This document shows positions 1 to 64,000 of a stretch of 64,000 nt of DNA, piece after piece. Position 1 is the first letter of the stretch. The number at the start of each line of letters is the position of its first letter. The notes under the pieces are model-generated. The model worked only from the letters and a program-made list of their open reading frames with translations, had not been told where the DNA came from and did no database searches. Source of the DNA: Streptomyces sp. L2 (GTDB lineage: Bacteria > Actinomycetota > Actinomycetes > Streptomycetales > Streptomycetaceae); the NCBI RefSeq assembly GCF_004124325.1, contig NZ_QBDT01000001.1, positions 2,046,001 to 2,110,000 of the forward strand, written 5' to 3'. A program made the translations under genes and the position numbers.

Positions 1-30
1 CGTCTCCGCCTGCTGCTTGTCGCCGGCCAC
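1..30 (-). CDS. ligA: NAD-dependent DNA ligase, first ten codons (partial)
   Basis: A GTG codon preceded by a GGGAGGA Shine-Dalgarno at good spacing opens a frame that runs off the window edge, reading VAGDKQQAET. Streptomyces LigA proteins begin with a similar MAGDK segment and the neighbouring MetE-C-like gene matches the S. coelicolor ligA context (from memory). The start lies 15 bases after the stop of the upstream gene, so the two are probably co-transcribed. With only ten residues the identity rests mostly on context. Confidence 0.5.
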   Translation of the reverse strand, partial: MAGDKQQAET

Positions 31-45
31 CGTGTGGTCCTCCCG

Positions 46-1053
46 TTACTCAGGGTTGTCCGCGAGGGATCTCGCCGCCCGGACGCAGTGGGCGAGCACC
101 TGGCGCGCGTAGGCGGGGGAAGCCCCCGCCAGACCGCACGCCGGGGTCACCGTGACCGCCTCGGCGAGCAGCCCCGGTTGCAGGCCCAGCCTGCGCCACA
201 GCGTCCTGACACCCATGACGCTACCGGCAGGGTCTGACAATGGGCCGTCCGTGCCCGCCGCGACACCGGCGAACAGGCGGGTCCCGGCTTCCACGGCCTC
301 GCCGATCGTGTCGTCGTCACGTTCGGTGAGGAGGGAGAAGTCGAAGGAGACGGCGGCGGCTCCGGAGCGGCGCAGCAGCGCGAAGGGGACGTCGGGGGCG
401 CAGGAGTGCACGACGACGGGCCCGTCCCCGTGGGCCGCGATGACGTCCCGCAGGGTGGACTCGACGAGCTGGCGGTCGACGGCGCGGTGGGTGCGGTAGC
501 CGCTGGCCGTGCGGACCTGGCCGCGCAGGACGGCGGTCAGGGAGGGCTCGTCGAGCTGGAGGACGAGCCGGGCGCCGGGGACGCGGCGGGCGACCTCGGC
601 GAGGTGCTGGCGCAGGCCGTCGGTGAGGGAGGCGGCGAGGTCGCGGCAGGCTCCGGGGTCGGACAGAGCGGCCTCGCCGTTCCTCAGCTCCAGGGCGGCG
701 GCGAGGGTCCAGGGGCCGACCGCCTGCACCTTGAGGTCGCCCTCGTAGCCCTGGGTGAACTCCTCCAGGGCGTCGAGGTCCTCCCCCAGCCAGGACCGGG
801 CCCGCTTGGTGTCCCGGCCCGGCCGGTCGCCGATCCGCCAGCCGCTGGGCTCCACGCGCGCGTACAGCTCGACGAGCATCCCCGCCGTACGGCCGATCAT
901 GTCGGCGCCCGGCCCGCGCGCGGGCAGCTCGGGGAGGTACGGAAAGTCCTCGAAGCTGCCGGTGACCGTCTTGGCCGCCTCCCGGGCGTCCCCGCCGGGC
1001 ATGGACCCCACCCCGGTGGCCCCCGGGAACCTGAACACGCTGTTTTCGCTCAC
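46..1053 (-). CDS. MetE C-terminal-like methionine synthase family protein
   Basis: This 335-residue protein resembles only the C-terminal, catalytic half of cobalamin-independent methionine synthase (MetE is ~750 residues). It opens with FPGATGVGSMPG, and the segments LQLDEPSL (near residue 165) and VVHSCAP (near 213) correspond to the substrate- and zinc-binding part of the UROD/MetE-like fold; the His and Cys of HSC fit a metal site. The N-terminal MetE domain is absent, as is usual for this stand-alone actinobacterial family, whose substrate is not established. It directly precedes ligA on the same strand. The call as a MetE-like fold is firm; the reaction is not. Confidence 0.8.
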   Translation of the reverse strand: MSENSVFRFPGATGVGSMPGGDAREAAKTVTGSFEDFPYLPELPARGPGADMIGRTAGMLVELYARVEPSGWRIGDRPGRDTKRARSWLGEDLDALEEFTQGYEGDLKVQAVGPWTLAAALELRNGEAALSDPGACRDLAASLTDGLRQHLAEVARRVPGARLVLQLDEPSLTAVLRGQVRTASGYRTHRAVDRQLVESTLRDVIAAHGDGPVVVHSCAPDVPFALLRRSGAAAVSFDFSLLTERDDDTIGEAVEAGTRLFAGVAAGTDGPLSDPAGSVMGVRTLWRRLGLQPGLLAEAVTVTPACGLAGASPAYARQVLAHCVRAARSLADNPE

Positions 1054-1099
1054 CCGGAAAGCCTACGGAACCACGGCCCCGCGGAACTCCCCGGCGGCA

Positions 1100-1789
1100 T
1101 CAGCGTCCCGGCCGGACCGTCAGGTCGTTGACCTCCGCGTCGGCCGGCAGGTCGATGGCCATCAGGATGGTGGTGGCCACCGACTCGGGGTCGATCCACT
1201 TCTCCGGGTCGTAGTCCTTGCCCTCCTGCTGGTGGACCTTGGCCTGCATGGGGCTGGCGGTGCGCCCGGGGTAGACGGAGGTGACGCGGACGCCGGCCGC
1301 GTGCTCCTCCTGGCGCAGGGCGTCGGCGAGCGCCTTGAGACCGTGCTTGGAGGCGGCGTACGCCGACCAGCCCGCGTGGGCGTTCAGGCCCGAACCGGAG
1401 TTGACGAACACGACGTGGCCGCGCGTCGCCCGCAGCTGCGGCAGGAAGTGCCGCGTCAGCTCGGCCGGCGCGATCAGGTTGACGTTGAGCTGGTGGCGCC
1501 AGGACTTCGGGGTCAGGTCGCCGACGCCGCCGAGGTCGACCACGCCGGCGATGTGCAGCAGGGAGTCCACGCGGTCCGGGAGCGTCTGGTGGGAGAACGC
1601 CCAGGACAGCCGGTCGGGTTCGTCGAGGTCGCCGACGAGGGTGCGCGCGCCGGGGAACTCGGCGGCCAGTTCCTTCGCCCGGCCCGCGTCGCGCGCGTGC
1701 AGAACGATATCGTCCCCGCGCGCGTGCAGGCGGCGGGCGACGGCCGCGCCGATGCCGGATCCGGCCCCGGTGATCACATGAGTAGCCAT
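1100..1789 (-). CDS. Short-chain dehydrogenase/reductase (SDR)
   Basis: The protein begins MATHVITGAGSGIG, the glycine-rich Rossmann dinucleotide motif of classical SDRs (TGxxxGIG). The catalytic YAASK (Tyr-x-x-x-Lys) lies near residue 146 after a Ser-containing strand FVNSGSG, so the Ser-Tyr-Lys set is complete. Length (229 aa) is typical. It is a soluble NAD(P)-dependent oxidoreductase of unknown substrate. I chose ATG 1789 because the protein then starts right at the first beta strand; ATG 1798 would add three residues and neither has a strong Shine-Dalgarno. The upstream LOG-family gene ends 16 bases before, so the two are likely co-transcribed. Confidence 0.85.
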   Translation of the reverse strand: MATHVITGAGSGIGAAVARRLHARGDDIVLHARDAGRAKELAAEFPGARTLVGDLDEPDRLSWAFSHQTLPDRVDSLLHIAGVVDLGGVGDLTPKSWRHQLNVNLIAPAELTRHFLPQLRATRGHVVFVNSGSGLNAHAGWSAYAASKHGLKALADALRQEEHAAGVRVTSVYPGRTASPMQAKVHQQEGKDYDPEKWIDPESVATTILMAIDLPADAEVNDLTVRPGR

Positions 1790-1805
1790 GCCCGCCATGC
1801 TCGCA

Positions 1806-2345
1806 TCACCGGGTGCCGACGGACTCTTCCAGGTAGGCGAGCGCACCGACCGGCTCCTCGGCGAAGAACACCAGCTCGGCGAGGGGGCGCGGCAGGAAGC
1901 CCTCGTCCTCCATGCGCTGGAACTGCTGGCGCAGGCCGTCGTAGAAGCCTGCCGTGTTCAGGAGGACCACGGGCTTCTCGGTCCGCCGGTGCTTCTTCAG
2001 CTCCAGGATCTCGGTGGCCTCGTCGAGGGTGCCGGTGCCGCCCACCATGATGACGACGGCGTCGGCCTTCTCCAGCAGCAGCTTCTTGCGTTCGGCGAGG
2101 TCGGCGGCGATGACCATCTCGTCGGCGCCGGGCCGGGCCTTCGACGAGAGGAAGTCGACGGAGACGCCCAGCAGCCTGCCGCCCGCCTCGTGCACCCCGT
2201 CCGCGACGACCTTCATCAGGCCGACGTCGGAGCCGCCCCACACCAGGGTGTGGCCGCCCTTGCCGAGCAGTTCCGCGAACTCGCGCGCGGGGCGCGTGTA
2301 CCGCTCGTCGAGGTCGGCGGCGGAGAGGAAGACGCAGATGTTCAT
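1806..2345 (-). CDS. LOG/TIGR00730 family Rossmann-fold protein
   Basis: The sequence MNICVFLSA at the start and the motif VGGTGTLDEATEI near residue 105 identify the LOG family, whose signature is PGGxGTxxE; here the first Pro is Val. Family members include cytokinin-activating nucleoside-monophosphate phosphoribohydrolases, but many short TIGR00730 proteins have no assigned substrate. The length (179 aa) is normal. ATG 2345 begins the first beta strand; a GTG three codons upstream is possible. It lies upstream of the SDR gene and is divergent from the DUF427 gene, with about 60 bases between them. Confidence 0.8.
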   Translation of the reverse strand: MNICVFLSAADLDERYTRPAREFAELLGKGGHTLVWGGSDVGLMKVVADGVHEAGGRLLGVSVDFLSSKARPGADEMVIAADLAERKKLLLEKADAVVIMVGGTGTLDEATEILELKKHRRTEKPVVLLNTAGFYDGLRQQFQRMEDEGFLPRPLAELVFFAEEPVGALAYLEESVGTR

Positions 2346-2407
2346 GCCGTCCACCGTACGCGGGCGGATCCGGGAAGAACCGCGCGGCCGCCGGTGCTGT
2401 CCCGACT

Positions 2408-2731
2408 ATGACCGATGGACACACGATCACGATCGAGCAGGGCGAGCGGCACGTGCGCGTGGTGCGCGACGGGCAGGTGCTCGCGGAGACCGACCGCGCG
2501 CTGGAGCTGCGCGAGACGGGCTGTCCGGTGCGGTACTACATCCCTGCCGAGGACGTCCGCCTCGACCTCCTGGCCGCCTCCGACACCCACACCTTCTGCC
2601 CGTTCAAGGGGACGGCGTCCTACTGGTCGCTGCCGGACGCGCCCGACCTGGTGTGGGCCTACCCGGACCCGAAGCCGGACGTGGCCCGGATCAAGGATCA
2701 CTACTGCTTCTACGACGTCGACGTGTCCTGA
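2408..2731 (+). CDS. DUF427 domain protein
   Basis: This 107-residue protein matches the DUF427 family: a small all-beta protein with the conserved segments RYYIPAEDV, TFCPFKGTASYW and DLVWAYPDPKP. The CPFKG and YW residues are the most conserved in the family. Its biochemical role is not established. No signal peptide or membrane segment is present. It is divergent from the LOG gene and followed 37 bases later by a hydrolase on the same strand, possibly in one transcript. Confidence 0.85.
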   Translation: MTDGHTITIEQGERHVRVVRDGQVLAETDRALELRETGCPVRYYIPAEDVRLDLLAASDTHTFCPFKGTASYWSLPDAPDLVWAYPDPKPDVARIKDHYCFYDVDVS

Positions 2732-2768
2732 CCGATGAGCCGGGCGCCATGCGGCAGTCTGCACCGGC

Positions 2769-3551
2769 ATGGACGACATGACGACTTCCCGTGACGGCAC
2801 CTCCCTCGCCTACGAGGTGAGGGGCCGGGGGCCGACGGTGATCCTGGTGAGCGGCGCGATGTCCACCGGCGGCACGATGGCGCCGCTGGCCGAGCGGCTC
2901 GCCGACCGCTGCACGGCCGTGGTGTACGACCGCCGGGGCCGCGGCGAGAGCGGTGACACGACGCCGTACGAGGTGGCCCGCGAGGTCGAGGACCTGGCCG
3001 CGCTGGTCGAGGCGGTGGGCGGCGAGGCGGCCCTGTTCGGGGTCTCCTCGGGCGGGGCGCTGGTCCTGCACGCGGCGGCGAGCGGGCTTCCGGTGCGCCG
3101 GGCGGCGGTGTACGAGGTGCCGTTCGCCGACACTCTGGCGGGCGGCGCCGAACAGCAGGCGGCGTACACCGAGAACCTGGAGCGGGCGCTCGCGGAGGGC
3201 CGGCGCGGGGACGCGGTGGAGCTGTTCCTGCGGCTGACCGGCCTCGGCGAGCAGATGATCCAGGGGGCCCGGCAGTCCCCGATGTGGGCGGGCATGGAGG
3301 CCGTCGCGCCGAGCCTGGCGTACGACAACGCCGTCATGGGCGACGGCCTGCTCCCCCGCGACCTGCTGGCCGGGGTCTCCGTGCCCGTGCTGGCGGTGGC
3401 CGGCGGGGCGAGCCCGGAGTGGATGCGCGCGGCGAGCCGCGCGGTCGCGGAGACGGTTCCGCAGGGCACGTACCGCGTCTTGGAGGGCCAGACCCACATG
3501 GTGGAGCCGGGGGTGCTGGGGCCGGTGCTGGCGGAGTTCTTCACGGAGTGA
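2769..3551 (+). CDS. Alpha/beta hydrolase
   Basis: This 260-residue cytosolic protein has the alpha/beta hydrolase order: strand VILVSGAMSTGG (oxyanion region), VVYDRRGRGES, then the nucleophile elbow FGVSSGGAL (GxSxG, near residue 96), a cap segment, and a C-terminal GQTHMVEP supplying the catalytic His. The acid is probably in the VLAVAGGASPEW strand. The substrate is unknown. Starts at ATG 2769 and ATG 2778 are both possible; homologues tend to begin at the second (MTTSRDG). It converges on mnmA. Confidence 0.85.
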   Translation: MDDMTTSRDGTSLAYEVRGRGPTVILVSGAMSTGGTMAPLAERLADRCTAVVYDRRGRGESGDTTPYEVAREVEDLAALVEAVGGEAALFGVSSGGALVLHAAASGLPVRRAAVYEVPFADTLAGGAEQQAAYTENLERALAEGRRGDAVELFLRLTGLGEQMIQGARQSPMWAGMEAVAPSLAYDNAVMGDGLLPRDLLAGVSVPVLAVAGGASPEWMRAASRAVAETVPQGTYRVLEGQTHMVEPGVLGPVLAEFFTE

Positions 3552-3579
3552 GCCACACCGTGAACTCAGCGGGCCCGGG

Positions 3580-4701
3580 TCACACCGTCGCGGTCGCCCG
3601 CGTGGTCGTCGCGATGGTCGCCGAGCCGACGACGCGGGTGCCGTCGTAGAGGACGATCGCCTGGCCGGGGGCCACACCGCGGACCGGGGAGGTGAAGGAG
3701 ACCTCCAGCGTGCCGTCGACGAGTTCCGCGGTAGCCTCGGTCTCGCCGCCGTGGGCGCGCAGCTGGGCGGTGTAGGTGCCGGGGCCGGCCGGGGCGGCGC
3801 CGCACCAGCGGGGCTTGATCGCGGTGAGGGCCGTGACGTCCAGGGCGGCGGCCGGGCCGACGGTCACGGTGTTGGTGACCGGGGAGATGTCGAGGACGTA
3901 GCGGGGCTTGCCGTCGGGGGCGGGGGTGCCGATGCGCAGGCCCTTGCGCTGACCGATGGTGTAGCCGTACGCCCCCTCGTGCGTGCCGAGCCGGTTGCCG
4001 GCCTCGTCGACGATGTCGCCCTCCGCCTTGCCGAGCCGGCCTGCGAGGAAGCCCTGGGTGTCGCCGTCGGCGATGAAGCAGATGTCGTGCGAGTCGGGCT
4101 TCTTGGCGACGGCGAGGCCCCGGCGCTCGGCCTCGGCGCGGATCTCGTCCTTGGTGGTGACGGTGTCGCCGAGGGGGAACAGCGCGTGCGCGAGCTGCCG
4201 GTCGTCCAGCACGCCGAGGACGTACGACTGGTCCTTGGCCATGTCGGAGGCGCGGTGCAGCTCGCGGGTGCCGTCCTCGCGGACGATCACCTGCGCGTAG
4301 TGGCCGGTACAGACGGCGTCGAAGCCGAGGGCGAGGGCCTTGTCGAGCAGGGCGGCGAACTTGATCTTCTCGTTGCAGCGCAGGCACGGGTTGGGGGTGC
4401 GCCCCGCCTCGTACTCGGCGATGAAGTCCTCTACGACGTCCTCGCGGAAGCGGTCGGCGAGGTCCCAGACGTAGAAGGGGATGCCGATGACGTCGGCGGC
4501 ACGGCGGGCGTCGCGGGAGTCCTCGATGGTGCAGCAGCCCCGCGCGCCGGTGCGGAAGGACTGCGGGTTCGCGGAGAGCGCGAGGTGGACGCCGGTCACG
4601 TCGTGCCCGGCCTCCACGGCGCGCGCGGCGGCGACGGCGGAGTCGACACCGCCGGACATGGCGGCGAGGACGCGGAGGGGGCGCTGCGGGGTCTCAGTCA
4701 T
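3580..4701 (-). CDS. mnmA: tRNA-specific 2-thiouridylase MnmA
   Basis: MnmA activates U34 of Lys, Glu and Gln tRNAs with ATP and inserts sulfur to give 2-thiouridine. The 373-residue protein (family ~360-380) carries the PP-loop SGGVDS at residues 16-21, the catalytic Cys109 in CNEKIKF, the second catalytic Cys208 in SHDICFIA, and the GHYAQ and KDQSYVL segments. Start ATG 4701 places the PP-loop at its usual distance from the N terminus, although the frame stays open further upstream. The cysteine desulfurase ending 41 bases upstream is on the same strand and is the natural sulfur donor, so the two form a functional pair. Confidence 0.97.
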
Positions 4702-4742
4702 AACCCATTCAGGGTACGGGGCCCGGGGACCGGGCGTGCCGC

Positions 4743-5918
4743 TCAGCTCAGGCCCGCCGCGCGGGCCCGTTCCACCGCCGGTCCGATCGCCTTGGCCACG
4801 GCCTCGACGTCGGCCTCGGTGGAGGTGTGGCCGAGGGAGAAGCGGAGGGTGCCGCGGGCCAGGTCGGGGTCGGTGCCGGTGGCGAGGAGGACGTGGCTGG
4901 GCTGGGCGACGCCCGCGGTGCAGGCGGAGCCGGTGGAGCACTCGATGCCCTGGGCGTCCAGCAGGAGCAGCAGGGAGTCGCCCTCGCAGCCGGGGAAGGT
5001 GAAGTGGGCGTTGGCGGGGAGCCGGCCGCCGGGGGCGGGGTCGCCGCCGAGGATCGCGTCCGGGACGGCCGTCAGGACGGCGTCGACCAGCTGGTCGCGC
5101 AGGGCGCCGATCTCGCGGGCGAACCACTCCTGCTGTTCGGCGGCGAGCCGGCCGGCCACCGCGAAGGAGGCGACGGCGGGCACGTCGAGGGTGCCGGAGC
5201 GGACGTGGCGCTCCTGCCCGCCGCCGTGCAGGACGGGTACGGGGGTGTACTCGCGGCCGAGGACGAGGGCGCCGATGCCGTACGGGCCGCCGATCTTGTG
5301 GCCGGAGACGGTCATGGCGGCGAGTCCGGAGACGCCGAAGTCGACGGGGACCTGGCCGAGGGCCTGGACGGCGTCGGCGTGCAACGGGACGCCGAACTCG
5401 GCTGCCACGTCGGCGAGTTCGCGGACCGGCATGATCGTGCCGATCTCGTTGTTGGCCCACATCACGGTGGCCAGGGCGACGTCGTCGGGGTCGCGGGCGA
5501 TGGCCTCGCGCAGCGCGTCGGGGTGGACGCGGCCGTGGGCGTCGACGGGGAGGTACTCGACGGTGGCGCCCTCGTGTTCGCCGAGCCAGTGCACGGCGTC
5601 CAGGACGGCGTGGTGCTCGACGGGGCTGGCGAGGACGCGGGTGCGGGTGCCTGCGGGGGCGGTGTCGCGGCGGGACCAGTACAGGCCCTTGACGGCGAGG
5701 TTGTCGGCCTCGGTGCCGCCCGAGGTGAGGACGACCTCGCTGGGGCGGGCGCCGATCGCCTCCGCGAGGGTTTCGCGGGACTCCTCGACCGTACGGCGGG
5801 CCTGGCGGCCGGAGGCGTGCAGGGAGGACGCGTTGCCGGTGATGCTCAGGTGGGCGGTCAGTGCCTCTGCCGCCTCCGGGAGCATCGGGGTGGTCGCGGC
5901 GTGGTCGAGGTAAGCCAT
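4743..5918 (-). CDS. Cysteine desulfurase (NifS/IscS family), sulfur donor for MnmA
   Basis: A class V PLP enzyme that removes sulfur from L-cysteine as an enzyme persulfide. The 391-residue protein starts YLDHAATTP, has the PLP-binding Lys208 in SGHKIGGP, the phosphate-site segment SGGTEADN, and the persulfide Cys333 in [10 protein letters not shown] with a further Cys328. The loop form places it with IscS/NifS group I enzymes. It lies immediately upstream of mnmA on the same strand, which supports a role in tRNA thiolation, though it may also feed other sulfur pathways. Confidence 0.95.
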
Positions 5919-6049
5919 GGTGAGGCGATTCTACGGCTCCCCTTCAGTGGGCCTGGGCCCAGAGGTGCCGTTGGCTGCCGCCCATGCGCCTTGACTTGGC
6001 TGCCGCCGGGGTTGGTGGCGTGGCGCCCGGGGTTGTCCGCCGTGCCCAC

Positions 6050-6120
6050 CCTCCCCCACTCTCGGCTCCGTTCGAGCGGGGGGACCCCCATCGCCCTGCG
6101 GAACGCCTGCCCACGGCAGG
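6050..6120. repeat. Streptomyces-type GC-rich intergenic repeat with hairpins
   Basis: Within the 283-base gap between the cysteine desulfurase and the DUF4190 gene there is a run of CTCCCCCACTCTCGGC followed by CGAGCGGGGGGACCCCC, an element seen in many Streptomyces intergenic regions. The CTCCCCC and GGGGGACC stretches can pair. A second hairpin at 6106-6120 has the perfect arms CCTGCC and GGCAGG. The element could end transcription from either side. No gene is visible in the rest of the gap. Confidence 0.55.
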
Positions 6121-6201
6121 GTAGGGCGGGGGCCGGCGGTCGGCGGCGTGGGCGCGGCAGTGACCGGCGCAGGCGCGTAGTCGGCTGCGGGCCGGTGTGG
6201 G

Positions 6202-6480
6202 CTACAGGCTCCAGGAGATCGTGTTGGTCAGTTCCATGGAGAGGGCCAGGGCTGCGAGGTCGGCTATGCCGAGGGTGAGGCCGAGGTAGGCGCGGCCTCG
6301 GCGGGTGGTGCCTCGCCAGAGGGAGACGGCGGCCAGGACGATGGCGACCGGGCCGAGGAAGATGTTGAGGACGAGCAGGCCGAGAAGGCCGAGAATGAAG
6401 GACGCGACGGCCATGCCGTCGGCGTCGCGGGTCCGGGGCGCGGTGTCGGTGCGCGGGACGGCCGGTGCGGTGAGTCGCAT
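6202..6480 (-). CDS. DUF4190-type small membrane protein
   Basis: This 92-residue protein has a polar N terminus rich in Arg, Asp and Thr, then GMAVASFILGLLGLL and a second hydrophobic stretch IFLGPVAIVLAAVSLW, the two-helix pattern of DUF4190 proteins (the family motif is xAIASLVLGxxG). A third hydrophobic segment (LGLTLGIADLAALAL) follows. Function is unknown. It is the second gene after the 55-residue membrane protein at 6513-6680, with 32 bases between them, and both probably share the promoter region facing the TetR gene. Confidence 0.75.
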   Translation of the reverse strand: MRLTAPAVPRTDTAPRTRDADGMAVASFILGLLGLLVLNIFLGPVAIVLAAVSLWRGTTRRGRAYLGLTLGIADLAALALSMELTNTISWSL

Positions 6481-6512
6481 GATGCTCAGCTCCAGGAAGT
6501 CGGTGCGGACGG

Positions 6513-6680
6513 TCAGTTGGCCGAGGACTGGCGGCGGCGGCCGTGGCGCTCGCGGATCGCGAAGACGCCGAGCCAGACGGCGATGACGGCGGCCAGGACG
6601 GCGGTGACGGTCAGCGGCGCGTGGGCGACGGTGCCCAGGACGACGCCGAGCAGCATGAGTGCGGCGACGAGGAACAGCAT
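6513..6680 (-). CDS. Small hypothetical membrane protein (55 aa)
   Basis: A short frame starts at ATG 6680 with a strong GGAGGGGG Shine-Dalgarno about 10 bases upstream and ends at TGA 6513. The translation begins MLFLVAALMLLGVVLG, has a second hydrophobic helix near residues 24-42 and a basic tail ending RHGRRRQSSAN, so it is a two-helix inner-membrane protein with a positive cytoplasmic tail. No family was recognised. The ribosome binding site, hydrophobic pattern and position directly downstream of the operator region opposite the TetR gene support it as real. Confidence 0.65.
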   Translation of the reverse strand: MLFLVAALMLLGVVLGTVAHAPLTVTAVLAAVIAVWLGVFAIRERHGRRRQSSAN

Positions 6681-6735
6681 GGGATCGGATCCCCCTCCGA
6701 GATGCCTCGCGTGTAAAGGCCGGTGTGAAGTTTCG

Positions 6736-6815
6736 GTGAACAGTTGTAGTAACAGTTGTTCACTGACTTCGAGTCTAGCGCTTCCCGCGGCTTTTCAATT
6801 CCAGAGAACAGTTGT
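6736..6815. promoter_or_regulatory. Putative TetR operators in divergent promoter region
   Basis: The 147-base gap between the TetR gene and the small membrane gene has three copies of AACAGTTGT, at 6739-6747, 6751-6759 and 6807-6815. The first two lie inside an inverted repeat whose outer arms are GTGAACA (6736-6742) and TGTTCAC (6757-6763). The third, just before the TetR start codon, overlaps a dyad CAGTT-GTT-AACTG. On the minus strand a TTGAAA (6798-6793) and TAGACT (6777-6772) could be -35 and -10, although the 15-base spacing is short. The arrangement fits autoregulation and repression of the two small membrane genes. Confidence 0.6.
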
Positions 6816-6827
6816 TAACTGGATGAC

Positions 6828-7454
6828 ATGAGTCACACCCTCGGCATCCGGCAGGCCCAGAAGCAGAAGACGCGGCAGGCGTTCCTGGACGCGGCGCTCA
6901 CGCTGCTGGAGGAGCAGAGCCTGAGCAGCCTGGGCCTGCGCGAGGTCACCCGGGCCGTCGGGGTGGCCCCGACCGCGTTCTACCGGCACTTCCGGTCCAC
7001 CGCCGACCTCGGCGTGGCGCTCGTCGACGAGGCGCTGGGCAGCCTGCACCCGATGGTGCGGACGACGGTGTCCGGCACCGGCAGCAGCGTGGAACGCATC
7101 GCCCGCGCCGTGGAGTTGATCGGCCACCACGTGGACACGTACCCGGCGCACGTGCGGTTCATCGCCCGTGAGCGGCACGGCGGGGTGCAGCCGGTGCGCG
7201 AGGCCATCCAGGCCCAACTGGCCCGGTTCGCCGAGGAGGTGAAGGCCGAGTTGGCGGGCGACGCGCAGGCCGCGGGGTGGAGCGACGACGACCTGCTGAT
7301 GCTGGCCCACCTGTACGTGGACCAGATGCTGATCACCGCCTCCCTGTTCCTGGAGGCGCTGGAGGGTCCGGCCGAGGAGCGCGAGCGGGTCACCCGGCTC
7401 GCCACCCGGCAGTTGCGGCTCATCAGCATCGGCCGCCGGCACTGGCTGGACTGA
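6828..7454 (+). CDS. TetR family transcriptional regulator
   Basis: The 208-residue protein has an N-terminal TetR helix-turn-helix: KTRQAFLDAALTLLEE, then LGLREVTRAVGVAPTAFYRHF (HTH near residues 35-55), followed by a helical ligand domain. The TAFYRHF recognition helix resembles the FabR-like subset, but the ligand is unknown. It is divergent from the two small membrane genes, and AACAGTTGT repeats sit in the shared promoter region with one only about 13 bases before its ATG, so it probably represses itself. Confidence 0.9.
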   Translation: MSHTLGIRQAQKQKTRQAFLDAALTLLEEQSLSSLGLREVTRAVGVAPTAFYRHFRSTADLGVALVDEALGSLHPMVRTTVSGTGSSVERIARAVELIGHHVDTYPAHVRFIARERHGGVQPVREAIQAQLARFAEEVKAELAGDAQAAGWSDDDLLMLAHLYVDQMLITASLFLEALEGPAEERERVTRLATRQLRLISIGRRHWLD

Positions 7455-7476
7455 GTCACGGCCCTCACCGGCGGCC

Positions 7477-8454
7477 TCACCCGTCGGCCGGGGCCTCCCC
7501 CTCGTACCGCGCCAGCACCGCGCGGGCGCCCGCCACCAGTTCCGCCCGCGCCTCGGGCGGGGCGAGGACCTCCACCCGGTCGGAGAACGCGAGGAGTTGG
7601 CGGACCGCGCGGAGCACCGGGTAGGACAGCCGGACGGTGACCCAGTCGCCCTCAACGTCGCCCTCGGGCGGCGCGGTCAGCTGCTGGGCGGCGATGCGCC
7701 GGAACATGTCGAGGTGTTCGCGGCGGATCCGGACCGTGACCTCGATCCCGTCCGGCCGCTCCTCCACCTGTCGGCGCAACGCCTCCCAGGCGTCAGCGAG
7801 TTCGACCCCGGCCCGGCGCCGCACCGGGTCGTCCAGCAGGCGGGCGGAGTGCACCCGGTCGGCCCGGAACAGCTGCGGCCGGCCGCGCCGGTCGGCGACT
7901 AGGTACCAGGTCCCGGCCTTGGCGACGAGGCCGTAGGGATCCACGGTGTACGTCCGCGGCTCGCGCTGCCCGCTGTGCCGGTAGCGCAGCTTCAGGCGCC
8001 GGTCGGAGAACACCGCGTCCTGGAGGACGTCCAGGTCGACGGCCTGCTGGGGTCCGCTTCTCCACCGGGTGGCGTCGACCAGGACGCGCCGGCTGGTGAC
8101 CTCGGCGGCGGGCCGGTGCGGCGCGGGCAGCGCGGCCATCACCTTGCGCAGGGCCGAGCCGAGTGCCGCGTCCAGACCGAGCGCGGCGTGCGCGCCCTGG
8201 GCGGCGAGGATGAACAGGGCGCGGGACTCGTCGGCGGTCAGCCCGGTGACGTCGGTACGGAATCCCGCGAGGAGTTCGATGCCGCCGTGCCGGCCGCGCT
8301 CGGCGTAGACGGGGACACCGGAGGCCGACAGCGCCTCGACGTCCCGGTAGATGGTGCGGACCGACACCTCCAGTCGGCCGGCGAGTTCGTGCGCGGGGAC
8401 CCGGCCCCGGGTCTGCAGGAGCAGCAGGATCGACAGCAGCCGGTCGGACTTCAC
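7477..8454 (-). CDS. YafY-type HTH/WYL domain transcriptional regulator
   Basis: A GTG start at 8454 gives a 325-residue protein beginning VKSDRLLSILLLLQ. The N-terminal winged helix (VSVRTIYRDVEALSASGVPVYAERG) is the DeoR-like HTH_11 domain; the middle carries the WYL domain with DPYGLVAKAGTWYLVADRRG, and a C-terminal WCX-like extension follows. WYL proteins bind small ligands or nucleic acid. The frame extends further upstream only to a TTG, so GTG 8454 is preferred. It is divergent from the TIGR03086 gene, its likely target, with a dyad between them. Confidence 0.9.
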   Translation of the reverse strand: MKSDRLLSILLLLQTRGRVPAHELAGRLEVSVRTIYRDVEALSASGVPVYAERGRHGGIELLAGFRTDVTGLTADESRALFILAAQGAHAALGLDAALGSALRKVMAALPAPHRPAAEVTSRRVLVDATRWRSGPQQAVDLDVLQDAVFSDRRLKLRYRHSGQREPRTYTVDPYGLVAKAGTWYLVADRRGRPQLFRADRVHSARLLDDPVRRRAGVELADAWEALRRQVEERPDGIEVTVRIRREHLDMFRRIAAQQLTAPPEGDVEGDWVTVRLSYPVLRAVRQLLAFSDRVEVLAPPEARAELVAGARAVLARYEGEAPADG

Positions 8455-8494
8455 CGGCCCAGAATCGCGCCGGGAAGGGGTCCGACGCAAATGT

Positions 8495-8509
8495 TGACGG
8501 GTTCTGTCA
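8495..8509. promoter_or_regulatory. Imperfect palindrome, candidate WYL-regulator operator
   Basis: The 15-base sequence TGACGGGTTCTGTCA has matching TGAC and GTCA ends with a partly symmetric centre. It lies in the 101-base gap between the divergent WYL regulator and TIGR03086 genes, about 50 bases before the latter's ATG. Position and symmetry suggest a regulator-binding site; no binding evidence exists here. Confidence 0.4.
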
Positions 8510-8555
8510 GGTTATCCGGGCACGCTGCGTCCTACCGACTCAGGAGAGGTACACC

Positions 8556-9155
8556 ATGACCAGCACCGGTTTCACCGACCCGCGTCCCGTCTACGTCCGC
8601 GCCACCGAGCAGGCGGCCGCGCTGATCAAGACGGTCCGCCCCGAGCAGCTCACCGGGCCGACCCCGTGTTCCGAGTTCGACGTACGCGCGCTGCTGGGCC
8701 ACGTCGTGGGCGGCACCCGGCGGATCGCGGTGGTCGGCGAGGGCGGCGACGGAATGGCCGTCGACCCGTCCACCGAGGGGGTGCCGGACGACGGCTGGGC
8801 GGCGGCCTACGACGAGGTACGCGTGCGCGTGCTGAAGGCCTGGGAGAGCGATGAGCGGATGACGTCGGCGGTCACGGTGCCGTGGGGTCAGGTGCCGGGG
8901 CACGCGGCGCTGTCGGGTTACGTCATGGAGATCGTCACCCACACGTGGGACCTCTACGAGGGGCTTGGGCAGCCTGTCGAACTCGACCCCGAGTTGGCCG
9001 AGTTCGCCCTCGCTACGGCCCGTCAGGTGCTGTCGGACGATCGGCCGCGGGACGAGGCAACGCCCTTCGCCGGGCGCCGCGAGGCCGCCGAGGGCGCGGA
9101 CGTGTACGAGCAACTGGCTGCGTGGCTCGGGCGGGCGCCGCTCAGCAGGCCCTGA
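8556..9155 (+). CDS. TIGR03086 family metal-binding protein (DinB/MDMPI-like)
   Basis: The 199-residue protein matches the mycothiol-dependent maleylpyruvate isomerase N-terminal/DinB-like fold. The first helix pair ends in TPCSEFDVRALLGHVVGGTRR, whose His is the first metal ligand, and SGYVMEIVTHTWDLYEGLG near residue 125 supplies the second histidine (E-x-x-x-H-x-W-D). These proteins bind a divalent metal and may use mycothiol; the substrate is unknown. A GGAGAGG Shine-Dalgarno precedes the ATG. Divergent pairing with a WYL regulator is common in Streptomyces. Confidence 0.85.
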   Translation: MTSTGFTDPRPVYVRATEQAAALIKTVRPEQLTGPTPCSEFDVRALLGHVVGGTRRIAVVGEGGDGMAVDPSTEGVPDDGWAAAYDEVRVRVLKAWESDERMTSAVTVPWGQVPGHAALSGYVMEIVTHTWDLYEGLGQPVELDPELAEFALATARQVLSDDRPRDEATPFAGRREAAEGADVYEQLAAWLGRAPLSRP

Positions 9156-9205
9156 GAGGTCGTAGTTCGGCTGCGGCTTCGTGAGGGCTTGTCACGCAGT
9201 TCCCC

Positions 9206-9384
9206 GCGCCTCTTCGGGGCGCGTGCCCCGGCTGCGTCAGGGCTGGTCGCGCCCACGCGGCGGAGCCGCATATGTCACAGCCCCGCGCCTCTTCGAGGCG
9301 CGTGCCCCGGCTGCGTCAGGGCTGGTCGCGCCCACGCGGCGGAGCCGCATATGTCACAGCCCCGCGCCCCTTCGGGGGCGCGTG
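9206..9384. repeat. 79-bp tandem direct repeat of a Streptomyces intergenic element
   Basis: The gap between the TIGR03086 and thioesterase genes contains slightly over two copies of a 79-base unit; the segment GGCTGGTCGC starts at 9241 and again at 9320. Each unit carries a hairpin CGCGCCYC-TTC-GRGGCGCG and a second one, GCGGC-GGA-GCCGC. The first hairpin varies between copies by paired changes (CTC/GAG against CCC/GGG), which points to selection on the structure. The element lies between convergent genes and could terminate both. No coding sequence is seen here. Confidence 0.7.
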
Positions 9385-9389
9385 CCCCC

Positions 9390-10250
9390 TCAGCCCAGTC
9401 GTACGCGAGCCAACTGCCGGGACTGGGCTACCAGGCGTCCGGCACTGTCCCAGACCTCCGCGTCCTCCTCCAGGAAGCCGCCCGCCAGGTTGCGAGTGGT
9501 GATGGAGACGCGGAGGGGGCCGGGGGCGGGGCGGTGGCGGACGTGGACGGTGAGTTCGACTGTGGGGACCCAGCCCTTCAGGCCGATCTCGAAGGCTGTC
9601 GGCGGCAGCGCGTCCACCGCGAGCAGCAGGGACAGCGGGTCGGGGTCGCGGCCGTCGGCCAGCCCGAACCAGGCCCGCATCTCGCCCTTGCCGGAGGGCG
9701 CGCCGAGGGCCCAGCCGAGGGTGGAGGGGTCGAGCTTGAGCATCAGCCGGTCGGCGATGGCGGAGCTGCCGTCGACCGGCGCCGGACCGTCCTCGGGGCC
9801 GAAGCACTGCTCCATTGGCGGGATGGCGGGCGGCTCGGCGGTCGTACGGACGTCGTCGGGGAGGGTGGAGAGGTCGCCGTAGGAGGCGAGGACGCGGATG
9901 CGTTCGACCTCGTTGCCGTCGTCGTCGTACTGGAAGAGGGACGCCTGGCCGGTGGAGAGGGTGCGGCCGGTGCGGACCGTCTCGGTACGGACGACCGCGC
10001 GGCCCGGCTGGGAGGCGGTCAGGTAGTGCGCGGAGACGGTGAACGGGTCCGGGTGCGGGAGGGTGTCCGCGAGGGCCCGCCCGAGGACGGCCAGCAGATA
10101 GCCTCCGTTGACGGCTCTGATGATGGTCCAGCCGGCCGAGAGGTCGATGTCGTAGACACCGGGCTCGCGCCGGGTGACCGCGGTGTCGCGGTCGAACTCA
10201 CTGTCGCCGGTCCAGGCCGGTGCGGCCGGTGCGGAAGCTGCTTCGGGCAT
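9390..10250 (-). CDS. Acyl-CoA thioesterase-like (TesB/hotdog) protein
   Basis: The 286-residue protein has two hotdog-type halves. The first has INGGYL-like NGGYLLAVLGRAL and FTVSAHYLTASQPGRA, the second ADGRDPDPLSLLLAVDALPP and VELTVHVRHRPAPGPLRV, typical of actinobacterial thioesterase family proteins that hydrolyse acyl-CoA. ATG 10250 gives the expected N terminus (MPEAASAPAAP) although the frame continues upstream. An AT-rich palindrome GTAATTAC lies 18 bases upstream of the start and may be part of the promoter. It is divergent from the esterase gene. Confidence 0.75.
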   Translation of the reverse strand: MPEAASAPAAPAWTGDSEFDRDTAVTRREPGVYDIDLSAGWTIIRAVNGGYLLAVLGRALADTLPHPDPFTVSAHYLTASQPGRAVVRTETVRTGRTLSTGQASLFQYDDDGNEVERIRVLASYGDLSTLPDDVRTTAEPPAIPPMEQCFGPEDGPAPVDGSSAIADRLMLKLDPSTLGWALGAPSGKGEMRAWFGLADGRDPDPLSLLLAVDALPPTAFEIGLKGWVPTVELTVHVRHRPAPGPLRVSITTRNLAGGFLEEDAEVWDSAGRLVAQSRQLARVRLG

Positions 10251-10352
10251 GGGTGAACCGTACAACAGGTAATTACTAAGCGGTAGCTTTTTGTCTCCTG
10301 GGCGCAGGATCCACTCCCGCTCCCGGGTGAGATCCCGGCAATTTCTCGGTAA

Positions 10353-10364
10353 GTGTCCGGACAC
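10353..10364. promoter_or_regulatory. Perfect 12-bp palindrome upstream of esterase gene
   Basis: GTGTCCGGACAC is a perfect palindrome about 40 bases before the esterase start and within the shared upstream region with the thioesterase gene. It could be a regulator-binding site. GC-rich palindromes of this length arise by chance fairly often in such DNA, so the call is weak. Confidence 0.25.
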
Positions 10365-10403
10365 GTCCACAACCCCGTGCTTCCGATTCGCCTCTATGGG
10401 GAC

Positions 10404-11639
10404 ATGAGCCTCACCGGGACTTCGTTCCTCTACACGACCATGGTGCTGTCCGTGGTCGCCCTCATACTGCCGCTCGCCCTGTGGTCGAGGATGCGGGGGC
10501 CGAGGTTCCTGCGCGCCGCGGCCCGGGTGCTGATGCTGCTGTTCGCCCAGGGTACGGCCGTCACCCTGGTGTTCGTCCTCGTCAACAACCAGAACAACCT
10601 GTACGACAACTGGGCCGACCTGCTCGGCACCGGCAACCACGTCCAGCGGGCCGCCGACCTGGGACAGGACGGCACGGGCGGCATCTCGCTGAAGCGGCTG
10701 CCCAAGGTGAGGCAGGAGTTCGAGCCGGCCACCGGTCCCGGGATGCGCGCGGCCGGCGGGGTCCGGGTCACCCAGCTCAAGGGCCGGGTCTCGGGAGTGA
10801 ACGCCGAGGTCTACGTCTGGCTGCCCCCGCAGTACAACGAGCCCGCCTACCGGCACCGCACCTTCCCGGTGGTGGAGCTGCTGCCCGGCTACCCCGGCTC
10901 GGCGAAGGCCTGGTTCGGCTCGCTGAAGGCGCACGAGCAGCTGCTGCCGCTGATGAGGAGCGGGCAGGTGGCGCCCTTCATCCTGGTCTCACCGCGCACC
11001 AACCTGCTGGCCGGCGTCGACACCGGCTGCGCCAACATCGCGGGCACGGTGAACGCGGACACCTGGCTCAGCATCGACGTGCCGAAGATGGTCACGGACA
11101 ACTTCCGCGCCCAGGCGGGGCCGCGCGGCTGGGCGGTGGCCGGGTACTCGGCGGGCGCGCACTGCGCGGTCAAGCTGGCCGTGGCCCACCCGGACCGGTA
11201 CCGGGCCGCGGTGAGCATGTCCGGCTACAACGACCCGATCGGGGAGCGCAACTCCCTGGCCGCGCAGAGCCCCGCGCTGCGCGCCGCGAACAACCCGTAC
11301 CTGCTCCTCAGGAAGAAGCCGGTGCCGCCGCAGATCGCGCTGTACCTCTCCGGGGAGTCCGGCGACGGCTACGAGTCGGGGATGGCGCTGCGGTCGATCG
11401 CCAAGGCGCCGACGACCGTGCACGTGACGTTCCTGCCGCGCAGTGCGGGCGGGCACACGATGGCGCTGTGGCGGCCCCAGGTCACCACGGTCTTCCGCTG
11501 GCTGACCATGCAGATGGGCCAGAACCGTCCCAGGGGTGTGGACCGGTCTATTCTTCCGCGACGTTCGTCCGCCGGTTCCACGCACGCGGCGCTCGCCAGT
11601 GGAACCGCATCGCGAGCAGGCGCAGCACGAAGGCGGTGA
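10404..11639 (+). CDS. Membrane-anchored esterase (alpha/beta hydrolase, esterase D-like)
   Basis: The 411-residue protein has two N-terminal hydrophobic segments (residues ~8-26 and ~35-58), then an extracellular esterase domain. The domain contains VYVWLPPQY, FPVVELLPGYPGS, the nucleophile elbow AGYSAGAHCA (GxSxG) and a late GGHTMALWR that provides the catalytic His, as in the esterase D/antigen 85-like group. ATG 10404 follows a GGGG run. The last ~30 codons overlap the 3' end of the convergent TRIC gene by 92 bases and encode a basic low-complexity tail, so the true conserved end may be earlier. Confidence 0.8.
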   Translation: MSLTGTSFLYTTMVLSVVALILPLALWSRMRGPRFLRAAARVLMLLFAQGTAVTLVFVLVNNQNNLYDNWADLLGTGNHVQRAADLGQDGTGGISLKRLPKVRQEFEPATGPGMRAAGGVRVTQLKGRVSGVNAEVYVWLPPQYNEPAYRHRTFPVVELLPGYPGSAKAWFGSLKAHEQLLPLMRSGQVAPFILVSPRTNLLAGVDTGCANIAGTVNADTWLSIDVPKMVTDNFRAQAGPRGWAVAGYSAGAHCAVKLAVAHPDRYRAAVSMSGYNDPIGERNSLAAQSPALRAANNPYLLLRKKPVPPQIALYLSGESGDGYESGMALRSIAKAPTTVHVTFLPRSAGGHTMALWRPQVTTVFRWLTMQMGQNRPRGVDRSILPRRSSAGSTHAALASGTASRAGAARRR

Positions 11640-12207
11640 CGACCGCGAGCCCGCTGGTCAGCGGGTTCAGCACGTCGTAGCGGATGCACAGCGCGACCAT
11701 GGTGGCGCCGACGATCGCTGGGACCGCGTACAGGTCGCGGTCCCAGCGCAGCAGCGAGGGCACCTCGTTGGCGAGCACGTCCCGCAGCACACCGCCGCCG
11801 ACGGCCGTGGCGAGGCCCAGGGTGGCGGAGGAGGTCAGGCCGAGGCCGTAGGCGTACGCCTTGGTCGTCCCGCTGACGCAGAACAGGCCCAGGCCGGCGG
11901 CGTCGAAGACGAGGACGGCCGCCTGGATGCGCTCGACGTGCGGGTGCAGGAAGAAGACCACGAGCGTGGCGAGCAGCGGGGTGAGGAAGTACCCGAGGTC
12001 CGTGAACGCGGACGGCGGTACGGCCCCGATGACCAGGTCGCGGAACATCCCTCCGCCCAGCGCGGTGACCTCGGCGAGCACGGCGATGCCGAAGACGTCG
12101 AAGTTCTTCCGGACGGCCAGCAGCGCGCCGGAGATCGCGAACACGAAGATGCCGATGACATCGAGCGTGTGCTGGACGGAGGGACTGAAGAGTTGCTGGT
12201 ACTGCAC
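11548..12207 (-). CDS. Trimeric intracellular cation channel family protein (UPF0126)
   Basis: The 219-residue polytopic membrane protein has two inverted repeats of a three-helix unit, each with a glycine-rich kink: GIAVLAEVTALGGGMFRDLVIG and GLATAVGGGVLRDVLANEVP. The GGGxxRD motif is diagnostic of prokaryotic TRIC channels (UPF0126), which conduct K+ and other cations. About seven helices are visible. It converges on the esterase gene and overlaps its 3' end. Confidence 0.92.
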   Translation of the reverse strand: MQYQQLFSPSVQHTLDVIGIFVFAISGALLAVRKNFDVFGIAVLAEVTALGGGMFRDLVIGAVPPSAFTDLGYFLTPLLATLVVFFLHPHVERIQAAVLVFDAAGLGLFCVSGTTKAYAYGLGLTSSATLGLATAVGGGVLRDVLANEVPSLLRWDRDLYAVPAIVGATMVALCIRYDVLNPLTSGLAVVTAFVLRLLAMRFHWRAPRAWNRRTNVAEE

Positions 12208-12250
12208 CCGGCCATTCTCACCCGGCCGGGCCGGCCCGACGCGCGGCGGT

Positions 12251-13642
12251 CTACAGGGCGGGCTTGCCGGTCGTGTAGAGCCAGGTGTGGAAGAAGCCGT
12301 CGAGCCGCTGTCCGCTGATCCGTTCCGCGAGGCGGACGAAGTCGGCGGTGCCGGCGTTGCCGTAGCGGTGGAGCCTGGTCCAGGCGGGCAGCAGGCGGAA
12401 GAACGCGGTGTCGCCGATGCGCTCCCTGAGGGCCTGGAGGGTCATCGCGCCGCGCTGGTAGACGGCGGAGGCGAACATGGTGTCGCGCTGCGGGTCGGCG
12501 ACCTCGGTCTGCCAGAAGGAGGAGTCGGCGGGGCGGGAGTCGTAGCCGGCCAGGAAGGAGTCGTGTGCCGAGCGGGTGCCCTGGTGCTCGGCCCACAGCC
12601 ACTGGGCGTAGCTGGCGAATCCCTCGTTGAGCCAGACGTCCTGCCACCGGTGCACGCTGACCGAGTCGCCGAACCACTGGTGGGCCAGTTCGTGGACGAT
12701 GGTGGTCTCGTTGCGGACGGCCGAGTAGGCGGGCTTGCTCTGCACCTCCAGGGAGAACCCGGCCTCGGGCATGTCGTCGACGATGGCGCCGGTCTCCTCG
12801 AACGGGTACGGGCCGAAGAGCTTCGACCAGTAGTCGGTCGCGGCGGCCGTGACGGCGTAGACGTCGACGCTGTTGCTGTTCTTCAGCACCGGGTCGATGG
12901 CGACGTAGATCGGGATGCCGCCGGGGGTACGTCCGGTGCGCACGTCGAACTTGCCGATGGTGGCGGTGGCCAGGTAGGTGGCCATGGGCCTGCTCTCCCG
13001 CCAGTGGGTGTACGTCGAGCGGCCCCTGCTGCGCGTGGAGACGAGCCGGCCGTTGGAGACGGCGGTCAGGCCGCGGGGCGCCTTGATCCGGATGTCGTAG
13101 GTGGCCTTGTCGGAGGGGTGGTCACTGGACGGGAACCAGGTGGAGGCGGCGTTGGGTTCGCACGCGACGAAGACGCCGTCGGTGGTCTTCATCCAGCCGT
13201 ACTTCGAGCCGAAGACGATGGGGCCGGTCAGGGGCTCGGGTACGCCGCCGTAGGTGACGGTGACGGTGAAGTGCCGGCCTTTGCGCAGCGCCTGGCGCGG
13301 GGTGACGGTGACCTCGTCGCCGTCGCGGGTGACGTGGGCGCGTCTGCCGTCGACCTCGACCCTGGAGATCGTCAGCTTCTGCAGGTCCAGGTCGAAGGAG
13401 GCGAGGTTCTGCGTGGCGCGGGCGGTGAGGGCGGTACGGCCGTCCAGGCGGCCGGTGCGGGGGTCGTAGGCGACGGAGAGGTCGTAGTGGCGGGCGTCGA
13501 AGCCGCCGTTGCCGAGCTTCGGGAAGTAGGAGTCACCGATGCCGGGGGCGCCGGGTGTGGGGGCGCGGGTGGCGCCGATGGCCAGGACGGAGGCCGCCGC
13601 GGTGGCGAGGGCCGCTAAACGTGCCGAACGGGAGAGTGCCAT
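12251..13642 (-). CDS. Secreted M1 family metallopeptidase, contains a TTA codon
   Basis: The 463-residue protein has a Sec signal peptide (residues ~1-25) and a gluzincin domain with HELAH at 317-321 and the third zinc ligand Glu340 in LNEGFASY. This is the M1 aminopeptidase signature; the usual GxMEN exopeptidase motif appears as AGFSLEVQ, a divergent form. It lacks the long C-terminal domain of PepN-type enzymes. Codon 9 is TTA, which in Streptomyces requires the bldA tRNA and delays expression to development. It lies 101 bases downstream of the peptide transporter operon, so extracellular peptide trimming and uptake may be linked. Confidence 0.9.
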   Translation of the reverse strand: MALSRSARLAALATAAASVLAIGATRAPTPGAPGIGDSYFPKLGNGGFDARHYDLSVAYDPRTGRLDGRTALTARATQNLASFDLDLQKLTISRVEVDGRRAHVTRDGDEVTVTPRQALRKGRHFTVTVTYGGVPEPLTGPIVFGSKYGWMKTTDGVFVACEPNAASTWFPSSDHPSDKATYDIRIKAPRGLTAVSNGRLVSTRSRGRSTYTHWRESRPMATYLATATIGKFDVRTGRTPGGIPIYVAIDPVLKNSNSVDVYAVTAAATDYWSKLFGPYPFEETGAIVDDMPEAGFSLEVQSKPAYSAVRNETTIVHELAHQWFGDSVSVHRWQDVWLNEGFASYAQWLWAEHQGTRSAHDSFLAGYDSRPADSSFWQTEVADPQRDTMFASAVYQRGAMTLQALRERIGDTAFFRLLPAWTRLHRYGNAGTADFVRLAERISGQRLDGFFHTWLYTTGKPAL

Positions 13643-13743
13643 GAGTCGTCCCTTTCGAGCGTGTTCCGTTGCGGTGGACGGACACGGACGACTGTGCGCT
13701 CTCCCGTTCGGGCATGTACATGACTTTGCCGAGTCGTCATGTG

Positions 13744-15134
<1,391 letters not shown>

Positions 15135-15138
<4 letters not shown>

Positions 15139-16226
15139 AGCTTCGGCGCAATCTCTTCGGTCCAGATCCGCGTACGGTCCTCGGCCGAGAGGTGGCAGGC
15201 GGACCAGTGTCCGGTGCTCACCAGCTCCAGCTCGGGACGCACCGTGCGGGTGACGTTCCCCTTGGGCAGGTCCGCGTACGGGCAGCGCGGGTGGAAGGCG
15301 CAGCCCGAGGGGACGTTGATGAGGCTCGGCGGCTGGCCCTTGACCGGGATGAGCCGCTCGGAGGTCTCCCGGTCGATGCGGGGCATCGAGCCGAGCAGGC
15401 CCCAGGTGTAGGGGTGCTGCGGCTGTTCGAAGACCTCGCCGGCCGGGCCGCGCTCGATGCACCGGCCGCCGTACATCACCAGGACGTCGTCCGCGATCTC
15501 GGCGACCACGCCGAGGTCGTGGGTGATCATGATGACGGCGGAGCCGAACTCCTTCTGCAGGTCCCGGATGAGGTCGAGGATCTGCGCCTGGACGGTGACG
15601 TCGAGGGCGGTCGTCGGCTCGTCCGCGATGAGCAGTTCGGGGTTGTTGACCAGGGCCATGGCGATCATGGCGCGCTGGCGCATACCGCCGGAGAACTCGT
15701 GCGGGTAGCCGTCGACGCGCTTGTGCGGTTCGGGGATGCCGACGCGGTCGAGCATCTCGATGGCCCGGGCGCGGGCCACCTTCTTGCTGACGTTGTTGTG
15801 CACCCGGTAGGCCTCGACGATCTGGGCGCCGACCTTGTAGTAGGGGTGCATCGCGGACAGCGGGTCCTGGAAGATCATCGCCATCTCGCGGCCGCGGAGC
15901 TTGCGCACCTCGTCCGGGGCGGCGGAGACCAGTTCCTTGCCGTCCAGCCAGATCTCGCCGGACATCTGGACGTTCTTGCCGCGCGCGCCGAGCCGGTGCA
16001 GGCCCATGACGGCCAGCGAGGTGACGGACTTGCCGGAGCCGGACTCGCCGACGATGGCGAGGGTGCGGCCCTTCTCCAGCGAGAAGCTGAGCCCGTCGAC
16101 GGACTTGACCAGGCCGTCGTCGGTCGGGAAGTGCACCTTGAGGTCGCGGACTTCGAGGAAGGCGTCCGGCGTGCGGTCGGGCGTGGGTTCGCCGACGGCG
16201 GCGCCGGTCTTGGACAGTTCGGTCAC
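15135..16226 (-). CDS. Oligopeptide ABC transporter ATP-binding protein (OppD type)
   Basis: This 363-residue ATPase has Walker A GESGSGKS, signature [14 protein letters not shown], Walker [14 protein letters not shown] and the H-loop [11 protein letters not shown], then the oligo_HPY domain with the cluster-like Cys segment [14 protein letters not shown]. It pairs with the OppF-type ATPase. Its ATG overlaps the permease stop by four bases (ATGA) and its own stop overlaps the next start by four, so translation is coupled through the operon. Confidence 0.95.
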
Positions 16227-17230
16227 GAGAGCCTCACCCGCGGGTCGGCGGCGGCGTAGAGCAGGTCCACCAGAAGATTTGCGATCACGACGAAGAAGGC
16301 GGCGAGCAGGGTCACGCCGAGGATGGGGGGCAGGTCGTTGTCGGTGATGCCCTCCACCGCGTACTCGCCGACGCCGTGCAGCGAGAACACCGTCTCGGTG
16401 ATCACCGCGCCGCCGAGCAGCAGACCGAGGTCCATGCCGAAGACGGTGATGATCGGGGTGAGCGCGGCCCTGAGGCCGTGCCGGACGACGACCTTGCGCT
16501 CACGCAGGCCCTTGGCGCGGGCCGTGCGGATGAAGTCCTCGTTCATCGTCTCCAGCATGCCCGAGCGGGTGAGCCGGGCGTAGATCGCGGAGTAGAGCAG
16601 AGCGAGGGAGCACCAGGCGGGGAAGAGGGTGTTGGCCCACTGCGCCGGGTTCTCGGTGAAGGGGACGTAGGTGCGGCCGAAGATCGGCCACTGGTACGTG
16701 AAGAGGAGGATCGCCAGGTTGCCGGTGAAGAACATGGGCAGCGAGACGCCGGTGAGCGCGACGCCCATGAAGGTGCGGTCGAAGACCGAGCGCGGCTTCA
16801 GGGCGGAGACGACACCGATGGTGACACCGGACAGCAGCCACAGCACGGCGGCGCCCGCGCCCAGCGAGACGGTCACCGGCAGCCGGGAGGTCAGCTGCGG
16901 CCACACCGCCTGGTGGGTCTTGAAGGAGTAGCCGAAGCACGGCGCGTCACAGTGCGCCGTGGTGGGGCCCAGGTTGTAGGTGGCGCCGGCCACGATGCCC
17001 TTGATGAAGTGCCAGTACTGGACGTACAGGGGCTGGTCCAGACCGAGGTTGTGCTTGACCGCGAGGATGTCGGCCTTCGACGGGCTCTTGCCGAGGTACT
17101 GCGTCGCCAACTGGTCGGCGGTCTGGCCGGCCAGCCGTGGCAGCAGGAAGAAGATGGCGAAGGTGACCGCGGAGACGACCAGCAGCAGGATCACTGCCGC
17201 GAACGTCCGGCGGAGGATGTACGAGATCAC
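16223..17230 (-). CDS. Oligopeptide ABC transporter permease (OppB type)
   Basis: The 335-residue protein begins MISYILRRTFAAVILLLVVSAVTFAIFFLLP, the usual first helix of OppB/DppB permeases, and has about six helices. The EAA loop, RTARAKGLRERKVVVRHGL, lies near residue 245 and contacts the ATPases. A long periplasmic insert with three Cys follows helix 1. It sits between the binding-protein gene and the ATPase genes. Confidence 0.95.
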   Translation of the reverse strand: MISYILRRTFAAVILLLVVSAVTFAIFFLLPRLAGQTADQLATQYLGKSPSKADILAVKHNLGLDQPLYVQYWHFIKGIVAGATYNLGPTTAHCDAPCFGYSFKTHQAVWPQLTSRLPVTVSLGAGAAVLWLLSGVTIGVVSALKPRSVFDRTFMGVALTGVSLPMFFTGNLAILLFTYQWPIFGRTYVPFTENPAQWANTLFPAWCSLALLYSAIYARLTRSGMLETMNEDFIRTARAKGLRERKVVVRHGLRAALTPIITVFGMDLGLLLGGAVITETVFSLHGVGEYAVEGITDNDLPPILGVTLLAAFFVVIANLLVDLLYAAADPRVRLS

Positions 17231-17243
17231 GGGGGCCGGCGCC

Positions 17244-17274
17244 GGTGCCCGCGGGTCGGATCCCCGCGGGCACC
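17244..17274. terminator. Strong hairpin between binding-protein and permease genes
   Basis: Perfect 12-base arms GGTGCCCGCGGG (17244-17255) and CCCGCGGGCACC (17263-17274) flank a 7-base loop in the 71-base gap between the solute-binding protein gene and oppB. There is no T-run. Such hairpins commonly cause partial termination or protect the upstream message, giving more binding protein than permease. Confidence 0.6.
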
Positions 17275-17301
17275 AATGCCTTCACCTGCCTTCCGGGGCT
17301 G

Positions 17302-19050
17302 CTACTTCGAGGTGCCGATGTTGAGGTAGTCGTACTGACCGCTCCAGGCGGCCGACGACACCAGGTTGGTGGCCTTGGGCCGGGCCAGCAGGACCTTGAA
17401 GTAGGCCAGCGGGACGATCACGGCGTCGTCCATGGCTTGCTTGTCGATCTGCGTGTAGAGGGCGTTGCGCTGGTTGGTGTCCTCGGTCGCGATCGCCTTG
17501 GCCAGCGTGCTGTTGACGTCCTTGTTGTCGTACGACGACAGGTTCGTGTTACCGGACTGGCTGATCGCCTTGCCGTTGAGGATCTGCTGCAGGAAGCCGT
17601 AGCCGGACGGCCAGTCGGCGCCCCACTGCATCATCATCAGGCCGACGTTGTTCTTCTCGGTGAACTTCGGCACGCCGGCGTAGTCGGTGAAGTACTTGCC
17701 CGACGGGTACTGCTTCAGGCTGGCGTTGATGCCGACCTTCTTCAGCGAGGCGATGATCGCCGTGGCGGCGTCGATCTCCTGCGGACGGTCGGAGCGGGCC
17801 GTGATGTTCGTGGAGATCGTCGACTTGCCGCAGGTCTTCAGCTGCGCCTTGGCCTTGGCGACGTCGCCCTTGTTGCCCGGCGTCGCGTAGACGTCGGCCT
17901 TCTGGTAGCCCGGGATGTCCGGCGGGAGGACGGTGGAGGCGATGTCTCCGCGGATCGGGCCGCCCTCGGCGGTCTGCACCGAGACCTTGTCGATCGCGTA
18001 CTCGACGGCCTTGCGGCAGGCCACGTTGTCGAACGGCTTCACCTTGGTGTTGATCGCCATGTAGACCAGGCGGCCACCGTAGGTGTTGTCCGTGTTGGCC
18101 TTCTTCGAGGCGTCGCTGAGCAGCTGCGCCTGCGTCTGGGCCTGGACGCCCGTGCCGCCGAGGTCGATCGCGGTGCCCGCGAGGACGTCCTTGTCGATCG
18201 TCTCCGCGTTGACCTTCAGGTTGACGACGATCTTGTCCGGGAGCGCCTTGCGCAGCGGGTCCGTCTTCGCGTCCCAGTTGGAGTTGCGCACGAGGACGGC
18301 CTGCTTGCCCTCGTCGTAGCTCTGGAACTTGTACGGGCCCGAGGACACGATGTGCTTGACGTAGTCGACGCCCTTGTCCTTGGCCTGGGGCACCGGGGCC
18401 GTCTGCGGGGCCGCGACCAGGTAGTCGAACTCCTGGAAGGCCTGCTTCAGGTGGAAGACGATCGTGGTGTCGTCCGGCGTCTCGATGGAGGACAGGCCCT
18501 TGGCGCTCTTGTCCTTGTAGGGGCCCTTGTACTTGTCGCCGCCGACCAGGAACTGCTGGAAGTAGTTCGGGCCGAGGGAGAGCACGTCACGCGCGAAGTT
18601 GGAGCGCTCGACGGCGTACTTGACGTCCTTCGAGGTGATCGGCGAGCCGTCCTCGTACTTCAGGCCGGAACGCAGCTTGTACGTCCAGGTCTTGCCGCCG
18701 TCGCTGGAGACGCCCTTGCCCGCGGCGAGGTCCGGGACGAGGGTGTTGCCCTTCTGTCCGGCGCCGGGCTGGAACGTCATCAGCGGGCGGGCGTACAGCC
18801 GGCTGAAGTTGTACATGTAGGCGTAGTACGTGTTGCCCGGGTCGAAGGAGTCCGGGACGTCGGACAGCTCGTAGGTGAGCGTCCCGCCCTTCTTCGAGGA
18901 GGCGTTGACGACACCCTTGGTCGCGGCGTTGGCCCCGGCGGACTTGCCGCTGCCGTTGCCGCCCGAGTTGTCATCGGCCTTGCTGCAGCCCGCGAGCAGC
19001 AGGCTCGCACTTCCGATGGCCGCGATCGCGGCCAGCGCTGACCTTCGCAT
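17302..19050 (-). CDS. Oligopeptide ABC transporter substrate-binding lipoprotein
   Basis: The 582-residue protein is an SBP_bac_5 family binding lipoprotein: a signal peptide ending in the lipobox LLLAGC (lipidated Cys22), a Ser/Gly/Ala-rich linker, then segments such as TLTYELSDVPDSFDP, YKLRSGLKYEDGSPITSKDVKYAVER and CRKAVEYAIDK that mark this family. It captures peptides outside the membrane for the OppBC channel. ATG 19050 is preferred since it follows GGAGGGG and starts a normal signal peptide. The gene lies second in the operon. Confidence 0.95.
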   Translation of the reverse strand: MRRSALAAIAAIGSASLLLAGCSKADDNSGGNGSGKSAGANAATKGVVNASSKKGGTLTYELSDVPDSFDPGNTYYAYMYNFSRLYARPLMTFQPGAGQKGNTLVPDLAAGKGVSSDGGKTWTYKLRSGLKYEDGSPITSKDVKYAVERSNFARDVLSLGPNYFQQFLVGGDKYKGPYKDKSAKGLSSIETPDDTTIVFHLKQAFQEFDYLVAAPQTAPVPQAKDKGVDYVKHIVSSGPYKFQSYDEGKQAVLVRNSNWDAKTDPLRKALPDKIVVNLKVNAETIDKDVLAGTAIDLGGTGVQAQTQAQLLSDASKKANTDNTYGGRLVYMAINTKVKPFDNVACRKAVEYAIDKVSVQTAEGGPIRGDIASTVLPPDIPGYQKADVYATPGNKGDVAKAKAQLKTCGKSTISTNITARSDRPQEIDAATAIIASLKKVGINASLKQYPSGKYFTDYAGVPKFTEKNNVGLMMMQWGADWPSGYGFLQQILNGKAISQSGNTNLSSYDNKDVNSTLAKAIATEDTNQRNALYTQIDKQAMDDAVIVPLAYFKVLLARPKATNLVSSAAWSGQYDYLNIGTSK

Positions 19051-19105
19051 GATGGGTGCTTTCCCCTCCATAGTCGGAAACTTGTTGGGCTCTCGGTGGC
19101 AGGCG

Positions 19106-20104
19106 TCAGCGGCTGCGTGGGTCGAGAGCATCGCGGAGACCGTCGCCGAGCAGGTTGAACGCGAGGACGGTCACGAAGATGGCGAGGCCGGGCACGATCA
19201 TGTACTGGGGATCGACCTGGTAGAAGGTCACCGCTTCGCGGAGCATGCCGCCCCAGGAGGCCTGCGGGGGCTGGATGCCGACGCCGAGGAAGCTCAGGGA
19301 CGCCTCGAAGAGGATGTTGGTCGGGATGAGCAGCGTCGAGTAGACGATGATCGGGCCGACCAGGTTGGGCATCAGCTCGCGGAACAGGATGTACGGGCCC
19401 TTGGCGCCCAGGCCCCGGGCGGCGTCCACGAACTCGCGCTCGCGCAGGGCGAGGGTCTGACCGCGGACGATCCGGCCGAGGTAGGGCCAGTTGAAGAAGC
19501 CGATGACGAAGATCAGCACGCTCAGGTGCAGCGGCAGGCCGTTGAGGCCGAACGCGCCGCCCTGGAGGGTGGCCGAGATCGCGATGGCGAAGAGCAGCAG
19601 GGGGAAGGCGAGGAACGTGTCCATCAGCCGGCTGATGATCGCGTCGACCCGGCCGCCGTAGTAGCCGGCGACGACGCCCATGATCGCGCCGATGACGTTC
19701 GACAGGACCGTGGCGCCGAAGGCGACGACCAGCGACACCCAGGAGCCCTCCAGGACACGGGTGGCGATGTCACGCCCGAACTTCGGGTCCACGCCCAGCG
19801 GGTGATCGAGGCTCATGCCGCCCATGCCGCCCTTGGGCAGCGAGGTGTTGGCGTCGATCAGGTCCTGGTGGAAGGCGTTGGGGTCGAGGCCGAACATGGC
19901 CTGGATCGGACGCGAGAGGACGGCGAGGAGGATCAGCAGGATCACGATGACGCCGCCGGCGACGGCGACGCGGTCCTTCTTGAACCGGGTCCAGGCGATC
20001 TGGCCCAGGGAACGACCCTCGATCTGCCCCTTTCCTGCACCCTCCAGCACGGCTTCCGGCTGCGCCTCGGCTGCCGCCCCGGTGGTCTCGATCGGTGCGG
20101 TCAC
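19106..20104 (-). CDS. Oligopeptide ABC transporter permease (OppC type)
   Basis: GTG 20104, behind a GAGAGGGG Shine-Dalgarno, gives a 332-residue permease. It has a cytoplasmic N-terminal stretch, a first helix at VAVAGGVIVILLILLAVL, and the OppC EAA loop EFVDAARGLGAKGPYILFRELMP near residue 230, with five to six helices. It is the first gene of the operon, before the binding protein, which is less common than permease genes grouped together. Confidence 0.93.
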   Translation of the reverse strand: MTAPIETTGAAAEAQPEAVLEGAGKGQIEGRSLGQIAWTRFKKDRVAVAGGVIVILLILLAVLSRPIQAMFGLDPNAFHQDLIDANTSLPKGGMGGMSLDHPLGVDPKFGRDIATRVLEGSWVSLVVAFGATVLSNVIGAIMGVVAGYYGGRVDAIISRLMDTFLAFPLLLFAIAISATLQGGAFGLNGLPLHLSVLIFVIGFFNWPYLGRIVRGQTLALREREFVDAARGLGAKGPYILFRELMPNLVGPIIVYSTLLIPTNILFEASLSFLGVGIQPPQASWGGMLREAVTFYQVDPQYMIVPGLAIFVTVLAFNLLGDGLRDALDPRSR

Positions 20105-20457
20105 GGTGAGCGACCCCTCTCGCCGGTGGTGACCGGCCTGCGCCTGCCGCGGATTGCGGCTTTGTCGACTTGCTCCCGGACACGGGGTCGTCGACCGCGT
20201 GTCCGTGACTCGGGAGTCTTCAGCGTGTTCGCGATCACCCGCCAGATGTGACGGGGAATATATGCGCAACCGTGATGCAGTGCGGAGGATTCCGTTATCC
20301 GAACTTTGGGTAACGCACGCCGGACGGGGGGAACTTGGGCGGGAACGCCGATTTTGCGCGATTCGGCACCCTCGACGGACTTCTACGCGCGCAGAACCGG
20401 GACCGCACCGCAGATTTCGTTGCTCGGGTCAACAAGCGGGCGATGCGGGGTCGTTGA
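20105..20457. other. 353-base intergenic region upstream of the peptide transporter
   Basis: This gap separates the first transporter gene from the 3' end of the first SseB-like gene and must hold the transporter promoter. It contains GGATAACGGAAT and CGCATATATTCC (minus strand), the only AT-rich patch, where TATATT near 20259-20264 could be a -10. No convincing -35, terminator or small gene was found. Confidence 0.35.
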
Positions 20458-21276
20458 TCAGTAACCGCCGTGCACCGGTGGGTAACCGTATCCGGCGGCG
20501 GGGGCCCGGTCCGGGGGCGGCGACGGCAGCTGGGGCTGCGGGGCGGGCGCGTGGGCGTCGCGGTCGTAGAACGGGCGGCCGTTCACCCGCATCCACATCA
20601 CGACCGGGTCGTAGTCGTCGGTCATCGCCACCGTCGAGACCGGCAGCCCCTCCGGGACCGCGCCGACCGACTGCTGCATCATCGCGCGCACCGAGTCCAC
20701 GGCGGCCGGCGAGGTGTCGTACACGTCGAGCCCGATCGCGAGGTACGGCGCCCCGAGCGCGGGCTGCACCCAGGCTCGGCGCAGGGAGCGCAGGGCCGGG
20801 GTGCGGTGGGCGTTCTGCGCGAGCAGGGCGTAGAACTGCGGGATCTCGATGCCGGGTTCCGACAGGCGCAGCGGGCCGGCCGGCTGGCGGTCCAGTCCGG
20901 TGGCGATGCGGCGCAGGTCCAGCCAGGGGATGCCGACGCCGCCGCCGGGGGCGTGCGGGTTGAGCCAGAGGCCGTGGTGGTCGGGGTAGAGGGTGCGGGC
21001 CACGTCGAGTCCGTCGACGACCTCGTACGACCGGTTCCAGCCGCTCGCGGAGAGTTCCTGGGCGGAGGTGACGCAGGGGGCGTAGTGGGAGCCGTCGACG
21101 TCCATCGTGCCGTACTGGGCGTCCGGGGAGCCGGCCTGGCCGTGCCACAGGAGCATCCAGATCTGGCCGGCGGAGGGGGTGGCGAGGGCGCGCAGCAGGG
21201 CCTCGTAGGCGTCGTAGCGCCCGGGGGTTACTTGGCGCAGCATGTGCTCGACGCTGCCGCTGTGGCTCGCGCTCAC
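20458..21276 (-). CDS. SseB-like protein (enhanced serine sensitivity family)
   Basis: The 272-residue protein belongs to the SseB family, seen from the N-terminal region YEALLRALATPSAGQIWMLLW, the central domain and the terminal VNGRPFYDRDA, followed by a proline-rich tail. In E. coli overexpressed SseB raises serine sensitivity, but the function is unknown; in actinobacteria SseB-like domains also occur with type VII secretion loci. GTG 21276 (VSASHSGSVEH) fits the family start. A paralogue ending in RTNVRPFYDSAP lies upstream, and both lie beside the serine/glycine genes. Confidence 0.75.
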   Translation of the reverse strand: MSASHSGSVEHMLRQVTPGRYDAYEALLRALATPSAGQIWMLLWHGQAGSPDAQYGTMDVDGSHYAPCVTSAQELSASGWNRSYEVVDGLDVARTLYPDHHGLWLNPHAPGGGVGIPWLDLRRIATGLDRQPAGPLRLSEPGIEIPQFYALLAQNAHRTPALRSLRRAWVQPALGAPYLAIGLDVYDTSPAAVDSVRAMMQQSVGAVPEGLPVSTVAMTDDYDPVVMWMRVNGRPFYDRDAHAPAPQPQLPSPPPDRAPAAGYGYPPVHGGY

Positions 21277-21382
21277 CTGTCGTACCGGCCCTTCTGGCAG
21301 TTGCCCCGCGTTTGGAGACAGCTTAAGCGCCCAGGGGGGTGGGGGTACGGGTTCGCTCGCGGGTGCGGGCGCGTGGTGGCTG

Positions 21383-21635
21383 ATCGCGCAGTTCCCCGCG
21401 CCCCTTGGGGGCGCCCCTGCGGGCGGGGTCCGAAGTTCGCTCGCGAGTGCGGGTCCTCGCACCTTCTCGCGCCCACGCGGCGGAGCCGCATACCGGAAAC
21501 AGCCCCGCGCCCCTTCGGGGCGCCCCTGCCGGCGGGGTCCAGGGTTCGCTCGCGAGTGCGGGTCCTCGCACCTTCTCGCGCCCACGCGGCGGAGCCGCAT
21601 ACCGGAAACAGCCCCGCGCCCCTTCGGGGCGCTTC
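21383..21635. repeat. 109-bp tandem repeat of the dispersed Streptomyces element
   Basis: Between the two SseB-like genes a 109-base unit is repeated: CGGAGCCGCATACC begins at 21481 and 21590, and TTCGCTCGCGAGTGCGG at 21436 and 21545, with a partial third copy at the left. Each unit contains the core GCGCCCACGCGGCGGAGC shared with repeats near 9.3 kb and 51.4 kb, plus the hairpin CGCCCC-TTC-GGGGCG. It extends nearly to the stop of the upstream SseB paralogue. No gene is visible in it. Confidence 0.75.
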
Positions 21636-22425
21636 AGGGGGCGGAGTCGTAGAAGGGGCGGACGTTTGTCCTGAGCCAGGTGGCTACCGGGTCGTCTGTT
21701 GCGTCCATGAGGAGGAGGTTGACGGGGCAGGGGGCGGGGGTGGTGGTGAGGGCTCGGCCGAGGGCCTGGAGGGGGAGGGTGCGGAGGTCGCCTTCCCACT
21801 GGGTGAGTTCGACGCCGATGAACATGACCGGGTCGGCCGCCTCGATGGCGGCGAGGCAGCGGCGGGCCGTGCGGACCACGCCGGTGGCGGCGAACTCGGC
21901 GGAGGCGGCGGCGAGGAAGTCGACCGGGTCGTCCTGCCAGTCGGGCTCGAAGAGGCGGACCCGGCCGCCGGTGTTGGGGCCGTCCAGCGGGGTGCGGCCG
22001 GCCCGGCACAGCTCGGCCACCGCGTCCGGCGGGAGGGGGACGCCGACCACGCCGCCGGGGTTGACGGCCAGGCCCGCCTGCGGGGGCAGGCCGCGGGCGA
22101 ACTCCACGGCCGGGGCGATGGTGTACGACAGGTGGGCGCCGGCGGCCTGGCGGAACTGTTCCTCGGAGCTGAACACCGGGACGTAGACCTGGCCGTCGAT
22201 CTCCATGCTGGGCAGGTCGAGGGGGCCGCTGTCCGGGCCGCCGCCGCCCGGCAGGGGTATCCACAGGAAGCTGCGGCCGAGCACCTCGATGATCCGGCCG
22301 GCCGCGCCGGGTACGCCGAGGGAGGCCGAGAGCACCTCCTCCAGTTCGTTGCCGGGCCAACCGCCGTGCGGGTGGGGGTGCGCCTGTGCCGGGAAGTCCG
22401 CGGGTACGTCCGCCGGGAAGTCCAT
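21634..22425 (-). CDS. SseB-like protein, second paralogue
   Basis: This 263-residue protein has an SseB N-terminal half (LEEVLSASLGVPGAAGRIIEVL, VPVFSSEEQF) and an SseB_C-like half (FIGVELTQWEGDLRTLPLQAL), ending RTNVRPFYDSAP. The shared C-terminal signature with the downstream gene indicates an ancient tandem duplication. Function is unknown. The GC-rich tandem repeats lie directly after its stop. Confidence 0.75.
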   Translation of the reverse strand: MDFPADVPADFPAQAHPHPHGGWPGNELEEVLSASLGVPGAAGRIIEVLGRSFLWIPLPGGGGPDSGPLDLPSMEIDGQVYVPVFSSEEQFRQAAGAHLSYTIAPAVEFARGLPPQAGLAVNPGGVVGVPLPPDAVAELCRAGRTPLDGPNTGGRVRLFEPDWQDDPVDFLAAASAEFAATGVVRTARRCLAAIEAADPVMFIGVELTQWEGDLRTLPLQALGRALTTTPAPCPVNLLLMDATDDPVATWLRTNVRPFYDSAP

Positions 22426-22486
22426 GTGCCTACCGCCTGCTGGAAACCATCGAAACCACTGATGCGGCGATCAGATTAGTGGCTGG

Positions 22487-23164
22487 TCAGTCCGCGCGCT
22501 GTGCGAAGGCTATGCGGCGCAGGACGTCGGCCGCGGGGCGGTCCAGGAGGACGGCGGAGGCCGAGCCGGCGGGGAGGTCGCCGCGCTCCACCGCGCGCAG
22601 CAGCCGGGCCGTCGTACGGCGGTGGCGGCCGAAGGCGTAGCGGGAGACGCCGCGGCCGCGCTCGCGCTGGCCCGCCCGGGCCGTCTCGGGCGCCACGTCG
22701 AGCAGGAGCAGGTGGAGGCCGGCGCCGCGGCGGCGGGCCTCGCGGGCCAGCCAGCCGCGCACCCAGGTCTGGGTGCCGCAGTCGTGCACGACGACGCCCG
22801 CGCCCGAGCGCAGGGCGCGGCGCAGCCCGGCGTAGTGGGAGAGCCGGACCAGGGGGCGGTACAGGGCGTAGGGCAGGCGGCGGGGCAGCCGGGCGGCCCA
22901 GCGGTCGCGGGTGTCCTGGGAGTCGACACGGGGGCCGGGGACCGCGCGGTGCATCAGTGTGGACTTGCCGCTGCCGGGCAGGCCGGTGATCACCACGAGG
23001 TCGACCGGGCCGAAGAGCAGGGCGTGCGGGCTGCGGCCGGCCCGGTCGCGCAGGTCGCGGACGACCGGGGCGGGGCGGTCCGCGGTGCGCTCGCGGGCGG
23101 GGACGGAGGGCTGCTTCGGCACCGCGATGCCGGTCGCGGCGGCGTACGCCGTGGTCCTGTTCAC
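22487..23164 (-). CDS. P-loop AAA-type ATP-binding protein (kinase-like)
   Basis: A GTG start gives a 225-residue protein with a ~50-residue disordered N terminus and a Walker A motif GLPGSGKST near residue 61, then VDSQDTRDRW, VVVHDCGTQTW and GVSRYAFGRHRR. This resembles the zeta-toxin/chloramphenicol-phosphotransferase/polynucleotide-kinase type of small P-loop kinases, where the Arg-rich C-terminal region forms the lid. No partner antitoxin is visible. It is divergent from the glycine riboswitch and gcvT. The substrate is unknown. Confidence 0.7.
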   Translation of the reverse strand: MNRTTAYAAATGIAVPKQPSVPARERTADRPAPVVRDLRDRAGRSPHALLFGPVDLVVITGLPGSGKSTLMHRAVPGPRVDSQDTRDRWAARLPRRLPYALYRPLVRLSHYAGLRRALRSGAGVVVHDCGTQTWVRGWLAREARRRGAGLHLLLLDVAPETARAGQRERGRGVSRYAFGRHRRTTARLLRAVERGDLPAGSASAVLLDRPAADVLRRIAFAQRAD

Positions 23165-23284
23165 CTGATCGTCCTCCCCTTGGGCTCGGTAATATCCATG
23201 CCCATCGAATGTAAAGAGAAGGTAATGCGCGGTGTCCGACGGTGGCGTGCGCGTACGGCCACAGGTCGGTTACAGATACCGGTC

Positions 23285-23314
23285 CTGACGGGTGCCTGCC
23301 CGGCGTGCAATGAT
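23285..23314 (+). promoter_or_regulatory. Possible promoter of the gcvT leader
   Basis: CTGACG at 23285-23290 and CAATGAT at 23308-23314 are separated by 17 bases and lie about 33 bases before the first riboswitch aptamer. They fit loose Streptomyces housekeeping -35 and -10 elements. The assignment is by position and spacing only. Confidence 0.35.
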
Positions 23315-23346
23315 GTGCGCGCCAACTGCATACCGGCCGCTTGAAT

Positions 23347-23548
23347 CCGCGCGGGAGAGTCCTCAGCCATCGCCGCTGGGGCGCCGAAGGAGCAAGTCCC
23401 TCCCTTGAATCTCTCAGGCCCCGTTACCGCGCGGGCGAGGCACATCTGAAAAGCGGGCCGCTGCCGCCAGTGGCTCCACCCAAGGTGCAAGCCGTGATCG
23501 TCCCTGTGGCGGTCGTGGCGAACCTCTCAGGTTCCGATGACAGATGGG
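23347..23548 (+). ncRNA. Tandem glycine riboswitch (two gcvT-type aptamers)
   Basis: Two aptamers lie before gcvT. The first is closed by CCGCGCGG (23347-23354) and CCGCGCGG (23427-23434) and contains GGAGAGTCC, GCGCCGAAGGAGCAA and AATCTCTCAGGC, all hallmarks of glycine aptamers. The second is closed by CATCTG (23443-23448) and CAGATG (23541-23546), with CCCAAGGTGCAAGCC and AACCTCTCAGGTTCCGATGACAG. Glycine binding normally switches on the cleavage-system genes. GGCGAGG (23434-23440) in the linker is complementary to CCTCGCC (23559-23565) downstream, a possible expression platform; a 14-base palindrome GAGGAACGTTCCTC (23549-23562) competes with it. Confidence 0.93.
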
Positions 23549-23596
23549 GAGGAACGTTCCTCGCCTGTCACAGCCGACCCGGGAGACGACCGACCG

Positions 23597-24739
23597 ATGA
23601 GCAGTACCGAACCCACTGAGCCGCGCCGTACCGCGCTGGATGCCCTGCATCGCTCGCTCGGTGCGACGATGACCGACTTCGCCGGCTGGGACATGCCGCT
23701 GCGCTACGCCTCCGAGCGCGACGAGCACCTCGCCGTGCGCACGAAGGCCGGCCTGTTCGACCTCTCCCACATGGGCGAGATCACCGTCACCGGCCCGCAG
23801 GCGGACCGGCTGCTGAACTTCGCACTGGTCGGCAACATCGCCTCCGTCGGCGTCGGCCGCGCCCGCTACACCATGATCTGCCAGGCCGACGGCGGCATCC
23901 TGGACGACCTGATCGTCTACCGCCTGGCCGACACCGAGGCCGGGTCTTCTCACTACATGGTGGTGGCCAACGCCTCCAACGCCCAGGTCGTGCTGGACGC
24001 GCTGACCGAGCGCGCCGCCGGCTTCGACGCCGAGGTCCGCGACGACCGGGACGCCTACGCGCTCCTCGCCGTCCAGGGCCCCGAATCCTCCGGCATCCTG
24101 AAGTCGCTGACCGACGCCGACCTCGACGGACTGAAGTACTACGCCGGCCTGCCCGGCACCGTCGCCGGCGTCCCCGCGCTGATCGCCCGCACCGGCTACA
24201 CCGGCGAGGACGGCTTCGAGCTGTTCGTGAAGCCCGAGCACGCCGTCGAGCTGTGGCAGGCGCTGACCAAGGCCGGCGAGGGCGCCGGACTGGTCCCCTG
24301 CGGCCTGTCCTGCCGGGACACGCTGCGCCTGGAGGCGGGCATGCCGCTGTACGGGCACGAGCTGACCACCGCGCTCACGCCCTTCGACGCCGGTCTCGGC
24401 CGGGTCGTGAAGTTCGAGAAGGAGGGCGACTTCGTGGGCCGCGAGGCGCTCGCCGAGGCGGCCTCCCGCGCCGAGGCGAACCCCCCGCGCGTGCTGGTCG
24501 GCCTGGTCGCCGAGGGCCGCCGGGTGCCGCGCGCCGGGTACCAGGTCGTCGCCGGCGGCCAGGTGATCGGCGAGGTCACCTCCGGCGCCCCCTCCCCCAC
24601 CCTGGGCAAGCCGATCGCCATGGCGTACGTCGACGCGGCGCACGCGGCGCCCGGCACCGAGGGTGTCGGCGTCGACATCCGGGGCAGCCACGAGCCGTAC
24701 GACGTCGTGGCGCTGCCGTTCTACAAGCGCCAGAAGTAG
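23597..24739 (+). CDS. gcvT: Glycine cleavage system aminomethyltransferase (T-protein)
   Basis: The T-protein transfers the methylene unit from the aminomethyl-lipoyl H-protein to tetrahydrofolate and releases ammonia. The 380-residue protein has ATMTDFAGWDMPLRYAS, GLFDLSHMGE, the catalytic-region LGRVVKFEK and TGYTGEDGFEL, all family hallmarks. ATG 23597 after GGGAGACG is the start; an in-frame ATG at 23537 lies inside the riboswitch's second aptamer and is not used. Expression should rise with glycine. No gcvP gene is in the window, as is usual where P-protein is encoded elsewhere. Confidence 0.97.
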   Translation: MSSTEPTEPRRTALDALHRSLGATMTDFAGWDMPLRYASERDEHLAVRTKAGLFDLSHMGEITVTGPQADRLLNFALVGNIASVGVGRARYTMICQADGGILDDLIVYRLADTEAGSSHYMVVANASNAQVVLDALTERAAGFDAEVRDDRDAYALLAVQGPESSGILKSLTDADLDGLKYYAGLPGTVAGVPALIARTGYTGEDGFELFVKPEHAVELWQALTKAGEGAGLVPCGLSCRDTLRLEAGMPLYGHELTTALTPFDAGLGRVVKFEKEGDFVGREALAEAASRAEANPPRVLVGLVAEGRRVPRAGYQVVAGGQVIGEVTSGAPSPTLGKPIAMAYVDAAHAAPGTEGVGVDIRGSHEPYDVVALPFYKRQK

Positions 24740-24880
24740 ACACTTCTACCGGCGTCACGGCCGGACACCGGGCGCGGTCCGTCACCCCCGTGTGACCCCG
24801 CGCACATCCCGCCTGCCCGGCAGCGGCGCCGGCGGTCCCCCTTTCACCAGCACTCCCGCGCGTACAGGAGAATTCAGGCC

Positions 24881-25255
24881 ATGAGCAACCCCAAGGAACT
24901 GCGGTACAGCAAGGAGCACGAGTGGCTGTCGGCCGCCGCGGACGGCGTCTCGACGGTCGGCATCACGGAGCACGCGGCCAACGCGCTCGGCGACGTGGTC
25001 TTCGTGCAGCTCCCGGAGGTCGGTGACACCGTGTCCGCGGGCGAGACCTGCGGCGAGCTGGAGTCGACCAAGTCGGTCTCCGACCTGTACTCCCCGGTGA
25101 CCGGCGAGGTCACCGAGGTCAACGAGGACGTCGTCAGCGACCCCTCGCTCGTGAACTCCGCCCCCTTCGAGGGCGGCTGGCTGTTCAAGGTCAAGGTCGG
25201 CGACGCGCCGGAGCTGCTCTCCGCCGCCGAGTACGACGCCTTCATCGCCGGCTGA
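24881..25255 (+). CDS. gcvH: Glycine cleavage system H protein
   Basis: The 124-residue lipoyl carrier shuttles the aminomethyl group between P, T and L proteins. The lipoylated Lys64 lies in [15 protein letters not shown], and EHEWL and [14 protein letters not shown] are family signatures. A CAGGAG Shine-Dalgarno precedes ATG 24881. It lies 141 bases after gcvT and 14 bases before glyA. Confidence 0.97.
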
Positions 25256-25269
25256 GGAGTCGTAGCCGT

Positions 25270-26538
25270 ATGACTGTCCTGAACACGTCCCTGCACGAGC
25301 TGGACCCGGAGATCGCCGCCGCGGTCGACGCCGAGCTGGTCCGCCAGCAGTCCACGCTGGAGATGATCGCCTCCGAGAACTTCGCGCCGCTCGCGGTGAT
25401 GGAGGCGCAGGGCTCGGTGCTGACCAACAAGTACGCCGAGGGCTACCCGGGCCGCCGCTACTACGGCGGCTGCGAGCACGTCGACGTCGCCGAGCAGATC
25501 GCCATCGACCGGGTCAAGGAGCTGTTCGGCGCCGAGTACGCCAACGTGCAGCCCCACTCCGGCGCCTCCGCGAACCAGGCGGCGCTGTTCGCCCTGGCCA
25601 AGCCCGGGGACACCATCCTCGGCCTGGACCTGGCGCACGGCGGCCACCTCACCCACGGCATGCGCCTGAACTTCTCCGGCAAGCAGTTCGACGTGGTCGC
25701 CTACCACGTCGACCCGGCGACCGGCCTGGTCGACATGGCCGAGGTGGAGAAGCTCGCCAAGGAGCACCGCCCGAAGGTGATCATCGCCGGCTGGTCGGCG
25801 TACCCGCGCGAGCTGGACTTCGCCGAATTCCGCCGGATCGCCGACGAGGTCGAGGCGTACCTGTGGGTCGACATGGCGCACTTCGCGGGCCTGGTCGCGG
25901 CCGGTCTGCACGCGAACCCGGTGCCGTACGCCGACGTGGTGACCTCCACCACGCACAAGACCCTCGGCGGCCCGCGCGGCGGCATCATCCTCGCCCGCGG
26001 CAAGGACTTCGCGAAGAAGCTGAACTCCGCCGTCTTCCCGGGCTTCCAGGGCGGCCCCCTGGAGCACGTGATCGCGGCCAAGGCGGTCTCCTTCAAGGTC
26101 GCCGCCTCGGACGACTTCAAGGAGCGCCAGCGTCGTACCGTGGAAGGTGCGCGCATCCTCGCCGAGCGGCTGACCGCCGCCGACGTCCGCGAGGCGGGGG
26201 TCAACGTACTGTCCGGCGGTACGGACGTGCACCTGATCCTGGTGGACCTGCGCGAGTCCGAGCTGGACGGGCAGCAGGCCGAGGACCGCCTCCACGAGGT
26301 CGGCATCACGGTCAACCGCAACGCCGTCCCCAACGACCCGCGGCCGCCGATGGTGACCTCCGGTCTGCGGATCGGCACGCCCGCGCTGGCGACCCGCGGC
26401 TTCACGGCCGAGGACTTCGCCGAGGTCGCGGACGTGATCGCCGAGACGCTGAAGCCGTCGTACGACGCCAACGCGCTGAAGGCCCGGGTCACCGCCCTGG
26501 CCGCCAAGCACCCGCTGTACCCGGGTCTGAACAAGTAG
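25270..26538 (+). CDS. glyA: Serine hydroxymethyltransferase
   Basis: The PLP enzyme interconverts serine and glycine with tetrahydrofolate. The 422-residue protein has the N-terminal [32 protein letters not shown] and the PLP-binding Lys230 in [15 protein letters not shown]. It directly follows gcvH, so glycine cleavage supplies methylene-THF for this enzyme to make serine, which the next gene degrades. A terminator-like hairpin follows its stop. Confidence 0.97.
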
Positions 26539-26557
26539 ATCCGGCTCGTAAGTCCCC

Positions 26558-26587
26558 GGCGGGGCACTCGACGAGGAGTGCCCCGCC
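26558..26587. terminator. Hairpin between glyA and sdaA
   Basis: Perfect 12-base arms GGCGGGGCACTC (26558-26569) and GAGTGCCCCGCC (26576-26587) enclose a 6-base loop in the 68-base gap. Only a short CTTG follows, so it may terminate partially and let some transcripts enter sdaA. The second arm ends 7 bases before the sdaA Shine-Dalgarno. Confidence 0.65.
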
Positions 26588-26606
26588 CTTGTCCCGAGGA
26601 GTGACC

Positions 26607-27974
26607 GTGGCCATCTCGGTCTTCGACCTGTTCTCGATCGGCATCGGCCCGTCCAGCTCCCACACCGTGGGCCCGATGCGCGCGGCCCGCATGTTCGCCC
26701 GCCGGCTGCGAAGCGAAGGCCTGCTGGAGAGGACCACCGCCGTCCGCACCGAGCTGTACGGCTCGCTCGGCGCGACCGGGCACGGCCACGGCACCCCGAA
26801 GGCCGTCCTGCTCGGCCTCGCCGGCGACTCGCCGCGCACCGTGGACGTGGAGACCGCCGACGAGCGCATGGAGAAGATCAGGTCCGAGGGCCGCCTCGCG
26901 CTGCTCGGCGAGCACGAGATCGACTTCGACTACGACCGCGACCTGGTCCTGCACCGCCGCAAGGCCCTGCCGTACCACGCCAACGGCATGACGCTGTGGG
27001 CCTACGACGCCTCCGGCACGGAGCTCCTGACCAGGACGTACTACTCGGTCGGCGGCGGCTTCGTCGTGGACGAGGAGGCGGTCGGCGCCGACCGCATCAA
27101 GCTGGACGACACGGTCCTGAAGTACCCGTTCCGCACCGGCGACGAGCTGCTGCGCCTCGCCCGCGAGACCGGTCTCTCCATCTCCGCCCTGATGCTGGAG
27201 AACGAGCGCGCCTGGCGCACCGAGGACGAGATCCGCGCGGGCCTGCTGGAGATCTGGCGGGTGATGCGGGAGTGCGTCGAGCGCGGCATGACCCGCGAGG
27301 GCATCCTGCCGGGCGGCCTGAAGGTCCGCCGCCGGGCCGCGAACACCGCGCGCAAGCTGCGCTCCGAGGGCGACCCGCAGGCCCTCGCCATGGAGTGGAT
27401 CACGCTGTACGCGATGGCCGTGAACGAGGAGAACGCGGCCGGCGGCCGCGTCGTCACCGCCCCCACGAACGGCGCGGCCGGCATCATCCCGGCGGTCCTG
27501 CACTACTACATCAACTTCGTGCCCGGCGCCGACGAGGACGGCGTGGTCCGCTTCCTCCTCGCGGCCGGCGCGATCGGCATGCTCTTCAAGGAGAACGCCT
27601 CCATCTCCGGCGCCGAGGTCGGCTGCCAGGGCGAGGTCGGCTCCGCCTGCTCCATGGCGGCCGGCGCCCTCGCCGAGGTCCTCGGCGGCTCCCCCGAGCA
27701 GGTGGAGAACGCGGCCGAGATCGGCATGGAACACAACCTCGGCCTCACCTGCGACCCCGTCGGCGGCCTGGTCCAGATCCCCTGCATCGAACGCAACGGC
27801 ATGGCCGCGGTGAAGGCGGTCACCGCCGCGAAGATGGCCATGCGCGGCGACGGCTCCCACAAGGTGTCCCTGGACAAGGTCATCAAGACGATGAAGGAGA
27901 CCGGCGCGGACATGTCGGTCAAGTACAAGGAGACGGCCCGGGGCGGGCTGGCGGTGAACATCATCGAGTGCTGA
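26607..27974 (+). CDS. sdaA: L-serine ammonia-lyase (dehydratase)
   Basis: This single-chain L-serine dehydratase converts serine to pyruvate and ammonia using a 4Fe-4S cluster. The 455-residue protein has the beta-domain [12 protein letters not shown], and the alpha-domain segments [29 protein letters not shown] and [19 protein letters not shown], with the conserved cysteines that bind the cluster. GTG 26607 follows CGAGGAG. With gcvT-gcvH-glyA it completes a glycine-to-pyruvate route. Confidence 0.96.
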
Positions 27975-28003
27975 GTGGTCGGCTTGAGCGGGGGGGCGAA
28001 CGG

Positions 28004-29926
28004 GTGGTGACGGGCGGGGCGGCGGCGCGGTTGCGTGTGCCGGTGGGGGACGACGCGCAGCGGTGGGTCACCCGTGCGGGGTGCCGCCGGGTCCTGTTCG
28101 TCGTGCACAACGTGACGTCGGCGACGCGGCTGCTGGACGTGCTGCCGCTGTTCCACGCCGACGTCCGCCTGCAGATGTTCGCCACCTGCACGGGGTCCTC
28201 GCCCTTCCTGGCGGGGGTGCCCGAACTGCTGGCCGCGGCCGGGCTGCCGGTCCTGCCCTGGGAACAGGCCAAGGAGACGGCCTTCGACCTGGTGGTGTCC
28301 GCCAGCTACGGCGGTGAACTCGGGTCACTACAGGGCAAATTGGCCATACTCTCCCATGGTGTCGGATACAATAAGAAACTGGCCGCACCGGAGCCCGGAG
28401 CCCGGAGCCCGGAGCCCGGAGCCCGGAGCCCGGAGCCCGGAGCCCGGAGCCCGGAGCCCCGGAGCCCGGAGCCCGGAGCCCGGAGCCCGGAGCCCGGAGC
28501 CCGGAGCCCCGGAGCCCGGAGCCCGGGAGCCCGGAGCCCGGAGCCCGGAGCCCGGAGCCCGGAGCCTGTTTTCGGGCTTTCGCCGGACTGGCTGCTGGAG
28601 GGCGGGCGGCCGCTCGCCACGGCGACCGTGCTGTCCCACCCGGAGCAGCTCCAGAGGCTGCGGGCGGCCTGTCCGGAGGCGGCGCCGACCGCCGTGCTCG
28701 CGGGAGATCCCTGCTTCGACCGCATCCTCGCCGCACTCCCCTGGCGCGACCGGTTCCGCCGGGCCCTGGGCGTGGGCCCCGGGCAGCGGCTGGTCGTCGT
28801 CAGTTCGACCTGGGCGCCGCGCTCCCTTTTCGGCGGCGCCCCGGGGGCCGATGACCTGCTGCCCTGGCTGCTGTCCCGGCTGAGTGCGGAACTGCCGGTC
28901 GACGAGTACCGGACGACCGCGGTACTGCACCCCAACATCTGGTACGGCCACGGTCCCGGCCAGGTCCACGCCTGGCTGGACAACGCGCGACGGGCCGGCC
29001 TCGACGCGATCCCGCCTCTCGACGGATGGCGCCAGGCTCTCATCGCCGCCGACTGCGTACTCGGAGACCATTCGAGCGTCACCTACTACGCGGCCGCCAT
29101 CGGCGTCCCCGTCCTCCTCGGCGCGTTCCCCCAGGGCGACCTGGACCCGCTCTCCCCCGTGGCCGCCCTCGGCCGTACCGCTCCCCGGCTGGTGCGCCGC
29201 GGCAGCCTGCGCGCGCAGATCGAGCGGGCCGTCGCCACGTATGACCCCGGCCACTACAAGGAGCTGGCGGACCAGACCAGTTCGGCACCCGGGCGGTCGG
29301 CGGAGCTGCTGCGCCGCCTCTTCTACGGCCTCGTCGGGATCGGCGAGCCCGACACCCACCCCGCGCTGCTCGACCCCCTGCCACTGCCGCCGTACACGCC
29401 GGCCCGCGTCACCACGCCCGTGCGCGTCCTCGCGGGGCTGACCGGTCCGGCCGAGGTGACCGTCGTCCGGTACGCCGCCGTCGGCGACGAGCCCGGCCCG
29501 GACGAGAGTCCCGGGGTGTACGCCGACTCCCCGCACACGGTGGTCGACGAGGAGACCCGGGACACCGGACGGCTCCGGCTCGCCGACGTCGTCGTACGGC
29601 ACGCGGACGCACAGGACCCGCGGCTCGGGCCCCCCGGCGCCTGGACGGCGGAGGCGCTGGACCGATACCCCGACTGCGGGCTCGCCGCCTATGCCGACGG
29701 CCCGGACCGCTGCGTCGTACGCACCCGGGAGGGGCGCCTGCTGCGGTTGTCCGCCGCCCCCGGCCCGGACGGGCGGCCCGACCTGTGCGATCCCGCCGTC
29801 TACGCCTCCGCACTGTACGCGTGGACGTCCGGCGGGCGGTCCGTGGACCAGGCCGTGCGAGACGGGATCACCGTGCGCACCGGGGACACGGCACACCGCG
29901 TCACGGTCGAGGCGCTCCTCGCATGA
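28004..29926 (+). CDS. GT-B-like protein of unknown function interrupted by a heptanucleotide repeat
   Basis: The 640-residue protein is not a recognised named family. Segments VVVSSTWAPRSLFG, VLHPNIWYGHGPGQ and AADCVLGDHSSVTYYAAAIG resemble GT-B enzymes, in particular CDP-glycerol glycerophosphotransferase- and epimerase-type folds. Residues ~129-187 are a Ser-Pro-Glu-Pro-Gly-Ala-Arg repeat from a 7-bp DNA array, placed between KLAILSHGVGYNKKL and FGLSPDWLLEGGRPL, a natural loop. GTG 28004 (or 28007) follows a G-run; it starts 29 bases after sdaA, so read-through is possible. It ends 10 bases before the convergent STAND gene. Function should not be inferred from the fold hint. Confidence 0.6.
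   Translation: MVTGGAAARLRVPVGDDAQRWVTRAGCRRVLFVVHNVTSATRLLDVLPLFHADVRLQMFATCTGSSPFLAGVPELLAAAGLPVLPWEQAKETAFDLVVSASYGGELGSLQGKLAILSHGVGYNKKLAAPEPGARSPEPGARSPEPGARSPEPRSPEPGARSPEPGARSPGARSPGARSPEPGARSPEPVFGLSPDWLLEGGRPLATATVLSHPEQLQRLRAACPEAAPTAVLAGDPCFDRILAALPWRDRFRRALGVGPGQRLVVVSSTWAPRSLFGGAPGADDLLPWLLSRLSAELPVDEYRTTAVLHPNIWYGHGPGQVHAWLDNARRAGLDAIPPLDGWRQALIAADCVLGDHSSVTYYAAAIGVPVLLGAFPQGDLDPLSPVAALGRTAPRLVRRGSLRAQIERAVATYDPGHYKELADQTSSAPGRSAELLRRLFYGLVGIGEPDTHPALLDPLPLPPYTPARVTTPVRVLAGLTGPAEVTVVRYAAVGDEPGPDESPGVYADSPHTVVDEETRDTGRLRLADVVVRHADAQDPRLGPPGAWTAEALDRYPDCGLAAYADGPDRCVVRTREGRLLRLSAAPGPDGRPDLCDPAVYASALYAWTSGGRSVDQAVRDGITVRTGDTAHRVTVEALLA
28388..28565 (+). repeat. Heptanucleotide tandem repeat (CCGGAGC)n inside a coding frame
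   Basis: Twenty-five units run from 28388 to 28565: 22 copies of CCGGAGC and three 8-base variants (CCCGGAGC at 28458 and 28508, CCGGGAGC at 28523). Three units encode seven residues. Because seven is not a multiple of three, gain or loss of one or two units would shift the frame of the surrounding gene. In this assembly the frame is open across the array. Confidence 0.95.
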
Positions 29927-29936
29927 ACGGGGCCTC

Positions 29937-32327
29937 TCACGCCTCCAGTTCGGCCAGCCGCTCCCGCACCCGGTCGAGACCGGACCGGTCGCCGCCGTCC
30001 TCGTAGGCCGCGGCGGCGGCGCGCAGGTCCGTCGCCTCCGCCGCCGGCCGGCCGGAACGCCGGTGGCAGGAGGCCCGCATCTCGAACGTGTCGGCGAGTT
30101 GCCGCGCCGCACCCGCCCCCGTCATGGCGGTGACGGCCTCGTCCAGGCACACCCCGGCGAGATCCAGCTCGCCCGCGTCCAGGTGGGCTTCGGCCAGACT
30201 CATGTAGACGCGGCCCGCGTTGTACGTGTCGCCGCCGTCCGGAAGGCGGCGGAACCGGGCGAGCGCGTCGTGCAGCCTTGCGACGGCCGCGGGGAAGTCC
30301 CGCTGCTTCGCCAGGGCGCGGCCGATGTGGTGCTCCAGCAGGGCCGTGGCACGCGGCACGTCCTCCCGGCCGGCCTCGCCGGGACCGATCCCGGCGGTGA
30401 TCTCCCGCGCCTCCTCGAAGCAGCGCTGGGCTTCGGCGAATTCCCACTGCTTGAGCCGCAGCAGGCCCAGCGCCTCGACGGCGGTGGCCTCCCCGCGCCG
30501 GTGGCCGCAGTCCCGGTCCGCTTCCCTGGCCCGGCCGAGGGCGTCCTCGGCCTCGGCGGCCCGGCCGACCTGCATGTAGGCGAAGGCGAGTTGAGTCAAC
30601 ATGCGGCCCACGGCACGCGGGTCGCCGAACTCCGCCGCGTCGCGCCGGGCGGCCTCGACGCCCAGCAGGTGCGTGTCGATCCACTGAGCGTGGAAGCCGA
30701 GCAGCAGGTGCAGGCCCCACAGCGCCTCGCACAGCTGCCACACGAGGTCGTTGAAGCCGTGGTGCGCGGCGGCCCGGACGACAGCGGCGAGGTTCTCCCG
30801 CTCGCGGCGGAGTCCGGCCAGCGCGTGCCTCCCGTCCGCCGGGTCACGGTTCGCGGGGAGGGTGAGCCCCTGGAAGGCGGGGCCGAGCCGCCAGCGCAGC
30901 GGCAGGACGCGGAAGTCCGCGGCGGCGGCGAACCGCAGCTCGGCGACGGCCACCCGGCGGACGGCCGCGGCCACGTGTACGTGACCGTCCTCGGCGACCG
31001 CCAGCTCGCGGGCGTGCGCCCGGGTCAGGTCGTGGAAGCGGTAGCGCTCCTCCCCGACCTCCTCCAGCAGGTGCACGCGGGCCAGTTGCTCCAGCAGCCG
31101 CCGGGCGTCCTCCTCACCGACTCCGGCCGCGTGTGCGGCGCACCGGACGGTCACGGTCGGCCAGGCCCACACCGCGATCGCACGGTAGAACGCGGCGCAG
31201 TCGGGGTCCAGTTCGGCATAGGCGGCGTCCTGGCTGACCCGGACGGGATCGGCGGGGGCGTCGTCCGGTCCTTGCCGACGCATGGCGCCGCCCTCCTGGT
31301 CGTGGCCGTGGATCCGGTCGGACAGCTGCCTCGCCACACGCTCCCAGGACAGGTGTTCCCGTACGGCCAGCCCGGCGCCCGTCGTGCAGACCGCGAGCGG
31401 GATTCCGCCGGTGCCCTCGGCGACGGCCCGGACGACCGCGTCCGGGGCTGCCCGGCGGGTGTCCCCGACGATGCGCCGCATGAGACTGATGGAGTCCTCG
31501 GTCGACAGCGGCCCCAGGGAGTACGACCGGGCCCCGTGCCCTGCCACGAGCCGGCCGAGGCGGTGCCGGCTCGTCACCAGGACCAGGCTTCCGGGCGAGG
31601 CCGGGAGCAGGGGGACGACCTGCGCGTCGCCGTGGGCGTTGTCCAGTACGACGATCAGGCTCCGGTCGGCGGTGCAGTCACGGTACAGATCCCGCTGGCG
31701 GGCCTCGTCGCCGGGCACCATGGCGGGGGGCACCCCCAGCCGTTCGAGGAAGCGCGCGAGCACGTCGGAGGGTGCGAGCGCCGTACCGGCCGAGGCGCCG
31801 CGCAGATCGGCGAACAGGGCGCCGTCGGGGAACCGGTCCCGCAGCTCGGACGCGCAGTGGACGGCGGCCTCGGTCTTGCCGATGCCGCCCGGCCCGACGA
31901 GCGCCGCGATCGCCGGCGCGCCGGGTGCGCGCGACTCGTCGTCCAGCAGCGCGGTGATCCGGGCGAGCACGTCCGCGCGGTCGGTGAACACCGCCGTGGC
32001 CGGCGGCAGCATCCGGGGCCGGGAAGCGCCGTGGGCCACCGCGGGCACGGTGCGTACCTCCAGCCAGGAAGCCTCCCGGACCCACTCGCGCACCTCGCGC
32101 GCGAACTCGGGTGAACTGCGGGCGTGTTCCAGCAGCCGTGCCGCGGCGGCCGTGCGTTCGGCACCGGTGACCGGAAGGGTGGGGTCACCGCCGTCGGCAC
32201 CGGTCCGGCCGAGCAGTCCGTAGAGCCTTTCGGAGGCCCGCCGGCCCACTTCGCCGCCTGCCCCGGACAGTGCGCCGGACGCGACCGTCCCGACCGCCGA
32301 CAGCACCAGTCCCGTCATCGCTTCCAC
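29937..32327 (-). CDS. STAND-family NB-ARC ATPase with TPR-like repeats
   Basis: The 796-residue protein has a short N-terminal segment rich in Gly, Ala and Val (TGLVLSAVGTVASGALSGAGG), then an NB-ARC NTPase: Walker A GPGGIGKT (145-152), Walker B RSLIVVLDN (222-230) and the LVTSR sensor (250-254). A winged-helix region follows (RYRFHDLTRAHARELA), then from about residue 500 TPR-like helices (RMLTQLAFAYMQVGRAAEAEDAL, RVYMSLAEAHLDAGELDLA). No SARP DNA-binding domain is present, so it is not an AfsR-type activator. STAND proteins act as signal-gated switches; effector and ligand are unknown. GTG 32327 is chosen for its GGGGGAG Shine-Dalgarno with 6-base spacing; ATG 32318 is the alternative. Confidence 0.85.
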   Translation of the reverse strand: MEAMTGLVLSAVGTVASGALSGAGGEVGRRASERLYGLLGRTGADGGDPTLPVTGAERTAAAARLLEHARSSPEFAREVREWVREASWLEVRTVPAVAHGASRPRMLPPATAVFTDRADVLARITALLDDESRAPGAPAIAALVGPGGIGKTEAAVHCASELRDRFPDGALFADLRGASAGTALAPSDVLARFLERLGVPPAMVPGDEARQRDLYRDCTADRSLIVVLDNAHGDAQVVPLLPASPGSLVLVTSRHRLGRLVAGHGARSYSLGPLSTEDSISLMRRIVGDTRRAAPDAVVRAVAEGTGGIPLAVCTTGAGLAVREHLSWERVARQLSDRIHGHDQEGGAMRRQGPDDAPADPVRVSQDAAYAELDPDCAAFYRAIAVWAWPTVTVRCAAHAAGVGEEDARRLLEQLARVHLLEEVGEERYRFHDLTRAHARELAVAEDGHVHVAAAVRRVAVAELRFAAAADFRVLPLRWRLGPAFQGLTLPANRDPADGRHALAGLRRERENLAAVVRAAAHHGFNDLVWQLCEALWGLHLLLGFHAQWIDTHLLGVEAARRDAAEFGDPRAVGRMLTQLAFAYMQVGRAAEAEDALGRAREADRDCGHRRGEATAVEALGLLRLKQWEFAEAQRCFEEAREITAGIGPGEAGREDVPRATALLEHHIGRALAKQRDFPAAVARLHDALARFRRLPDGGDTYNAGRVYMSLAEAHLDAGELDLAGVCLDEAVTAMTGAGAARQLADTFEMRASCHRRSGRPAAEATDLRAAAAAYEDGGDRSGLDRVRERLAELEA

Positions 32328-32432
32328 CCGGCACTCCCCCCAACTCGCCCGACCCGTCATCGTATCGCCGCGTGCGCACCCGGTTGCGGAACGTTGGTTT
32401 CCGGATGGGCCGCCGGCGGGCACAACTCAGCC

Positions 32433-32990
32433 ATGCTGCACGGCATCGACGTAAGCGCGTATCAGTCGTCTTCGTACGGTACGGACGGGCTGTCCTTCGC
32501 CTTCATCAAGGCGACGGAGGGCCACTCGTACGTCAACTCGCGGCTCACCGCCCAGACCAAGACCGCCCGTGACGCCGGCCTGGTCGTCGGCTTCTACCAC
32601 TTCCTGTGGCCGGGCAACCTCACCACCCAGGCCGAGTACTTCGTCCGGCACGCCCCCGAGAAGGCCGGCGACATCCTGGCCGTCGACTGGGAGACCACCG
32701 GCGACGGCACCCACGCGAGCAACAAGGAGAAGGACACCTTCATCAGGAAGGTGAAGGAATTACGGCCGCATCACCGCGTGATTCTTTACACGAACCGCAA
32801 CTATTGGCTGACCGTCGATACGACGTCGTATGCCGGTGATGGCTTGTGGATCGCTGACTACGTCACGGCTGGCCACCCGCGGATCAAGGCAAAATGGCGC
32901 TTCCACCAGTACAGCAGTGAGCCCCACGACAAAGACGTGGCCGCCTTCGCGAGCAAGGCAGATCTGAGAAAGTGGGCCACCGGCACCTGA
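32433..32990 (+). CDS. GH25 family muramidase-like protein without signal peptide, contains a TTA codon
   Basis: The 185-residue protein begins MLHGIDVSAYQ and has the GH25 catalytic D-x-E motif in ILAVDWETTG (Asp85, Glu87), plus AFIKATEG and GFYHFLW, the hallmarks of N,O-diacetylmuramidases that cut the MurNAc-GlcNAc bond. There is no signal peptide, unlike most Streptomyces secreted lysozymes, so export would need another route or it acts inside. Codon 110 is TTA (32760-32762), implying bldA dependence. The second half has lower GC than the neighbours, and the endonuclease gene behind it is also lower GC. Confidence 0.85.
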   Translation: MLHGIDVSAYQSSSYGTDGLSFAFIKATEGHSYVNSRLTAQTKTARDAGLVVGFYHFLWPGNLTTQAEYFVRHAPEKAGDILAVDWETTGDGTHASNKEKDTFIRKVKELRPHHRVILYTNRNYWLTVDTTSYAGDGLWIADYVTAGHPRIKAKWRFHQYSSEPHDKDVAAFASKADLRKWATGT

Positions 32991-33007
32991 GTCTTCTAGC
33001 CGTGGGT

Positions 33008-33733
33008 TTACACCGCATACTCCGCCCGCAGCCGTCTTGCGGGCGGATTCGTCAGATAGGCGTTCAACAGGTCGAACGTTCGAAGCTCGGACCGAAGCGC
33101 CTCGTACCAGGCCAGCGCATGAACATTACAGCGGTTGCACACCAGGCCTCGCACGCATTCACCGCAGCTGCGCCGACCCGCGCAACATGCATGATCGTGG
33201 TCTATGTCCATGGCCCGTCCGCTTCTGTCGACCTCTCGACAGACGGCACACCTCCCATCCTGGCGGAGAAGTAGGAGACGCAGGAACTCCTTGGTCACAT
33301 TGTATTGCTCAAGACGCACCAGCTCGGCGTTGCACGGCTTGCAGTACGGACGTGGCATGCCCATAGCATTGACCGGCGAGTACTCCGCAATGCGCTTGCT
33401 CTCTCCACACTCGCGACATTCGATGAGTCCACTCGCCACCATCTCCTTGACGACACCGTTGCCCCGCTTCTTCCGAACGGCGGAGAGCGGATATCCCTTG
33501 GCGCGCTGCTGATAGTGGGCAGCACAGAGCCCCTTGGCAGAGACGACCCGCGGACAGCCGGAAAATGCGCAACTCCGGCTCATCATCGCTGCCCGATTCG
33601 CATCGATGGGGGCAAGCATTCTCCCCCTTAGCAGCTGTGTGTAGTGGGTCTTGCACATTCCCTTGGTCAACGGATACCTGTCTGAGGGCAGGCCGCACTG
33701 CCATCCGTCACCGTTCGCGCTGCACGTCCTCAT
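33008..33733 (-). CDS. Endonuclease VII-like HNH nuclease with zinc-finger motifs
   Basis: The 241-residue protein ends with a recombination endonuclease VII domain: CAVC, then MDIDHDHACCAG and CVRGLVCNRCN, where Asp-His and paired cysteines form the beta-beta-alpha-metal site. Upstream are CxxC pairs (CRECGES, YCKPCN) and more Cys/His-rich segments, likely zinc binding. T4 gp49-type enzymes resolve branched DNA, and such genes are usual in phages and mobile elements. Base composition is visibly poorer in GC than the rest of the window, a sign of recent transfer. ATG 33733 follows AGGGGGAC. Confidence 0.85.
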   Translation of the reverse strand: MRTCSANGDGWQCGLPSDRYPLTKGMCKTHYTQLLRGRMLAPIDANRAAMMSRSCAFSGCPRVVSAKGLCAAHYQQRAKGYPLSAVRKKRGNGVVKEMVASGLIECRECGESKRIAEYSPVNAMGMPRPYCKPCNAELVRLEQYNVTKEFLRLLLLRQDGRCAVCREVDRSGRAMDIDHDHACCAGRRSCGECVRGLVCNRCNVHALAWYEALRSELRTFDLLNAYLTNPPARRLRAEYAV

Positions 33734-33790
33734 GTGTCCCCCTGGCACTGACTCACTTGAACTTCCATCCGATCAACGCAGAAGTCGAAC

Positions 33791-33813
33791 TGACGTAACG
33801 GGCAGGAACGTCA
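33791..33813. promoter_or_regulatory. Inverted repeat upstream of the Crp-family gene
   Basis: TGACGT (33791-33796) and ACGTCA (33808-33813) form a dyad with an 11-base centre, about 80 bases before the Crp-family gene and outside any coding sequence. It may be a binding site for that regulator. The spacing differs from the E. coli CRP box, so this is tentative. Confidence 0.3.
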
Positions 33814-33893
33814 GTCTGATGTTTCGCTAGCGGCGATGCGGGGCCACACTCATGCAAGCCTGGTGTGAAGGACGATGAAGGAGGGAGAGGTCC

Positions 33894-34574
33894 ATGGTTA
33901 GCCGTACCGCCTCCTTCTGGGAGGCTCTTGATGCCGGGGACCGGGCTGCTCTGCGGCGGGCCGGTGTGCGCATGGTGCTGGAGGCGGACCGGCAGTTCCT
34001 CACCCAGGGGGAGGACTCGGACCATCTGATCGTGCTGGTCGGCGGGTGGGTGAAGGTGGTCGCGCAGTCGCACGCCGGGTACCGGGCGCTGCTCGCGCTG
34101 CGCGGGCCCGGTGAACTGCTGGGCGAGCAGGCCTCGGTGGAGCGGGGACGGCGGCGTTCGGCGTCGCTGGTGACGGCCACCCCGGCCGAGGTGCTGAACC
34201 TGCCGGCCGGGCGCTTCCATGTGCTGGCCCGCTCCCGGCCCCAGATAGCCGCCGCGCTGGAGCGGACGCTGTCGCAGCGGCTGCGGGAGGCCGACGTGCA
34301 GCGCGCCGGGATCACCGAGCCGGTGCCCGCCCGGCTCGCCGGGCTGCTGCTGGACCTGGTGGAGCGGTGCGGGCTGCCGGACGCCGACGGCACCGGGCGC
34401 CGTATCGGACTGTCGCTGTCCCAGGACGACTTGGCGGGGCTGGCGCTGACCTCGCGGCGCACGGTGAGCCGGGTGCTGGAGCAGTGGCGGGCCCGGGGCT
34501 GGATCGTGACCGGGCGGCAGACGGTGACCGTGCGGGCCGTGGACCAGCTCAAGCGGCTGGCCCACGGGGGGTGA
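33894..34574 (+). CDS. Crp/Fnr family transcriptional regulator
   Basis: The 226-residue protein has an N-terminal cyclic-nucleotide-binding-like jelly roll (GEDSDHLIVLVGGWVKVV, LRGPGELLGEQASVE) and a C-terminal winged helix with the recognition segment LSQDDLAGLALTSRRTVSRVLEQW. The cAMP-contact arginine and Thr/Ser of true CRP are not evident in ERGRRRSASL, so the ligand may differ. A strong AAGGAGGGAGAGG precedes ATG 33894. It converges on the membrane kinase and may be a regulator of the accessory region, though no link is shown. Confidence 0.9.
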   Translation: MVSRTASFWEALDAGDRAALRRAGVRMVLEADRQFLTQGEDSDHLIVLVGGWVKVVAQSHAGYRALLALRGPGELLGEQASVERGRRRSASLVTATPAEVLNLPAGRFHVLARSRPQIAAALERTLSQRLREADVQRAGITEPVPARLAGLLLDLVERCGLPDADGTGRRIGLSLSQDDLAGLALTSRRTVSRVLEQWRARGWIVTGRQTVTVRAVDQLKRLAHGG

Positions 34575-34621
34575 GGGGCCCGCGCGTCACCCTCAGCGCC
34601 GGCGGCACGGCTCCACCGGCG

Positions 34622-36322
34622 TCAGCAGGGGGTGTAACTCACTCCTTCCCTCGGCGCCTTGTAGATGCGGTAGCCCTTGGAGTGCGTCAGCTGGTAGGTG
34701 ATCGTCCAGTCGTCGCAGGTGTCGTCGGGGCTGCTCGCCGGGCCGTAGCCCGCGTCCTGGTGGCTGCGGAAGCTGAGCGTGGCCAGGGTGTGACCGCTGT
34801 CGCTCTGCAGGCTGTTGAGGACGAACTCGCTGTCCCGGGTGGTCGACATGACCTTCTTCCAGTCGGCACGGCTGGAGTCGGAGCCGAGGTCGACGATGCC
34901 GCTGCCGGGGTCGTAGTACCTCAGCGCGGTGTCGTAGCGGTGCTGGTTGACCGCGCCGAAGAACGCGGCGAACATGCCCGCGACGTGCGGGGCCCGGGAG
35001 TCGTCGGCGACCGCCGAGAAGTCGACGGAGGCGCCCTTCGCGACGACCAGGGTGGGGTCCTTCGACTCGGTGGGGGTGGGGGTCGGGGTGGTGTCCGACG
35101 GGGTGGGTCCGGAGCCGGAGCCCGAGTCGTCGTCCCGGTAGGTGCCGGCGGTCTGGGTCGCGGAGGACGTGGTCGCCCGGCTGTCGCCCGTGTTGTGCAT
35201 GTGGGTGACCGTATAGCCGCCGATCGCGCCCACCAGCAGGGCCGCCAGCAGCCAGCCGGTCACCCGCCTGCCGGTCGAGGCGGCGGCCGGCCTCGGGGGC
35301 GCGGGGCGTGGGGGCGTGGGACGCGGAGGTACGGGACGGGGTGGCACCGGCCTCGGCGGCGGCACGGACTGCGGGGGCGTGGCCTGCGTGGGCGTGGGTT
35401 TGGGCGCGGGTGGCGGGGTGGGGCGGCGGCGGAGGCGGTCGTGCGCGAGTTCCAGCTCGGGGAGCCATTCGGCGAGGGCCGGCCTGCGGCCCGGGTCCGC
35501 GTTCTGGGCGCGGTTGGCGAGGCCGGCCAGCCCCGTGGACAGCGCGCGCAGCGGGCCGGGGTCCCGGTCGTCCTGGTCGCGGTTGAACAGCCGCAGGGCG
35601 AGCAGGCCGAACTTCCAGGAGTCGGCGGCGGTCGTGGCCTTCAGCGCCTCGGGCACCTCCCAGCTGGGGGTGTCGACCTGGTCCAGCACGTCCTTGCCCT
35701 GGTGGCGCATGGAGTCGCAGTCGATGAGCAGGCAGCGGGCCGGCCCCTGGAGGGTGAACAGCACGTTCTTCGGGGAGAGGTCGCCGACCACGATGCGGTG
35801 CGCGTGCAGCCAGGCGAGGGTGCGGGCGAGGTCGAGGAGCAGCTCCACGCGGCGCGTGTCGTCGACGACCAGGCCGATGCGCCGGCCGTAGTCGTCCAGG
35901 TTGAGCAGGTATTCCAGTGCCTGCAGCTGGGCCCCGCCCAGGATCGGGCTGTGCAGTTCGTACGCCGGTGTCACCCGGTGCATCAGGAAGCCGGTGACCT
36001 TGGTGCTCGGGTTGCGCGAGGGCAGCGGGTCGGTGGGGGTGTCGCCCCGGTAGACCAGGGCGAGCGGCCAGGTGGTCCGCTCGTCGAGGAAGGCGCGGTC
36101 GGCCGGGCCGAGCAGCTGGCGGAAGCAGACCATGTCGTGCAGGACGTCGGCGTCGTACGAGACGACCGGCAGGTACTCCTTGTACGCCAGGTACTCCCCG
36201 GCGAACCGGCCGGGCGGGTCGGGGACGCCGTAGACGATCCCCTGGCCGCCGTTGCCGAGGCCGTGGTCGGTGTACCGGCCGAGCTTGTCGGGCAGTACCC
36301 AGGCCATCTGTACGGCGGTCAT
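34622..36322 (-). CDS. TerY-triad membrane Ser/Thr kinase-like protein
   Basis: The 566-residue protein has an N-terminal kinase domain with glycine loop GNGGQGIVYG, Lys48 in YLAYKEYLP, a catalytic loop VGDLSPKNVLF (Asp181, Asn186) in place of HRDLKPxN, and LIDCDSM (Asp201) in place of DFG, as in TerY-associated kinases. A Pro/Thr-rich linker precedes one transmembrane helix (GWLLAALLVGAIGG, ~residue 355) and an extracellular Ser/Thr-rich stalk and NTF2-like region ending in a terminal Cys. Its ATG overlaps the phosphatase stop (ATGA). It could sense an outside signal and phosphorylate partners opposed by the PP2C protein. Confidence 0.88.
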   Translation of the reverse strand: MTAVQMAWVLPDKLGRYTDHGLGNGGQGIVYGVPDPPGRFAGEYLAYKEYLPVVSYDADVLHDMVCFRQLLGPADRAFLDERTTWPLALVYRGDTPTDPLPSRNPSTKVTGFLMHRVTPAYELHSPILGGAQLQALEYLLNLDDYGRRIGLVVDDTRRVELLLDLARTLAWLHAHRIVVGDLSPKNVLFTLQGPARCLLIDCDSMRHQGKDVLDQVDTPSWEVPEALKATTAADSWKFGLLALRLFNRDQDDRDPGPLRALSTGLAGLANRAQNADPGRRPALAEWLPELELAHDRLRRRPTPPPAPKPTPTQATPPQSVPPPRPVPPRPVPPRPTPPRPAPPRPAAASTGRRVTGWLLAALLVGAIGGYTVTHMHNTGDSRATTSSATQTAGTYRDDDSGSGSGPTPSDTTPTPTPTESKDPTLVVAKGASVDFSAVADDSRAPHVAGMFAAFFGAVNQHRYDTALRYYDPGSGIVDLGSDSSRADWKKVMSTTRDSEFVLNSLQSDSGHTLATLSFRSHQDAGYGPASSPDDTCDDWTITYQLTHSKGYRIYKAPREGVSYTPC

Positions 36323-37623
36323 CGCGGCCCTCCCGGCCCTGCGGCGCGCGGCCACAGGGCCAGCAGGGTGCGGTCGTCGTCGAAGGTCTCCCGGTAGAAG
36401 TCGAGCATGTAGGCGAAGGCCAACGGCGGCACCGGGGTGGCGAGTTCGTTGGCGAAGAGGCGGGCGACCTTGCCGCGGCCGTCACCGACGGGGTCGCCGA
36501 ACCCGTCGGTGCCGACGAGCAGCACGGTGCCCGGGTCGAGGCGGAACTCGGCGGGCCTCGCGTCGGCGGGGACGTACGGCATGGGCTGGACGACGGAGGA
36601 CACCAGCCCGTCGGCGCCGGCCCGCTTGCCGCCCTGCAGCGGGTACAGCTCCTGGTACTTGATCGCCCAGGCGCCGGAGTCGCCGACCGAGATCAGCGCC
36701 ACGTGGACGCCGTCCCGGGTGGGGGTGGCGGCGCCGGCGACGAGAGTGGTGGCCAGCAGGTCGGCCGTCTCGTCGACGGTGGCGTCCCTGCCGCGCAGCA
36801 GCCGGGTGGCCTGCTCGCGCAGCTGCCAGTGGACGGTGCCGAGCAGTTTGGGCCAGTCGGTGACCAGGCCGCCGCTCGCCCGGACCTGGGCGAGCAGTTC
36901 GTCGACGGCGCTGCGGCAGGCGAGCTGGGAGCCGATGTGCGGCTGGCTCGCGTCCGAGACGCCGTCGGCGACGGCGAACACGACGGTTCCGGTGGTCTCG
37001 TCCCAGGAGGCGGCCGCGTCGTCCTCGCGGGGGCGGCCCTCGACCCGGTGCGCGTAGCCGCGCACGGAGGCCAGGCGCAGGTCGAGGGCGGGCGTGGACC
37101 AGCCGTCGCAGACGGTGTCGGGCCGGTACGACAGCACGCGTCCGGGCGGCCTGGGCGTGAAGTCGGGGACCACGCCGTCGATCACCATCGGGTGCCAGTA
37201 CCGGCCGAAGTCGTCCAGCGGGGGCGCGGGGTGCTGCGCCGGGGGCGACGGCGGGGCGTGCTGGGCGTGCTGGGCGTGCTGCGCCGGGGACTGCGGCCGG
37301 CCCTGCGACGGCCCCGGCTGCTGCGGCCCCGGCTGCGACGGCCCCGGCTGCTGCGGCCCCGGCCTACCGCCCGGCGCCGTCGCGGGAGTGGGGGCGGGGC
37401 CGGGGGCGACGGGCGGCCAGGGGCCCGGCTGCTCCCAGTCGTACATCTGCGCGGGCTGGGCAGGCTGGGCCGGCTGATCGGGCCGGTCGGGCCGGTCGGG
37501 CTGCCCGGTCGCCGGCTCGGACGGCGGGTACAGCGCCGGAGCCGGCCCGGGCGGGGGCGGGGGCTGGCGCCGCTTCTCGCTCCGGTGGTCGTCGTCGGAG
37601 CGGCGGTGCGGGAACAAGGCCAC
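36319..37623 (-). CDS. PP2C family protein phosphatase of the TerY triad
   Basis: The 434-residue protein starts with a ~150-residue Pro/Gln/Ala-rich disordered stretch containing QQPGPSQPGP repeats, then a PP2C catalytic domain: VFAVADGVSDASQPHIGS with the metal Asp, ALISVGDSGAWAIK and VLLVGTDGFGDPVGDG. It should remove phosphate from targets of the kinase. GTG 37623 lies one base after the vWA gene's stop and its own end overlaps the kinase start, so the three are co-translated. Confidence 0.9.
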   Translation of the reverse strand: MALFPHRRSDDDHRSEKRRQPPPPPGPAPALYPPSEPATGQPDRPDRPDQPAQPAQPAQMYDWEQPGPWPPVAPGPAPTPATAPGGRPGPQQPGPSQPGPQQPGPSQGRPQSPAQHAQHAQHAPPSPPAQHPAPPLDDFGRYWHPMVIDGVVPDFTPRPPGRVLSYRPDTVCDGWSTPALDLRLASVRGYAHRVEGRPREDDAAASWDETTGTVVFAVADGVSDASQPHIGSQLACRSAVDELLAQVRASGGLVTDWPKLLGTVHWQLREQATRLLRGRDATVDETADLLATTLVAGAATPTRDGVHVALISVGDSGAWAIKYQELYPLQGGKRAGADGLVSSVVQPMPYVPADARPAEFRLDPGTVLLVGTDGFGDPVGDGRGKVARLFANELATPVPPLAFAYMLDFYRETFDDDRTLLALWPRAAGPGGPR

Positions 37624-37624
37624 C

Positions 37625-38305
37625 TCAGATCACATCGATCGCGACGGTGAAGCCTTCCGGCTTGTCCACCACGAGTTGCGGGGCCGCCGAGCCGAGCGAA
37701 CGGCCCGAGGAGATCACGCTCTTGGTGAGCGCGGTGCAGAACTTGGCGATGGCCGCGCCCACATCGACACCCTTGTTGGCGACGAAGCCGAACTGCGCCT
37801 CGGTGGCGACCTGGTTGATGGTCTGCGCGTCGGCGTCGACGATGCCGCAGGCGATGATGTTCGGCGCGCCGAGCGTGGCCTGCCGGTCGACGAGCCTGCG
37901 GTGCACGGACTGCCAGTCCTCGCCGTGGTTGGGCAGTCCGTCGCTGAGGAAGAACACGGCGGGCCGGTGCACCTGGTAGTTCTCGCGCTTGAGGGCGGCC
38001 ACGTCGTCGGGTATGCGGCGGATCAGATCCTCGAAGGCGGCCGCGTAGCTGGTCATGCCGCGGGTGCGCAGCTGCGGGAACTCGCCGGCGCTGCGCAGGT
38101 CGACGAGGTGGACGCGTTCGATCACGTCGTCCGAGAAGCCCAGTACGGAGAAGCGCACCTTGGCGGCGGCCATCGGCTCGCCGAGCAGCGCCTGGTGGAG
38201 TGAGCGCAGGCCGGCGTTCAGCTCGTCCATGTGCTCGGTCATCGACCCCGACTCGTCGGCCAGGACGTAGATGGGGAGCAAGTGCCCCCGGTTGCTGTCC
38301 ATCAT
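37625..38305 (-). CDS. TerY-like von Willebrand factor A domain protein
   Basis: The 226-residue protein is a single vWA domain with an intact metal-adhesion site: DESGSM (Asp17, Ser19, Ser21), TRGMTSYAAAFEDL and FFLSDGLPNHGEDW. This is the TerY form first seen in tellurium-resistance loci, where it operates with a PP2C phosphatase and a kinase, exactly the next two genes here. It likely binds a phosphorylated or metal-bound partner. The upstream SPFH/vWA gene ends 45 bases before it in the same direction. Confidence 0.92.
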   Translation of the reverse strand: MMDSNRGHLLPIYVLADESGSMTEHMDELNAGLRSLHQALLGEPMAAAKVRFSVLGFSDDVIERVHLVDLRSAGEFPQLRTRGMTSYAAAFEDLIRRIPDDVAALKRENYQVHRPAVFFLSDGLPNHGEDWQSVHRRLVDRQATLGAPNIIACGIVDADAQTINQVATEAQFGFVANKGVDVGAAIAKFCTALTKSVISSGRSLGSAAPQLVVDKPEGFTVAIDVI

Positions 38306-38350
38306 CGTCGTTCCGTTCCCTGCGTGGTGGGTTGGTGCGGTGCTGTCAGG

Positions 38351-40291
38351 TCAGTAGGCGTCCTCGGCGAGGCGGAAGCCGTCGGGCGGGCCGACCGAGA
38401 ACTGCGGGTCGCCGGAGGCGATGCGGCGGCCGTAGCCGACGACGCCGTCCCGCAGGAACGCGGCGCAGCTGTGGGCGGCGGACACGGCGTCCTGGTGCGG
38501 CGGGGCCATGAAGCCGAACTCGGGCCGGGTGGCGACCGCGCGGATCGCGAACGGGTCGGCCTGGCCGAGGCCCAGCGCGATGACGTGCGGCGCGGCCGGG
38601 TTGGTCTCGACGTCGGTGAGCGCGCGGTGGGCGTCCCGCCAGCCGCCGCCCTCGTCGGGGGCGCGGCCGCTGACGACGTACACGATGGGCCGCAGCACCT
38701 GTCCGCCCTGCGCCTTGACCACGCCGACGTCCTGTCCGACGACCGTCCGCAGCTGCTGGAAGGCGTGCGTGTACGACAGTCCCGGGCGCGCGGTGAGCAG
38801 GGGGGTGGCGGTGGCGGGGGTGACCGTGGCGAGCTGGAGCCGGGGTTCGCTGGTGGCGGCCATGCCGAGGACCGAGAGCCGGAGCCCGGCGGACACCTCG
38901 GGGGCGGCGCACAGCGCGGCGTGCAGGTCGCTCAGGCCGCGGTTCAGCTCGGCGAGACAGTCCTTGGCGGACTCGTCGAGGGCGAGGTAGATGAGCGCGG
39001 TGTAGGCGGGGGTGGGCGAGGTGCCGACGGGAGCGGGGCCGCCGGGGTGGACGGGCTGGGTCAGGGTCGGGGTGTAGGGCGGGGCGTACGGCGCGGCGTA
39101 GCCCGTCGCACCCGGGGCTCCCGTGCCTGGGGCCGCCGTGCCGGGTGCCGCCGCGCCCGGGCCCCCGCTGCCCGGGACCCCCGCGCCCGGTGTCGGCGTA
39201 CCCGGGCCGGGCGGTCCCGGCGCGTACGGGGACGGGGGCGCGGACGTGTGGGGCGCGGCGCCGGCCGCCGGACCCGGGGCGAGCTGGCCGGCCGGGGCGT
39301 CCCAGGGGCGGGCGCCGGGGAGCTGGGGGGTGGCCGGCAGGGCCGCTGTCCCGTCGCCGCCGGCGGCCCGCATCACCACGCCGTTCAGCAGGTGCCGCAT
39401 GACCTCCAGGTCGCCGGCCTGTACGAGGTTCTTGTCGGCCATCGCCTGGAACAGTTCCAGCGCACGCTGGTTCTGCAGCTCGGCCGTGGCGAACCGGGCC
39501 TCCTCCAGTTTGCGCAGCATCTCGAAGGCGCCGGCCGCGTCCTCGGGGTGGGTGTTCATGTACTGCCGGATCAGGCTCTCGCTGTCGATGGGCACACCGC
39601 GCAGCGCCTCCGCCTGCCGGGCGGCCTGCTCGATCCGCAACTCCTGCTGCTTCGCCTCCAGTTCGCCCTGCCGTACGACGTGCCCCAGGTTGGGCGTGTG
39701 GTCGGCCTGGCCCAGCGTCTCGCGCCGGCCCGCGTCGATCAGGGACTCCAGGTAGGTCAGGGACTTCGCGTCGGGCCGTACCGACACCTGGCAGTCGTAG
39801 ACGACCAGGCCCTCCGCCAGCACGATCGGCTGGGCGCACAACTGGTTGAGGTGGTGCTGGAGTTCGAAGGAGCGCTCGATGGCGAACCGCTGTCCGGCGC
39901 CGTGGAACCGGCGGACCAGGTAGCCGTGGACGAGGGGCAGGGCGTCGTCGATGCCGGCCCGTACGAGGTTCTTGGCACCCTCGGAGCCGTCGACGCGGAA
40001 GGAGAAGTCGACCTTGACCTCGAAGGCGTGCACGCCGTCCTGGGAGACGATCGGGTTGCGGCCGAGGACCGCGGTGCGGCTGCGGGGCCGCAGGTCGACC
40101 TCGTAGCGGGTGCGGTAGCGGGAGAACACCTGCTGCGAGGCGGTCATCGGGCGGCCGCCGTCGAAGCAGTCCACCTCGCCGGAGGCGGTGGCGTAGACGA
40201 CCGCGAGGTGCGGGTCCTTGGCCTTGGTGGGCCCGACGGCCACCCGGGGCACGGGCTCGCGGCTGACGATCAACGAGACCGGGTCGCTCAC
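38351..40291 (-). CDS. SPFH-like and degenerate vWA domain fusion protein
   Basis: GTG 40291, behind AGGAGGTGG, opens a 646-residue protein. Residues ~1-250 resemble SPFH/band 7 domains (RYRTRYEVDLRPRSRTAVLGRNP, AFEVKVDFSFRVDGSEGAKNLV), ending in a coiled coil (LEAKQQELRIEQAARQAEAL). A Gly/Pro/Ala-rich linker around residues 345-430 leads to a C-terminal vWA domain with ALIYLALDESAKDCLAELNRGL, in which the metal motif DxSxS is reduced to DESAKD. It is paralogous in fold to the TerY-like protein encoded next. It may scaffold the NTPase and the triad. No transmembrane helix is apparent. Confidence 0.75.
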   Translation of the reverse strand: MSDPVSLIVSREPVPRVAVGPTKAKDPHLAVVYATASGEVDCFDGGRPMTASQQVFSRYRTRYEVDLRPRSRTAVLGRNPIVSQDGVHAFEVKVDFSFRVDGSEGAKNLVRAGIDDALPLVHGYLVRRFHGAGQRFAIERSFELQHHLNQLCAQPIVLAEGLVVYDCQVSVRPDAKSLTYLESLIDAGRRETLGQADHTPNLGHVVRQGELEAKQQELRIEQAARQAEALRGVPIDSESLIRQYMNTHPEDAAGAFEMLRKLEEARFATAELQNQRALELFQAMADKNLVQAGDLEVMRHLLNGVVMRAAGGDGTAALPATPQLPGARPWDAPAGQLAPGPAAGAAPHTSAPPSPYAPGPPGPGTPTPGAGVPGSGGPGAAAPGTAAPGTGAPGATGYAAPYAPPYTPTLTQPVHPGGPAPVGTSPTPAYTALIYLALDESAKDCLAELNRGLSDLHAALCAAPEVSAGLRLSVLGMAATSEPRLQLATVTPATATPLLTARPGLSYTHAFQQLRTVVGQDVGVVKAQGGQVLRPIVYVVSGRAPDEGGGWRDAHRALTDVETNPAAPHVIALGLGQADPFAIRAVATRPEFGFMAPPHQDAVSAAHSCAAFLRDGVVGYGRRIASGDPQFSVGPPDGFRLAEDAY

Positions 40292-42702
40292 CGGCCACCT
40301 CCTGGCTGTGTGGGACGGGCGTACGAGGCGGAGGGGCCGGCTGCGGCGCCCACCGCGGACGAGGCGGACGGAGTGGCGGCGGCGCGCAGAGCGGCGCGGA
40401 GGACGGTCGAGGAGCGGGGCAGGGACAGGAAGCGGTCGGGGTCGGTCCAGCGGGCCGCGTGGTGGTCCAGCAGCATCGCCGTACGGGGGCTGGTGCGGGC
40501 CACGTCCTCCACCAGGTGCCGGACCATGTCGTCGAGGAGCTGGGGATCGGTCTCGGCGCGGGCGAACCAGCCCTCCAGGACGCTGCCGGCGTCGTCGGAG
40601 AAGAGTTCGCCGTTGATCACCTCCGCCCACAGGTAGCCGAGCAGCCGGCGGAGTTCGTGGCCGGGTGGCTGCTCGGCGGCCAGGGTGAGCAGGCTGGGCC
40701 GGGGCTGCCGGGTGGAGCCGGGCGGTTCCTCGGTGAGCAGGGCGTTGGCGAGGATCAGGAAGGCGAGGTGGCCGGAGGGCCTGCTGGACGGTTCGTGCGC
40801 CATCTCGGCGACGGCCCGCAGGACCAGTGGCGCGTGCCCGGCGACGTCCTGTTCGAGCAGGTCGGAGAGGGCGTCGCCGATGGCGATGGCCACGTCGATG
40901 TGGTCGACGGTGCCGAGCCGGGTCAGCCGCTGCACGGCGGTGGCGAGGTCGGCGCCGCCGAGGCAGAGGCCGTAGGCGCGGGCGGCGGCGGCCTGGGTCT
41001 GCCACGCGCCGCTCATGTACCAGCCGTCGACGAGGGCGCGCACGCCGGTGCGCACCTGGGGGTCGCGCAGGCAGACCCGCAGGGCGTAGGCGATCGCCTC
41101 GCGGCGGAACGCGCCGGTGTGCTCGGCGTGCAGCCAGCCGGGGAACACCTGGGTGGCGATGTGGTCGAAGGACTCGGTGGCGATCAGGCCGAGGGCGGTC
41201 CCGGCGAAGCTGCGCACGGACAGCGACGGCTTGTCGACCAACGCGCCGAGCCAGGCGACGATTTCGCGCTGGATGCGGTACTCGGACCAGACGTGCCGGA
41301 TGATCCGGGCCGGGTAGCCGGGGTCGCGGTACTCGGCGACCGTGCAGGGCAGCAGGCCGAGGTCGCCCTTGGTGACGGCGGAGACGGTACGGGCGCGCAG
41401 CTGGTCGGCGAGGAGCCGGCGGGACTGGCTGAACGGGTCCTGGCTCAGGGGTACGGGCCCGTCCCGCACGCTGTCGGCGAGGACTCCGCGCTCGCTGCGG
41501 AACCGGTCGAGGAGGGCGCTCGCGGCCATGGCCACGTGCTCCTGCGGGAGTCCGCCGAGGACGGCGAGGGCGACGGCCTGGGTGCGCAGTGCGGTGTCGC
41601 CGAGCGACTCGAACCACTCCTCGGGGGTCTCCCCGCCGGTGTGGTCCATCCGCGCGCGGACCCGCTCGGGGTCGATGGCGCCGGTGCCGTGCTCGTGTGC
41701 GAGGACCTCGGCGAGGCGGGCGGCGTGCAGGCAGCCGGCGGCGCTGTCGAGCAGTTCGGTGACGAGTCCGGGGACACCGGCGGAGGTCAGCGCGCCGTCG
41801 GTGTCCGGCTCGCCGAGCCGGTGGGTGAGGTGGGCGCGCAGCACGCGGTCGAGGGTGTCGGGGCGGGTGATGCGCTGCACGTACTCGGTGACGTCCCGGC
41901 CCAGCTCGGACTCGGGCCCGGCGGTCACCACGAGGTGGGCGTCGGCGCGCAGCAACAGGTCTTCGAGTCCGGCGAGTTGGGCGGCGCGCAGTTCGGACAG
42001 GTCGACGGGCCGGTCGACGAGGAGTCCGGCGCCGGTGCCGAGCTGGGTGAGTTCGGTGAGGCGGGTCAGTTCGGCGACGGAGTCCAGCAGGAAGAAGGTC
42101 TTGGCCTGGGCGGCGAGGAGGAGGCGTACGGCGGCCGCGGTCTTTCCGGCGCCGAGGGGGCCGCGCAGCACGACCGAGCGGCGCTGCCAGGCGTCGGCGA
42201 CGACGTCGTCCCAGCGGGGCGGGGGCTGGAAGGTGTGCCGGACGGTCTCCACGACGCCGGCGGCCAGGGCGCGCAGGACGACGCCTCGTTCGCTGCCGGC
42301 CTGGATGACGATCTTGTCGCCCTCGACCCGGTCGCCGCCGATCCGGGTCCAGGCGGTGCGCAGCAGTCCGGCCCGCAGGCTGCCGGCGCCGACCCGGGCG
42401 GTGGCCTGACTGGCGCTCTCGCTCCTGCCGACGGTGTTGTCGGGGGCGGCCGGCCCGCCCGGCTGGGCGGTGTTCGGCGCGCCCGCCTGGTGGTCGGCGC
42501 CGTGGGCGCCGCCGGAGCCGGGATCGGGTGCGGTGCCGCCGCTGCCGGGCGAGGGAGCGGCCGGCGCCCGCGGGCCGGCGGGGCCGTTCGGACTGGCCGA
42601 ACCGTTCGGGCCGGTCGGGCCGGGGGACGCCGTCGGGGTGACGGCCGGTGCGGCCGTCGTCGTCGGCGCGGCGGCTGGGCCGGTCCCGGCGGGGGTGGTC
42701 AT
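40288..42702 (-). CDS. P-loop NTPase with disordered N terminus (conflict-type)
   Basis: The 804-residue protein has ~100 residues rich in Pro, Gly, Ala and Thr, then GGDRVEGDKIVIQ, echoing the Gly-Asp repeats of the upstream protein. A Walker A GPLGAGKT (181-188) with FFLLDSVAEL and LVVTAGPESELG follows, and a long helical C-terminal region without clear repeats. The NTPase resembles STAND or NACHT-like switches but is divergent. The ATG overlaps the upstream stop (ATGA) and the stop overlaps the next GTG. A scaffold with upstream sensor and downstream SPFH/vWA partners is the natural reading. Confidence 0.7.
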   Translation of the reverse strand: MTTPAGTGPAAAPTTTAAPAVTPTASPGPTGPNGSASPNGPAGPRAPAAPSPGSGGTAPDPGSGGAHGADHQAGAPNTAQPGGPAAPDNTVGRSESASQATARVGAGSLRAGLLRTAWTRIGGDRVEGDKIVIQAGSERGVVLRALAAGVVETVRHTFQPPPRWDDVVADAWQRRSVVLRGPLGAGKTAAAVRLLLAAQAKTFFLLDSVAELTRLTELTQLGTGAGLLVDRPVDLSELRAAQLAGLEDLLLRADAHLVVTAGPESELGRDVTEYVQRITRPDTLDRVLRAHLTHRLGEPDTDGALTSAGVPGLVTELLDSAAGCLHAARLAEVLAHEHGTGAIDPERVRARMDHTGGETPEEWFESLGDTALRTQAVALAVLGGLPQEHVAMAASALLDRFRSERGVLADSVRDGPVPLSQDPFSQSRRLLADQLRARTVSAVTKGDLGLLPCTVAEYRDPGYPARIIRHVWSEYRIQREIVAWLGALVDKPSLSVRSFAGTALGLIATESFDHIATQVFPGWLHAEHTGAFRREAIAYALRVCLRDPQVRTGVRALVDGWYMSGAWQTQAAAARAYGLCLGGADLATAVQRLTRLGTVDHIDVAIAIGDALSDLLEQDVAGHAPLVLRAVAEMAHEPSSRPSGHLAFLILANALLTEEPPGSTRQPRPSLLTLAAEQPPGHELRRLLGYLWAEVINGELFSDDAGSVLEGWFARAETDPQLLDDMVRHLVEDVARTSPRTAMLLDHHAARWTDPDRFLSLPRSSTVLRAALRAAATPSASSAVGAAAGPSASYARPTQPGGGR

Positions 42703-43907
42703 GAGCGGCCGTCCCCGGCACCCGTGCCACGCCGGTCGCCCGGGGCACCCGGCCGGGGCTCGGGTCTCGCGTCCTTGAAGTAGTCGCCGTGGACGGTGAT
42801 CCGGTCGCCGCCCACGTAATCGCCGTGGACGGTGAGCTGGTCGCCGTCCACGTGGTCGCCCTGGATCGTGATGTGGTCGCGGCCGGCGTAGTCACCGTCG
42901 ACCGTGACCTGGTCACGGCCCGCGTAGTCACCGTCGACCGTGACCTGGTCACGGCCCGCGTAGTCACCGTCGACCGTGACCTGGTCGCGGCCCGCGTAGT
43001 CGCCCTGGACGGATAACTGGTCCTGGCCCACGCGGCCTTGGCCCACGCGGTCGCGCCCGATGTAGGCGTCGACGGCGTCGCGGCCGTCGGTTCTGGCGCC
43101 GTCGCCCCGGTCAGGCCGGCCGCCGGTGTCGTCGCCGCCGGAGCCACCGGCGTCGTAGGCGTCGTATGCCTGCCGGCCGTGCTGGGCGGACGGCGGGACC
43201 GGGCTCCCCGGTTCGGTCCCGCCGCCCGCTGCTCCCGCGGTACCGCCCGCGCCGGCCGGTCCCCCGGAGCCGGCTCTCGCGCGTGGCGGCTCCCCCGAGT
43301 CCGCGGGAAGTCCGGGCGGTGCCGGGTAGCCGGGCATGGTGACCCAGCCCCGGCACGGCTCGCCGTGCTTGGTGACGAAGTCGGCGGGCAGGTACGCCGC
43401 CGCGTCGATGCCCGGGTAGCGGCCCCGCACCACCTTGCGGTGCACGGCGTCGGAGACGACCACCACCAGGTGTGCGCGGCCGGCCTGCGCGAGGGCCCGC
43501 TTGACGGGGGCCGCGTCGACGAGCCGGGCCACGTCGTTGATGCCGGTGCCGGTCCACCGCTGGCCGTGGCGCAGGACCAGGCCCTGGCCGAGGCCGAGGC
43601 GCAGCCGCATCCGGTGGTCCTCGCTGTACGTGTCGCGGTGCCGGGCCAGCGCGTCGTCCAGCCCGCGCACCAGTTCACGCAGAAGCCGGGTGGGGCGCGT
43701 CTCGGGCGGCAGGAGCAGCAGCATGCCGTCGCCGCGGTCCTGCGCCGTGTACTGCTCCGGTCCGATACCGGCGCGCGCCAGCGCGAACTCGACGGCTTCG
43801 TACAGGCCGTCGTGCAGCGTGGCCTGGGTGGTCTCCGGGCGCAGGCTGAAGTCCTCGATGTCGAGGAGCGCGATCCAGTAGTCCTGCGGATCGTCCTGTA
43901 CCACCAT
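42699..43907 (-). CDS. Class III cyclase-like domain protein with Gly-Asp repeats, contains a TTA codon
   Basis: The 402-residue protein opens the operon. Residues 10-195 match a nucleotidyl cyclase homology domain: Asp16 in ALLDIEDFS, Asp60 in DRGDGMLLLLP as metal ligands, RLGLGQG, and GTGINDVARLV, where Asn124 and Arg128 fit the catalytic Asn/Arg pair, so activity is possible. A Gly/Ala/Pro linker leads to about eight 12-residue repeats (residues ~283-378) of type GDYAGRDQVTVD, which may form a solenoid or assembly surface. Codon 298 is TTA. A GGGAGG precedes ATG 43907. Confidence 0.75.
   Translation of the reverse strand: MVVQDDPQDYWIALLDIEDFSLRPETTQATLHDGLYEAVEFALARAGIGPEQYTAQDRGDGMLLLLPPETRPTRLLRELVRGLDDALARHRDTYSEDHRMRLRLGLGQGLVLRHGQRWTGTGINDVARLVDAAPVKRALAQAGRAHLVVVVSDAVHRKVVRGRYPGIDAAAYLPADFVTKHGEPCRGWVTMPGYPAPPGLPADSGEPPRARAGSGGPAGAGGTAGAAGGGTEPGSPVPPSAQHGRQAYDAYDAGGSGGDDTGGRPDRGDGARTDGRDAVDAYIGRDRVGQGRVGQDQLSVQGDYAGRDQVTVDGDYAGRDQVTVDGDYAGRDQVTVDGDYAGRDHITIQGDHVDGDQLTVHGDYVGGDRITVHGDYFKDARPEPRPGAPGDRRGTGAGDGRS
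42888..42995 (-). repeat. Three near-identical 36-bp coding repeats
   Basis: Within the Gly-Asp repeat section a 36-base unit recurs three times with starts at 42888, 42924 and 42960, each encoding GDYAGRDQVTVD. Flanking units are more diverged. Near-identity at DNA level suggests recent unit duplication, so copy number may vary between strains without breaking the frame. Confidence 0.85.
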
Positions 43908-44187
43908 GTGCGGCCTCCCGTACCGGTGCGGGGTCGCGTGCGCCCCGCGCCCTCAACTGGATAGAACGCGCCGTGTGCGGTGTCTACGCCAACTGGCGCA
44001 CAGCGGCCTCTTGCGCGAACCGCTGTTTCCGACACCGCGTCACAGGAGGCGTACGATGCCCCGCTCAGGTTTATCGGAAACCCGCGCACGGAAACTGGCG
44101 AAGCCTCATATTCCGTGCCGGAGACGCGCGTTGATCGTCAAACCTGCCAACTCTGGCCACTCGGCGCATCTCTCGCACCGCGCACGG
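43908..44187. other. 280-base intergenic region upstream of the TerY operon
   Basis: This gap must hold the promoter of the six-gene operon. CGCCA-AC-TGGCG at about 43989-44000 is a near-perfect dyad about 85 bases upstream of the first start codon and could be an operator. TTGACG occurs on the minus strand near 44138 but no well-spaced -10 was found. No small gene was seen. Confidence 0.35.
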
Positions 44188-44850
44188 CTAGCCCCGGAAG
44201 TCGGCCGGCCGCTCCTTGGGGGCCTCGGCCAGCGCCTTCTTCACGGCCGCCGCGCCCGCCTGCAGCCCGTACACCGGCGTGCCCGGCTGCTGGCGCCACG
44301 AGTCGTCGATGCCGCCCGCGTCGACGGTGTCGAAGCCGAGTTCCTCGATCAGGGCCCGGACCTTCGCCTTGGCGTCGGTGTCGTCCCCGGCGACCGGCAG
44401 CGCCATCCGCTCGGGGTCGCCCGCCGGGCGCGGGCGGTCCAGGAGGTCCTGGGCGTAGGTGCCGTTGAAGGCCTTGATCACGGGGTGTCCGATGTGCCGC
44501 TCGCTCCAGCGGCTCTCGGTCTGCCCCTCGTCCTCGATGGCGGCGATCCGGCCGTCCCGCTGCCGCGGGTAGTAGTTGCCGGTGTCGATCACGGCGACGC
44601 CCTCCGCCGCCCCGTCGAGCAGCCCCGAGGGCAGGCCGGGTACGGCCTTCAGCGGCACGGTGACGATCACGACCTCGGCGCCCTTGGCGGCCTCCGTCAC
44701 CGGTACCGGCGTCGCCCCGGTCTCCTCGGCCAGTGCGGTCAGGGTGTGCGGGCCGCGGGAGTTGGCGACGGACACGTCGTGGCCGAGCGCGGTGAGCCGC
44801 CGGGTGAGGTTGCCGCCGATGTTGCCCGCGCCGATGATGCCGATCTTCAT
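44188..44850 (-). CDS. NADPH-dependent F420 reductase-like oxidoreductase (NADP-binding Rossmann protein)
   Basis: The 220-residue protein starts MKIGIIGAGNIGGNLTRRL, a GxGxxG Rossmann motif, followed by VANSRGPHTL, which resembles F420-dependent NADP reductase and related NADP-binding proteins. VIVTVPLKAVPGL, NYYPRQRDG and VKAFNG are shared with that family, as is the C-terminal VDAGGIDDSWRQQPGTPVY. The cofactor pair is not proven. ATG 44850 follows GGAAGGA. It is a stand-alone gene upstream of which the EF-hand gene lies in the same direction. Confidence 0.8.
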   Translation of the reverse strand: MKIGIIGAGNIGGNLTRRLTALGHDVSVANSRGPHTLTALAEETGATPVPVTEAAKGAEVVIVTVPLKAVPGLPSGLLDGAAEGVAVIDTGNYYPRQRDGRIAAIEDEGQTESRWSERHIGHPVIKAFNGTYAQDLLDRPRPAGDPERMALPVAGDDTDAKAKVRALIEELGFDTVDAGGIDDSWRQQPGTPVYGLQAGAAAVKKALAEAPKERPADFRG

Positions 44851-44937
44851 GACAGATCCTTCCAGGATCAATGCACATGCATGCTTCCGACACGGGGCTC
44901 AACCCCGGCACCCACGGGCCTATTCCGCCGCTACGGC

Positions 44938-44973
44938 AAAAGGGGTGCCCCTCCCTCACGGGACGGGCACCCC
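44938..44973 (-). terminator. Rho-independent terminator of the EF-hand gene
   Basis: On the minus strand GGGGTGCCC and GGGCACCCC (44973-44965 and 44950-44942) form a 9-base stem followed by TTTT (44941-44938), 9 bases past the EF-hand stop codon. This is a canonical terminator shape for the preceding minus-strand gene. Confidence 0.75.
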
Positions 44974-44981
44974 CAGGTGGG

Positions 44982-45194
44982 TCACTTGCTCAGGTGGGCC
45001 CAGAACTCCTCGAAGGAGAGGACCTTGTCGCCGTTGAGGTCGCGGGTCTTGATGATGGCCTCCGCCACCGTGTCGGTGACGTTCCAGTCACCGCCCTGAG
45101 CCAGGGCGGACTTGAACTCCGCGGCGGTGATGAATCCGTCACCGTCCGCGTCGATCCGCTGGAATTCCTTGCGTGCTTCCTCGATGTCCGCCAC
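44982..45194 (-). CDS. cabB: EF-hand calcium-binding protein
   Basis: The 70-residue protein has two EF-hand loops, DADGDGFITAAE and DLNGDKVLSFEE, each with Asp/Asn/Glu at the expected positions 1, 3, 5 and 12. It matches in size and sequence the Streptomyces CabB-type protein (S. coelicolor SCO5464, from memory). GTG 45194 after AAGGGGCGG is chosen over an ATG 30 bases upstream that lacks a Shine-Dalgarno. Calcium sensing in aerial growth has been proposed for this group. A terminator follows directly. Confidence 0.9.
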   Translation of the reverse strand: MADIEEARKEFQRIDADGDGFITAAEFKSALAQGGDWNVTDTVAEAIIKTRDLNGDKVLSFEEFWAHLSK

Positions 45195-45253
45195 CGATCC
45201 GCCCCTTTTGTTCGTGTTTCTCATGCCGTGCAGGCCTACTGACGCAGGTCAGA

Positions 45254-46165
45254 TTAACGGGCCGCCCGAGCCTCCAGTGCGGCGACCACCCAGGCGAAGT
45301 CCTCCTCGTGCCCGGAGACGGGCGTGCCCTTCAGCACGCCGACGAGTTCGCGGTAGCGGGCGAGCCGGGGATGGTGGACGAGTCTCATGCGGTCCAGCAC
45401 GGTGGCCCGGTCGGCCGTGCCGATCAGGTCGCGCAGCACCTTCTCCGCCTCGGGCGCCGCCGGGTCGACGCCCTGCTCCCGGGCCCGCCCGGCCAGCTCG
45501 ACGAGCCGCTTGGCGAACCACATCGACGCACCCGGAGGGGTGTCGTGGCGCCGGTCGGCCGCGTTGAACTCGGCGGCCCTGCGCATCTGCGCCCGGAACC
45601 CCGGGTCCTGCACCATCTCCGCCAGCTCCACCCACGCGTCGACCTGCTCGGGCGTCGGGTCGTCCGGCAGGTTCACCGCGGTCTGCCGCATCCTCTCGTG
45701 GATGTCGGAGTCCACGCTGTCGAGCCCGTGGAACATCTCCTCCACGAACTCCTCCATGATCCGCCGCCGCTCGGCCGCCGACAGCCTCGCCAGTTTGTTC
45801 ATCAGGGTCATCTCCTCCGCCGTAGAGCCACGTCGCGCCACCGTCGACAGCACCGCGCGCGTCACCCGCAGCGACTGGATCTGCGCGTCCAGCGCCGTCA
45901 CGTGCGCGGCCGCGACCTCGGCCACCGTCCGCTCACCGGCCAGCACCCGGCGTACGTCGTCCAGGCCGAGACCCAGCTCGCGCAGGGTGCGGATCAGTTC
46001 GAGGCGGGCCACGGACCCGCCGTCGTAGAGCCGGTAGCCGCCCGCCGAGCGGGCCACCACGGGCAGGGCGCCCTCGTCGGACCAGTAGCGGATGGTGCGC
46101 ACGGTCAGGCCCGTGGCCCCCGCCAGCGCGCCGATGGTGAGAAATCCGGTGCCGTCGTCGATCAC
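45254..46165 (-). CDS. MerR family transcriptional regulator
   Basis: GTG 46165 gives a 303-residue protein starting VIDDGTGFLTIGALAGATGLTVRTIRYWSDEGALP, the MerR winged helix, with YRLYDGGSVARLELIRTLRELGLGLDDVRRVL and a dimerisation helix after it. The ~180-residue C-terminal domain is helical and acidic, so it probably binds an organic ligand rather than a metal; no metal-binding Cys cluster is visible. It is divergent from the broken GNAT gene, with a MerR-type promoter between. Confidence 0.85.
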   Translation of the reverse strand: MIDDGTGFLTIGALAGATGLTVRTIRYWSDEGALPVVARSAGGYRLYDGGSVARLELIRTLRELGLGLDDVRRVLAGERTVAEVAAAHVTALDAQIQSLRVTRAVLSTVARRGSTAEEMTLMNKLARLSAAERRRIMEEFVEEMFHGLDSVDSDIHERMRQTAVNLPDDPTPEQVDAWVELAEMVQDPGFRAQMRRAAEFNAADRRHDTPPGASMWFAKRLVELAGRAREQGVDPAAPEAEKVLRDLIGTADRATVLDRMRLVHHPRLARYRELVGVLKGTPVSGHEEDFAWVVAALEARAAR

Positions 46166-46172
46166 GTCTGCG

Positions 46173-46203
46173 AGTCTGTGCCTTCCAGTGGGTGGAGACT
46201 CAA
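46173..46203 (-). promoter_or_regulatory. MerR-type promoter with 19-bp spacer
   Basis: On the minus strand TTGAGT (46203-46198) and CAGACT (46178-46173) are 19 bases apart, the long spacing typical of MerR-controlled promoters. The dyad CTTCCAGTGGGTGGAG (46182-46197 on the plus strand) fills the spacer. It is placed to control the MerR gene, and perhaps the divergent GNAT gene. Confidence 0.6.
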
Positions 46204-46213
46204 GGAGAGCGGT

Positions 46214-47046
46214 GTGCGGAGTCTGCGGGACGTGCTCGACGGGGCGGCGCGGGGCGTCTTCCCGCCGGCCGACGGCACCACGACGGTCGTGCCGCAGCCC
46301 TCGCCGCGCGACGCCGGTGTCCTCGCCCTCACCGCGCACTCGGTGGTCTTCACGGACGAGGACCCGGAGTGGGTGCGCGAGACGCTGGACGCGGTCGCCG
46401 GTGACTGCGACGCCCTGGCCGCACCCATGAACGCGCGGTTCCTCGCCGCGCTGATGGACCGGACCGGCCGCCGTACCGACACGATCGACGTGCTGCTGGT
46501 CGCCCCGCCGCTGCCGGCCGGGGACGGCGGTCCGGAGCTGCGGGAGATCGGTGACCCCGGGCATCCCCGGGTGGTGGCCGCCCGTGAGCGGCGGGACGGG
46601 GTGTGGGTGGCGGACGGCGGGGTGCTGGGTCCTGTCGTCACATTCCCGCCGTCCGCCCGGAGGGCGGGCCCCGCGGCGTCAGGTGCGTGCTCTGGGGGTC
46701 CCCCCGGCCGGAGGCTGGGGGAGCGTGCATGGCGTCGCGGGGCTGGGGGCACCTCCCGGCCGGAGGCTGGGGGAGGGAATGTGACGACAGGGCCTAGCTC
46801 GGGCGCGGGGTCGCGGGGCGGGTGGAGGTCGCCGTGGAGGTCGAGGAGGGGGTACGGCACCGGGGGCTGGGGCGGGCGCTGGTGGCGGCGGCGCGGCGGC
46901 TGGCCGGGGAGCCGGTGTGGGCGCGGGTCGCGGCGGGGAACGCCCGCAGTCTGCGGGCGTTCCAGGCGGCCGGCTACCGTCCGGTGGGTTCGGAGGCGCT
47001 GCTCAGTGCCACGGGGCGTAGAACGGGTTGCTCTCGCAGCCGCTGA
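46214..47046 (+). pseudogene. GNAT acetyltransferase gene disrupted by a MITE
   Basis: GTG 46214 after AAGGAG starts VRSLRDVLDGAARGVFPPADG, and the frame is coding to about 46627, ending in VWVADGGVL. The acyl-CoA binding part (VEVEEGVRHRGLGRALVAAARRLAG, with the GNAT RGLGRAL motif) resumes in another frame from about 46797 and ends at 47046. Between them is a ~166-base element with 20-base terminal inverted repeats. Intact homologues read through without it. The leading frame stays open past the insertion into unrelated residues, so no functional enzyme is expected. The tail overlaps the end of the convergent toxin gene by 44 bases. Confidence 0.85.
46628..46793. mobile_element. MITE-like element with 20-bp terminal inverted repeats
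   Basis: The left end GGTCCTGTCGTCACATTCCC (46628-46647) matches the reverse complement of the right end (46774-46793) at 19 of 20 positions. There is no internal gene. The interior holds two copies of a GGCCGGAGGCTGGGGGAG repeat (near 46703 and 46757) common in Streptomyces intergenic DNA. A 4-base CTGG/CTAG at the junctions may be an imperfect target duplication. Ends of this type are mobilised by a transposase in trans. Confidence 0.8.
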
Positions 47047-47629
47047 GGATCTCCGTCTTGGTCTCCTTGTCGACCGGGCAGGCGCCGACGATGTACTGCC
47101 GGGCGATACCGCCGGGGAAGGCCACCTCGACCTGGTCGGCGTACTTGTGGGCGGAGCCGATCGTCTTGTTGACGTCGATGCCGCCGGGCGCGTCGACGTA
47201 GTAGTTGTACTTCGACTTCCAGGCCTTGAAGAGGTCGTGGTCGTACGTCGTCGAGACGTACGGCGAGGGCTGGTTGACGAGGACGTACTTCTCGATGTCG
47301 TACTGCCCGTTGATGACGTCCTTCGGCTGGAAACCCTCCTCGAAGACGGTCTCCGGGTCGCGGTTGTCGCTGCGCCACAGGGTGCCGCAGGTGGTGCGCC
47401 ACGCCGGCTTCGGGGTGATCCGGTCGAGGTCGGCGCGCCGGTCGGCGGCGGCCCGGAGCTTGTCGTCGAACTGGGGGCAGGAGGCCGCGGCCTTCGCGGC
47501 GGGGGCCGCGTGGACCGTCCTGGCCGGGGCCGCGGTGGGCGCGGTGGCGGCCGTGGTGGCGAGGACGGCGCCGAGGGACAGGACGGCGGCGGTGCCGCGG
47601 CGGCGGCGCGAGCGAGTGGTGCTGGTCAT
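47003..47629 (-). CDS. Secreted pierisin-type DNA ADP-ribosyltransferase (ScARP/Scabin-like)
   Basis: The 208-residue protein has a signal peptide (to about residue 40) and an ADP-ribosyltransferase toxin domain: TLWRSDNRD (the Arg of the R-STS-E class), VSTTYD, and the catalytic Q-x-E in DQVEVAFPGG. It fits the ScARP (S. coelicolor) and Scabin (S. scabies) group, which modify guanine in DNA and nucleotides with ADP-ribose from NAD+. Cysteines CPQ, CGT, CP and CES can form disulfides outside the cell. No dedicated immunity gene is next to it. ATG 47629 is preferred; a GTG three codons upstream is possible. Confidence 0.9.
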   Translation of the reverse strand: MTSTTRSRRRRGTAAVLSLGAVLATTAATAPTAAPARTVHAAPAAKAAASCPQFDDKLRAAADRRADLDRITPKPAWRTTCGTLWRSDNRDPETVFEEGFQPKDVINGQYDIEKYVLVNQPSPYVSTTYDHDLFKAWKSKYNYYVDAPGGIDVNKTIGSAHKYADQVEVAFPGGIARQYIVGACPVDKETKTEILSGCESNPFYAPWH

Positions 47630-47705
47630 ACGGAGCACGATGGCCGCTCGCCCGCGCCTCGCGCGGGACCGTCACCCGTCCGTCGGCGCGTCAACTGACT
47701 CTCGG

Positions 47706-48893
47706 TCAGCGGAAGATCCCGGTGTGTCCGAGCGAGTAGCGGCCCGGCTGGGGGTAGACGGCGAGGCCGTGCGGACCGCTGCCGACCTTGATGCGGGCCA
47801 GTTCGTCGCCGGTGCGCGTGTCGATGGCGTACACCTCGGCGTTGTAGCGGCCGGACAGCCACAGCACCTTGCCGTCGGCCGAGACGCCGCCCATGTCGGG
47901 GCTGCCGCCGCCGGGCAGGTGCCACTTCTTGGTGAGCCGGTTCTGGGTGAAGTCGAAGACGGAGATGGAGCCCTCGCCCCGGTTGGAGATGTACATCTCG
48001 CGGGAGTCCCGGCTGATGTACAGCCCGTGGGCGCCCTTGCCGGTGGGCAGGAACTCGGGCTTGGCGAAGGTGTCGCCGTTCAGGATCCACACTCCGTCGG
48101 CCTTCATGTCGGCGATGTAGAACCGCTTGCCGTCCGGGGAGATCTTGACGTCCTGCGGCTGGGCGTCGTCGTAGGGCAGCTTCTGCTGTCCGACGACCTT
48201 CATCTTCACCGTGTCCACCTTCAGCAGTTCGCCGCTGAACTCGCAGGAGACGATGAAGTAGCGGCCGTCGACGGAGAAGTCCGCGTGGTTGACGCCGTAG
48301 CAGCTGACCGGCACCGCCTTGACGGTCTTCATGGTGTGGGCGTCGCGGAAGACGAGCTGGCGGTCCATGGAGGCCATGACGACGGCGTACTTGCCGTCGG
48401 GCGTGAAGTACAGGTTGTACGGGTCGTGCACGGGGACGGGGTCGCCCGCCTTGCCGGTCCGCGGGTCGATGGGGGTGAGGCTGTTGCCGAGGTCGTTGTT
48501 GACCCACAGCGTCTTCAGGTCCCAGGACGGCACGACGTGCTGGGGCTGCCGGCCGACCGGGATGGTGTCGATGACCTTGTACGTCTCGGGGTCGATGACG
48601 GTGACCGTGTTGGACTCGGTGTTGGGCACGTACACCCGGGGCGGGAAGTCCTTGACGACCGGGGAGAGGTGGTTCGGCCGGTCGGCGGCGTAGACGTCGC
48701 TGGGGTCGGTGACCGGGGGCATCCCGGGCAACACGTTCACCTGGGGTTTCTTCGGTTTCGGCCGGGGCGCGGCGGGCGCCTTGCTGCCGAGGGCCTCGTC
48801 GGCGTGCTGCTGGGTGCCGCACGCGGAGAGCAGGGACAGGACGGTGAGGGCGGCTCCGGCGGCCAGCAGGCGGGCGGCTTTGGTGGGTTGCAT
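47706..48893 (-). CDS. YncE/YVTN beta-propeller lipoprotein
   Basis: The 395-residue protein has a lipoprotein signal with lipobox LSAC (Cys25), a Pro/Lys linker and a beta-propeller built of YVTN-type blades (RVYVPNTESNTVTVIDPETYKVIDTIPVG, DGKRFYIADMKADGVWIL, REMYISNRGEGSISVFD). It probably binds a ligand or partner at the cell surface. Its ATG overlaps the deacetylase stop (TGATG), so the two form an operon and act together in the envelope. Confidence 0.88.
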   Translation of the reverse strand: MQPTKAARLLAAGAALTVLSLLSACGTQQHADEALGSKAPAAPRPKPKKPQVNVLPGMPPVTDPSDVYAADRPNHLSPVVKDFPPRVYVPNTESNTVTVIDPETYKVIDTIPVGRQPQHVVPSWDLKTLWVNNDLGNSLTPIDPRTGKAGDPVPVHDPYNLYFTPDGKYAVVMASMDRQLVFRDAHTMKTVKAVPVSCYGVNHADFSVDGRYFIVSCEFSGELLKVDTVKMKVVGQQKLPYDDAQPQDVKISPDGKRFYIADMKADGVWILNGDTFAKPEFLPTGKGAHGLYISRDSREMYISNRGEGSISVFDFTQNRLTKKWHLPGGGSPDMGGVSADGKVLWLSGRYNAEVYAIDTRTGDELARIKVGSGPHGLAVYPQPGRYSLGHTGIFR

Positions 48894-49711
48894 CAGCTCA
48901 GCAGCTCCGTGGTGGTGACCGCGCGCAGGCCGCGGCGGTCGAGTTCGTGGAGTACGGCGGGGAGGGCGGCGACCGTGTCCGGATATCCGAAGTGCATGCT
49001 CACGACGGAGCCGCCGCGCACCTCGGCGAGGACCTTGCGGGTGACGGCGTCGGCGCCGGGACGGGTGTAGTCCAGCGAGTCGACGTCGTACGACAGCACG
49101 TGCGGGTAGCCGGCCGCGCGGGCCAGCCGGGCGACGAGCGGGGAGGCGGTGGGGGCGCGGGAGGGGCGGAACCAGCTGCCGATGGAGCCTGTGAGCCGCT
49201 TCAGCCGGTCGGCGCAGCCGGTGATCTCGGCGCGGGCGTCGGCCTCGGACATGGCGTTGATGGCGACGTGCCGCTGGGTGTGGTTGCCGAGGTCGTGGCC
49301 GCCGTCGAGGATGCGGCGGGCCATGTCGGGGTGGTCGTCCAGCCAGGTGCCGACGGCGAGGACGGTCAGGTGGGCGCCCTGCTGTTCGGCCGCGGTGAGC
49401 AGGGAGTGGGCGAGGGCGGGGTCCCCCTGGCCGTGGAAGGTGAGGGCGACCTGGGGGCGGGTGCGCGGTCCGTGGGTGATCTGGGCGGGCTGGCCGGGGT
49501 AGGCGCGGGGGGCGGGGGCGGTGTGGGGGGTGGCCGCGGGGTGGCCGGACGCGCGGGAGGGCGGGGCGGTGGAGGACGTGGGGGCGTTCGCGGCCGGCGA
49601 GGCCGCGGCGGACGGACGGTCCGGGGCGCCGGCGCACCCGGCGGCGAGGGCGCCCCCGGCGACGAGCCCGGCGCCCGCGCGCAGCACCTCGCGTCGGTTG
49701 GTCGTGGTCAC
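48893..49711 (-). CDS. Tat-exported polysaccharide deacetylase-like lipoprotein
   Basis: The 272-residue protein begins TNRREVLRAG, a twin-arginine motif, with a lipobox ALAAGC (Cys26), so it is Tat exported and lipid anchored. The NodB/CE4 domain follows: motif 1 is TFHGQGD instead of TFDDG, so the first catalytic Asp is missing; motif 2 GNHTQRH keeps both zinc histidines; motif 3 is FRPSRA. It may be weakly active or a binder. It is co-transcribed with the propeller lipoprotein and faces the RsbW-like gene's 3' end at 49760. Confidence 0.82.
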   Translation of the reverse strand: MTTTNRREVLRAGAGLVAGGALAAGCAGAPDRPSAAASPAANAPTSSTAPPSRASGHPAATPHTAPAPRAYPGQPAQITHGPRTRPQVALTFHGQGDPALAHSLLTAAEQQGAHLTVLAVGTWLDDHPDMARRILDGGHDLGNHTQRHVAINAMSEADARAEITGCADRLKRLTGSIGSWFRPSRAPTASPLVARLARAAGYPHVLSYDVDSLDYTRPGADAVTRKVLAEVRGGSVVSMHFGYPDTVAALPAVLHELDRRGLRAVTTTELLS

Positions 49712-49759
49712 CCGACCATTTAAGGGGGACCGGGTAAGAAAACCGCCGATTACCCCATT

Positions 49760-50278
49760 TTAGGGAATTTTCGGGTCGCGTTCGGTGACGCGCATCTCGA
49801 ACCAAGTCGTCTTGCCGCGCGGCAGCAGGTCGACGCCCCACCGGTCGGCCAGTTCGTCGACCAGGAACAGTCCCCGGCCGCTGACGTCGGTCTCCTGAAC
49901 CGGCATCAGGCAGGGCAGCCCGCGGGACGGATCGCGGACCTCGACGCGGAGCCAGCCGGTGCGGCGGCGCATCCGCAGTCCGAACACCCGGGCGCCGGTG
50001 TGCCGTACGGCGTTGCCGACGAGTTCGGAGACGAGTAAGACGACTTCTTCGGTCATCTTGGGGGTGAGCCCCCAGTTGCGCAGGACGACGACCTGGGCGA
50101 GGCGGCGCGCGGTGGCGGCGGACTCGGGGCGGGACGGCAGCGGCACCTCCGACTGCGCGGGATTGCCGAAGAGTTCGAGCGCCTTCAGACCCCGCTCGTC
50201 CTCGACCGCGGGCGACCAGCGCGCCGCGGCCGCACGGCTGTGTCCCCGCGGCTGTTCGATACCCTCCAGCCCCGCCAT
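49760..50278 (-). CDS. RsbW/SpoIIAB-like ATP-binding protein (HATPase)
   Basis: The 172-residue protein has a GHKL-type ATPase domain: the N box LLVSELVGNAVRHTGA, the G1 box VEVRDPSRGLP and the G2 box GRGLFLVDELADRWGVD. Streptomyces have many such stand-alone anti-sigma/regulatory ATPases. No cognate anti-sigma antagonist is adjacent. ATG 50278 matches family starts; the frame is open upstream. The target is unknown. Confidence 0.85.
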   Translation of the reverse strand: MAGLEGIEQPRGHSRAAAARWSPAVEDERGLKALELFGNPAQSEVPLPSRPESAATARRLAQVVVLRNWGLTPKMTEEVVLLVSELVGNAVRHTGARVFGLRMRRRTGWLRVEVRDPSRGLPCLMPVQETDVSGRGLFLVDELADRWGVDLLPRGKTTWFEMRVTERDPKIP

Positions 50279-50464
50279 GCCCCCATGATGGCGGTCCGGA
50301 GCCGTCTCCGTGGCCGTTCCGGAGGAATACGCCCCCCGCACGCCCCCGATGCGCCCCATTCGCTCGGCATATGCCGACGGCAGGAGAGGCTCGGCGAGAA
50401 CCCGGCTGACCTGGGAGGACGACTCATCACGGGGCAATCGTCCGACTCCCTCGACGAGACAGAC

Positions 50465-50485
50465 TTAAGGCTGCGTTAAGGCTGC
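50465..50485. promoter_or_regulatory. Two direct repeats TTAAGGCTGC, one helical turn apart
   Basis: TTAAGGCTGC occurs at 50465-50474 and 50476-50485, an 11-base period, in the 286-base gap upstream of the RsbW-like gene. Repeats one helical turn apart often bind tandem response regulators of the OmpR/PhoP type. The site is ~190 bases from the gene's start. Nothing else was recognised in this gap. Confidence 0.3.
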
Positions 50486-50564
50486 CATAAACCGCCCCAT
50501 CGGGGGACTCATATCGGACGACGCGTCAACTCGGCGGGGCTTGCGCCAAGTTCGGCCGAAGGAG

Positions 50565-51332
50565 TCAGAGGAACTTGGCCTTGCCCGGGCCTTCCTCCAC
50601 GAAGCTGCGCATGCCCCGGTCGCGGTCCTCGGTGGCGAACAGGCCCGCGAACCAGTTCCGCTCGACGGCGAGACCGGTGTCGATGTCGGTCTCCAGACCG
50701 GTGTCCACGGACTCCTTCGCCGCGCGCAGGGCGATCGCCGGTCCCTGCGCGAGCTTGGCGGCCCAGGCGTGCGCCTGCGTGTACACCTCCTCGGCGGGTA
50801 CGACCCGGTCCACCAGGCCGATGGCGAGGGCCTCGTCGGCCTTGACCATACGGCCGGTGAAGATGAGGTCCTTGGCCTTGGAGGGGCCGACCAGGCGGGG
50901 CAGGCGCTGAGTGCCGCCGGCGCCCGGGATCAGACCGAGCAGGATCTCGGGCTGGCCGAGCTTGGCGTTCTCGGCGGCGATGCGGTAGTCGGCGCACAGG
51001 GCGAGTTCGCAGCCGCCGCCGAGGGCGTAGCCGGTGACGGCCGCGACGACGGGCTTGGGGATGCGGGCCACGGCGGTGAAGGAGTCCTGGAGGGCGCGGG
51101 CGCGCAGGACCATCGCGGCGTGGTCCATCTCCTGCATCTCCTTGATGTCCGCGCCCGCCGCGAACACCCGCTCGCCGCCGTAGATCACCACGGCGCGCAC
51201 GTCGTCGCGGCGGGTGGCCTCCTCGGCGAGTTCCTTCAGCCGGTCCTGCGTGGCGATGGCCAGCGCGTTCATCGGCGGGCGGTCCAGGCGCAGGGTTCCG
51301 ACGCCTTCGGCGACTTCGAGATTCACGGTCAT
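50565..51332 (-). CDS. Enoyl-CoA hydratase/isomerase family protein
   Basis: The 255-residue crotonase-fold protein has the oxyanion-hole segments FAAGADIKEM (near residue 58) and GYALGGGCELALCADYRIA (near 101), and a catalytic Glu within KLGQPEILLGLIPGAGGTQRL. The second catalytic Glu of bona fide hydratases is not clear, so the exact reaction is open; fatty-acid or amino-acid catabolism is likely. It is an independent gene downstream of the large inverted repeat. Confidence 0.9.
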   Translation of the reverse strand: MTVNLEVAEGVGTLRLDRPPMNALAIATQDRLKELAEEATRRDDVRAVVIYGGERVFAAGADIKEMQEMDHAAMVLRARALQDSFTAVARIPKPVVAAVTGYALGGGCELALCADYRIAAENAKLGQPEILLGLIPGAGGTQRLPRLVGPSKAKDLIFTGRMVKADEALAIGLVDRVVPAEEVYTQAHAWAAKLAQGPAIALRAAKESVDTGLETDIDTGLAVERNWFAGLFATEDRDRGMRSFVEEGPGKAKFL

Positions 51333-51405
51333 GCTCCGCAGGTTAGCGGGCGTTCACCGCGTGGGCAGCACCGGTGCGTTGTCGACTGCCCGTCGTGGTG
51401 GGTTC

Positions 51406-51502
51406 TCGCGCCCACGCGGCGGAGCCGCATCTATGACACGGCCCCGCGCCCCTGAAGGGGCGCGGGGCTGCGTCGATTTGCGGCTCCGCCGCGTGGGCGC
51501 GA
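51406..51502. repeat. Large inverted repeat with inner hairpin (shared Streptomyces core)
   Basis: Arms of 24 bases at 51406-51429 and 51479-51502 are perfect reverse complements and contain the core CGCCCACGCGGCGGAGC also found near 9.3 and 21.5 kb. Inside lies a second perfect hairpin, GCCCCGCGCCCC (51441-51452) and GGGGCGCGGGGC (51457-51468), with a TGAA tetraloop. It lies directly after the L,D-transpeptidase stop, so it can serve as its terminator. No T-run is present. Confidence 0.85.
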
Positions 51503-51519
51503 CCAGCCACAGCGCGCCG

Positions 51520-52764
51520 TTACTTTGTCCAGTCCGCCCAGGACATGTTCCAGCCGTTGAGGCCGTTGGACGGGTCGACCGTCCGGTCGTGGGAGTGCTT
51601 GACGACGACCACGTCACCGACCATGGAGTGGTTGTAGAACCAGGCCGCCGGGGTTGACCTGTCGTAGCCCCCGCGCACATCGCGGAGCCCCACGCAGCCG
51701 TGGCTGGAGTTGTAGTTGCCGAACGCGCCGCCGCCCCAGTAGTTGCCGTGGATGAACGTGCCGGAGTCGGTGAGGCGGATGGCGTGCGGGACGTCCTTGA
51801 TGTCGTACTCGCTGCCGTAGCCGACCGTCTCGCTGTTCATGCGGGTCACGGTGAACTTCTCGCTCATGACCATCTGGCCGTTCCACGTGTCGTAGCCGGG
51901 CTTGCCGGTGCTGACCGGGATGGTCTTGATGACCTTGCCGTCCTGGGTGACCTTCATCGTGTGCTTCTCGGCGTCCACGACGGAGACCTGGTTGCGGCCG
52001 ATGGTGAACTTCACCGTCTTGTGCTGCTTGCCGTAGACGCCGTCACGGCCCTGGACGCCGTCGAGGTCGAGGTCGACGGTGACCTTCGTGCCGGCCTTCC
52101 AGTAGTTCTCGGGGCGGAAGTCCAGGCGGTCGTTGCCGAACCAGTGGCCCTCGACGTCGACGGCCGGCTCGGTCTTGATACGGATGGCCTTCTCGACGTC
52201 GTCGGGGTGCGTGATGCCGCGGGTGAAGTGGACGGAGAACGGCATGCCGACGCCGACGGTGGAGCCGTCCTCGGGGGTGAAGTAGCCGGCGAAGGTGTTC
52301 TTCGGCGTCAGCGTGGTGAACGTGGAGTCCTCGGCGGCCGACCGGCCCTGGGAGTCCTTGGCGACCGCGTGCACCGTGTACTCGGTGGCGGCGGCCAGGT
52401 GGGTCGACGGCGCCCACGAGGCGCCGCCGGCCGCGATGGTGCCGTCGACCTTCGTGCCCTTGGCGTCCTTGACGACCACCTCGGTCAGCTTGCCCTTGGC
52501 CACGCTGACCTTGAGGGCCCCGCTGGTCTCGACGCCCTTGGCGCCGGACTTGGGCGTGATGCTGACCGCGGCGGCCGACTGCTTGCCCGCCTGCGCCGAG
52601 GCGTCCTTGCCCTTGCCGTCCCCGGACCCGGCACCCGCCCCGGACCCCGAGCCACCGCCGCCGCACGCGGTGAGGGAGACCAGAAGGGCACCGGCTATGA
52701 GTGCCAGTCCCCCGCGGCCCGTCCGCCCCCGTACCGACGCCCCCGATATCGGCCGCACGTTCAA
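51520..52764 (-). CDS. L,D-transpeptidase lipoprotein (Ig-like plus YkuD)
   Basis: The 414-residue protein has a lipobox LTAC (Cys34), a Gly/Ser/Lys linker, two Ig-like domains (AVSITPKSGAKGVETSG; FTPEDGSTVGVGMPFSVHF), and a YkuD catalytic domain with HGNYWGGGAFG and the SHGC nucleophile motif SSHGCVGLRD. L,D-transpeptidases make 3-3 cross-links in peptidoglycan. I chose TTG 52764 because GGAGGGGAG stands six bases before it; GTG 52758, two codons later, is the alternative. A paralogue lies 140 bases upstream. Confidence 0.92.
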   Translation of the reverse strand: MNVRPISGASVRGRTGRGGLALIAGALLVSLTACGGGGSGSGAGAGSGDGKGKDASAQAGKQSAAAVSITPKSGAKGVETSGALKVSVAKGKLTEVVVKDAKGTKVDGTIAAGGASWAPSTHLAAATEYTVHAVAKDSQGRSAAEDSTFTTLTPKNTFAGYFTPEDGSTVGVGMPFSVHFTRGITHPDDVEKAIRIKTEPAVDVEGHWFGNDRLDFRPENYWKAGTKVTVDLDLDGVQGRDGVYGKQHKTVKFTIGRNQVSVVDAEKHTMKVTQDGKVIKTIPVSTGKPGYDTWNGQMVMSEKFTVTRMNSETVGYGSEYDIKDVPHAIRLTDSGTFIHGNYWGGGAFGNYNSSHGCVGLRDVRGGYDRSTPAAWFYNHSMVGDVVVVKHSHDRTVDPSNGLNGWNMSWADWTK

Positions 52765-52904
52765 GTCGTTCTCCCCTCCCAGGCCCAGCTCAGGCCCACA
52801 CCCCGGCGCGACCCCACGCGCACTTTCGGGCATGGTAACCGCCGGGTTTTGAGAGCGGTGTCAGGCGAATGTCACCGTTCCGTCGCAACTTCAACTTCCC
52901 GGGG

Positions 52905-54137
52905 TCACATGGTCGCGCCGCCCGCCGTCCACGCCTTCCAGGTCATGTTCCAGCCGCCGAGCCCGTTGTCCGGCGCGACCTTCTTGTCCTCGCTGTGCAC
53001 GACCTCGACGACGTCCCCGACCAGGCTGCGGTCGAAGAACCAGCCCGCCGGGGTGTCCGAGCCGCCGCCCTTGACGTCCCGGAGGCCGACGCAGCCGTGA
53101 CTGACGTTGGTGTGCCCGGGGGCGTCCGGCGACCAGTAGTTGCCGTGGAGGAAGGTGCCGGAGTCGGTGAGCCGCATGGCGTGCGGGACGTCGGGGATGT
53201 CGTACTCGCCGCCGAAGCCGACCGTGCGGCTGTTCATGCGGGTGACCTCCAGCATCTCCATCACCACCATCTTGCCGTTGTAGGTGGGGGTCTTCGGGGC
53301 GCCCGCGCTGATCGGCACGGTGGCGAGCAGCCGCCCGTCGCGCCGTACCTGCATGGTGTGCTCGGCCGCGTCGACCAGGGAGACCTGGCTGCGGCCGACG
53401 GTGAAGGTGAACGTCTTGTGCTGCAGTCCGTAGACGCCGGGCGCCCCTTCGACGTCCCGGAGGCCGAGGTCGACGGTGACCTCGGTGCCGGGCTTCCAGT
53501 AGTGCCGGGGGCGGAAGTCCAGGCGGTCGTCGCCGAACCAGTGCGGGCGGATCTCCACCGGCGGCCGGGCGGTGACGTGCACGGCGCGTTCGACGGCCGC
53601 GCGGTGGGTGATCTCCCGGTTGAAGGAGAGGGAGACGATCATCCCGGTGCCGACGACCGCGCGGTTCTCGGGGGTGACGTAGCCGATGAACCGCTCCCCG
53701 GGGACGTACGTGGTGAACGTGGTGTGCCGGGCCGAGCGGTGGCCGTGGGCGTCCAGCGCGACCACATCGACCGTGTACCTGGCGGCGAGCGCCAGCCGGT
53801 CGTCGTCCGGTTTCCAGGTCAGCCCGTCGGCGCTGATGTGCCCGGGGACGGGGGTGTCCTGGGCGTCCTGCTGCCTGCTGACGCTCACCTTCTCCAGCCG
53901 TCCGCCGGGCACCCGTACCCGCAGCGCCCGGTCGGCCCGGACGGCCTTGCTGCCGTCGTCCGGGGTGACGCGGATGAAGTCCTCGGGGGCCGGGGGTTTG
54001 CCGAGGACCCGGTCGATGCCCAGGGGGCCGGAGCCGTCCGCGGAACAGCCGGTGGCCCCGGCCAGCAGTCCCGCCCATGTCAGTACGGCGGCCAGCGCGG
54101 CCCCCGCGCGCCGTGCGCGTCCTTGTGCGTGCCTCAC
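52905..54137 (-). CDS. L,D-transpeptidase lipoprotein, second paralogue
   Basis: The 410-residue protein has the same architecture: lipobox GATGC (Cys31), Ig-like domains (FIRVTPDDGSKAVRADRAL; YVTPENRAVVGTGMIVSLSF) and a YkuD domain with HGNYWSPDAPGHTNVSHGCVG. The similar order of segments shows tandem duplication with divergence. GTG 54137 begins the signal peptide. It cross-links muropeptides at the cell surface and is divergent from glgX. Confidence 0.92.
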   Translation of the reverse strand: MRHAQGRARRAGAALAAVLTWAGLLAGATGCSADGSGPLGIDRVLGKPPAPEDFIRVTPDDGSKAVRADRALRVRVPGGRLEKVSVSRQQDAQDTPVPGHISADGLTWKPDDDRLALAARYTVDVVALDAHGHRSARHTTFTTYVPGERFIGYVTPENRAVVGTGMIVSLSFNREITHRAAVERAVHVTARPPVEIRPHWFGDDRLDFRPRHYWKPGTEVTVDLGLRDVEGAPGVYGLQHKTFTFTVGRSQVSLVDAAEHTMQVRRDGRLLATVPISAGAPKTPTYNGKMVVMEMLEVTRMNSRTVGFGGEYDIPDVPHAMRLTDSGTFLHGNYWSPDAPGHTNVSHGCVGLRDVKGGGSDTPAGWFFDRSLVGDVVEVVHSEDKKVAPDNGLGGWNMTWKAWTAGGATM

Positions 54138-54269
54138 GCGGGGCTCAACGACCGGGCCACGCCGGGGAAACGTGAGTGCGACGCCGCCACTGGGCAGAAC
54201 AGTGGGGAGAACGAGGCGTTGGGGAGCCGTCGCGCCCCGGAAGCGAGCCGCCGAAAGAGGGGCCGACTG

Positions 54270-56552
<2,283 letters not shown>

Positions 56553-56645
56553 CACCGTGTGACGCGGATCACCCTTGCCGGGTGCAGCGCCGGCGGGGGC
56601 CCAGGGCCTTTCTCCTGGTGTGGACAGCCGGGGAGAGCGGGGACC

Positions 56646-57158
56646 GTGGGAATGGAGCAGGCTCGGGCCGGTGAGTACGACGCGTTCGTGGCGGCCCGCT
56701 GGTCGGTGCTGTTCCGGTTGGCCCGTCTGCTCACCGGGGGCGATCGGCACCGTGCCGAGGACCTGTTGCAGGAGTCACTGGTCAAGCTGTGGTTCGTCTG
56801 GCCGAAGATCGCCGACGAGGCGCCGGAGGCGTACGTGCGCACGGTGCTGGCGCGGGCCGCGGCCCGCTCGGCGCGACGCCGCTGGTGGGGCGAGCGCCCC
56901 ATGGAGGAACTGCCCGAGGTGGCGGCCGCCGGCGACATGTCGGCGACCGTCGCCGAGCGCTCCCGGCTGGAGACGGCGCTCGCACGGCTGAGCCCGCGGC
57001 AGCGGGCCGCCGTGGTCCTGCGGTACTACCAGGACCTGCCCGACCGGCAGGTGGCCGAGATCCTGGGCTGCCCGGTGGGCACCGCCCGGTCCCACGCCGC
57101 GCGCGGGGTGGCCCGGCTGCGCCTGCTCCTGACCGACGTCATCGAACCGGTGGGGTGA
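56646..57158 (+). CDS. ECF/SigE-type RNA polymerase sigma factor
   Basis: The 170-residue protein has region 2 ([35 protein letters not shown]) and region 4 ([43 protein letters not shown]). It corresponds to the Streptomyces SigE-family sigma-70 subgroup. GTG 56646 after GGGAGAG is preferred; ATG 56652 lies two codons later. The next gene encodes a membrane protein 12 bases later that could be its partner. Confidence 0.88.
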
Positions 57159-57170
57159 GGGGGGAAACCG

Positions 57171-57728
57171 ATGGACGACACCACGCGAGTGAACGGCCCG
57201 GACCAGTTCGAGCGGCAGCTGACGGAGCTGCTGCGCGGCGGCCCGGAGCACCATCCCTTCGAGGCCCGGCACCGGGAGCGGCTGTACGCCGGGGTGCGCG
57301 CCCGGCGCCGGGTGCGGGCGGCACGGCGGGCCGCGGGTTCCGTACTGGCCGTGGCCGGGCTCGGCCTCGGGCTGCTGCTGTGGCCGCACGGCTCCACCGA
57401 CGACCTGCCCAGTGCCCCGCGGCCCCGGCCGGCGATCAGTCCCGCGCCGTCGGCGACCACGTCGCCCTCGCCGGACGTGTCCCCCAGCGGGGCGCCCAGC
57501 TCGTCCGCGACCAGCGAGCCGCCCGGCTCGTCCGCGACGAGCCTGCCACCTGACCCCTCCCGGACGAGCCTGCCGCCCGACCCGGGTGGCACCACGACGA
57601 CCGAGGAGCCGCCCGCGACGACGGGGAGTTCGGCCACGGCGACCGCGCCCGGCGACGCGCCGACGTCCCGGTCCCCCGGCGAGGGGGTCACCTCGTCGCC
57701 GCCGGCCCCGCCCTCCCCGACCGGCTGA
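57171..57728 (+). CDS. Hypothetical single-pass membrane protein, possible sigma-factor partner
   Basis: The 185-residue protein has a charged N-terminal part (residues 1-55) and a basic segment ARRRVRAARRAAG before a transmembrane helix (SVLAVAGLGLGLLLW), then a long extracellular Ser/Thr/Pro-rich tail with PPDP repeats. No zinc-binding anti-sigma motif is present. The position 12 bases after a sigma gene makes an anti-sigma-like role possible, but this is a positional inference only. Confidence 0.55.
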   Translation: MDDTTRVNGPDQFERQLTELLRGGPEHHPFEARHRERLYAGVRARRRVRAARRAAGSVLAVAGLGLGLLLWPHGSTDDLPSAPRPRPAISPAPSATTSPSPDVSPSGAPSSSATSEPPGSSATSLPPDPSRTSLPPDPGGTTTTEEPPATTGSSATATAPGDAPTSRSPGEGVTSSPPAPPSPTG

Positions 57729-57807
57729 CCGGGCCTCAGCGCCCCGTCCCCCTCTCTTTACCTCCCCCGCCCCGCGTGCCTTCGGCGCGCCCTGCGAACG
57801 AGAACAA

Positions 57808-58563
57808 ATGACTATGAACGTGACGAATGACGAGCCCGTCGTGGACGTGACCGTCCCGGTGTTCAACGAGGAGCAGGACCTGGAACCGAACGTACGGCGA
57901 CTCCACGCGCACCTGCGGGACACGTTCCCGTACCCGTACCGGATCACCATCGCCGACAACGCCAGCGCCGACCGCACCCCGCGCATCGCGGCCCGGCTCG
58001 CGGGCGAACTGCCCGAGGTGGAGTGGATACGGCTGCCCGAGAAGGGGCGGGGCCGGGCGCTGCGCGCCGCCTGGTCGGCGTCCCGGGCGCCGGTGGTGGC
58101 GTACTGCGACGTGGACCTGTCGACCGGCCTGACCGCGCTGCTGCCGCTGGTCGCACCGCTCATCTCCGGCCACTCCGACCTGGCCATCGGCACCCGGCTG
58201 GCCCGGGGCGCCCGGGTGGTGCGCGGACCCCGCCGTGAGGTCATCTCCCGCTGCTACAACGTGCTGCTGCGCTGCACGCTCGCGGTGGGCTTCTCCGACG
58301 CGCAGTGCGGGTTCAAGGCGATGCGCCGGGATGCCGCCGACCGGCTGCTGCCGCAGGTGCGGGACACCGGGTGGTTCTTCGACACGGAGCTGCTGGTGCT
58401 GGCCGAGCGGGCGGGCCTCAGGATCCACGAGGTGCCGGTGGACTGGGTGGACGACCCCGACAGCCGGGTCGACATCGTGTCCACGGCGCTGGCCGATCTG
58501 CGCGGGATCGCCCGGATGCGCCGCGACCTGGCCCGCCCCTGCCGTCGTAGGACCGCGTCGTGA
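57808..58563 (+). CDS. GT2 family glycosyltransferase (polyprenyl-phosphate mannosyltransferase-like)
   Basis: The 251-residue protein has a GT-A fold: VDVTVPVFNEEQDLEPNVRRL, ITIADNASADRTP, then VAYCDVDLSTGL (DxD metal site) and GFSDAQCGFKAMRRDAADRLLP. This is the dolichyl/polyprenyl-phosphate mannose synthase type (Ppm1-like) of actinobacteria, which passes mannose to a lipid carrier. Its TGA overlaps the next gene's GTG by four bases. The downstream membrane protein is likely the user of the lipid-linked sugar. Confidence 0.8.
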   Translation: MTMNVTNDEPVVDVTVPVFNEEQDLEPNVRRLHAHLRDTFPYPYRITIADNASADRTPRIAARLAGELPEVEWIRLPEKGRGRALRAAWSASRAPVVAYCDVDLSTGLTALLPLVAPLISGHSDLAIGTRLARGARVVRGPRREVISRCYNVLLRCTLAVGFSDAQCGFKAMRRDAADRLLPQVRDTGWFFDTELLVLAERAGLRIHEVPVDWVDDPDSRVDIVSTALADLRGIARMRRDLARPCRRRTAS

Positions 58564-59810
58564 CCGGGCTGCTGACCACGGCCGAGCTGGGGACGGCCGC
58601 GCGGGGCGGCCTCGCGGACGCGCGGGAGCGGCTGCGGGCCGCCTGGCGCCGGTGCGCCCCGGTGCTCGGGCTCTTCGGTGCGCTGAAGCTGGCCGGATTC
58701 TGCTCCTTCATGTACCTGCTGTCGTCGGCCGGGGACTTCCGGAAGAAGGACCCGAGGTTCGGCGGCGGGGCGCACGCCTGGGACGTGCTGGGCACCTGGG
58801 ACGGCTGGTGGTACCAGCAGATCGCGCTGCACGGCTACGACCCGAAGCTCGTCCCGGTGCCCGGGGCGACCGGCCTGATCACGCTGGAGGGCAACTCGGC
58901 GGCGTTCTTCCCGCTGTACCCGGCGCTGATGCGGCTCACCTCGCAGCTCACCGGCCTCGGCCCGTACGGCGCGGGCGTTCTGGTCTCGATTCTGGCCTCG
59001 TTCGCCGCCGCCCTCGGGATCTACGCCGTGGCCGAGCGGTTCGGCGGGCGGCGGGCCGGGCTGGCCGCGGCCGGGCTGTGGGCGGTGTGGCCCGGCTCGG
59101 GGGTGGAGTGGGCGGTGTACTCCGACTCGCTGTACGTCGCCCTCGCCGCCTGGGCCTGCCACGCCGTGCTGTCCCGCCGCTGGCTCACCGCAGGTGTCCT
59201 CACCTTCGCGGCGGGCCTGAACCGGCCCACGGCGGGCGCGCTCATCGCCGCGCTCGGCGTCGCCGCGCTGCTCGCGCTGCGCGATCGCCGGGACGGCGTC
59301 CTGCGCCCGCTGCTGTCGCTGGCCCTGGCCCCGCTCGGCCTGCTCGGCTATCTGGGCTGGGTGGGCCACCGGATGGGCGACTACGGCGGCTACTTCGCGC
59401 TCCAGAAGGGCGCCTGGGCGCACACCTTCGACTACGGCGAGCAGACCTTCGACGTGCTGACGTCCGTCCCCGTGGGCCACTTCGGCTACCTCTTCGCCTG
59501 GCCGTACGCGGACTTCATCGGCGTCGGGGTCGTCTTCCTGGCGTTCGTGCTGCTCCCCCTGCTGCTGAGGCTGCGCCCGCCGGCGGTGCTGGTCGTGTAC
59601 ACGGTGCTGACGCTGGCGCTGGTCCTGGGCAGTCAGCAGATCTTCTGCAACGTCTCCCGCTACCTGCTGCCCTGCTTCCCGCTGTTCCTCCCCCTGGCCG
59701 TCGCCCTGCGCCGCCTCAGCCTGCCCGTCCTGTGCACGGTGCTGACGATCACGGCCCTGGCGTCCGGCTCGTACGCGGGGTACGCGCTGTTCGAACTCGG
59801 CGTGCCCTAG
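58560..59810 (+). CDS. Polytopic mannosyltransferase-like membrane protein (PIG-V/GT-C type)
   Basis: The 416-residue protein has eight or more helices, and a conserved acidic loop after helix 1 (GAHAWDVLGTWDGWWYQQIALHGYDP), with FPLYPALMR. This is the GT-C layout of PIG-V-like mannosyltransferases that use polyprenyl-phosphate mannose. Substrates are unknown. The 4-base overlap with the GT2 gene indicates translational coupling, and both are likely in cell-envelope glycosylation. Confidence 0.75.
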   Translation: MTGLLTTAELGTAARGGLADARERLRAAWRRCAPVLGLFGALKLAGFCSFMYLLSSAGDFRKKDPRFGGGAHAWDVLGTWDGWWYQQIALHGYDPKLVPVPGATGLITLEGNSAAFFPLYPALMRLTSQLTGLGPYGAGVLVSILASFAAALGIYAVAERFGGRRAGLAAAGLWAVWPGSGVEWAVYSDSLYVALAAWACHAVLSRRWLTAGVLTFAAGLNRPTAGALIAALGVAALLALRDRRDGVLRPLLSLALAPLGLLGYLGWVGHRMGDYGGYFALQKGAWAHTFDYGEQTFDVLTSVPVGHFGYLFAWPYADFIGVGVVFLAFVLLPLLLRLRPPAVLVVYTVLTLALVLGSQQIFCNVSRYLLPCFPLFLPLAVALRRLSLPVLCTVLTITALASGSYAGYALFELGVP

Positions 59811-59825
59811 CGTTCGTCGGGGCCG

Positions 59826-60485
59826 CTAGCCGCGGTCGGCTCGGCCCAGGATGCCGCGGTCGTAGGCCACGGCGACCGCGGCGGCGCGGTCGTTGACGCC
59901 CAGCTTGGCGTACAGGTGGGTGAGGTGGGTCTTCACCGTGGCCTCGCTGATGAACAGTTCGCGGGCGATCTCCCGGTTGGAGGTGCCGCGCGCGACCAGG
60001 GCGAGGACCTCGCGCTCCCGCGCGGAGAGCGGCTCGTTGCCGTTGCCGGCCGGGGTGCGCACGGCGTGCACCAGGCGGGAGGCGACGGCCGGGGAGAGCA
60101 CCGTACGGCCCTCGGCGGCGGCCCGGACGGCGGTGAACAGCTCGTCGCGCGGGGCGTCCTTGAGCAGGTAGCCGGTGGCGCCCGCCTCGATCGCCGGGAG
60201 GGTGTCGGAGTCGGTGTCGTAGGTGGTGAGGACGAGCACCTTGGCGCGAGCACCGCGCCGGGTCAGCTCACGGATGGCGTCCACGCCGGAGCCACCGGGC
60301 ATCCGCAGGTCCATCAGGACGACGTCCGGGCCGAGGGCGGTGGCCCGCTCGACGGCCTCGACGCCGTTCGCGGCCTCGCCGAGGACGGTGAAACCGGGCG
60401 CGGACTCGAACATGCCGCGCAGACCGTCCCGTACGACCGGATGGTCGTCGACGATCAGCAGGGTGATGATGGGCTCAGCGGTCAT
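59826..60485 (-). CDS. LuxR/NarL-type response regulator
   Basis: The 219-residue protein has a receiver domain with acidic pocket VDDHP, phospho-acceptor Asp59 in VLMDLRMPGG, Thr and Lys at LVLTTYD and LLKDAP, and a C-terminal LuxR HTH (LSAREREVLALVARGTSNREIARELFISEATVKTHL). It overlaps the 3' end of the histidine kinase gene by 11 bases. It probably controls the ABC-2 exporter genes further upstream. Confidence 0.95.
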   Translation of the reverse strand: MTAEPIITLLIVDDHPVVRDGLRGMFESAPGFTVLGEAANGVEAVERATALGPDVVLMDLRMPGGSGVDAIRELTRRGARAKVLVLTTYDTDSDTLPAIEAGATGYLLKDAPRDELFTAVRAAAEGRTVLSPAVASRLVHAVRTPAGNGNEPLSAREREVLALVARGTSNREIARELFISEATVKTHLTHLYAKLGVNDRAAAVAVAYDRGILGRADRG

Positions 60486-61722
60486 GGCGTACCAACGGTA
60501 CGCGAGCGGACACCGCCGTGCCGTGACCGGGCTCGGACTCGACCGTGAGGGAGCCGGCGATGCGCTCGGCCCGGGCCCGCATGCCGTCCAGACCGAAGCC
60601 GCCGGCGCGGGTGCGGGCGGGGACGGCGGCCGGGTCGAAGCCCGTGCCGTCGTCGCGCACGTCCAGGACGACCTCGTCGCCCATGAAGGACAGGGTGACC
60701 CCGACCCGGCCGGCGCGGGCGTGCCGGGCGGCGTTGGCGAGGGCCTCCTGGGCGATGCGCAGCAGGGTCGCGGAGACCTCGTCGTGCAGTTGCTCGGCGG
60801 TGCCGGTGACGGTGAACTCGGCGCGCACCCCGGTGCGTTCGCCCCACTCGGTGACCGTGTTCTTCAGGGCCTCGGGCAGCCCGGTGTCCTCCAGGGCCAC
60901 GGGGGCCAGGTTGTGCACGGAGCGGCGGGCCTCGCCGAGGCTGTGGCGGGCCAGCGCGGAGGCCCGGTCCAGGTGGGTGCGGGCGGTGGCCAGATCGGTG
61001 GCGCCCGCGACGACCTGGAGCTGGGCGATGATCCCGGTCAGGCCCTGGGCGATGGTGTCGTGGATCTCGGCGGCGAGCCTGCGGCGCTCGTCGGCCACCC
61101 CGGCCTCCCGGGCCTGGACGAGGAGTTGCTCGTGCAGCGCGGCGTTCTCCTCCAGCGCCTGCTGCAACGCGGTGTTGGTGCGCTCCAGTTCGGTGATGGT
61201 CTCGGCCTGGACGGCGGAGCGGTTCTGTTCCTGGAGGGCGTACCGGGTGAACACACTCACCATCACCATGTTGACGAGCAGGACCAGGAAGAAGCCGACC
61301 CACAGGACCAGGCCGTGCGGCGGCCAGCCGCCGATCTCACTGCCGGCCATGGTGATCGCGGTCAGGAACAGGCCGGGCAGCACCAGGCGGTGCGGCAATT
61401 CGCGGGCGGCCGTGTAGTAGCCCGTGACCGCGTAGAAGGCGAAGAACGGGTTGGCCCACGTCAGTACGAAGGCGATGGCCCAGCGCACCAGGTAGAGGCA
61501 GACCCCGGTCCGGCTCGGGCCCGGCCGCCGGCGCTTCACCCTGCCCCAGATCAGCTGGAGCACGACCGCCGCGGGCACGAGCGCGGCGCAGACGGTCATC
61601 CCGGTCCGGTCCATGCCGACCGGGCGCGCGGAGATGGCCGACGCGACGACACCGGCGGCCAGCAGCGCCCAGGGCCCCCACGTGTCGAAGGAGGCCCGGG
61701 GCTGGTGCGCGTCGTTCGTCAT
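60475..61722 (-). CDS. Sensor histidine kinase (HisKA_3 type)
   Basis: The 415-residue protein has about five N-terminal membrane helices (residues ~15-160), a coiled coil (LERTNTALQQALEENAALHEQL), the phospho-acceptor His221 in RRRLAAEIHDTIAQGLTGI, and a HATPase domain (LLRIAQEALANAARHA, VRDDGTGFDP, GGFGLDGMRARAERIAGSL). The short loops imply intramembrane sensing, as in bacitracin-like stress kinases. ATG 61722 is chosen; a GTG six codons upstream is possible. The upstream transporter suggests it reports on envelope stress or a transported toxicant. Confidence 0.93.
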   Translation of the reverse strand: MTNDAHQPRASFDTWGPWALLAAGVVASAISARPVGMDRTGMTVCAALVPAAVVLQLIWGRVKRRRPGPSRTGVCLYLVRWAIAFVLTWANPFFAFYAVTGYYTAARELPHRLVLPGLFLTAITMAGSEIGGWPPHGLVLWVGFFLVLLVNMVMVSVFTRYALQEQNRSAVQAETITELERTNTALQQALEENAALHEQLLVQAREAGVADERRRLAAEIHDTIAQGLTGIIAQLQVVAGATDLATARTHLDRASALARHSLGEARRSVHNLAPVALEDTGLPEALKNTVTEWGERTGVRAEFTVTGTAEQLHDEVSATLLRIAQEALANAARHARAGRVGVTLSFMGDEVVLDVRDDGTGFDPAAVPARTRAGGFGLDGMRARAERIAGSLTVESEPGHGTAVSARVPLVRHDR

Positions 61723-61747
61723 GCGACCAGTGTCCGGCACGGTCCGC

Positions 61748-62482
61748 TCACTCCCACCGGAACCAGCGGGCCGCGGCGGCCGTCAGCAGCACCGTCCACA
61801 GGGCGAGCACGCCCAGGTGGTCCCAGCCGGGCCAGTGTCCGGCGGCCGCCTCGCCGAGGGCGCGGGCCGCGGCGCCGAACGGGGTCAGGCCGACCACCCG
61901 GGCCATAAGGTGCGGCATGGCCTGCACCGGCAGCCAGACGCCCGCGCAGAACATCATCGGGAAGTACACGACCGTCCCGATCGCGTTCGCCATCTTCGTC
62001 GTCCGGGACACGGCCGAGACCACCGAGCCCAGGGCGAGCGCGGCCAGCACGGCGAGGACCAGGGCGAGGAGGTAGCCGGCGGCCTGCTTCGGCAGCGTCA
62101 CGCCGAAGGCCAGCCGACCGACAGCGAGGGCGAGCACCGCCGAGCCGAGCGCGGCCGCGCCCTGGACCAGCATCTGCGCGGACAGCAGCGCGGAGGGCCG
62201 TACCGGCGTGACCGACATGCGGCGCAGGATGCCGCGCTCCCGGTAGCCGGTGACGCCCTGAGGCATCGACTGGACGCCCGAGGTGATCAGGGCGACGAGG
62301 ACGACGACGGGCACATAGGTGTCGATGAGCCGCAGCCCGCCCAGGGAGGCGTCGGGGTCCCGGAACGACGGGATCGAGCCGAGGATGGCCAGCAGCAGCG
62401 TCGGGAACAGCAGGATCCAGAAGACGGCGCCGGGCTCGCGGCGGAACAGGCGGAACTCGGTGCGCAGGACGGCGGTGTTCAT
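61748..62482 (-). CDS. ABC-2 type exporter permease
   Basis: The 244-residue protein has six helices and the ABC-2 signature near residues 140-215 (LALGSVVSAVSRTTKMANAIGTVVYFPMMFCAGVWLPVQ). ATG 62482 overlaps the ATPase stop (ATGA). With the ATPase it probably exports a drug or other hydrophobic compound; the two-component system downstream is its natural regulator. Confidence 0.9.
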   Translation of the reverse strand: MNTAVLRTEFRLFRREPGAVFWILLFPTLLLAILGSIPSFRDPDASLGGLRLIDTYVPVVVLVALITSGVQSMPQGVTGYRERGILRRMSVTPVRPSALLSAQMLVQGAAALGSAVLALAVGRLAFGVTLPKQAAGYLLALVLAVLAALALGSVVSAVSRTTKMANAIGTVVYFPMMFCAGVWLPVQAMPHLMARVVGLTPFGAAARALGEAAAGHWPGWDHLGVLALWTVLLTAAAARWFRWE

Positions 62483-63387
62483 GCCGTGGCCTCCTTGGTC
62501 AGGTCCAGGAACGCGTCGTCGAGGGTGGCGTCCACCACGCGCAGCTGGTGGGCGGTGACACGGTGGCGGGCGAGCAGCGTGAGGACCGCGTCGACGGTCT
62601 CGTCGGTGCCGGACAGCGTGATCCGGCCGTCCTTGTGCTCGATGGAGGCGAGCGCCGGGAGCCCGGCGAGATCACGCTCGTCCAGCGGGGCGGACGGGGT
62701 GAAGCTGACGACGGTCGCGCCGGCGGAGCGGCGGATGATCCCGGACGGGGTGTCCAGGGCGGCGATCCGGCCCCGGTCGATGACCGCGATCCGGTCGCAC
62801 AGCCGCTGCGCCTCCTCCATGAAGTGGGTGACGAGCAGCACGGTGACCCCCTCCGCCCGGACCTCCTCGATGAGCTGCCAGGTGTCCCGGCGGGCGCGCG
62901 GGTCGAGCCCGGTGGTCAGCTCGTCCAGGACGACGACCCTGGGGTTGCCGATCAGCGCGAGGGCGATGAACAGACGCTGCTGCTGCCCGCCGGACAGCTT
63001 GCCGAACCGGGAGCCGAGCTTCTCGGTGAGCCCCAGCCGTTCGGCGAGGTGCCGCCAGTCGGCCGGGCGCGGATAGAAGGCCGCGTACAGCTCCAGCGCC
63101 TCCCGCACGGTCAGCTTGGCCTGCAGCTCGCTCTGCTGGAGCTGCGCGCCGAGGACCCTGGCGACCTTCGCGTGGTCGGCGACCGGGTCCAGCCCCGTGA
63201 CCCGGACCCGGCCGCCGTCGGGAACCCGCAGCCCCTCGACGCACTCCACGGTGGTGGTCTTGCCGGCGCCGTTCGGGCCAAGGATCCCGAAGATCTCGCC
63301 CTCCTCGACGGCGAAGGAGACGCCGTCCACGACGGCCCTGCCGCCGTACGACTTACGCAGATCGGTGACTTCGATGACGGATGCCAT
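62479..63387 (-). CDS. ABC-2 exporter ATP-binding protein (DrrA-like)
   Basis: The 302-residue ATPase has Walker A GPNGAGKT, signature LSGGQQQRLFIALALIGNP, Walker B VVVLDELTTGLDP and THFMEEAQRLCD (H loop). ATG 63387 starts MASVIEVTDLRKSYGG. It powers the linked permease. The C-terminal ~80 residues match DrrA-type extensions. It is divergent from the decayed XRE gene. Confidence 0.95.
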   Translation of the reverse strand: MASVIEVTDLRKSYGGRAVVDGVSFAVEEGEIFGILGPNGAGKTTTVECVEGLRVPDGGRVRVTGLDPVADHAKVARVLGAQLQQSELQAKLTVREALELYAAFYPRPADWRHLAERLGLTEKLGSRFGKLSGGQQQRLFIALALIGNPRVVVLDELTTGLDPRARRDTWQLIEEVRAEGVTVLLVTHFMEEAQRLCDRIAVIDRGRIAALDTPSGIIRRSAGATVVSFTPSAPLDERDLAGLPALASIEHKDGRITLSGTDETVDAVLTLLARHRVTAHQLRVVDATLDDAFLDLTKEATA

Positions 63388-63606
63388 GCCATCGAGAATC
63401 CCGTCCGGCGGCCCTCCCCCACATCGCCCGTCCCGCTCGAAGCGGCATCGTCCGATCGGTTGATGCGGGGGTACGACCGGGATTCGTGGGCGGTCCCACC
63501 GGGAGTGGGGTGAGGGCCGCACGGCCGGTCGAACGCGCAGGTCCCTGGACACCCGCCGGGGGTACCGTCTGAGTGTTGCCGTGCTTACCGCAGAACGGAG
63601 TTCGCC

Positions 63607-64000
63607 CTGTCGCAGAGCACCGAGAAACACACCGGCGCGCGGATCGCCCGTGTCCGCAGGCAGCGGGGTCTCACCCAGCAAGGGCTGGCGATGCGAGCGC
63701 ACGTATCGAAGTCGCTGCTGTCGAAGGTCGAGTGCGGGCAGAAGCCCTCCTCCCCCGCCCTCGTGGCGGCGTGCGCCCGCGCGCTGGGCGTCTCGACCTG
63801 CCGGCACTCATCGACGAGTCGGTGCAGACGGCACACACCAGTACCGGGGAGGAGCAGCGGATCGCTTACGAGTGCCTGGCGGAGTCGTTCCGGTGTGTGT
63901 TCACCGTGGCGTGGAAACTCGGCTTCCTCGACCTCGCGACCGTCGCCCTGGACCGCCTGGCGTGGACCGCGCCACGGGCCGACGAACCGGGGCTCGCCGC
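63607..64000 (+). pseudogene. XRE-family regulator, decayed by frameshift and deletion (partial)
   Basis: From CTG 63607, after CGGAG, the translation reads LSQSTEKHTGARIARVRRQRGLTQQGLAMRAHVSKSLLSKVECG, a clear XRE HTH, up to ALGVS. The frame then changes: from 63795 another frame continues as DLPALIDESVQTAHTSTGEEQ, ending in LGFLDLATVALDRLAWTAPRADEP, the typical C-terminal part of the Streptomyces XRE proteins. About 60 residues expected between them are missing. No ATG, GTG or TTG opens the first part, so the start may have mutated to CTG. The window ends before its stop codon. Confidence 0.75.

Follow-up and report, generated by a model that had tools for sequence, protein, structure and literature searches.

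A Streptomyces locus whose class III cyclase-like protein and NTPase share a short motif: a candidate NLR-type signalling system with cyclic-nucleotide output

Which protein senses and which responds in a gene cluster that sets a nucleotide cyclase-like protein and a P-loop NTPase beside a kinase, a phosphatase and a vWA protein? The question is raised by six consecutive minus-strand genes, cyc-ntp-spfh-vwa-pp2c-kin, in the window analysed here (64,000 nucleotides of Streptomyces sp. L2), and the same six genes claimed in a preliminary description were returned by open reading frame analysis and by a codon-composition gene finder. Most junctions are the 4-base overlaps or gaps of 1–45 bases given in that description: cyc (42699–43907) and ntp (40288–42702) overlap by 4 bases, as they do in 27 of 28 relatives; the GTG start of spfh overlaps the ntp stop by 4 bases, which places spfh at 38351–40291 and corrects its earlier limits; vwa (37625–38305) lies after a gap of 45 bases and pp2c (36319–37623) after a gap of one. 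The exception is kin (34622–36355), where a GTG start at 36355 would give a 37-base overlap; the alternative ATG at 36322, which gives a 4-base overlap, is the likelier start. A boundary drawn around six genes is also too narrow, as it omits a Crp/Fnr-type regulator gene on the plus strand (crp, 33894–34574), convergent with kin, and a putative operator upstream of cyc. The component parts are of known kinds; no paper on this gene set was found among the matches listed from open-licence PMC text, and the combination is without a description in that searched literature.

Although Pfam does not recognise cyc as a cyclase, the structure model firmly supports the class III cyclase-like fold that had been proposed for it, covering approximately residues 1–195. 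D16, D60 and N124 are kept in 30/30 cyclases and R128 in 29/30, residues that we take to be those of the class III metal and transition-state sites, and the idea that cyc is devoid of enzyme residues was rejected on this ground. The presumed base-recognition positions do not carry the ATP-type pair, a feature that would suit a non-catalytic protein. PADLOC PycC models matched neither the window cyclase, at E 0.1, nor three divergent cyclases. The cyclase domain is followed by a disordered linker and a C-terminal GD motif of about six 12-residue units. Tandem Repeats Finder detects 6.4 copies of a 36-bp repeat with 85% matches (42780–43010, minus strand), encoding six GDxxxxD units at residues 302–369 that are predicted to form short beta strands (pLDDT approximately 60), so the reported 12-residue Gly-Asp repeats are confirmed. 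They are not special to this cyclase, since its relatives also carry the motif at the C-terminus, usually in a single copy, and the window holds an amplified form.

The crp product has a cNMP-binding domain (E 5.5e-13) and a Crp helix-turn-helix (E 2.1e-16), with the cassette regular expression matched in 32/32, and its residues 20–133 match a PADLOC PycTIR model (E 1.7e-12). A Crp gene is present in 35 of the 36 testable entries; the one entry without it lacks the cyclase too. A Crp-type gene also lies by the cyclase in five fetched stretches without a triad match (L048, L069, L070, L071 and L072); at L066 the cyclase is present and a Crp match is absent. Homologues of the Pycsar effector PycTM are found in 18/38 entries and again at L048, L069 and L071, and none was found in this genome. 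Because the presumed catalytic residues are kept and the Crp gene stands by the cyclase even where the triad does not, the cyclase is probably a messenger-producing output rather than a sensor. A conserved, palindrome-like putative operator, TGTGCGCCAGTTGGCGTAGACA (43981–44002, minus strand), begins 95 bp upstream of cyc and is the sole exact match in the genome. A putative operon promoter, TAGACA-17 bp-TATCCA (43958–43986, minus strand), can be read from the sequence, with its first hexamer inside the operator. The operator was not found before the cyclase in 7/7 Micromonosporaceae loci or in the divergent loci scanned.

The ntp product has a Pro/Gly/Ala-rich N-terminus with one GD motif, a STAND/AAA+-type P-loop NTPase and a helical-repeat C-terminus. 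Pfam recognises it as neither NB-ARC nor NACHT, and its match to nSTAND3 (E 0.023) falls under the family cut-off. Foldseek listed SAMD9, a STAND-TPR protein, NOD2 and Avs4, as well as AAA+ motors, with query TM-scores of at most 0.21 in the rows shown, and the best rows of a VIA comparison were AAA+ proteins. The NTPases of L049 and L050 match the NTPase profile at E 1.5e-13 and 2.4e-11; they were missed by the filtered scan and found again with filters off.

The feature that links these two proteins is the GD motif. The NTPase copy, IGGDRVEGDKIVI (42304–42342, minus strand; residues 121–133), matches the cyclase tail, and relatives carry the motif in the NTPase N-terminus, mostly inside a disordered stretch. 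At divergent loci the motif is altered, yet the copies in the cyclase or other effector and in the NTPase agree within the locus; at some of these loci the partner of the NTPase is a TIR or EAD1 protein instead of a cyclase. In a position-limited pairing test on 10 loci, own pairs scored 56 against 27 for mismatched pairs (0/100,000 permutations), with search ranges set after the motifs had been seen; three choices of range gave 0, 0 and 1 of 100,000. The 10 loci were drawn from 15 divergent or sister loci, leaving out L049 (a near copy of L050), L052 and L053 (of the GD class of the window), and L067 and L073 (effector-NTPase pair not recognised); L069 was excluded from the permutations as a sister of L048. 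The partner gene at L068 is on the opposite strand and was chosen because the motif was seen there; without this locus the result was 0/200,000, and with a third locus also dropped it was 6 to 9/200,000, of which approximately 5 are the true order itself. The motif match is not above shuffles at two of 11 loci (L048 and L066), and that of the window locus is weak, its score being reached by 23/1000 shuffles. A first form of the test also gave 0/20,000 permutations but was dominated by Pro/Ala/Gly-rich linkers and badly cut NTPase heads, while masking of low complexity gave 1/100,000 (11/100,000 without the window) with a mask that hid several true motifs. Within the GD class, own pairs share 7.00 of 13 identities against 6.42 for cross pairs (0/20,000 permutations); relatedness is uncontrolled in this comparison and we therefore do not rely on it.

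With modest confidence, we read the locus as an NLR-type signalling system with cyclic-nucleotide output, in which the NTPase would activate the class III cyclase through the homotypic motif, the Crp protein would read the messenger, and the SPFH/vWA protein and triad would scaffold or gate the response. The alternatives considered here overlap and are not mutually exclusive. SPFH proteins and transmembrane kinases have roles in membrane stress, and the SPFH-like protein, the transmembrane kinase and the dedicated operator and regulator would all fit a switch under Crp control that serves envelope stress or development and has no part in conflict. We regard such a switch as somewhat unlikely, as the change of motif from locus to locus, the interchange with TIR or EAD1 and the patchy occurrence (a full-length NTPase in 2 of 40 other members of the genus sampled) would, by comparison with known families, be typical of conflict systems.

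Within the NLR-type reading, a more specific proposal can be put forward tentatively, as somewhat short of an even chance: that the NTPase is a receptor whose activation spreads to a second-messenger enzyme when a locus-specific motif is templated in a prion-like way, the motif being a private key between the NTPase and its cyclase (or TIR or EAD1 protein), with the cyclic nucleotide feeding a Crp switch and, in some strains, PycTM. Alternatively, the motif might serve simply as a docking tag, or its two copies might both attach to a third protein, for instance the SPFH protein; the NTPase would then recruit the cyclase without templated assembly. The shortness of the motif, its single copy in most relatives and the low confidence of the beta prediction for the repeat would all suit a docking tag, whereas the joint change of the motif in both partners between loci speaks against one, and many copies, as in the window, would be more easily explained by self-assembly. 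A third partner fits poorly with the absence of the motif from all 136 SPFH, vWA, PP2C and kinase proteins. Taken together, we think docking or third-partner binding unlikely.

The remaining genes could belong to the same system or stand beside it. The spfh product had been described as an SPFH/degenerate-vWA fusion, and the degenerate vWA holds: DxSxS is kept in 2/33 SPFH proteins against 36/36 stand-alone vWA proteins. The SPFH/Band-7-like part is suggested by Pfam Band_7 matches, within an E limit of 0.1, in 3/30 members (the best at 0.0038; the window protein is not among them) and by a profile comparison of the family with the Band-7 proteins of this genome (probability 68%, E 5e-5; 0.1–0.2% for five control families). 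A Death effector domain match in this protein (E 0.043) was taken as chance. Elsewhere, matches of the third gene to the SPFH profile are clear in L048, L065, L066 and L069, weak in L068, L071 and L072, and lacking for the candidates tested in L050, L051 and L070; nor did Pfam match any of eight divergent third genes. The last three genes form the intact vWA, PP2C and kinase triad of the preliminary description, of the type named TerY-P: a TerY-like vWA protein that stands alone and keeps DxSxS (E 2e-4), a PP2C phosphatase with its catalytic motifs (E 8e-18) and a protein kinase (E 1e-5) that has a hydrophobic segment and shows VGD and DCD motifs, the Pfam matches for vWA and kinase lying below the curated cut-off. 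By loose regular expression counts, catalytic motifs are kept in 34/34 kinases and, per motif, in 31 to 33 of 33 phosphatases. No MoxR or VMAP component was found among the six genes with Pfam and NCBIfam. Gene order apart, the triad has no mechanistic tie to the cyclase in these data.

The conserved co-occurrence of the six genes can be seen in loci fetched by the vWA protein alone, 28/29 of the untruncated ones having all six in the same order, and this order is kept across Streptomyces, Kitasatospora and Micromonosporaceae. In distant relatives, though not in close ones, the genes do come apart, the kind of separation that the preliminary description named as evidence against one system: L015 and a second copy elsewhere in this genome, L039, have the triad but not the cyclase trio, and the cyclase-NTPase pair is found without the triad in L048, L051, L069, L070, L071 and L072. 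Such separation would be expected of two independent units sharing an operon but not a mechanism, a cyclase-NTPase-SPFH-Crp alarm beside a TerY-type phosphorylation triad. We doubt this arrangement, given the order held in close relatives, the 38% identity between the vWA of the SPFH protein and that of the triad, and the renewed meeting of the trio with triad members in the distant L065 and L066 (no kinase was found in L065). The opposite assignment made in the preliminary description, of a non-catalytic cyclase-like sensor with the triad as output, is very improbable and is not supported: some conflict-system cyclase domains are inactive according to PMC7159879, but the presumed catalytic residues are kept here in 29 or 30 of 30, the Crp-type receptor tracks the cyclase and not the triad (L066 excepted), and PycTM genes adjoin many of these loci.

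If the NLR-type reading is correct, the NTPase would detect a trigger with its helical-repeat end, bind NTP and oligomerise. The clustered GD motifs of the NTPase, whose pairing with the cyclase can be seen in the sequences, would then assemble homotypically with the motif or motifs of the cyclase tail. Class III cyclase domains act as dimers, and bringing them together would produce a cyclic nucleotide, as the fold and the kept residues would allow. The Crp protein may bind this nucleotide and act at the operon's own operator, amplifying or ending the response, and roughly half of the relatives may have a second receptor in a PycTM-type membrane protein. The SPFH/vWA protein would position the complex at the membrane, while the transmembrane kinase, PP2C phosphatase and intact vWA protein would set the threshold by reversible phosphorylation. 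In mycelial bacteria the likely use would be an alarm set off by stress or phage.

The proposed pathway resembles several known systems in part. NLR-associated amyloid pairs (BASS) are encoded by adjacent or overlapping genes and carry a short motif of several classes at the effector C-terminus and the NTPase N-terminus (PMC7889193); as with these pairs and HET-S/NWD2 in fungi, adjacency and an effector-tail/NTPase-head motif of differing classes are found here, from sequence alone. The effector here is a nucleotide cyclase, whereas those named in PMC7889193 include Bell, CHAT and TIR proteins; the NTPase is not NB-ARC or NACHT by Pfam, and the locus has genes for SPFH, Crp and triad proteins besides. 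Pycsar (PycC with PycTM or PycTIR) likewise pairs a cyclase of class III fold with a neighbouring gene for a cyclic-nucleotide receptor, and the PycTM homologues and PycTIR model match described above extend the likeness. In contrast to Pycsar, the window cyclase escapes the PycC models and its tail matches an NTPase, and the window has a transcription factor for its receptor, in a genome where no PycTM was found. An actinobacterial set of kinase, PP2C and stand-alone vWA genes has been linked to GAP1-N2 GTPases (eLife 2020, PMC7159879); the triad here similarly has adjacent genes for a PP2C, a stand-alone vWA and a kinase that seems active and has a hydrophobic segment, but is joined to a cyclase-NTPase-SPFH trio. 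According to the same source, NTP-dependent conflict systems draw on P-loop NTPase, vWA, cNMP cyclase and Band-7 building blocks, with homotypic adaptors coupling effector and core. The VMAP and iSTAND ternary systems with EADs share these blocks and this coupling, whereas the six genes here have no recognised MoxR or VMAP and would be coupled by a short motif, not an EAD domain.

If private-key templating is true, NLR amyloid signalling and Pycsar-type signalling would be joined in one pathway that starts with an NLR-like sensor and leads to a diffusible cyclic nucleotide. Its specificity would be held in a motif roughly a dozen residues long, diversified in parallel at several loci. These loci would then supply natural receptor-effector pairs, candidates for orthogonality, through which the choice of partner by such motifs could be studied; the Crp protein would be a transcription factor dedicated to reading the signal, and the system would also provide a concrete candidate for the regulator of some Pycsar-like cyclases. 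Searched against plasmids, the NTPase had a single partial match, at 27.8% identity.

Reading of the ORFs bore out the six genes of the preliminary description, all on the minus strand at 34622-43907 of the window, which covers 2,046,001-2,110,000 of contig C1 in a genome of 8.07 Mb. They comprise a trio of cyclase (42699-43907), P-loop NTPase (40288-42702) and SPFH/vWA protein (38351-40291), followed by a triad of TerY-type vWA protein (37625-38305), PP2C phosphatase (36319-37623) and TM kinase (34622-36355, its start probably at 36322). The 4-base overlaps and short gaps that had been claimed were also seen: cyclase/NTPase and NTPase/SPFH overlap by 4 bases, as do PP2C/kinase if the later kinase start is taken, and the remaining junctions are gaps of 45 and 1 bases.

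A search queried with the vWA protein alone returned 35 related loci from Streptomyces (the closest named relatives), Kitasatospora, Micromonospora, Actinoplanes, Winogradskya, Pseudosporangium and one Micromonosporaceae MAG. Contig ends interrupt six of these on the relevant side (L004, L010, L012, L014, L026 and L036). The neighbourhood survey proposed in the preliminary description found all six genes, in unchanged order, in 28 of the 29 uninterrupted loci, the exception being L015, which has the triad only. With starts picked by script, 27/28 loci show a 4-base cyclase/NTPase overlap and 25/31 a 4-base NTPase/SPFH overlap. NTPase profile searches of 41 genus and 148 class genomes gave matches in 7 and 10 genomes, respectively, leading to a set of divergent loci. 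The distribution of the system is patchy, since among the 41 genus genomes a full-length NTPase is present only in that of the window and two others, both of which carry the whole operon (L052 and L053). The window, the 35 loci and these two make up the 38 entries counted below, which include one probable duplicate because L052, on a contig of equal length, is probably the same record as L029.

Kinase motifs are kept in 34/34 proteins and PP2C motifs in 31 to 33 of 33, while the stand-alone vWA protein retains DxSxS in 36/36, the T motif in 28/36 and the D motif in 32/36; in the SPFH protein this domain is degenerate. Treating the six genes as one unit is upheld by their co-occurrence, but trio and triad can be separated, as in L015 and L039. 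We regard them as separable modules that have since been joined, because the second triad of the window's own genome (L039) has other partners. In place of the cyclase trio, this TerY-type triad (7447-11959 of G000:C1:872000-889000) has ahead of it, as read by eye, genes for a TM/coiled-coil protein and for a small protein. Members of trio and triad are joined again in the divergent loci L065 and L066; the kinase was not found in L065.

The proposed system is thus real and conserved, but its boundary was drawn too small, leaving a Crp gene and an operator outside. Clustering of flanking genes placed a Crp/Fnr regulator near the kinase in 32 of the 38 entries, at 33894-34574 in the window (cNMP_binding, E 5.5e-13; HTH_Crp_2, E 2.1e-16), and tblastn located the gene in 35 of the 36 entries where it would be visible (L026 and L036 are interrupted). 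It is absent by tblastn from L015, which also lacks the cyclase, NTPase and SPFH genes. The cyclase adjoins the NTPase in eight divergent loci (L048, L051, L065, L066, L069, L070, L071 and L072). A Crp gene lies upstream of it in L048, L069, L070, L071 and L072, where the triad gave no match in the fetched stretch, and a gene with a Crp HTH does so in L051. In L066, which has a cyclase, 16 kb gave no match to Crp; nor did L065, though its contig starts only 293 bases before the cyclase. On these counts Crp accompanies the cyclase at almost every locus that allows a judgement, L066 standing against. A regular expression for the nucleotide phosphate-binding cassette fits 32/32 Crp proteins of the cluster. 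A PycTM homologue sits beside the Crp gene in 18/38 entries (partial in L037; PF18967 verified for L006) and is present in L048, L069 and L071; none was found in the window's genome. L051 has, a few kb away from its first pair, a second cyclase-like gene adjoining a second Crp-type gene (14017-15405).

The operator is a palindrome-like site, TGTGCGCCAGTTGGCGTAGACA, at 43981-44002, beginning 95 bp before the cyclase start. It recurs 80-123 bp before this start in 22/22 Streptomyces/Kitasatospora-group relatives with the start of the cyclase inside the sequence, with at most 3 mismatches in 20, 4 in L031 and 5 in L037, and in 0/7 Micromonosporaceae loci. It occurs once in the window, where 0.01 occurrences would be expected if as many as 3 mismatches are allowed, and once without mismatch in the genome, where seven other matches have 3 mismatches each, compared with two matches of a reversed control pattern. 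The site overlaps a likely -35 element, and we infer that the Crp protein binds it.

The Gly-Asp repeats belong to a motif shared by two of the proteins. Relatives' cyclases carry a short C-terminal motif, xGDxVxGDKxV, mostly in single copy, which the window's cyclase has amplified to about six units of 12 residues; the NTPase N-terminus bears the same motif upstream of its P-loop domain. By a strict regular expression it is present in 26/30 cyclases, 32/33 NTPases and 0/136 SPFH, vWA, PP2C and kinase proteins, and by a looser one in both partners of 29/29 cyclase-NTPase pairs examined. Of the 13 motif residues in the NTPase, 10 fall in a stretch that AlphaFold models below pLDDT 50 (mean of the whole model, 85); the cyclase model has a catalytic domain at pLDDT ~95, a disordered linker and repeats forming weakly predicted beta strands (pLDDT ~60).

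Judged from the divergent loci, this tail/head motif is rewritten locus by locus. Tail GDQIGGASHRADGHGIVNAPGRDQ pairs with head GDDIGGASHRATDGGTVNAAGRDQ in L070, KVVGGDEINY with KVVGGDEITY in L065, and GVAVMGGAGRDIT with GMAVMGGVVGDIT in L051, where the NTPase gene as predicted has to be extended upstream to take in the head. L068 has an opposite-strand EAD1 protein (PF19955, E 4e-12) matching the NTPase head at 15/19 residues. Over 10 loci, in sequence windows picked after the motifs had been seen, the mean local-alignment score was 56.1 for own pairs versus 26.9 for mismatched ones (0/100,000 permutations; 0/200,000 without L068; 6 to 9/200,000 with a third locus also dropped, about the true order's own share). 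When tails were shuffled, at most 3/1000 shuffles reached the own score in 8/11 loci, 23/1000 in the window (z 2.5), 74/1000 in L066 and 575/1000 in L048. The third gene clearly matches the SPFH profile in four of the eight loci (L048, L065, L066 and L069) and weakly in L071 and L072; Pfam Band_7 gave no match in the eight divergent third genes scanned. A DUF4407 membrane protein (10027-11310, E 6e-65) that follows it in L072 is perhaps another output. In L049 and L050 (~5982-11188) a TIR protein takes the cyclase position (PF13676 in L049, E 3e-8). With it stand an NTPase whose head motif matches, as tested in L050, and a TM protein that the SPFH profile does not hit, an arrangement that reads as a TIR version of the motif-sharing pair.

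The locus is best read as a sensor NTPase acting through the cyclase on Crp, with the triad as regulator. Its parts are already known: PMC7159879 describes conflict systems with cyclases, Band-7 and EADs, links a kinase/PP2C/vWA set to GAP1-N2 and, in one place, notes a CRP-like factor with a link to peptide-processing systems; PMC7889193 describes BASS motifs at the N-termini of NLRs and the C-termini of Bell proteins, and PMC11224242 describes Pycsar. No report of an NLR-like NTPase and a cyclase paired by such motifs was found among the matches listed from the open-licence PMC literature, and the gene combination and locus-specific motif pairing appear new.

Several further genes lie near the system. 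Immediately after the kinase gene, L008 (13606-15093) and L011 (13623-15104) have extra cyclase-like and kinase matches, perhaps a cyclase-kinase fusion. At Micromonosporaceae loci a kinase lies on the opposite strand, in some next to a cyclase-like gene. In a Streptomyces subgroup, an endonuclease/exonuclease/phosphatase family gene lies just upstream of the cyclase (L029, 4133-4906, and 8 other entries; PF03372 checked in L029, L052 and L053). In the window, a further STAND-type gene less than 3 kb from the system encodes an NB-ARC protein with TPR repeats (29937-32423, minus strand), and a GH25 lysozyme-like protein (32433-32990, plus strand; PF01183, E 2e-40) belongs to a cluster recurring in 10/38 entries, the window counted. 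About 3 kb from the operon, an open ORF (47003-47638, minus strand) encodes a Scabin-like secreted protein (PF22596, E 3.2e-42), of a family annotated as ADP-ribosyltransferases.
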